DNA from: a virus
DNA: 24,275 nt
Virus record (IMG/VR): IMGVR_UViG_3300030085_001709
Span: 1-24,275 of that record
Direction: 5' to 3' (one strand)
Shown here: positions 1 to 24,275 of the stretch, in pieces
How the letters are laid out: each line of letters begins with the position of its first letter
Numbering within the stretch: the first letter of the stretch is position 1
Position numbers and translations under genes: made by a program
The notes under the pieces: model-generated
Database searches by the model: none
Told to the model about the DNA's origin: nothing
Seen by the model: only the letters and a program-made list of their open reading frames with translations

Positions 1-486
1 TATTGCACCTAAACTTTCGCAATTGTCTTCTATTATTAGTAATTTATGTTTGTCTGCAATTTGTTTAATTCGTTTATAGTCGCAAGAGTTACCTAATAAG
101 TTAACAGCAAATATAGCTACTGTATCAGGACCTATAGCGTCTTCTATTTTATCAACATCTATGTTTAATGTGTCTAAATCAACATCAACAAAATTAGGCA
201 TAAAATGATTTTGTAATAAGGGAAAATATGTTGTTGACCATGATACAGCTGGCACTATAACATCGCCGTGTAGTTGGTCTTTGTTTACTAATAATGACCA
301 CATTAATAAGTTTGCCGTACTGCCTGAATTTACCATAACAGCATACTCAACACCAAAGTGTTTTGCAAACTCTTTTTCAAACTGTGCTACTTTCGGACCC
401 ATTGTATAGCGACCACTATCAATGACATCTTGTATTGCTTGTAGCTCTTCTTTATCCCAAGTATCACTTGACAAACTATATTTCAT
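1..486 (-). CDS. ColD/DegT-type PLP-dependent sugar enzyme (C-terminus outside window)
   Basis: The N-terminal 162 residues of a fold-type I PLP enzyme of the DegT/DnrJ/EryC1/StrS family are visible; the rest lies off the left edge. Motifs are SGSTANLLM (residues ~54-62, PLP phosphate loop), VPAVSWSTTY, NLLGN, and EDNCESLGA near the edge, in which D154 would contact the PLP ring nitrogen. The N-terminus (STWD...IQDVIDS...TMG) and EDNCES resemble ColD, the GDP-4-keto-6-deoxymannose 3-dehydratase of colitose synthesis, more than ordinary sugar aminotransferases. ColD/RfbH enzymes replace the catalytic Lys with His, but that residue lies outside the window, so dehydratase versus aminotransferase is undecided. 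The ATG follows AAGGAGAT with good spacing. It lies 9 bases downstream of asnB, consistent with nucleotide-sugar or surface-glycan work. Confidence 0.88.
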   Translation of the reverse strand, partial: MKYSLSSDTWDKEELQAIQDVIDSGRYTMGPKVAQFEKEFAKHFGVEYAVMVNSGSTANLLMWSLLVNKDQLHGDVIVPAVSWSTTYFPLLQNHFMPNFVDVDLDTLNIDVDKIEDAIGPDTVAIFAVNLLGNSCDYKRIKQIADKHKLLIIEDNCESLGAI

Positions 487-495
487 AATATCTCC

Positions 496-2370
496 TTACA
501 TATTCATATTAAAAACTTTATACCAAATCGCAAAATTTAATATTGTAAATAATTCTTTTTGAGCTTTTTCACCTTCGTTAGGTTTCATTTGAGGATTACC
601 AGATAAATCTGTTCCCATTTCCCAACCAGAGTTACACAAATATTTATCCCATATCATAGGTTCTGTATATTCAAATATATCCATGATTTCAGGATTGTTT
701 AATGTTTCATAAACAAAATGTCTTAATCTCATTTGATGAGGGTGACCATCATTAGCAGGATGAGATTTATTACCAATCAACATTTCATCTGTTGGAAATC
801 TCCAACCCGTTTTACCTCTCATAATTATTGATAAAGGTAATACATCTTTATAAGCCTCTTTTAGTAATGGTTTATTATGTAATGACCAGTTGCCTTTTAA
901 AAATGAATCGTTAACTTTATATGCACTTGGTATAGACATTACAAAGTTTTTAAAATGATTCATTAACATAGGAAATCTTCCTTCCATACTATGTGCCATA
1001 CCTAACTTATCATTTCTAATTAAAAAATCTTCAGCAAGTGTATTTAAACATTCGTATCTCATAAAATCATTTAACTTTTCATTTGAATCAAGACCTATTT
1101 GCTTATCTGGAAACCAATCTTCTAAATATTCTATTTGTTGATTATGACTTTTCCATATATCTGGATTTTTTAACTGTCTGTGATTAGCACATAGAGCTTT
1201 TAATTTTGTATGCCAATTAGGAACTCTATGATGTTTGTAACCTGCAAGTATTTCATCACCGCCATCACCACTTAATGTAACTGTTACACCTTCTTTTTTA
1301 ATTCTTTTATTAGTAACATAATATGACGGCAAACTTTTACTTTGTCTAGGTTCTTCTAATGCCAATAGTGTAGCCTCAGCGTTATCTATGTATTCTTGAT
1401 TTGTGCATTTAACTGAATGAAATGGTGCTCTGTGTTCTTCTGCTATTTTTCGTGCTAAGTTATGGTCTTCATTTAATCTACTTGTTTTTAAAATTAAATC
1501 AAAACAAGTTGAAAAACATTTTGTATCTTTCTTTTTAGGTATCTCCATAAATATAGATGTACTATCAATACCACCACTTAAAAATAAACCTATCTCTCGC
1601 CTACCCATTAATGACATCATTACTGATTCATGTAATCTTTGTTTTATCAAAACATTAAAATCTTCTGGCACTCTAAATGGCTCATCGGACAGTTTCATAT
1701 GGTTCCAAATATCTTGACCTGGTATTGGTAAGTTATTAATGTTTACACTATCTGTTTTATCAGTTGCAACATTATAAGTCATAACTTCACCAGGTATAAA
1801 CTTTCTAATACCTTTAAATAGTGTTAGATATCCTGAATTATAACCTTGTTTGTAATAATGACCTAAACCTTCTTTATCTACTTTTCTTTCAAAACCTAAT
1901 TTAAGTAAACTTTTTATTTCTGATGAAAAAGCAAACTTGCCTCCTACTTTACCCCAATATAATGGCTTTGCACCATTTCTATCTCTTGCTAAAATTAATT
2001 CTTTTGTTGTTTTATTATAACAGGCAAATGCGAACATACCATCTAGTTTATATACAAACTCTTTACCGTGTTCTTTTATACCTCTAATTAAAACTTCTGT
2101 ATCTGTGTCGGTTTTACAAGATGTTTTTAATGTCTTTTGTAATTCTTTGTAGTTGTAAATTTCACCATTGTAAACCAATATTAAGTCTTCATAATAAAAT
2201 GGTTGTTTACCATTTTCAACAGTATCTACAATTGATAATAAATTATGACCTAAAGTTATATCATCTGAAATCCATTTATCAGAACCATCAGGTCCTCTAT
2301 GATGAGCCTCACATAACATTTCATTTATTTTTTCTTCTGATGGCCAACAAAATCCATGTATCGCACACAT
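496..2370 (-). CDS. asnB: asparagine synthetase (glutamine-hydrolysing), AsnB-like
   Basis: This is a 624-aa AsnB-type amidotransferase, which transfers glutamine-derived ammonia to an adenylated carboxylate (aspartate in AsnB). The N-terminal class II glutaminase has Cys2 as nucleophile (MCAIHGF), RGPDG (~25-29), GHNLLSIVD (~41-49), YNGEIYNY (~67-74) and RDRNGAKPLYW (~129-139). The synthetase domain has the PP-loop SGGIDS at 265-270 and LSGDGGDE at 366-373. Both half-sites look intact and the length is near the family norm. The upstream gene's TAA directly abuts this ATG, and AAGAGGT gives a ribosome binding site. Next to a ColD/DegT enzyme it may amidate a sugar acid in glycan assembly, as AsnB homologues in O-antigen clusters do; amidation of a peptide or free Asn supply are alternatives. 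The substrate cannot be read from sequence. Confidence 0.95.
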   Translation of the reverse strand: MCAIHGFCWPSEEKINEMLCEAHHRGPDGSDKWISDDITLGHNLLSIVDTVENGKQPFYYEDLILVYNGEIYNYKELQKTLKTSCKTDTDTEVLIRGIKEHGKEFVYKLDGMFAFACYNKTTKELILARDRNGAKPLYWGKVGGKFAFSSEIKSLLKLGFERKVDKEGLGHYYKQGYNSGYLTLFKGIRKFIPGEVMTYNVATDKTDSVNINNLPIPGQDIWNHMKLSDEPFRVPEDFNVLIKQRLHESVMMSLMGRREIGLFLSGGIDSTSIFMEIPKKKDTKCFSTCFDLILKTSRLNEDHNLARKIAEEHRAPFHSVKCTNQEYIDNAEATLLALEEPRQSKSLPSYYVTNKRIKKEGVTVTLSGDGGDEILAGYKHHRVPNWHTKLKALCANHRQLKNPDIWKSHNQQIEYLEDWFPDKQIGLDSNEKLNDFMRYECLNTLAEDFLIRNDKLGMAHSMEGRFPMLMNHFKNFVMSIPSAYKVNDSFLKGNWSLHNKPLLKEAYKDVLPLSIIMRGKTGWRFPTDEMLIGNKSHPANDGHPHQMRLRHFVYETLNNPEIMDIFEYTEPMIWDKYLCNSGWEMGTDLSGNPQMKPNEGEKAQKELFTILNFAIWYKVFNMNM

Positions 2371-2778
2371 TTATTTTACCTCTTTATATAAATCAGCTAC
2401 GCTAGGTTCTTGTTCACCTTGCCACATTAATTTGTAACCAAGTTCTTTTGTATCATCACAAAACTCTAATAGTTTACAAAACTCATTCTTAAAATCTGTG
2501 TCTGCATGACTTTTTTCATGTTCTTCAAATGATGACCAATAAGTAATAATCGCAATATGATTACCCTCTGGTCCAAAATCACCTACTGAACCTTCATTAC
2601 TTACAAAACCAGCATATTCAAAAACTTGACCTGCTAAAAATCCTTTATATTTGTTTTTTACTATATTACACATTGTGCCTAGATGTTCTTCAACATCTGA
2701 TATTGAAACACCATCTTTTAGTTTTGCCACATTATATAACATAACACTATCAAAAGGCACTTTTATATCACTAAACAT
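2371..2778 (-). CDS. small ABM-like (dimeric alpha/beta barrel) protein, tentative
   Basis: A 135-aa protein when started at the ATG at 2778, which follows AAGAGGTG by 6 bases. A longer reading to 2826 (151 aa) has no ribosome binding site and would lie inside the 46-aa gene upstream, so the shorter start is preferred. The pattern HIAIITYWSSFEEHEKSH followed by a helix and ELGYKLMWQGE resembles antibiotic-biosynthesis-monooxygenase (ABM) ferredoxin-like barrels, which act as small cofactor-free oxygenases or heme-binding dimers. This is a pattern-level guess; no catalytic residue can be named. It overlaps the upstream gene by 8 bases and abuts asnB, so all are probably co-translated. Confidence 0.8.
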   Translation of the reverse strand: MFSDIKVPFDSVMLYNVAKLKDGVSISDVEEHLGTMCNIVKNKYKGFLAGQVFEYAGFVSNEGSVGDFGPEGNHIAIITYWSSFEEHEKSHADTDFKNEFCKLLEFCDDTKELGYKLMWQGEQEPSVADLYKEVK

Positions 2779-2911
2779 TTTTACACCTCTTACTATTTGG
2801 TTTTCTTTTACAACGATAAGTCCCATGACTTACTGTTTTTTGTACTTTAACTAATTTACCACTACCATTTCTTTTTGGTTGTGGTACAAATGGTATTGCT
2901 GACTTACTCAT
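2771..2911 (-). CDS. 46-aa basic peptide, unknown function
   Basis: A short gene encoding a strongly basic peptide that begins MSKSAIPFVPQPKRNGSG and ends CKRKPNSKRCKNV, with two Cys in the last 13 residues. GAGGTG lies 6 bases before the ATG. The start overlaps the preceding gene's stop as ATGA (2908-2911), and the stop overlaps the next gene's start by 8 bases, so it fills the gap exactly as a real gene would. There is no signal peptide or membrane segment. It lies a few genes downstream of a radical SAM-SPASM enzyme and a 2OG-Fe(II) oxygenase, so a modified-peptide precursor is conceivable but unsupported. A small nucleic-acid-binding protein is at least as likely from its charge. Confidence 0.72.
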   Translation of the reverse strand: MSKSAIPFVPQPKRNGSGKLVKVQKTVSHGTYRCKRKPNSKRCKNV

Positions 2912-3177
2912 TTTTTCACCTCACTAATAAACTCATCTAACCATTCTTCAAATTGTAATGCTGGTAAAGGTGTTCTATGCATATAAGTTTGTTCACCTAA
3001 ATCTCTACTAAATTTTCCGTTTGGTAATTTTTGTATTTGTTTTGGGACTTTTCTGTGTCGCCCTAACATAAATCTTCTAGTGCCAGGACCATAAGGTTTT
3101 ATTTCTGAATGTAATACAAAATATTCATCACCCAAAGAATCAACCTTTGCCAAAATTCTATTAAGAGTAGCTGCCAT
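2908..3177 (-). CDS. 89-aa conserved-looking phage protein, unknown function
   Basis: Not recognised. It is an 89-aa soluble, basic protein with a central stretch PYGPGTRRFMLGRHRKVP and an acidic C-terminal helix (LQFEEWLDEFISEVKK). The Arg/Lys-rich middle could contact nucleic acid, but no named motif is present. The ATG is preceded by AAGAGAT, which is encoded within the end of the 38-aa membrane-peptide gene one base upstream. Its stop overlaps the start of the 46-aa basic peptide as ATGA. Confidence 0.82.
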   Translation of the reverse strand: MAATLNRILAKVDSLGDEYFVLHSEIKPYGPGTRRFMLGRHRKVPKQIQKLPNGKFSRDLGEQTYMHRTPLPALQFEEWLDEFISEVKK

Positions 3178-3178
3178 T

Positions 3179-3295
3179 TTAAAATCTCTTATCTATAATT
3201 TTTTTTAATATATACAATGCTATGATAAGTATAATATAAATTATACCATCAAACCAAGGTATGTCATTTAATAATTCTGCTGTTATGTCTATCAT
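3179..3295 (-). CDS. 38-aa single-pass membrane peptide
   Basis: A 38-aa gene: acidic N-terminus (MIDITAELLNDIPWFDG), one hydrophobic segment of about 17 residues (IIYIILIIALYIL core), then a basic tail (KKIIDKRF). The charge layout predicts a single transmembrane helix with the basic C-terminus in the cytoplasm. GGTGAT precedes the ATG, the start overlaps the oxygenase stop as ATGA (3292-3295), and the stop lies one base before the next ATG. That tight packing argues for a real gene even though the peptide is tiny. A membrane anchor, a holin- or antiholin-like peptide, or a host-membrane effector are all possible; the sequence does not choose. Confidence 0.72.
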   Translation of the reverse strand: MIDITAELLNDIPWFDGIIYIILIIALYILKKIIDKRF

Positions 3296-3963
3296 TTTAA
3301 TATCACCACATTACATATTTGTCGGTGTACAAGTGAATTGACCTGCGTAACGCCGTGCCAACCATCTTCTACATTTTTAAATAAACAAGAGCGATTACCT
3401 ATCACACTTGTTGTTACTGATTTTTTAAAATCTTTTGGTTCAGGATTCATTTTTTTTACTTTTTTACCACGATAAAATATTGTTTTACCGCCAGATAAAT
3501 CTGTCCACTCATCAGGCATAAAATAAAATAAATGAGAACCTATTTTACCTAAACTATCTATATGAGGTGATACATCTAATCCACCTCTTGTTCTGTGAAA
3601 ATCAAATCTAAATTTAAAATCTTTACAGTCTAATGCTCTTCTAATAAATGATTTATATTGACCACTATTGTAGATAGTCATAATAAAATTTTGCCATATA
3701 GGTGGTAATTTATTTGGTTCTAGTAAATAATCATCAAAATATTTACTACCTTGTGTTTCGCCTATACAAAAAAATCTACGGCAATGTGGTCGTTGTCCAT
3801 GTTTTCTTTCTTCTGGAAATTCATCTTTAAATAAGTCATCACTTGGAAAATGTTTTAATAGACCTCTATAATATTTTGGCTGAATAAAATCTACAAAATT
3901 TGCATGAGGGCAAAACTCTGTATTATGCATATTATATTGTCCTTCTCTTGGTACTGTAATCAT
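3292..3963 (-). CDS. 2-oxoglutarate/Fe(II)-dependent oxygenase
   Basis: A 223-aa protein with a double-stranded beta-helix oxygenase signature: H134-x-D136 (SPHIDS) and distal H203 (GWHGV) as iron ligands, GGKTIFY between them, GNRSCLFKN before the distal His, and HRQICNVVI with R214 likely binding 2-oxoglutarate. The family couples 2OG decarboxylation to hydroxylation or related oxidation of a substrate, here unknown. Such genes are frequent in T4-like marine phages. The start overlaps the radical SAM stop as ATGA and GAGGT lies upstream; Met12 is a weaker alternative start. Its direct coupling to the radical SAM gene suggests the two act on the same product. Confidence 0.88.
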   Translation of the reverse strand: MITVPREGQYNMHNTEFCPHANFVDFIQPKYYRGLLKHFPSDDLFKDEFPEERKHGQRPHCRRFFCIGETQGSKYFDDYLLEPNKLPPIWQNFIMTIYNSGQYKSFIRRALDCKDFKFRFDFHRTRGGLDVSPHIDSLGKIGSHLFYFMPDEWTDLSGGKTIFYRGKKVKKMNPEPKDFKKSVTTSVIGNRSCLFKNVEDGWHGVTQVNSLVHRQICNVVILK

Positions 3964-4838
3964 TTTTTATGACCTCTAATATCACGCTTACATTTTATAC
4001 AAGGCGAACCTTCAACCCAATCAGCACTATTTATTCTTTTCTTAAAACCTTGATATTTTTCACTTGCATAATTTTTAAACAAGTTAGTTTCTTTTTTTAT
4101 ATCACCTATAACCCAATCTTTATGCAATTCAGGTGCAATCATATCACAGCACGCTGTCATACTGCCATCATATTCAATGTAAACACCTTTGTCCATACTT
4201 GTGCAAGGTTCTGTTCTTTTATAATTTAAATCTAAAACTGTACCTGCTCTATTCATACCATTTACCCAATAGTTTCTAGCGTGTATTGTAGATTTAATTT
4301 GAGGTAATTGATATCTAATCCAGTCTTTGTTTTTATGTTCATCTGGATTTATTGGTCTAACATTTATTTTTTTACATATTTTATTAATTCTTTTAAACAC
4401 TTCATTTTCATCATATGCAACGGCACCATTTTTCATATAAGCTTGTATCGCAATATGGTCTACATAACAATTTAATAATTCATCAATGTATTCTCTATTT
4501 AAATAATCTGAATTTGTATTAATACTAATTTTTGCTTTTGGTAAATAATAATTTACTAAACGACATCTTTCTAATATGTCCTCTTTGTGTGATAGTGGTT
4601 CATGGTATCTAGAAAAATCTATACGACCATCAAAATCTATCTCAGCTAACTGCTCTAAGATGTTTTGAAACATCAGTTTATCCATAAATTTTGTTTTCTT
4701 TTTATCTCTACGATTTACATCATCTCTAGACAATGGACAAAAATTACAAGTACGATTACAATAGTTATGAGTACCTATTTCAATAGATGTTATATTATCT
4801 TTAAATAATTTTCTTGCTACTGATTCTTTGTAGGCCAT
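3960..4838 (-). CDS. radical SAM enzyme with SPASM-like C-terminus
   Basis: A 292-aa protein. C27-x3-C31-x2-C34 (YCNRTCNFCP) is the canonical radical SAM 4Fe-4S motif, and the following sequence has a TIM-barrel-like pattern with INTNSDYL near residues 106-113. The C-terminus carries further Cys: C212, C230-C231 (YDGSMTACCD) and C280-x2-C283 (SPCIKCKRD), with GDI between them. This is the layout of SPASM/twitch auxiliary-cluster domains found in peptide- and sugar-modifying radical SAM enzymes. GAGAGGAT precedes the ATG. The ParB-like gene overlaps its start by 22 bases and its stop overlaps the oxygenase start. The substrate is unknown; peptide, protein and sugar substrates are all known for the family. 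Confidence 0.92.
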   Translation of the reverse strand: MAYKESVARKLFKDNITSIEIGTHNYCNRTCNFCPLSRDDVNRRDKKKTKFMDKLMFQNILEQLAEIDFDGRIDFSRYHEPLSHKEDILERCRLVNYYLPKAKISINTNSDYLNREYIDELLNCYVDHIAIQAYMKNGAVAYDENEVFKRINKICKKINVRPINPDEHKNKDWIRYQLPQIKSTIHARNYWVNGMNRAGTVLDLNYKRTEPCTSMDKGVYIEYDGSMTACCDMIAPELHKDWVIGDIKKETNLFKNYASEKYQGFKKRINSADWVEGSPCIKCKRDIRGHKK

Positions 4839-5221
4839 AATCCTCTCGCTATAAAAGTTTGTCTAACTATTTCATCTTTATGGTTTCTGTCGGTGACCAA
4901 GTATGCCTCAATTAAATCATAACCATTTTCTTTTGCCCACATAACCCTTTTGTTTCCTGTATGTACTGCAACACCAGGTATAAATTCACCTGTTGATTCA
5001 TTTCTAGGCCATCTATCATCTTTCATGGGTTGCCAATAGTTTTCTAAGTCTACAATAATAATAGGCCATATCATACCAACAGCTTCAACACTTTCTTTAA
5101 ACTGTGGCATTTTTTTCATGTTCCACTTTATTGGTGCTGTTAACATTAAATCATTTACAGGATATTCTATAACAGGCACAGGTGGATTAGGAACTCTTTG
5201 ATTAGCTTTTAATACTTTCAT
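4817..5221 (-). CDS. ParB/sulfiredoxin-fold protein
   Basis: A 134-aa protein from the ATG at 5221 (an in-frame GTG at 5227 would add two residues; neither has a strong ribosome binding site). The middle reads VAVHTGNKRVMWAKENGYD (~83-101), the ParB-like core in which a G-N-x-R loop is followed by a helix, preceded by a WPIIIVD strand. Phage ParB-fold proteins include nucleases, CTPase switches and sulfiredoxin-like proteins, so the activity is not assigned. It overlaps the RuvC-like gene by 20 bases and the radical SAM gene by 22 bases, implying coupled translation at the junction of the replication and modification blocks. Confidence 0.78.
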   Translation of the reverse strand: MKVLKANQRVPNPPVPVIEYPVNDLMLTAPIKWNMKKMPQFKESVEAVGMIWPIIIVDLENYWQPMKDDRWPRNESTGEFIPGVAVHTGNKRVMWAKENGYDLIEAYLVTDRNHKDEIVRQTFIARGLWPTKNQ

Positions 5222-5789
5222 GACCACATTTCATTATGTAATATGAATCTACTATATCAGATATAGGATTCACACATTTATTCACCTCAAATTCTTTCAT
5301 TAAATTTGTTTTTGTATGATTTGAAAAACACTCATACATTAATTCTTTATTTGCATTACCTTTTTCCGTTGCACATTTTTTTACAACACTAGGTACAATA
5401 ATATCATACTTAATTTTTTTTGCTCTTAAAAATGATTTTAATATGCCACCATTTTCAGCTATTTGAAATAATGCTTGACCTTTACTGCCGTATGAATAAC
5501 CCTCTATAAAAAGTTTTGTTGTTTTACTATTGTATAAACTAATATCACCATAGTTTCTTAAACAAGCATGAACCCAACTAGCTAAATTATTAAACCTCTC
5601 AATAGGGTCAGTCCATTCTTTATGTAAATGACCTGTTATATTATTTGTAATTTTACCTTCCCATTTTTTTTTACTGGTCAGGTAATAGAATTGGCAATTT
5701 TTGTAAGATGTATTACCATTTGATATGCATATTGCTGGTGAGTTTAAACTGTAATCAACACCCGCTATCATGTTCTTGTTCTTCATCAT
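5202..5789 (-). CDS. RuvC-fold Holliday-junction-type endonuclease
   Basis: A 195-aa RNase H/RuvC-fold protein. AGVDYSLNSPA gives the first catalytic Asp (D12), LFIEGYSYG the Glu (E96), and NPISDIVDSYY a pair D178/D181 with the same three-residue spacing as RuvC D138/D141. Between them are GQALFQIAENGGILK and VVKKCATEKGNANKELM, typical of RuvC/Cce1-like resolvases. The expected role is cleaving branched DNA during phage recombination or packaging. GGAG lies 9 bases before the first ATG. The start overlaps the 51-aa zinc-ribbon gene by 35 bases; starting at Met7 would shorten that overlap and keep all motifs. Confidence 0.85.
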   Translation of the reverse strand: MMKNKNMIAGVDYSLNSPAICISNGNTSYKNCQFYYLTSKKKWEGKITNNITGHLHKEWTDPIERFNNLASWVHACLRNYGDISLYNSKTTKLFIEGYSYGSKGQALFQIAENGGILKSFLRAKKIKYDIIVPSVVKKCATEKGNANKELMYECFSNHTKTNLMKEFEVNKCVNPISDIVDSYYIMKCGHESIKS

Positions 5790-5910
5790 CTATTTCAGCT
5801 CCACAAAAAGGACAGGTTGTAGGGTAGGATGGGTGTTCAATATCCCATTTAACCTCAAATTCAGTATCGCAATTTGAACACCATATTTCTATTTTTTGAT
5901 ATTCTTCCAT
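5755..5910 (-). CDS. 51-aa zinc-ribbon protein
   Basis: A short gene with two CxxC knuckles, CSNC (C11, C14) and CPFC (C33, C36), 18 residues apart, which form a rubredoxin/zinc-ribbon-like metal site. The tail is acidic (EIDDEEQEHD) and the last residue is Cys. The start overlaps the nrdB stop by one base (TAATG) and the stop lies 35 bases inside the RuvC-like gene. There is no strong ribosome binding site, so translation probably depends on nrdB termination. Such ribbons often mediate protein or nucleic-acid contacts; no partner can be read from the sequence. Confidence 0.8.
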   Translation of the reverse strand: MEEYQKIEIWCSNCDTEFEVKWDIEHPSYPTTCPFCGAEIDDEEQEHDSGC

Positions 5911-7007
5911 TATAATTTAAATTCCTTAAATGAATCTTTTTCTACATCTTGTTTAACACCACCAATTACATAACTTTCTATTTCAGTTTCTTGTGGTGCA
6001 TTTTGTAAACCTTTAGAATTTAACCAATGATTTACCCAAGGTAGAGGATTTGTTTTTTGTTCATACTTTGATTCAAGGCCAATGTTTCTCATTCTTTTGT
6101 TTGCCATATGTTCTACAAATCCGTGTAATAATTTTTCTGATAATCCTATCATAGAACCTTTTGTTAATAAGTAGGTTGCCCACCTTTTTTCTTCTTCTAC
6201 GGCGTCATCATACATTTTTACAATGTCATCTTTTGTATCTTCTATAACTTTTAGCATAACTTTATCATCTTCATGTTCACGATAATTATTAATTATTTTT
6301 TGAGATATAGCTAAATGTTTTGATTCATCTCTTGCAATAAAAGATATAATCTTAGCAGAACCTTCTAATTGTTTTAATTCGCCAAAAGCAAAACTACAAG
6401 CAAATGATACATAAAATCTTAGACCTTCTAATATGTTTACTGTGCATAATGCCAACCATAGTTTCTTTTTAAGTTCGTATTCATCTACATTTTGACCCAT
6501 TTGTTTTTTATATCCAATCTCAATTAAATCATCATATGCTTTGGTAACTGACTTTGCTCTTTCTTCTATCTTTTCATCTTCTATAATAGTGTCAAATACT
6601 TCATTAGGATTTGGGTACAGATTTTTTATAATATATGTGTAAGACCTAGAGTGTATAGTTTCCATAAAATCCCATGTTAAGATACATGATTCTAATTCTG
6701 GTAAACTTACAAATGGTAAAAATGCAAGAGCTGGTCCTCTACCTTGCACACTATCTAACATTGTTTGATATTTTAAGTTAGATGTAAATATAAATTTATG
6801 TTCAGGTCTTAATGCCTGATAATCATTTCTATCTTTTTGTAAAGATACTTCTTCTGGTCTCCAAAAGAAACCTAATTGTTGTTGTGTAAGTTTATCAAAT
6901 ATAGGATACTTAAATGTATCATATCTTTGTACTGCTAAATCTTTACCAAAAAACATTGGTTGTTTTGTAAAGTCTAATTTTTTTTCTTTGTTGAATACTG
7001 ATTTCAT
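5910..7007 (-). CDS. nrdB: ribonucleoside-diphosphate reductase class Ia, beta subunit
   Basis: A 365-aa R2 subunit that houses the diiron-tyrosyl radical for deoxynucleotide synthesis. From the ATG at 7007 the ligands are D85, E116, H119, E194, E228 and H231, with radical Tyr123 in SETIHSRSYT-like context (METIHSRSYTYI). Spacing matches E. coli NrdB (D84, E115, H118, Y122, E204, E238, H241). The C-terminus (KEFKL) would dock on NrdA. The ATG overlaps the nrdA stop as ATGA. An in-frame TTG at 7016 has GAGGAG at better spacing, but those bases also encode the NrdA tail, so the ATG is preferred. All ligands are intact, so the enzyme should be active. Confidence 0.97.
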   Translation of the reverse strand: MKSVFNKEKKLDFTKQPMFFGKDLAVQRYDTFKYPIFDKLTQQQLGFFWRPEEVSLQKDRNDYQALRPEHKFIFTSNLKYQTMLDSVQGRGPALAFLPFVSLPELESCILTWDFMETIHSRSYTYIIKNLYPNPNEVFDTIIEDEKIEERAKSVTKAYDDLIEIGYKKQMGQNVDEYELKKKLWLALCTVNILEGLRFYVSFACSFAFGELKQLEGSAKIISFIARDESKHLAISQKIINNYREHEDDKVMLKVIEDTKDDIVKMYDDAVEEEKRWATYLLTKGSMIGLSEKLLHGFVEHMANKRMRNIGLESKYEQKTNPLPWVNHWLNSKGLQNAPQETEIESYVIGGVKQDVEKDSFKEFKL

Positions 7008-9301
7008 ATCGTGCAAGATTCACACTCCTCTTGTTCTTCTTCGGTTACACTCATGTTAGGTTTATCTTCTAACACATCTGGTTTATCATCATCATCTGAT
7101 TTACCATCATATGTGTTTTGATAGTAAGATGTTTTCCAACCATATTTGTATGTTGTCAACAAATCTTTTGCCATTTCGGAAAGTGGCACTTGATTTTCTT
7201 CATAGTTTTCTGGATTGTATGACCAATTACCTGATATAGCCTGGTCAAAATACTTCTGCATAACTGCAACGATATTTATATATCCTGAATTTGAAGGTTG
7301 CCCCCATAATAAAGTGTATTTACTTTTTAATGTTGAGTATTGTGGCACTACTTGTTTAAGTGGACCTTGTTTTGATTTTTTAACTGATAAAAAATCTCTA
7401 GGTGGTTCTATACCATTTGTAGCATTAGAAACCACACTAGAGGATTCTGATGGCATTTGAGCTGAGAGTGTGCTATGTCGTAGGCCATGCTCAATTATAT
7501 CTTTCCTTAATGATTCCCAATCACAAGAGTATTTGCGATTTACAATCTCATCTACATCTTTTTTATAGGTGTCAATAGGTAGAACGCCATCAGAATATTT
7601 TGTTTTGGCAAAGTATTCACATTTGCCTTTTTCTTTTGCAAGATTATTACTAGCTTTGAGTAAGTAATACTGGAAGTATTCGGTAAGTTCATCTACTGCT
7701 TCCCAAGCACCTTTCTCACCGTAATTATAACCAAGTCTAGCAAGATAATGTGCCAGACCAATATAACCAATCCCTAAACTTCTTCTAGATTTTGTTGATA
7801 TCTCAGCCGCCTTGACTGGATATCCTTGATGTTCAATTATCTCATCTAAAGCTCTCACGGATAAGTCGCACAGACCATCCAGGTCATCAAAATAGACTAG
7901 TTTTCCTACATTGATAGCACTTAATATGCACAATGCAATCTCGCCTTCTCCGTCTATATGTTGCAACGGAGTAGTAGGTAAAGTAATCTCTTGACATAAG
8001 TTGGACATGGTTACTAAATCTTTAAATGATGAATGAGTATTACAATGGTCTATGTTCATAATATAGATACGACCTGTTTCTGCTCTTTCTTTTAACATGG
8101 ACATAAACAATTCTTGAGCAGATATTTTCTTTTTAAATACTGAGGTTTTTCTTTCTGCTTTTTCATATTCTTCATCAAACTTATCTGTACCCCAATGTTC
8201 ATATAATTCAGGCACCTCATGAGGTGAGAATAAAGTTATGTCTTCATCTTTAATAAATCTTTCATAAAATATTTTAGATAGTTGTATTGAGTAGTCTAAT
8301 TTTCTAACTCTATTATCTTCACTACCTTTATTGTTTTTTAAAACTAATATATCTTCTATCTCTTTGTGCCATATTGGAAAGTGAACAGTTGCACTACCGC
8401 CTCTTACACCATTTTGTGTACAACATTTTACTGTCGCCTCAAATTTTTTAAGAAATGGTATGACACCTGTATGTTGTACTTCACCACCTCTAATTCTAGA
8501 ATTGATACCTCTAATACGACCTGCATTTATACCAATGCCGGCTCTTTGTGCAACATATCTACCTATCGCCATATCAGATGTAAAAATAGATGGTAATGTA
8601 TCATCACTATCTACTAATACACATGAAGCATATTGTTTAAGTGGTGTTCTTACACCTGCCATTACAGGTGTTGGTATGTTGATTAAGTGTTTGCTAATTG
8701 CACGATAGTATTTTTTAATGTAGGTAAGTCTTGTTTGTTTAGGGTAGTTATGAAATATCGTGGCAGCTATGAGCATATACATAAATTGAGGTGTTTCATA
8801 AACTTCACCTGTGCTTCTATCTTGCACTAGATATTTGTCTATAACTTGTCTTAGACCAGCATATGTAAATTCATAATCTCTTTCGTGTACAATCCATTGT
8901 TCCATTCTATCCCAATCTCTTTTATCATACCACTTTAATAAGTCTTTATCATATAAACCTAATTCAATACATTTTTTTGTATGGTCATATATGTGTGGGT
9001 GGTCCCAAAGTTTTCTGTTTAATGATTTTCTTAATTGAAATAATAATAATCTAGCAGCTACATATTGATAGTTTGGTTTTTCTAATGAGATTAAATCAGC
9101 CGCTGACTTAATTAGTATGTGTTGTATATCGTTTGTTGTGATGTTATCGTAAAATTGTAAACCACTATTCATCTCTACTTCTGATGGTGATACACCTGTT
9201 ATATCTTCACAAGCGTGTTCAACCATATCGTGGATTTTTTGAATGTTAAGTGGTTCTTTTCCTCTACCGTTTCGTTTAACTACATTAATATTGTCATTCA
9301 T
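7004..9301 (-). CDS. nrdA: ribonucleoside-diphosphate reductase class Ia, alpha subunit
   Basis: A 765-aa catalytic subunit, close to the 761 aa of E. coli NrdA. It starts with an ATP-cone (about residues 5-90; VVKRNGRGKEPLNIQKI), so allosteric activity control may be kept. The active site has redox Cys C227 and C458, radical Cys C436 with N434 and E438 (NLCQE), the Y726-Y727 radical-transfer pair, and the C-terminal CESC shuttle (C760, C763). The reaction is NDP to dNDP, feeding phage replication from recycled host nucleotides. It begins one spacer base after the primase stop behind a GAAGAGAGTG ribosome binding site and runs into nrdB by ATGA, so the subunits are made together. Confidence 0.97.
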   Translation of the reverse strand: MNDNINVVKRNGRGKEPLNIQKIHDMVEHACEDITGVSPSEVEMNSGLQFYDNITTNDIQHILIKSAADLISLEKPNYQYVAARLLLFQLRKSLNRKLWDHPHIYDHTKKCIELGLYDKDLLKWYDKRDWDRMEQWIVHERDYEFTYAGLRQVIDKYLVQDRSTGEVYETPQFMYMLIAATIFHNYPKQTRLTYIKKYYRAISKHLINIPTPVMAGVRTPLKQYASCVLVDSDDTLPSIFTSDMAIGRYVAQRAGIGINAGRIRGINSRIRGGEVQHTGVIPFLKKFEATVKCCTQNGVRGGSATVHFPIWHKEIEDILVLKNNKGSEDNRVRKLDYSIQLSKIFYERFIKDEDITLFSPHEVPELYEHWGTDKFDEEYEKAERKTSVFKKKISAQELFMSMLKERAETGRIYIMNIDHCNTHSSFKDLVTMSNLCQEITLPTTPLQHIDGEGEIALCILSAINVGKLVYFDDLDGLCDLSVRALDEIIEHQGYPVKAAEISTKSRRSLGIGYIGLAHYLARLGYNYGEKGAWEAVDELTEYFQYYLLKASNNLAKEKGKCEYFAKTKYSDGVLPIDTYKKDVDEIVNRKYSCDWESLRKDIIEHGLRHSTLSAQMPSESSSVVSNATNGIEPPRDFLSVKKSKQGPLKQVVPQYSTLKSKYTLLWGQPSNSGYINIVAVMQKYFDQAISGNWSYNPENYEENQVPLSEMAKDLLTTYKYGWKTSYYQNTYDGKSDDDDKPDVLEDKPNMSVTEEEQEECESCTI

Positions 9302-9302
9302 T

Positions 9303-10304
9303 TTACACTCTCTTCCAAAAATCTAACTTAGCAATTGCACTAAGACCATGATATGTATTATTATAAATTATTTCTTCTACATCAAGACCAGATATCACCA
9401 TATCATTAATATCTTTCTCTTTTAAATCATCAGGCCAAATAACTATTTTGTGACCATCATCAATCGCCTTATACATTCTTTTGATGATTTCATTATTTCG
9501 TGGTTCGTTATCATATATATAAATCATTTGCTGTGGGTCTTTCAATAAATTATTATTAATTTCTCTTAAATCTGCACCAGCAGCTGCCACACAATTTTCT
9601 ACAAATAAACTATCTAGAGGACCTTCAACAATACGAATATCATCATCATAAACAATTCTATCTAGACCATAAATTTTTAATTGTTCTTCATCTAATTTTA
9701 TAGTTACATACTTTGGTTGTTCTTTACCAAATGCTCTTCCTTGAAATGCAAAAAATTCACCATGTTCATTATAAAAAGGTATAATTAATCTAGGATAATC
9801 TCTAGTTATATCTACATAAGTTTTTGGTTTTGCTTTGTTACAAAATGTCATAAACTTAGGTGCAAAATATAATTTGTTTAGATGTCCTGTAAGTTTTCTA
9901 TTTTCACAATATACCCTAGCAGGGTGTTCTAAATCTAGTTCTGCTATCTTTTTAAGTCCGTTTATGATATCAGTATCTTCATTCTTAAAAGGTTTAAAAT
10001 CAAATTCAACCTTTTCTTTTTTGGTATCAGTCTTTCTATATCTTTCTACTGTATATTCAGAATATAGTTTAGTGTCTAATTTTTTAATTAGACCTGCTAG
10101 ATTTGTACCTACACCACAATTGTGGCACTTGTAAAACATATTTGTTTTTACACGATACAGATACCCTCTAGCCTTTGTTTTGTCTTTTTGAGAATCACCA
10201 CAATAAGGGCACCTAAAGTTAAACAGATAGTCATTCTTTCGTTTGAACATCTGTAACCTAGATGAGAGAATATTAATATATTTTAAATCTACATAATTTG
10301 ACAT
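9303..10304 (-). CDS. T4 gp61-like DNA primase
   Basis: A 333-aa DnaG-type primase similar in size to T4 gp61 (342 aa). The N-terminal zinc-binding module is CPYC (C32, C35) and CHNC (C60, C63), with GDSQKDKTKARGY between. A TOPRIM domain follows: VEGPLDSLF (E227), IYIYDNEP (D265) and DIND (~298-301) give the metal-binding acidic residues. It makes RNA primers for lagging-strand synthesis with the replicative helicase. There is no ribosome binding site; a sigma70-like promoter ends only 12 bases before the ATG, so the message is probably nearly leaderless. An internal Met19 has no better signal and would lose N-terminal sequence that aligns with gp61. It is the first gene of a long unidirectional run. 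Confidence 0.93.
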   Translation of the reverse strand: MSNYVDLKYINILSSRLQMFKRKNDYLFNFRCPYCGDSQKDKTKARGYLYRVKTNMFYKCHNCGVGTNLAGLIKKLDTKLYSEYTVERYRKTDTKKEKVEFDFKPFKNEDTDIINGLKKIAELDLEHPARVYCENRKLTGHLNKLYFAPKFMTFCNKAKPKTYVDITRDYPRLIIPFYNEHGEFFAFQGRAFGKEQPKYVTIKLDEEQLKIYGLDRIVYDDDIRIVEGPLDSLFVENCVAAAGADLREINNNLLKDPQQMIYIYDNEPRNNEIIKRMYKAIDDGHKIVIWPDDLKEKDINDMVISGLDVEEIIYNNTYHGLSAIAKLDFWKRV

Positions 10305-10316
10305 AACACGATAGTT

Positions 10317-10345
10317 AGTATATATGAATACTACTAAAATGTCAA
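10317..10345 (-). promoter_or_regulatory. sigma70-type promoter before the primase gene
   Basis: On the minus strand the gap before the primase reads TTGACA (10340-10345), a 17-base spacer, then TATACT (10317-10322): a perfect -35, a 5/6 -10 and ideal spacing. The predicted start point (~10309-10311) is only 5-7 bases before the primase ATG at 10304, which lacks a ribosome binding site. It is the only such promoter found in an intergenic gap of the window and would drive primase, nrdA, nrdB and the genes below. Confidence 0.8.
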
Positions 10346-10347
10346 GT

Positions 10348-10794
10348 CTAGTTCGCTATAGCCGCTAAAAATATTGGTAGATTTTTTGCTAATATATAAC
10401 CAAGAACCAAGGCACCACCTAGTATAAACCAGCGCCACCTTTCTAAGATACCGACCCTATCAGTAAGGTCTGATTTTAATGATTTGATTTCTAGTAAAAG
10501 TCTTTTTTCTACTTGTGATATATCTCTTTGTAAATCACGATAAACAATGTCTAATTCTTCTGCTCTTTCTTTCACTTTCTCAAAAAGGATATCATCTACC
10601 TTTTCTTGTTGTGATAGTTTTTCTTCATGCACAGCTAACATTGACTTAATAGATGTGGAAACATCAGTCAATTTATCTATAGCAGTATCTAGTCTTGCAT
10701 GAATTTGTACTTGTCCAGCAAGTTCTTTTTTTATACCTTCAACTTCTACTGCTAATTTTTGCACACTATTATTGTTATTCGTGGATGGCGACAT
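10348..10794 (-). CDS. coiled-coil protein with C-terminal membrane anchor
   Basis: A 148-aa protein: polar N-terminus, a long heptad-like helical region (about residues 10-115), then a C-terminal hydrophobic segment starting WRWFILGGALVLGYILA (~121-145). This predicts a tail-anchored membrane protein with the coiled coil on one side. No ribosome binding site is clear; it starts one base after the stop of the 85-aa gene and is probably translationally coupled. The neighbouring 85-aa protein has the reverse layout (N-terminal TM, then helix). Role unknown; an envelope scaffold, a holin or spanin-like partner, or a superinfection factor are possibilities without direct support. Confidence 0.85.
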   Translation of the reverse strand: MSPSTNNNNSVQKLAVEVEGIKKELAGQVQIHARLDTAIDKLTDVSTSIKSMLAVHEEKLSQQEKVDDILFEKVKERAEELDIVYRDLQRDISQVEKRLLLEIKSLKSDLTDRVGILERWRWFILGGALVLGYILAKNLPIFLAAIAN

Positions 10795-10795
10795 T

Positions 10796-11053
10796 TTAAT
10801 TTGATAGTGGGTTACCTGATTTAGCTTGTATTTCTCTAATTTGTAATTTCAACAATTCAATTTCTTTGCCATTAATTTTAGAATTTTTATCTACTTCACT
10901 AATTGCTGTTGCATTGACTTTTGCTGATTCTTTGATTTTACTTAGAGCTTCAAGTTTGGTCATAATCTCCCCATACTTAACAAATCCACCACCTATTGTT
11001 AATACTAAACCTAGAGCGGCTGCTACCCATTTTATATCTATATCTTTAAACAT
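10796..11053 (-). CDS. small membrane protein, N-terminal TM plus coiled coil
   Basis: An 85-aa protein with a transmembrane segment near the N-terminus (WVAAALGLVLTIGGGFVKYG, ~9-28) followed by a charged helix with a heptad-like pattern (about 35-78). GAGGAAG lies 5 bases before the ATG. The start overlaps the stop of the 637-aa secreted protein by one base (TAATG). Holins can have this size, but a single TM with a long soluble helix fits an anchor or coiled-coil partner at least as well. It is paired with the adjacent C-terminally anchored coiled-coil protein. Confidence 0.85.
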   Translation of the reverse strand: MFKDIDIKWVAAALGLVLTIGGGFVKYGEIMTKLEALSKIKESAKVNATAISEVDKNSKINGKEIELLKLQIREIQAKSGNPLSN

Positions 11054-12966
11054 TAACTTCCTCTTTTTAGTTCTTTGAGTTCTTGTAATACTCTTAATTT
11101 TTCATTGTGTATATCTGTTAATATACCTTGTTTAACAGCAATTGGGTCATTACCTGTGTACGCTACTAATGAGGCGTCTGCATATATTTGTTGCTGTTCA
11201 AGTATATTTATAGTATCAAAAAAGTTAGGATTAGGAACACCTATCATTTTCTGGTTTTGATAGATAGGTTTGTTATACACCGATAAATTTGGGGCGTCCA
11301 TTTGCATACCCTTTAAAGTAACTACTTGTATAGCCCTAACCCTATCTGATACTTTTTTAAGTTTTGCTTCTACTTTAGCAATAATTTTTTCTATCTTTGC
11401 TCCGATATCTGCAACTTGTGTAGAGGATTCTGAAACTGATGTATCTTCCTCAACGACAACTTCTTCACCGCCTTCCTGTGTCGGTGTTCCTTCTGATGTC
11501 GTAGTTTCATCCATGTTAGATTCATTAGATACTGTTTCTGTTTCTGTTTCGGTATTTCCCTCATTACTAGTTTCCTCAGACTGTGCTGTTGTTTCGGTAG
11601 CATTTGTATTATTTTCCTCCGTTGTTGGTTGTTCATTTTCAGAAGCCACAGTTTCTTCGGTGGCATTTTCTTCTGTTGTTACAGTTTCGTTTTCTGATGT
11701 TGTTACCTCCTCTGGTTGATTATTTTCTTCAATAGAAGATTCTTCCATAGCCGTAGATGTTTCTTCCATAACTGGCTTTTCTTCCAATGCGACAGGCTCT
11801 TCAGTCTGGACCACCTCCTCTTCCATCGCCGTTGGTTCTATTGTTGGTTCCTCGGTTATGGTTGATACATTTTCCGTTGGCATAGGCATAGGTTCTTCTA
11901 AAGTTTCCACTATCATACTAACAGTTTCTTCAAAAAATTGTTCCTCTGTTATCGCTTCTTCCATTAATATTTCTTCAAATTCTTCTACTAAATTTTCTTC
12001 TTCTAATATTGCTTTAAAATTTTCAACAAATAATTCTTTAAACATTTCTAATTCTACTTGTTTAACCTCTACTTCTTGCATTTCAAGTTCAATAGTTTCA
12101 ATCGCAAGTTCTTCTTCTATTTCTATCTCAGTATTAAATGTTGGTTCTTCTAGTAAGGTAAGTGTGCCAAAATTTTCTAATTCTTCCTCTATGTTTAGTG
12201 TTTCAAAATTTTCTTCTATCGCTTCTGCGACTTCTTCTATTTCTTCAACAGCGGTGTTGATGTTTGATAGTTCTTCTGCACTTATTGGTGAATAGTTTAT
12301 ATCTAAAAGTGTTGCTTGTAAACTGGCACCTAAGAGATTAGGACCTATTAGACTGTTGTTATTTGTGCTACTGCCATCTATACCTTCCCATTCCCAATCC
12401 CATTTTCTAGCACCCTCACCTGTATGAGTTACAGAATCTTGATATGTAAAAGTATTACTATAATAACCTGAATCGTTATTTCTAATTTGTGTTACAGTAG
12501 CTAAAACTTCATTGTTTTCATCTAGTATTTTTACTGTTGTTGAAAAAGTATCTCTTGAACCACCACCTCTTGAAGCTTGACCACATTGAAAAGATGAACC
12601 TACCCATTCACAATTTTGTACCTCAGTTATGGCGTCAAGTCTAACACCACCATCTAAACTATCTGCTGTTGTGGTATGTGATTGAGCATTTTCTGTTATG
12701 ATGTCTAGACCTAGTAATGAACCATCAACACTAATTGTACAATTACCACCACACTCAAATTCATTTTGAAAAAATGTATGTACGCCTGTTGTATCTACTT
12801 GACCACTAATGGCTGAACCTACTTTATCAGGAGATAAACCATCTGTTTGATTTTGCCAATTAGCTTGACCATCACCTTGGTTAGGTAATAAATTACCAGA
12901 TGTTGCTGTTTCAGCAATACTTTGATATGGTATCGTTAACAATAATAATAAAAATAATTTTTTCAT
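11053..12966 (-). CDS. secreted protein with long Glu-rich central region
   Basis: A 637-aa protein not recognised by function. Residues 1-18 are a Sec signal peptide (KK, poly-Leu core, then SIA before ET). Residues 19-~225 look like a beta-rich domain with four Cys (C72, C76, C119, C128) that could form disulfides in the periplasm. Residues ~230-510 are a Glu/Thr/Val-rich low-complexity region, helical in the first half and Ser/Thr/Asn-rich in the second. Residues ~520-637 are a basic helical segment and a folded-looking tail with NPNFFDTINILEQQQIYADASL. AAGGAT lies 8 bases before the ATG. It lies between another signal-peptide protein and two small membrane proteins. It may work in the host periplasm or as a processed virion component; neither is shown. 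Confidence 0.9.
   Translation of the reverse strand: MKKLFLLLLLTIPYQSIAETATSGNLLPNQGDGQANWQNQTDGLSPDKVGSAISGQVDTTGVHTFFQNEFECGGNCTISVDGSLLGLDIITENAQSHTTTADSLDGGVRLDAITEVQNCEWVGSSFQCGQASRGGGSRDTFSTTVKILDENNEVLATVTQIRNNDSGYYSNTFTYQDSVTHTGEGARKWDWEWEGIDGSSTNNNSLIGPNLLGASLQATLLDINYSPISAEELSNINTAVEEIEEVAEAIEENFETLNIEEELENFGTLTLLEEPTFNTEIEIEEELAIETIELEMQEVEVKQVELEMFKELFVENFKAILEEENLVEEFEEILMEEAITEEQFFEETVSMIVETLEEPMPMPTENVSTITEEPTIEPTAMEEEVVQTEEPVALEEKPVMEETSTAMEESSIEENNQPEEVTTSENETVTTEENATEETVASENEQPTTEENNTNATETTAQSEETSNEGNTETETETVSNESNMDETTTSEGTPTQEGGEEVVVEEDTSVSESSTQVADIGAKIEKIIAKVEAKLKKVSDRVRAIQVVTLKGMQMDAPNLSVYNKPIYQNQKMIGVPNPNFFDTINILEQQQIYADASLVAYTGNDPIAVKQGILTDIHNEKLRVLQELKELKRGS
11437..12279 (-). 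repeat. Glu-rich low-complexity coding segment
   Basis: The central ~280 codons of the 637-aa secreted protein form a degenerate run of EE[VTS]-type units. The first part is hydrophobic/Glu alternating (EEIEEVAEAIEENFETL and similar), the later part is TTEEN/TEETV/SENE-like. The bias also leaves long Ser-rich readings open on the other strand, which are composition artefacts. Confidence 0.75.
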
Positions 12967-13020
12967 GCAAAAATCCTTATATTATCATGCCAAAGAATAT
13001 AAGACCTAAAACAGTATAAA

Positions 13021-13776
13021 CTATTTTTGATTTAATGTCTGTTTCTGGACTTTTTTTTTATCAAACTCTATTTCAGTTTCTAGAGCTTTAATTTCTTCTG
13101 CTATTTTATCTAATTCTTTTTTATCTTCTTTAGATACATTTTCTTTTGATTCAAGTTTAGACTTCCAGATTGCCAGCTCTTTTTCTTTCTTTTCCGTTTC
13201 TTTCATTGTTTTTATAATGTTCAGTCGGTCTGTATACTGTACAAAGTCTGGTCTTAACTTGTCATATTTTTTCCATTGGTCTGAAGCTGCTTTACCAATC
13301 TTACCTTCAAATGGACATGGTGTGCCTGATTGTTCCATAGCATAGAACACTCTTTCATCTTGGCAGAGGATTGACACGGCCGCCACCTTCATACCTAGGT
13401 CTGATAAAGTTTTTGAAAGTTTGATACGCTCACAATTCTCATCAGTTACATATGTACCTCCAGATATTCCTAAACCGATAGTAGATATACCACCTGAAAT
13501 ACCAACGATACATAAATCTTGTGAGTAAGCGGACATACTTGGTGCTGACGCCATACCTGCTACTCTAGTATCTACACCAGAATTTGTAGTTGTAGATGTG
13601 GTTGTAGTAGTATTTGTTTGACCACCAGAATATGTATTATTATTAGTTGTAGTGTAGCCACCAGTAATATTTGTATTACTGCCGGAAGTGTTAGATTGTG
13701 TATTCGTATCAGCCGCCACAGCAACAGGTGTTGCTATCATAACTAAACATAACAAAGAAAGTCTAAATTTCTTCAT
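13021..13776 (-). CDS. secreted marine-phage-type protein, Cys-containing, function unknown
   Basis: A 251-aa protein with a clear Sec signal peptide (MKKFRLSLLCLVMIATPVAVA, cleavage near residue 21-22; no lipobox). A Ser/Thr/Asn/Gly-rich linker (~23-70) leads to a compact domain (~75-165) with SQDLCIVGISGGISTIGLGISGG, ENCERIKLSKTL, AAVSILCQDERVF and GTPCPFEGKIG. Four conserved-looking Cys suggest disulfides, and I recall this domain from other marine phage genomes without an assigned function. The C-terminus (~190-245) is a Lys/Glu-rich coiled coil. AAGGAC precedes the ATG. A run of nine A at codons 240-242 could give a -1 shifted product with a hydrophobic tail. It heads the envelope block. 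Confidence 0.9.
   Translation of the reverse strand: MKKFRLSLLCLVMIATPVAVAADTNTQSNTSGSNTNITGGYTTTNNNTYSGGQTNTTTTTSTTTNSGVDTRVAGMASAPSMSAYSQDLCIVGISGGISTIGLGISGGTYVTDENCERIKLSKTLSDLGMKVAAVSILCQDERVFYAMEQSGTPCPFEGKIGKAASDQWKKYDKLRPDFVQYTDRLNIIKTMKETEKKEKELAIWKSKLESKENVSKEDKKELDKIAEEIKALETEIEFDKKKVQKQTLNQK
13051..13059 (-). other. A9 slippery run, possible -1 frameshift site
   Basis: Codons 240-242 of the 251-aa gene read AAA AAA AAA, then GTC. In frame, translation adds nine residues and stops. A -1 shift on the A run adds 24 different residues up to a TAA at 12977-12979, including a hydrophobic tail KIVYTVLGLIFFGMII, for a 266-aa product. A possible AAACAG/CTGTTT stem lies about six bases downstream. 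The shift could also arise by polymerase slippage; the tail may be chance in AT-rich sequence. Confidence 0.35.
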
Positions 13777-13795
13777 TCGTTTGTCCTTTTCTATA

Positions 13796-13805
13796 ACTAT
13801 TTAGT
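13796..13805 (-). promoter_or_regulatory. weak late-promoter-like box before the secreted 251-aa gene
   Basis: The minus strand reads ACTAAATAGT, matching TATAAATAGT (the 10-mer found twice upstream of late genes) at eight of ten positions. It lies 19 bases before the ATG of the signal-peptide gene. It also overlaps the stop codon of the 43-aa gene, so the resemblance may be partly codon-driven. Confidence 0.25.
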
Positions 13806-13928
13806 AGATTTTTTCTTGGCTACTGCTTTCTTTTTTGCTACTTTTTTCTTTTGAACAGGGTTCAAAACCTCTACAATTTTTAAAAGTTTTTCTTTTACCC
13901 ATTCTATAATGCATTTAATATGTTCCAT
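13797..13928 (-). CDS. 43-aa peptide with Lys/Ala-rich histone-like tail
   Basis: A short gene of 43 residues: an amphipathic N-terminal helix (MEHIKCIIEWVKEKLLKIVEVL) and a C-terminal tail KKKVAKKKAVAKKKSTK that resembles histone H1 or HU-tail K/A repeats. The start overlaps the stop of the 313-aa gene by one base (TAATG), and the stop is followed after 20 bases by the next start. No ribosome binding site is evident, so coupling is likely. It may bind DNA, RNA or acidic surfaces; it sits at the end of the packaged-protein block, where basic internal head proteins would be expected. Function not established. Confidence 0.7.
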   Translation of the reverse strand: MEHIKCIIEWVKEKLLKIVEVLNPVQKKKVAKKKAVAKKKSTK

Positions 13929-14869
13929 TATTTGCCCTCTCTACGCTTAATGGTTATCTTCTTCATTTTTTCTATGTACGCTTTATAGACCTTTTCAGCG
14001 GCGTGTAAGTTTTTCTTACTCTCTGGATTTTTTGCTCTATCGGCAGCTACTCTTGCTCTTTGGTGCATGGCCATAGCAGCTTGCATTTTGTGGGCGTGTG
14101 GTCTTCCAGACTTACTAATTATATTTATGCTTTCTTTAGCTTTGGCACCATCAACAAATCCAAGACCTTTGATAGTATCTTTAGGGTCCTCATCTGTATA
14201 TAAATCAGAATGTTTGTCTGGGTCTTGACTTTTGTATTTTCTAGGTACTCTTTTCTCTGCTTCTTCTAAACTTTCATTTTTCAACATTTTAGATAACTGT
14301 CTAGGTTCAACACCTGTAAAAGACCTTGCTACTTGATATGCATAATAATTATCATCATGCCTTCTTTTGTTTTTGTGTTTTCTGTCTAACACTTGTTTTA
14401 GAGCAGTTAAAGCTAATTTATAATTACCTCTACGAATAGTTTTACTTCTAATATTTTGTATTATGTCATTAAACCAGGTTTCATCTATTTGTGTTTCTTC
14501 ACCCATTGGTAAATATTGTGCTAATTGACCGGCAGAGTTTAATATGTTTGTTAATACAGGCATAGGTAGTTTTGTTAAAGCAGCTAACTGGTCTTTTGTT
14601 AATTCATATTTGTCTTTTATTTTTTTTAGTAAAGGATTTGTTTCTGCATTTAAACTTGCCTGAGGTTTTAAATTCATATGACCACGACCATGTGTATTTG
14701 TTCCTGCATTGCCACCATAACCAGCGTGTAGACCTACACCTCTGCTTTGGTAGTTTCTATCAAAATTTTTAGGTGGTGAATCACCAAGACTTGCCATAGG
14801 ATGATATCTAGAATAATTACCTAGTCTAACACCACCCATGTATTCTGTATATTCTTTAAATGTTTTCAT
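13928..14869 (-). CDS. probable virion or core protein, MKTFKEY N-terminus
   Basis: A 313-aa basic protein, function not recognised. The N-terminus MKTFKEYTEYM resembles the T4 internal-protein targeting sequence (MKTYQEFIAE), although the I/L-x-E cleavage triplet is degenerate. A Gly/His/Arg-rich stretch (~30-70) is followed by a helical region with LTKDQLAALTKLPMPVLTNIL (~91-111), and the C-terminus is strongly basic with many Ala/Lys/Arg (~260-313). There is no good ribosome binding site; it overlaps the preceding gene by 14 bases. It is likely a late gene of the capsid-core type, inferred from its N-terminus and neighbours. Confidence 0.85.
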   Translation of the reverse strand: MKTFKEYTEYMGGVRLGNYSRYHPMASLGDSPPKNFDRNYQSRGVGLHAGYGGNAGTNTHGRGHMNLKPQASLNAETNPLLKKIKDKYELTKDQLAALTKLPMPVLTNILNSAGQLAQYLPMGEETQIDETWFNDIIQNIRSKTIRRGNYKLALTALKQVLDRKHKNKRRHDDNYYAYQVARSFTGVEPRQLSKMLKNESLEEAEKRVPRKYKSQDPDKHSDLYTDEDPKDTIKGLGFVDGAKAKESINIISKSGRPHAHKMQAAMAMHQRARVAADRAKNPESKKNLHAAEKVYKAYIEKMKKITIKRREGK

Positions 14870-15089
14870 CAGATTTTATCGCAGCTATGTAATCTGCCAT
14901 GCCATCTAGTTTACTAACTGCAACGGCAACCTTATTTGTCCACCATGTTGGTAATGAATCGCTATCATTTAGTTTACTCATTTCACCATCCATTTTTTCT
15001 AAGGCTGACTTAGCAATTTTTATTTGTTTTTTAACTGAAGCAACATCTTCGTGTCCGTCTTCTTTTATGTAAGATTTAAATCTTCTCAT
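14856..15089 (-). CDS. 77-aa small protein with capsid-targeting-like N-terminus
   Basis: A 77-aa protein starting MRRFKSYIKED, matching the pattern basic-x-F-x-x-aromatic-I-x-E with I8-x-E10 in the same place as I8-A9-E10 of T4 internal proteins. The C-terminal half has LPTWWTNKVAVAVSKLDGM, a helical Trp-containing segment I have seen in other marine phage small proteins without function. GGAGTAGG precedes the ATG, which overlaps the preceding stop as ATGA. It is likely head-packaged cargo if the targeting resemblance is real. Confidence 0.85.
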   Translation of the reverse strand: MRRFKSYIKEDGHEDVASVKKQIKIAKSALEKMDGEMSKLNDSDSLPTWWTNKVAVAVSKLDGMADYIAAIKSDENI

Positions 15090-15457
15090 TTTCCTACTCC
15101 AAATTTATCGCTAAAAGTTTTATACTCTTTTTCTTCCTCAAATTTTATAGTATCATCTGTGCCTGATACTTCATCTACTTTAGATTCTAGTTTTTCTACA
15201 ACAGCATTTACACTATCTAATACTGCATTATTCATATGCTCATTTTTCATCATCATTGTACTAATTTTTCTAGATATCTTTTCTTGGTCTTTTTCATTTT
15301 TCTTTTTATGTTTCATTGCCTTTTTAGGGTGAACACCTGGCTCGCCATCAGGACCTACACCGATACCTGCAATTGCACCACCACCAGCCGCATTTGCTGG
15401 AGTTTCATCCATTTTGTTTATGATTTCATCAATCATTTCTTTATAATGTTTTGGCAT
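15086..15457 (-). CDS. 123-aa virion-associated-type protein with Gly-rich segment
   Basis: The ATG at 15457 is chosen because GGAG lies 8 bases upstream; an ATG at 15484 would add nine residues without a ribosome binding site and deepen the overlap with the preceding gene. The N-terminus (MPKHYKEMIDEIINKMDE) leads to PANAAGGGAIAGIGVGPDGE (~20-39), a Gly-rich motif shared by several T4-like marine phage proteins near head genes, then a Lys-rich helix and an acidic C-terminus. It may be a core or internal protein; function unassigned. Confidence 0.82.
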   Translation of the reverse strand: MPKHYKEMIDEIINKMDETPANAAGGGAIAGIGVGPDGEPGVHPKKAMKHKKKNEKDQEKISRKISTMMMKNEHMNNAVLDSVNAVVEKLESKVDEVSGTDDTIKFEEEKEYKTFSDKFGVGK

Positions 15458-15926
15458 ATTCTTGCTCCGATAAAAGTTCACCATCTACCTCATAAACATC
15501 AATACCAAAACAAGTATTAATAGGTTTATCAGATATATTAGCCTCAAAGATATCACCTTCGTTATTTAATATTTCATCATATTGATTAGTTTCTTTTAAA
15601 TATTTAATAACAGCACTTTCAATTAATTTTTGTTTATCAGATAACTCTTTATCTTCTTTAATTAATAATGCAAGAGAAACGGCAAAAGAACCTAAAGCTC
15701 CTCTAATACCTACTTTAGCAAGTATTCTTTTAAGATTAAAAATAAATCTGTGAAGCATTGTATAACTTTTTTTTTCTTTTGCTGTTTTTAAAGTTCTATA
15801 CTTTTTTAATACTTTACCGTTTTTATCTATTATACCTGTTTTAAAAGCCTCTTGCTTTTCAAAAGGCGTAACAAGTAATTTTATTACTCTATAAGTTATT
15901 AATAAATCAATTGCTCTATTTGCCAC
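15441..15926 (-). CDS. 161-aa conserved phage protein, unknown function (GTG start)
   Basis: A 161-aa protein starting at GTG 15926, which overlaps the preceding stop by one base (TAGTG), with GAGGAAATT upstream. The first half is RAIDLLITYRVIKLLVTPFEKQEAFKTGIID followed by a Lys-rich stretch and LHRFIFNLKRILAKVGIRGALGSFAVSLALLIKE, a hydrophobic-basic pattern that could be membrane-associated. I recognise this sequence style from many tailed phages, where it occurs beside a homologue of the upstream 121-aa gene, but no function is known to me. The C-terminus is acidic. Confidence 0.85.
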   Translation of the reverse strand: MANRAIDLLITYRVIKLLVTPFEKQEAFKTGIIDKNGKVLKKYRTLKTAKEKKSYTMLHRFIFNLKRILAKVGIRGALGSFAVSLALLIKEDKELSDKQKLIESAVIKYLKETNQYDEILNNEGDIFEANISDKPINTCFGIDVYEVDGELLSEQEYAKTL

Positions 15927-16291
15927 TATCTAATTTCCTCTAATAGTTTTAAAATTTTCTCATCATCTTTGATATCAGGTAGTTCTGTTGGGTGCAAATA
16001 CTCTAGAAAATGTAATACTGGTTTTAATATTTTCCAATGTTCTTCTTCTATATGGTATAACAATAATGTTACACAAGCTTCTGCACCAAAAACATTTTGT
16101 AAAACTACTATATGATTTACTACAAGTCTAACCTTTATTTCGCCTGATAAATCATATTTACGAAATAATCTTTTAAGATATTTAAATCTTTTCAAATCAT
16201 CATGAAACTCCTCCTCTTTTTCAACAGTAGGGTTATCATAATTTTTCATTGCATACAACATCCAGTTGTCTTTCGTAATTGTATCAAACAT
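15926..16291 (-). CDS. 121-aa conserved phage protein, unknown function
   Basis: A 121-aa, probably all-helical protein. Typical segments are NWMLYAMKNYDNP (~9-21), EEFHDDLKRFKYLKRLFRKY (~27-46) and VRLVVNHIVVLQNVFGAEAC (~54-73), with a C-terminal acidic helix. It resembles a widespread tailed-phage family usually next to the 161-aa protein encoded immediately downstream, suggesting a functional pair. The ribosome binding site is weak (AGAAG). The gene overlaps the next by one base. Confidence 0.85.
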   Translation of the reverse strand: MFDTITKDNWMLYAMKNYDNPTVEKEEEFHDDLKRFKYLKRLFRKYDLSGEIKVRLVVNHIVVLQNVFGAEACVTLLLYHIEEEHWKILKPVLHFLEYLHPTELPDIKDDEKILKLLEEIR

Positions 16292-16308
16292 AATATACTT
16301 CTATTTTT

Positions 16309-16788
16309 TTAAATTAATTTAGCGTAAACTTTATATGTGTTGTTATGATTTCTATGATGTTCAATTTCCATTTTTAATCCACCATCTTTTAGATGAGAGA
16401 TACCATCATCATTGATTACATCTTCTGGTTTAGTATCAGTATCTTTACCGAATCTACCACCATGTTTCTTAACTTCACAAGTTAATTTACCTTCATCGCC
16501 TTTTAATGGCGGGCACTCAAAATGTAGTCCTACTCTTGCTAATTTTTCTGCTAACTTATCTACGGCGTGTTGTGGGTTTATGTACTCACCATCTGCAATA
16601 GAACCAACAAATCCATTAACAACATCTAAAACTTTTTCATCATGAATGTTATGAGCACCTATCACGCTATCCTCAGCACCTTGTTCACCTGATGAACCAA
16701 CAGCAGCCGCTGTTTTATCACTACCTTGTTGGCGGATTTGAGTTCTATGTGAAGATACTTCTGTAATGTGTTGTTTAAAAGTTTTCAT
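16309..16788 (-). CDS. 159-aa protein with capsid-targeting-like N-terminus
   Basis: A 159-aa protein starting MKTFKQHITEV, which matches T4 MKTYQEFIAEA closely (K2, T3, aromatic 4, I8-x-E10). Cleavage after E10 by a gp21-like prohead protease would release the rest. The body has a Gly/Ser-rich early segment, a helical part and a C-terminal domain with KLTCEVKKHGGRFG and GGLKMEIEHHRNHNNTYKVYA, possibly metal- or nucleic-acid-binding from its His content. AGAGGAC lies upstream, overlapping the preceding stop. Probably late and head-packaged; the biochemical role is unknown. Confidence 0.85.
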   Translation of the reverse strand: MKTFKQHITEVSSHRTQIRQQGSDKTAAAVGSSGEQGAEDSVIGAHNIHDEKVLDVVNGFVGSIADGEYINPQHAVDKLAEKLARVGLHFECPPLKGDEGKLTCEVKKHGGRFGKDTDTKPEDVINDDGISHLKDGGLKMEIEHHRNHNNTYKVYAKLI

Positions 16789-16797
16789 TTTTGTCCT

Positions 16798-17004
16798 CTA
16801 TTTGTACTTATCTGATTTTCTCTTTGTGCCATCAGCACGAGCAATCAGACCCTTTGCTTTCAAATGTGCTTTATCGGTGAAGCCTGCCTTACCTGCTTTA
16901 TATCGCTTCATAGCGTCAGCAGTATCGGGTGCTTTTTCACCGATAACATCACTCTCATAATCTTTTAAGTTTTTCTCATCAAGAAAATTCTTAAAATTTT
17001 TCAT
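16798..17004 (-). CDS. 68-aa basic protein with capsid-targeting-like N-terminus
   Basis: Started at the ATG at 17004, which has AGAGGT upstream and leaves a 4-base gap to the preceding stop; an upstream ATG at 17067 would overlap the preceding gene by 59 bases. This start gives MKNFKNFLDEK, with L8-x-E10 exactly where T4 internal proteins have IAE. The rest is basic: RYKAGKAGFTDKAHLKAKG and a tail of Lys/Arg, resembling short proteins of other marine T4-like phages. If targeted to the prohead it would be a basic internal protein compatible with DNA. Confidence 0.82.
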   Translation of the reverse strand: MKNFKNFLDEKNLKDYESDVIGEKAPDTADAMKRYKAGKAGFTDKAHLKAKGLIARADGTKRKSDKYK

Positions 17005-17008
17005 AAGT

Positions 17009-17230
17009 CTATTCAACCTCTGAGGTTTCCCTAGCTTTTGATTTATTGCCTTCTTTATGAATGGCAATTAGTCTGTGAACTTGTTGCATTGCACCATGTA
17101 AAGCATTTTTATTTGCTATCTGGTTTGCTCTTTCTTGTTCACAAGTTTTTATCTTTTCTTCCGTTTTTGTATAATCTTCTGTTAATTTTTCTAATTCTTC
17201 CATCAACAGTTTTTCATCAATCGTTTTCAT
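17009..17230 (-). CDS. 73-aa coiled-coil protein
   Basis: A 73-aa protein, nearly all predicted helix, with heptad-like LLMEELEKLTEDYTKTEEKI (~8-27) and a basic end. No catalytic motif. GGAG lies 7 bases before the ATG. Its location among small late genes suggests a virion or assembly role, for example a scaffold or adaptor; this is inference from position only. Confidence 0.82.
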   Translation of the reverse strand: MKTIDEKLLMEELEKLTEDYTKTEEKIKTCEQERANQIANKNALHGAMQQVHRLIAIHKEGNKSKARETSEVE

Positions 17231-17245
17231 AATTTACTCCAATAA

Positions 17246-17707
17246 TTAAGATGTTGTATAACCGTTACCTGCGATTATGTTCCAATTTGAGTTTTTAAAT
17301 AAACAAGTTACTGTTTCACCAGGTGCATTTAAGATTATATTAGTATAACCTCTTAAATTTGAAGGTGTAATTGTAACTGCATTTGTACCACTTGTTGATA
17401 CATTAATAATAGTCTTAATTTGACCATCTGCACCGTCAGCTAATGAACATGAAGATGTTGCTGATGTAGCATTTATCTCTGTGATTGCTGTGGTAACATT
17501 GATTGCGATTGTTGTTGAACCGTCTGCTGTAGCTGTTTGTGATGATTGTTTTAATGCCAACCAAGAAGGTATGTTATTAAATACATCTTCAGCTGCTACT
17601 TTTTTGTTTACTGGTGTACCAGTTGGGTCATCTACGACATGAAATAAATCAGCGGAAGCTAAATCATCTCCTAAGTCGGTCAATGCCGTTATTTTTTTAT
17701 CTGCCAT
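17246..17707 (-). CDS. probable virion structural (decoration or fibre-like) protein
   Basis: A 153-aa protein beginning [20 protein letters not shown], the start of a common marine phage structural family (ALTDLGD...[15 protein letters not shown]). The C-terminal two thirds are Thr/Ala/Asn-rich beta sequence with [20 protein letters not shown] and [11 protein letters not shown], consistent with a beta-helix or surface decoration fold. Strong AGGAGAAT ribosome binding site. It has its own 90-base leader with a stable hairpin and a late-promoter-like box upstream, unusual in this tightly packed genome, suggesting high late expression. Confidence 0.87.
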
Positions 17708-17740
17708 TTTATTCTCCTAAACCCTTTTCGGGAATGCTAC

Positions 17741-17758
17741 TCCATGCATACACATGGA
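17741..17758 (-). other. small hairpin in leader
   Basis: A six-base inverted repeat (TCCATG/CATGGA) with a six-base loop in the leader of the 153-aa structural gene. It may be a minor mRNA structure; weak on its own. Confidence 0.3.
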
Positions 17759-17765
17759 CCAAAGT

Positions 17766-17785
17766 GGGAGACCCGAAGGTCTCCC
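17766..17785 (-). terminator. C(UUCG)G tetraloop hairpin (terminator or mRNA stabiliser)
   Basis: On the minus-strand RNA a perfect eight-base-pair stem, GGGAGACC with GGUCUCCC, closes a UUCG loop, an exceptionally stable tetraloop used often in T4-type intergenic hairpins. It lies just after the stop of the 99-aa structural gene (17798). No U run follows on the minus strand, so it is more likely an RNA-processing or stability element, or a weak terminator, than a standard intrinsic terminator. Confidence 0.75.
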
Positions 17786-17791
17786 TAATAA

Positions 17792-17799
17792 TATTTATT
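17792..17799 (-). promoter_or_regulatory. late-promoter-like box AATAAATA before the 153-aa gene
   Basis: Minus-strand AATAAATA matches the T4 late consensus TATAAATA at seven of eight bases. It overlaps the 99-aa gene's stop and would start transcripts immediately before the UUCG hairpin, placing that hairpin at the 5' end of the message. Confidence 0.4.
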
Positions 17800-18097
17800 A
17801 AGCGTCTGCTGAATTTGTCAAGCAAACTAATGTTTCATAACGCACTCTTGAAGCACGACCACCTGTACCTGTAATTTTTAAATTCCAGCCAGCGTGTCCA
17901 CCTTTTTCTACTTCGCTATCTTTTTGGTTAAATAAACCAATAGTAACTCCATCAATAAGGTTATCTTCTGTTGCATTATTATACAATTTTCCAGAAGCAG
18001 CCGCACCCATATTACCTGCGATAGGCGCCTTCTGTACATAAGATAAAGCCCATAATGGCGCATTGCCATGAGCGTCTTCGTTTGTCCATGATGACAT
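17798..18097 (-). CDS. probable virion structural protein (GHAGW/GGRASRVRYE family)
   Basis: A 99-aa protein with MSSWTNEDAHGNAPLWALSY at the start and HAGWNLKITGTGGRASRVRY followed by ETLVCL near the end. I recognise this as a small structural protein family of T4-like marine phages with no solved role that I know of. Strong GGGGAG ribosome binding site, a 74-base leader and a TATAAATA box upstream all fit a strongly expressed late virion protein. A UUCG hairpin follows the stop. Confidence 0.88.
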   Translation of the reverse strand: MSSWTNEDAHGNAPLWALSYVQKAPIAGNMGAAASGKLYNNATEDNLIDGVTIGLFNQKDSEVEKGGHAGWNLKITGTGGRASRVRYETLVCLTNSADA

Positions 18098-18152
18098 AAT
18101 ATTCTCTCCCCTAAATGTTAATTAGCGTACTCACTTTATTAATATGTATGAC

Positions 18153-18160
18153 TATTTATA
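18153..18160 (-). promoter_or_regulatory. T4-type late promoter (TATAAATA)
   Basis: Exact TATAAATA on the minus strand in the 74-base gap before the 99-aa structural gene, within the 10-mer TATAAATAGT also found before the 446-aa gene. T4 late promoters consist of this -10 box alone, recognised by gp55-containing RNA polymerase. The first transcribed base would lie roughly 45-50 bases before the ATG. Confidence 0.7.
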
Positions 18161-18171
18161 AGAGGATTAGT

Positions 18172-18660
18172 TTATAAACCTAGTTTTTTAAGTTGGGAAA
18201 TGGTTGAAGCGGCGCTGGTGTGTCTAATAGCTATACCGCCGTTTTGATTAAACTCTCTAGTATTACTAGTAAAATCATCAATAAGTAGGTTTTGTTGAGA
18301 GGTACCTCGTTTTATTGCAAAAGTTTTTTTCATTCTTCTTTGCACTAGATTTATTCTAGAACCAGATATACCTAGATTTTTTCTAATCCAATCTCTTTTA
18401 CCTGGTATGCAATAAGGGTCTGTTACTTGTGATACATATGCTGATAATATATGTGGGTTGTGTTTACGAATATATGACCATAATGCTCTACCATCTGGTC
18501 TCCAAGGCATTTTAGACCAAAAGTTTTTATCAACCTCTAATATAGCCCACCTTTCTTTTACAGGTAGTTTAGACCATTGATTTATTCTCATGCCAGATTT
18601 TTGTTCAACATGGCGCTCAAAGTCAGTTAAGACCCCGTCCATATCACAGTAGATTATCAT
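18172..18660 (-). CDS. HAD-superfamily phosphatase (nucleotidase-like)
   Basis: A 162-aa HAD fold protein: motif I DMDGVLTDF with D6 (nucleophile) and D8; motif II Ser73 in HILSAYV; Lys88 in PGKRDW; motif IV LIDDFTSN with D128/D129. The layout resembles phage 5'(3')-deoxyribonucleotidases and related small HAD phosphatases that hydrolyse phosphate monoesters. The substrate could be a nucleotide, a DNA end or a sugar phosphate. No ribosome binding site is visible; the preceding stop is four bases upstream, so translation is probably coupled. It is unusual as the only clear enzyme in the virion-associated block. Confidence 0.88.
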   Translation of the reverse strand: MIIYCDMDGVLTDFERHVEQKSGMRINQWSKLPVKERWAILEVDKNFWSKMPWRPDGRALWSYIRKHNPHILSAYVSQVTDPYCIPGKRDWIRKNLGISGSRINLVQRRMKKTFAIKRGTSQQNLLIDDFTSNTREFNQNGGIAIRHTSAASTISQLKKLGL

Positions 18661-18664
18661 AGGA

Positions 18665-20005
18665 TTATTTTATGTCAATTTCTGCTTCAGGTTCAGTATC
18701 AACCTTTGTAGCAGGTGTACCAGTCATGGCTTTTTTCTTTGTGTCTTTTTGTTCACCTTTTGTTTTAAAAGGTTGTGGGTGTTTCCTTAAATCGTAGCCA
18801 CAATTAGAACATTTTTTAGCGTCAGCGTCATTCATATGTCCACAGTTAGGACATTTTACTTTATCTTCAACTAAATTTTTTTTTTCTTCGGTCTTTAACC
18901 ACTTAGCGTCATCTTCTCTTTTGACTTGTTCGCCGGCGGCTGAGTTCCAAACATCTATAATAGATTGTTCAATTGATTTAGTTTCAGTTTCTTCGTTTAC
19001 TGTACCACTTTTAGGTTCGTATTCGCCTCTGATACCTCTTAATTTTGTTCTTCTTTCTTTATCACTTAAAGAAAATCCCATACCATCAAGAGCAAGTGCT
19101 AATTTATTAACACTAAACCCACCTGCTTTAGCGATAGATGATGTATCCATGTGGTCAAACTTAATCTTATATTTTCCTGTTTTCTTTCCTTTAATGCCAG
19201 GAAATTTTTTATTTAGTAAGCTTACTAAATCTGCGACATCTCTATTAGATATCGGACCTCTGCTTTGTTTAAAGTCTTGTGGGTCAAACTCTATTTCTGT
19301 TGCTTCGTTTACTTGATTACCTTGAGGTTCAAATTCACTACAATGAGCAGACTTTAGACTTTTCTTTTTACCTTTCATTTTGTAGTGTGAATTATGAGAT
19401 GATTGAGTTAAGACTTTAAGTTCTGTTATAGGGACTTGTTTTTCAATACCATGTTCAAACATTACATCATACCATTCAATATTACCTTCTTCATCAGGTT
19501 CAGCGTGCATTGAGTAAACTGTTTCTCCTTCTCCCCAAGATTCGTGAGTTACTTGTTTAGCACATAGGTGCTGAAAGTTAGCAGGGTTTTTCTCTTGGTC
19601 TTCGTTTACTGATTCGTTTACATGACGCCAAATATCTTTTAGTGTTTGGTCACTATGCATTCCACCTTTGTGTTTTTTTAAAAAAGCTTGTAATGACATT
19701 TCAGCCGCTTCATCTTCTAGGTCCATAAGTAAACCTTTCATAGCGCCTTCTTTCATTTCACCTTTTGCTAATTTTCTTTGTGCGTTTTTCTTGTCTGCCA
19801 TATGGTCTTCACTTTTTGCCTTATGCATAGAATCCATTTTATTAAAAAATGCTTTCTTTTCTTTAGGCGACATAGTGCCAATACCTTTATGGCCAGTCTT
19901 ATCTAATTCTTTTTTAAATTTATCCTGGTAGTCTGCTTCTAACTTAGGCGACATACTTCTCGCAAGTTCTTCTATACTACCTGGTTTTGATTTTAAGTAA
20001 CTCAT
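18665..20005 (-). CDS. 446-aa modular virion-type protein with C-terminal zinc ribbon
   Basis: A modular protein with separate segments: a Lys-rich helical N-terminus (1-130), an SH3/KOW-like beta module (~155-200; SWGEGETVYSMHAEPDEEG then WYDVMFEHGIEKQVPITEL), an alpha/beta module (~236-325), then an acidic linker and a double-CxxC zinc ribbon (CPNCGH C385/C388 and CSNCGY C399/C402), ending in a Lys/acidic tail. Segments are joined by VNE motifs (HVNESVNE, QVNEATE, TVNEETE). Similar mixtures occur in large T4-like marine phage virion or core proteins. AGGGAGAAT ribosome binding site, TATAAATA box upstream. The zinc ribbon suggests nucleic-acid or protein binding; the exact role is unknown. 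Confidence 0.85.
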   Translation of the reverse strand: MSYLKSKPGSIEELARSMSPKLEADYQDKFKKELDKTGHKGIGTMSPKEKKAFFNKMDSMHKAKSEDHMADKKNAQRKLAKGEMKEGAMKGLLMDLEDEAAEMSLQAFLKKHKGGMHSDQTLKDIWRHVNESVNEDQEKNPANFQHLCAKQVTHESWGEGETVYSMHAEPDEEGNIEWYDVMFEHGIEKQVPITELKVLTQSSHNSHYKMKGKKKSLKSAHCSEFEPQGNQVNEATEIEFDPQDFKQSRGPISNRDVADLVSLLNKKFPGIKGKKTGKYKIKFDHMDTSSIAKAGGFSVNKLALALDGMGFSLSDKERRTKLRGIRGEYEPKSGTVNEETETKSIEQSIIDVWNSAAGEQVKREDDAKWLKTEEKKNLVEDKVKCPNCGHMNDADAKKCSNCGYDLRKHPQPFKTKGEQKDTKKKAMTGTPATKVDTEPEAEIDIK

Positions 20006-20026
20006 CTTATTCTCCCTAACTAATAC

Positions 20027-20034
20027 TATTTATA
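20027..20034 (-). promoter_or_regulatory. T4-type late promoter (TATAAATA)
   Basis: Exact TATAAATA, again within TATAAATAGT, in the 30-base gap before the 446-aa gene, with 21 bases between box and ATG. It is one of two exact copies located in the window's very small intergenic space, oriented with the genes. Confidence 0.7.
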
Positions 20035-20035
20035 C

Positions 20036-23000
20036 TTAATCTTTCTTTTGTGCTCTCACTTTTGCAGCTAAATCTTTATCTGCTTTGCCCCAAGTTCCAG
20101 ATGATTTAGTTACAAATGAATTAACTCTTGCTAGCGCCCATTGTACTTGTGTAGCACCAGGTCTATGACCACCTTTCCAAGCCGCCATACCTCTATCATA
20201 TACTTTTTTAAGTATTGAATATGGCATACCTGTTTTTTCTGCCTTATTTTTTACTGCTTTGATAGATTCTACTACTTGTCTAGCACCTGCGTGTTTGTCA
20301 TTATGGTCTATGTTTAGTTTCTTTTTGACTATATTTGTTGCTGTGCCAAACTTAACATTCATAGCGTCTTTACCATATCTCTTTTTAAAGTCTTTCATAG
20401 GTAATTTTTCTGCAACTTTTTTGACCATCTTGACTTGTTTATCTGTTAGGTCTGCCTCTGAAATATATGCTTCATCATATGTACCTAACATATAATTAGC
20501 CGCTTTTTCTCCAACATCTTTTTCAAGAGCTCTAACAAAATCACTAGCAGCCGGTTCATCTATTGTTTTAAATTTTTTAATAAACTCTTTTTTACCTTTA
20601 TCTTTTTTACCATCTAATTTAACATTTTGACCTAATTTTATTAATTCTTCAAAGTCTTTAGCGTCTTGTTTATCTATTTCATCGCTACCTCTTTTGAATT
20701 TAGCAATCATGTTATTTAAATTATTAAAGTTAGAATTGTTTATTTTTTTAGTCATTTTTCTAACTGGTTCTGGAATACTTGTATCTACTGGTTCATCTTT
20801 ATCGCCTAATTCATCTTTAGATTTAACTCTAGCAGTTACAAAATTGTAGTCCTGTTCAATCTCTAAAGCGTCACCAAAGTTTTTCTCTAATTCTTTTATC
20901 AATTCATCAGAATCATCTGCGTCCATTTCTAAAGTATCTTTACCTTTATATTCATATTCTATGTACCCAAGGCTATCACCAGAACCACCATAACCTCTAA
21001 TTTTATCTATTATTAGACCTTTTAATTTGGCTGCTGAAGGTGAACCATCTTTTTTAAATAATCCTTTTTGCATTTCACTTTTGGTCATGCCCATTTTATT
21101 TACTACTTTTTCATCACCACTATCACTTTTAGCGTCATCATCTTTTCCTTTTGTTTCAACATCGCCTACTTTACCAGTCTTAGCGTCAAATTTTCTTAAT
21201 TTACCACCAGTGCTTTTGTGTGTTACTTTACCACCTTTACCATATCGGCCAAATTTGTAGTAAGTTAAACCTAATGCTTTTGCTTGGTCTGAAGCGGTTG
21301 ATTCTTCTAGTTCTTCTGTAAACTTAACAGGCACCATTTCTGTTTTTTGTGTTTTAGGATTAAGTGCCATCATGTATGGTTTACCTGTTATCATACCTTT
21401 AACATCTAATGGTACTTTAGCATAATTTTTCATAGATATTTTTACTGGACCTTTACCATCATATTTGTAATCTCTACCAGCAATAACTGCCTCAGCTAAA
21501 TCATAACCTAGCTTTGATAATAATCGTTTCATTTGGTTTTTTTCTACGCCAGTATTAAAGTATAATGATTCTTTATCACGACCTGTTAAATCAACTCTAG
21601 CACTAAAGCCCATTTTTTTTAATTCAGCTTGAACGGTGTCAGCTTCTCTATGACCTATTGCACCATCAACATTATCAAACTTGATAGTATAAGCTCTTTC
21701 ACCTAAGTATTGTTCTTTAAGTTTAAATTTATTTGGTATATTTTTTACCTTTTCTATTTTTTTCTTTTCTTGGTCTTTAAATACTTTATATGCAACACCA
21801 ACTGTTAAAGGTACCTCACCTGTTTCTGGATTAGGTTCAGGTTTTACTGCCTTGTTTTTTTCATTTTCTAGTTTTGTTTTAAGTATTGCAATGTCATTTT
21901 TTAATGACTGTATTTCTGCTTCTTTATCTTTTTGGTCTTTAACTATTTTATCTCTTTCACCTGTTTGAGTAGAACCTCTACCTGCTTGAGCATCCCTACC
22001 AAAGTTAGGATTAAATTCTTTTAGTTCTTCTTCTTCGTGAACACTTGACATTTGAGCATTATGAATATCCCATATATTAGATAATGATTTTCTGTCTAGT
22101 ATTTTAGAACCAGGCAATATACTTGTATCTATGTATTTTTTAATAAAAGGCTCTTTTTTTAATGACTTAGCCTGTTTAATCATTTTATCAAGTGCTATTG
22201 TTAATAAACTTTCATCTAAATCTACTTCTTCATCAAGTTTATTGATTTCTCCAGCACTCATATTATGTTTTGAAATAAGTCTTGCTACTGCCATTTGACT
22301 AACAAAAGGTATGTGTGCTTTAAATAATTGAATTAAAGCATTTTTATCCTTATCAATCTTATCAAATATTTTCATTAAAGGACCAGGTGGAATTCTTTTA
22401 CCTTTTAAAGGTCCGTATGCCTTTTTAAGTTGAGCAATCATAGCAGGACTAAAGTTTTCATCTATATCGTTTAGTTCTACTTTTTCTGTTTCTTCTTTTG
22501 TAACTCTTACACCAAACTTAGATTTAATTTTATCTGCAAGTTCATGAGCACCTTTACCTTCAAACTCTATATTATTACCAGCGTCAACATCAACATAGTC
22601 TATATTCTTTTTATTTGCATTTATAAATTTTACTATTGCTGGTTTTTTTGAATGTATTGTTGCAAAGTATTCTGTAAGTTCTGTTTCTTCTTTGAGTGGA
22701 TATCCTACCATTATGTCCTTAGTAGTAGGTTTTTTTAATTTAACAATTTTTAAAAAACCTCTATTTCTATGATGTACACTCATTTTTAAATCTTTTTCAT
22801 TAGAAGACATAGCAACAACTTCGTTATCTTTAGAGGTATCTACAAGAGCATACTTAAATTTAACTGATTCTTGTACTTCTTCTTTAATTGCTTTGTCTAA
22901 TGCTTTAGATTGGTCTGCATGAGCTTTACTTGCCTTTTTTAATTTAGCAACCACTTGTTTAACAATAGATGTATCATCTTTGTCTAATTCTTCATTAGCT

Positions 23001-23902
23001 CTTTTTAATGCATTAGCAACATCTGGATGTCTTGATAAACCTTTTGCAAGTTTTTCAATTGCTTTTACAGCACCTGTATAATCACCACCTTTATATCGTG
23101 GGTCATTTAGTATACCATATGCTTGTTTAATTTGTTGAGATGAATACTCATTTAGTTCTACTTCTTCTGTTGTTACTTTTTCTTCCTCTTCTTTTTTAAG
23201 TTTTAAGTATGCAGCCTTCGTAGCTTGTCTATCTTTATCTACCTTTTTTAAAAGAGCTTGAAATCTCTTTTGAGCAGGAGTTAATTTGCCAGTTCCTATA
23301 ACAGTATATTTTTCACCTCCTATAGTTACAGTATTTTTTTCATTTACTTCTTCAGCGGCAGTATAACCTTGTCTTTTATATTTTTCAAATTCAGACTTAT
23401 CTATGACTGATACTCTGCCCTCTTTATCAACAACCATCATTTCTTTACTTGGGTCTTTTAATTGTCTAGAATAGTTTTGTAGTTCATCTAGTTCTAATTC
23501 TTCTCTTAATCTTCTGTAATATTTTGATTGTATCATTGTTACAAAATCATTTTCAGCTTTTGTTAGGTATGAACCTACTTTTCTAGTTTTATTATACAGT
23601 CTGGTCATTCTACTTTTTTCGCTAGTATCACCAAACATTTTAGCTAGTTCATAAGAGTTTTTTGTGTGTTCGTTTTCATCTTCGTTTCTATCAAAATCTT
23701 TTTTAGTAAATTTTTCATTAATACTATCTTCACCTAGTATATCTTTTACCACTTTAAGAGGTAATTTCATTTTATCAGCTATTTCTCTAGTTGTAGCTCC
23801 GCTTTGTTGCATGGTGTAAACATCTTTCATTTTACCCTCATTGAAGTCTGAAGCGTAAACCTCTTCTAAAGCTTCTCTCATAGTTTTTCTATATCTACTC
23901 AT
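20036..23902 (-). CDS. 1288-aa modular virion/core protein with HTH-like and GHRPG modules
   Basis: The largest gene in the window. The N-terminus (MSRYRKTMREALEEVY) is followed by a helix-turn-helix-like segment (about 24-58; GATTREIADKMKLPLKVVKD). Several alpha/beta or helical modules follow, separated by acidic linkers ending in (V/L)-x-L-x-E-type triplets: near residues 140, 252, 411, 564, 629, 804, 867 and 1149. A Lys/Glu coiled coil lies at ~650-690. The C-terminus has GHRPGATQVQWALARVNSF (~1245-1263), a module found at the end of several marine phage proteins (DUF5824-like, from memory). AGAGGG ribosome binding site. It is probably a structural or core protein cleaved by a prohead protease; a polyprotein-like layout is inferred, not shown. 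Confidence 0.85.
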   Translation of the reverse strand: MSRYRKTMREALEEVYASDFNEGKMKDVYTMQQSGATTREIADKMKLPLKVVKDILGEDSINEKFTKKDFDRNEDENEHTKNSYELAKMFGDTSEKSRMTRLYNKTRKVGSYLTKAENDFVTMIQSKYYRRLREELELDELQNYSRQLKDPSKEMMVVDKEGRVSVIDKSEFEKYKRQGYTAAEEVNEKNTVTIGGEKYTVIGTGKLTPAQKRFQALLKKVDKDRQATKAAYLKLKKEEEEKVTTEEVELNEYSSQQIKQAYGILNDPRYKGGDYTGAVKAIEKLAKGLSRHPDVANALKRANEELDKDDTSIVKQVVAKLKKASKAHADQSKALDKAIKEEVQESVKFKYALVDTSKDNEVVAMSSNEKDLKMSVHHRNRGFLKIVKLKKPTTKDIMVGYPLKEETELTEYFATIHSKKPAIVKFINANKKNIDYVDVDAGNNIEFEGKGAHELADKIKSKFGVRVTKEETEKVELNDIDENFSPAMIAQLKKAYGPLKGKRIPPGPLMKIFDKIDKDKNALIQLFKAHIPFVSQMAVARLISKHNMSAGEINKLDEEVDLDESLLTIALDKMIKQAKSLKKEPFIKKYIDTSILPGSKILDRKSLSNIWDIHNAQMSSVHEEEELKEFNPNFGRDAQAGRGSTQTGERDKIVKDQKDKEAEIQSLKNDIAILKTKLENEKNKAVKPEPNPETGEVPLTVGVAYKVFKDQEKKKIEKVKNIPNKFKLKEQYLGERAYTIKFDNVDGAIGHREADTVQAELKKMGFSARVDLTGRDKESLYFNTGVEKNQMKRLLSKLGYDLAEAVIAGRDYKYDGKGPVKISMKNYAKVPLDVKGMITGKPYMMALNPKTQKTEMVPVKFTEELEESTASDQAKALGLTYYKFGRYGKGGKVTHKSTGGKLRKFDAKTGKVGDVETKGKDDDAKSDSGDEKVVNKMGMTKSEMQKGLFKKDGSPSAAKLKGLIIDKIRGYGGSGDSLGYIEYEYKGKDTLEMDADDSDELIKELEKNFGDALEIEQDYNFVTARVKSKDELGDKDEPVDTSIPEPVRKMTKKINNSNFNNLNNMIAKFKRGSDEIDKQDAKDFEELIKLGQNVKLDGKKDKGKKEFIKKFKTIDEPAASDFVRALEKDVGEKAANYMLGTYDEAYISEADLTDKQVKMVKKVAEKLPMKDFKKRYGKDAMNVKFGTATNIVKKKLNIDHNDKHAGARQVVESIKAVKNKAEKTGMPYSILKKVYDRGMAAWKGGHRPGATQVQWALARVNSFVTKSSGTWGKADKDLAAKVRAQKKD

Positions 23903-23918
23903 TTTTTCCCTCTTTTAA

Positions 23919-24248
23919 CTATTTTATCTTTCTTGTTTTGACATTAACATTTTTTAAAGCATTGAAACTCTTATCACTTAACATATCAGCAACAAATTTT
24001 TCATCTGGTCCTTTTAATATAAATTTCCTAATGTTACCACCTTTTGTTATTATTTTTGGTACAGGTCTGTAAGAGCCTTTGTATGTGTCAATGTATTGCT
24101 TTGCAAAATTATAAGCCTTACCTGTACTATCAGTAACTTCTATATCTTCTTTAACATCTTCATAAACATCTTCAAATGTTTTAGGTCTAGGTGGTATCTC
24201 TTTTGCCTCTAAACCATATGAATTATTTGTAAACTCTTTATATTTCAT
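23919..24248 (-). CDS. 109-aa basic protein with partial targeting-like N-terminus
   Basis: A 109-aa protein, MKYKEFTNNSYG at the start, an acidic segment (FEDVYEDVKEDIEVTD) and a basic C-terminus. The first six residues resemble the MKTYQEF/MKTFKQH targeting pattern, but no I/L-x-E triplet follows at position 8-10. The ATG overlaps the preceding stop as ATGA. No known motif; likely a late virion-associated gene by position. Confidence 0.8.
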   Translation of the reverse strand: MKYKEFTNNSYGLEAKEIPPRPKTFEDVYEDVKEDIEVTDSTGKAYNFAKQYIDTYKGSYRPVPKIITKGGNIRKFILKGPDEKFVADMLSDKSFNALKNVNVKTRKIK

Positions 24249-24275
24249 CAGTCTAAATCCGATACTTTAGTTCTA
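24248..24275 (-). CDS. C-terminal fragment of an upstream gene
   Basis: The last residues (RTKVSDLD, then TGA) of a gene that continues past the right edge. Its stop overlaps the next ATG as ATGA, the usual junction in this genome. Nothing can be said about its product. Confidence 0.5.

Follow-up and report, generated by a model that had tools for sequence, protein, structure and literature searches.

The question raised by this locus is what a set of viral genes may encode when their products share the first ten residues in front of otherwise unrelated bodies. The window, i.e. the whole stretch of 24,275 nucleotides analysed here, belongs to a 34-kb virus record (IMG/VR IMGVR_UViG_3300030085_001709), and an earlier note had claimed that five N-termini in it resemble the tag of the T4 internal proteins. 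In T4, the internal proteins IPI, IPII and IPIII carry a capsid-targeting sequence (Mullaney and Black 1996, reviewed in PMC9026906), in which genetics assigned residues 4 and 7 (Y4 and F7) to targeting and residues 8 and 10 to processing (PMC9026906). Our answer is that in this marine T4-like myovirus the block very probably specifies cargo for the head, targeted by the tag, trimmed by a gp21-type protease, retained with the DNA and probably entering the host. Co-packing with DNA is probable because the tag is T4-like and because the same tag is found on virion-detected enzymes of relatives.

All five N-termini are present where the earlier note had placed them, each on the minus strand (Table 1). 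The register of T4 MKTYQEFIAE is exact in the proteins at 14856, 16309 and 16798, where F4 and H, F or Y7 occupy the targeting positions and I/L8 and E10 the processing positions, and the consensus of these three tags is MKxFKx[FYH][IL]xE. Back-translated to DNA, the motif has 2 matches in the window vs 0.00 in shuffles. For the 16798-17004 gene the open reading frame list permits a longer TTG start; homologues share the ATG at 17004. The two N-termini that had been called degenerate relatives, at 13928 and 23919, are indeed degenerate, both lacking the processing residues 8 and 10, E10 included; kinship is convincing for the former through its homologues, which begin with MKTFKEYMN, MKSFKEFIG and MKKFKEFLNKES, and is still doubtful for the latter because only three sequences are in hand, starting with MNYKEFTKKSYG and MKYKEFTNNSYG.

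Table 1. Tagged proteins and landmark genes of the window (slashes follow the Glu of hydrophobic-x-Glu sites).
Feature	Position	Strand	Remarks
DNA primase (gp61-like)	9303..10304	-	boundary marker of the block
313-aa protein, degenerate tag	13928..14869	-	MKTFKEYTEY; F4 and Y7 present, E10 lacking
77-aa tagged protein	14856..15089	-	MRRFKSYIKE/DGHEDVASVKKQ
159-aa tagged protein	16309..16788	-	start MKTFKQHITE/VSSH...; tag = residues 1-10 (16759-16788)
68-aa basic tagged protein	16798..17004	-	MKNFKNFLDE/KNLKDY...VIGE/KAPDTADAMKR
5'-nucleotidase-like protein	18172..18660	-	untagged here
1288-aa mosaic protein, probable cargo	20036..23902	-	N-terminus MSRYRKTMREALEEV, another shared type
109-aa protein, doubtful tag	23919..24248	-	start MKYKEFTNNSYG; three homologues only

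Starts rich in Lys and Phe could look alike by chance in an AT-rich genome, and the window indeed has about 32% GC and proteins rich in Lys, Phe and Glu. The search of related phages that the earlier note had proposed covered the N-termini of 2,070 proteins (451 families) from 80 related loci and two isolate genomes, and it found the motif in 122 proteins against a mean of 2.8 and a maximum of 11 in composition-preserving shuffles. The cyanophage S-CREM2, with 47.9% GC (PMC10665884), has seven tagged proteins vs 0.4 in shuffles. With shuffles so far below the observed counts in both data sets, chance resemblance was rejected and keeps a practically negligible probability. The matches fall in only 11 of the 451 families, across which F dominates at position 4 and F, Y or H at position 7, partly imposed by the motif, and K2 and K5 are conserved too, although the motif does not impose them. 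As a control, the same motif applied to the first 100 kb of T4 picks out IPII, IPIII and gp61.1, the last starting with MKTFKEFIKE and encoded in the gp41-gp61 interval; IPI starts with MKTFKEFTSTTTPVSTITE, which lacks E10 and the processing residues of positions 8 and 10. In HTVC008M, the closest isolate, neither the exact core motif nor the strict pattern M[KR]x[FY]xx[FYH][IL]xE has a match, and the homologues bear looser forms (MKSFKDFQNVNE, MKTFTDF), so the strict motif undercounts. With loose motifs alone, enrichment of the block in HTVC008M and Melnitz is weak (p=0.03-0.09).

The bodies behind the tag were claimed to be otherwise unrelated, which is borne out by the 11 families and, in addition, by adenylate kinase. 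In the family of the 159-aa protein (82 members, 76 with a core-motif match), conservation drops from 94% at residues 1-10 to 9% at residues 11-20, and F4 and H7 are invariant. The layout is a conserved tag, a hypervariable disordered linker and a conserved body. The AlphaFold2 model of the 159-aa protein has a mean pLDDT of 62, with residues 9-47 disordered and the body mostly ordered, and no fold in the PDB matches it at E<=0.001, for which reasons this protein is left without a function. Nor did Pfam or PHROGs point to a function for any of the three tagged proteins of the window.

The processing site can be followed into other contexts. The 77-aa domain occurs elsewhere within unrelated proteins, nearly always embedded, and [ILVMF]xE stands directly before it in all 22 distinct contexts, compared with 0-2 of 22 at eleven neighbouring offsets; this hydrophobic-x-Glu site would match the specificity of gp21. 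The body of the 68-aa protein is fused inside gp128 of HTVC008M after an internal VEGFKEFIMKYLE. For other domains the outcome is mixed. A similar junction lies eight residues ahead of the conserved segment of DUF5824 in 12 of 17 cases, and accompanies the AExxGKKV domain in 5/7 and the PxTADAMKR domain in 8/11; none was found before the LYTDEDP domain. Among adenylate kinases of the same virus group, 43 of 80 have a nucleotide-binding strand that follows immediately on a core tag, as in MKSFKNFITEAEQKRIIMIGGPGSGKST. As to the earlier description of a set of small undescribed proteins, the small tagged proteins do stand, and the set proves wider, with recognisable enzymes (adenylate kinase, P-loop kinase) outside the window.

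The block adjoins the gp61-like primase and ribonucleotide reductase, in synteny with HTVC008M and Melnitz, and in relatives it lies between gp41-like and gp61-like genes; the gp41 side falls outside the 34-kb record. By block position and synteny the window virus is of the Kyanoviridae-type T4-like kind. A cytidylyltransferase-like protein is encoded beside the window (G000:24273-27362), and homologues of the 5'-nucleotidase-like protein in HTVC008M and Melnitz have N-terminal extensions (MKYSAFKAETLNLHLVQE..., MKSIVEVTSINEE...). An S77 prohead protease (PF03420, gp21-type) is present in HTVC008M, Melnitz and S-CREM2. In a gp21 search of the 34-kb record, itself a fragment, neither gp21 nor the control gave a match anywhere; the record shows no gp21 gene, and so neither the protease nor the scaffold of this virus is in view.

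Virion data from relatives bear directly on packaging. In the S-CREM2 virion mass spectrometry (PMC10665884), 28 of 195 proteins overall were detected in virions, against five of the seven tagged non-structural proteins (p=0.0007, the formal motif count having been made after the S-CREM2 N-termini had already been inspected). No protein listed there as structural bears the tag, and gp30 and gp175 are tagged, yet not detected in virions; the authors caution that enzymes may co-purify with virions. Published work also reports virion detection of two cytidylyltransferases, namely T4-GC190 of S-SM1, starting with MKKFSAFLNEA, and S-SZBM1_140, starting with MRFRQFIIEA. Virion-associated enzymes of cyanophages described in these sources include cytidylyltransferase/NMNAT, an APH-like kinase, SAM hydrolase and a Cas9-like protein (PMC10665884, PMC9602691, PMC9146016, PMC3037559). 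Given non-homologous bodies, conservation at the positions assigned in T4, and tagged homologues or analogues in the virions of S-CREM2, S-SM1 and S-SZBM1, the idea of a packaging tag is strongly supported; packaging in the head draws good support from sequence statistics and from the tagged relatives that published mass spectrometry identified in virions.

The same enrichment largely refutes descent or translational preference, by which paralogues or a recombined N-terminal codon/RBS cassette would share a start with no packaging role. The genes are adjacent on one strand and such a cassette could travel with upstream DNA; however, in front of unrelated bodies the tag retains the very amino acids that T4 genetics requires, and the untagged DsrA, DsrC, desaturase and DUF7207 genes of the same record have the same expression context, which leaves this reading very improbable. 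Alternatively, the tagged proteins might, like T4 gp67 and gp68, be accessories of the prohead core or the scaffold; they would use the tag for core entry, serve head assembly and then be digested or expelled, not injected. T4 core proteins share the tag logic and [IL]xE sites, two hydrophobic-x-Glu sites are conserved in the 68-aa protein, and several bodies are small and conserved in many viruses (the 159-aa family among them), an uncommon trait in anti-defence cargo. A scaffold role makes no sense, however, for adenylate kinase, P-loop kinase, cytidylyltransferase, SAM hydrolase and Cas9-like bodies, and the mature virions above contain tagged enzymes, so we consider this role rather unlikely.

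As head cargo, the proteins would be built into the prohead core, with aromatic residues 4 and 7 of the tag directing them there and I/L8-x-E10 serving as the processing site. A gp21-type S77 protease would then take the tag off after Glu10; we infer this cleavage from site conservation, and it fits the S77 gp21 of relatives and the junctions ahead of the 77-aa domain. The mature protein would remain beside the DNA inside the head and probably enter the host along with it, injection and function of the cargo being suggested by analogy to T4. The tag would act as a swappable module ahead of bodies that are not related to one another, some of them enzymes in which the fold begins right after it.

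The 1288-aa mosaic protein is probably head cargo as well, judging from its sequence: its residues 867-903 form a small domain common to virion-detected cyanophage proteins, and its C-terminal DUF5824 is found in phage C48C1 as a tagged protein of its own. It is conceivable, if somewhat doubtful, that the 1288- and 1029-aa mosaics are polyproteins from which cleavage at many hydrophobic-x-Glu sites would release separate cargo domains. Relatives have their segments in permuted order (22/96 subjects), an internal LKNFTEYLAE is followed by a domain that stands alone, tagged, in C48C1, and the sites before the mostly embedded 77-aa domain point the same way; against this, similarity breakpoints of the 1288-aa protein are no nearer such sites than chance (35% vs 30%, p=0.22). 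The same test was not significant for the 1029-aa and 446-aa proteins (p=0.25 and p=0.15), and therefore we treat the polyprotein idea as a side hypothesis. It would add to the head-cargo reading, not compete with it.

In cyanophage proteomics, metabolic and regulatory enzymes are repeatedly found in virions, and the authors could not separate packaged cargo from contamination. Presence of the N-terminal tag predicts detection in virions, and therefore this question becomes a sequence rule, by which the cargo of ocean T4-like viruses, uncultured ones too, could be read from genomes. Since tagged proteins should act at the outset of infection, functions also become testable for a large portion of marine viral genomes that is still dark. 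A broader view, for which we see about even chances, takes the one tag as a general delivery system, in which a gp41-gp61 cargo locus traceable to T4 would load exchangeable enzymes and mosaics, trimmed by gp21 and delivered ready-made at the onset of infection. The cargo named in it comprises adenylate kinase, P-loop kinase, NMNAT-like transferases and mosaic proteins.

In the open-access literature, which is what our search covered, we found no paper that brings capsid-targeting sequences to bear on T4-like viruses from the sea. In the giant phages SPN3US and phiKZ, ejection proteins are processed after Glu by the prohead protease (PMC5694885). The window set would resemble them in losing propeptides to a gp21-related protease that cuts after Glu and in mixed head cargo, whereas their motif differs (AxE in SPN3US). 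We know of no common ten-residue tag of the window form among giant-phage ejection proteins. The cyanophages with virion enzymes are of the same family, Kyanoviridae, and their members in S-CREM2, S-SM1 and S-SZBM1 start with the same tag, and the window virus has different bodies; in the passages covered, those papers discuss possible contamination and do not bring in a targeting tag. The likeness with the T4 internal proteins lies in several features: an N-terminal ten-residue tag in the same register, common to unrelated bodies, with a hydrophobic-x-Glu processing site, and even a degenerate form, in T4 IPI as in the 313-aa protein. Unlike the T4 set, the marine one contains enzymes and, probably, large mosaics; several of its bodies are conserved across many viruses and are not strain-specific, and profile searches against Pfam and PHROGs linked none of the window bodies to a known internal-protein family. 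T4-type capsid targeting is already known, and the window case is a variant of it with other bodies, enzymes included.

Three proteins of the window begin in the exact register of the T4 capsid-targeting sequence (MRRFKSYIKE, MKTFKQHITE and MKNFKNFLDE) and two others have degenerate starts, which upholds the shared T4-like tag proposed in the earlier note. For T4 IPIII the ten N-terminal residues are enough for packaging: positions 4 and 7 act in targeting and positions 8 and 10 in processing, and a tag with Asp at position 10 is targeted and not processed (PMC9026906). Relatives were searched, as the same note had suggested, with a motif built from the T4 rules (M, 1-4 residues, [FYL]xx[FYHW][ILMVF]xE) in two isolate genomes and in 80 loci that carry a relative of the 159-aa protein, where genes were called by a simple caller reproducing 169 of 198 HTVC008M starts, proteins were clustered on their bodies with the first 17 residues removed, and residues 2-36 were shuffled as the null model. 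Of the 2,070 proteins examined, 122 begin with the motif, far beyond chance (shuffles: mean 2.8, maximum 11), and they are restricted to 11 of 451 families, including those of the 159-aa (76/82), 68-aa (14/29) and 77-aa (3/3) proteins and kinases (10/52). K2 and K5 are kept in the family-averaged matches, though the motif does not require them. No tag was found on DsrA, DsrC, the desaturase, DUF7207 or other neighbours in this virus. Some 68-aa homologues (L317-L396, comparison loci) have Asp at position 10, as in MKTFKTYSKD and MKRFKEFSKD.

Coordinates of the features discussed (window positions unless a record or locus is named)
Position	Strand	Length (aa)	Feature
16309-16788	minus	159	tag MKTFKQHITE
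16798-17004	minus	68	tag MKNFKNFLDE
14856-15089	minus	77	tag MRRFKSYIKE
13928-14869		313	degenerate tag MKTFKEYTEY
23919-24248		109	doubtful tag
20036-23902		1288	mosaic protein
18665-20005			mosaic protein with third start; zinc ribbon
11053-12966			apparent signal peptide; next to cargo block
13021-13776			apparent signal peptide; next to cargo block
496-2370			asparagine-synthase-like (by eye only)
3292-3963			hydroxylase-like (by eye only)
3960-4838			radical-SAM-like (by eye only)
28643-33178 of G000 (record holding the window)			outside window: DsrA, two DsrC (both ending KPTGCV), fatty-acid-desaturase/AlkB-like protein
L093 (comparison locus): 7704-10313			S-CREM2 Cas9-like gp12
L098 (comparison locus): 18966-19130			T4 gp61.1

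In the 159-aa family conservation is 94% at residues 1-10, 9% at 11-20 and 65-83% from residue 51 on, and residues 9-47 are disordered in a structure model. This succession of conserved tag, free linker and conserved body is the pattern expected of a targeting sequence that can be detached. The same kind of start is placed on unrelated bodies, as the earlier note had held. In the window's record an adenylate kinase starts MKTFEELKVNLQEQDEPMMRVIMLGGPGSGKST and a P-loop kinase (AAA_33/zeta-toxin-like) MKTFNYKQFLIKEGVYDPGIF; the core tag lies immediately ahead of the nucleotide-binding strand in 43 of 80 related adenylate kinases (e.g. MKSFKNFITEAEQKRIIMIGGPGSGKST), and most of the remainder have a near version. 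In phage C48C1, with a register at times off by a residue or two, tags are found on a DUF6267-like protein (MMLDFKNFITEQ; the HTVC008M version begins MYNDLLVE), a free-standing DUF5824 (MITFKKYLEEK) and a KKFYVYVK-domain protein (MKKFKQYIDEG), the latter two domains being parts of the window virus's 1288- and 1029-aa proteins. Judged by these sequences, the tag is an add-on, modular in use.

As a control, the motif was run on the initial 100 kb of the T4 genome and matched 3 of 178 ORFs, namely IPII, IPIII and the uncharacterised gp61.1, which starts with the marine consensus tag (MKTFKEFIKED), lies between genes 61 and 41 like the marine block, and has relatives in 1,344 phage records by a query of approximate sequence. 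This gp61.1 may be an unrecognised T4 internal protein. T4 IPI starts MKTFKEFTSTTTPVSTITE, without E10, and therefore the degenerate tag of the 313-aa protein has a precedent.

Packaging of tagged proteins, also claimed earlier, is supported in relatives by published mass spectrometry, and for the window proteins it is a prediction. The S-CREM2 virion proteome (52 proteins; PMC10665884 Table 3) provided the decisive test beyond the window's own relatives, and among its non-structural proteins are a SAM hydrolase (MKDFDSFLEE), gp13 (MKDLHSFLTE), an APH-like kinase (MKRFDAFLTE, GTG start), a cytidylyltransferase (MKNFSSFLTEA), gp136 (MQTFSMFFSE) and the Cas9-like gp12, with a tag-like RFASFMAEA at residues 18-26. 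All 219 S-CREM2 coding sequences give 7 matches against 0.4 in shuffles; 5 of these 7 were found in virions, compared with 28 of the 195 non-structural proteins as a whole (Fisher p=0.0007), with the motif itself taken from T4 and several N-termini inspected ahead of the formal count. The tag is absent from all 24 proteins that the list classes as structural. Virion detection also covers T4-GC190, the S-SM1 cytidylyltransferase (MKKFSAFLNEA; PMC3037559), and S-SZBM1_140 (MRFRQFIIEA; PMC9146016). The authors on S-CREM2 and S-SCSM1 left open that such enzymes are co-purified contaminants; where an enzyme has the tag, this speaks for its having been packaged.

Regarding processing, motifs like ITE-6 and LTE-619 precede the cuts that T4 gp21 makes in Alt (PMC5694885), and HTVC008M, Melnitz and S-CREM2 all have S77 proteases of the gp21 kind. 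Indirect evidence for cleavage is best from the 77-aa protein. Its domain (DGHxDVAS...) occurs in other viruses inside larger unrelated proteins, and all 22 distinct upstream contexts have [ILVMF]xE immediately ahead of it, while the eleven neighbouring offsets have such a site in 0-2 of 22; in the window protein this place is taken by I8-K9-E10 of the tag. Such a conserved site after unrelated sequence looks like a protease junction, though a cap in the structure of the domain could give the same picture. In a general test, breakpoints of the 1288-aa protein were no nearer hydrophobic-x-Glu sites than chance.

The segment order of this 1288-aa mosaic is permuted in relatives (22/96). Three cyanophage proteins detected in virions (S-CREM2 gp14 and gp12, S-SM1_190), in which a small domain follows the tag, were the sole source of a profile that finds residues 867-903 of the mosaic (E=3.9e-7 among 2,290 proteins) and otherwise only its relatives; because of this match the mosaic is probably cargo too. 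The small domain common to gp12, the kinase gp14 and the mosaic is of GYGRY type. The mosaic itself begins differently (MSRYRKTMREALEEV; HTVC008M MTRYTKTMAEAYREV), with a second shared N-terminus, M[ST]RYxKTMxEAxxEV, which is found on large mosaic or related proteins of the window virus, HTVC008M and Melnitz and is possibly another targeting signal. Mosaic proteins of this block also show a third recurrent start, MSYLKSKPGSIEEL / MSKYLETKKGSIE.

The window covers bases 1-24275 of a 34,273-base IMG/VR record; the isolate closest to it is Pelagibacter phage HTVC008M (T4-like myovirus, Kyanoviridae), and it is also syntenic with Methylophilales phage Melnitz. Since DsrA, two DsrC and a desaturase-family protein lie in the same record, a sulphur-oxidising host such as SUP05, not Pelagibacter, is suggested. 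The tagged block, on the minus strand, adjoins primase and ribonucleotide reductase; the equivalent genes in HTVC008M, Melnitz and S-SM1 are flanked by gp41-like helicase and gp61-like primase. One of the two proteins with apparent signal peptides is very Glu/Thr-rich (637 aa), and the three genes listed between 496 and 4838 are apparent phage metabolic or modification genes.

So far as it can be tested by sequence, the tag on the three window proteins is a T4-type capsid-targeting sequence. Residues 4 and 7 would direct the tagged protein to the prohead core, the tag would be removed after Glu10, and the trimmed protein would be retained with the DNA and injected. The set of enzymes suggests action on nucleotide and NAD metabolism as infection starts; T4 internal proteins are anti-restriction factors (PMC12373910), and by analogy such a role is possible for the 159-, 77- and 68-aa proteins. 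The tag rule may make the virion enzymes of cyanophages and marine relatives predictable. Family searches gave no homology of the cargo bodies to T4 internal proteins: the type of tag is the same, whereas the marine cargo is more numerous than, and different from, that described in T4.
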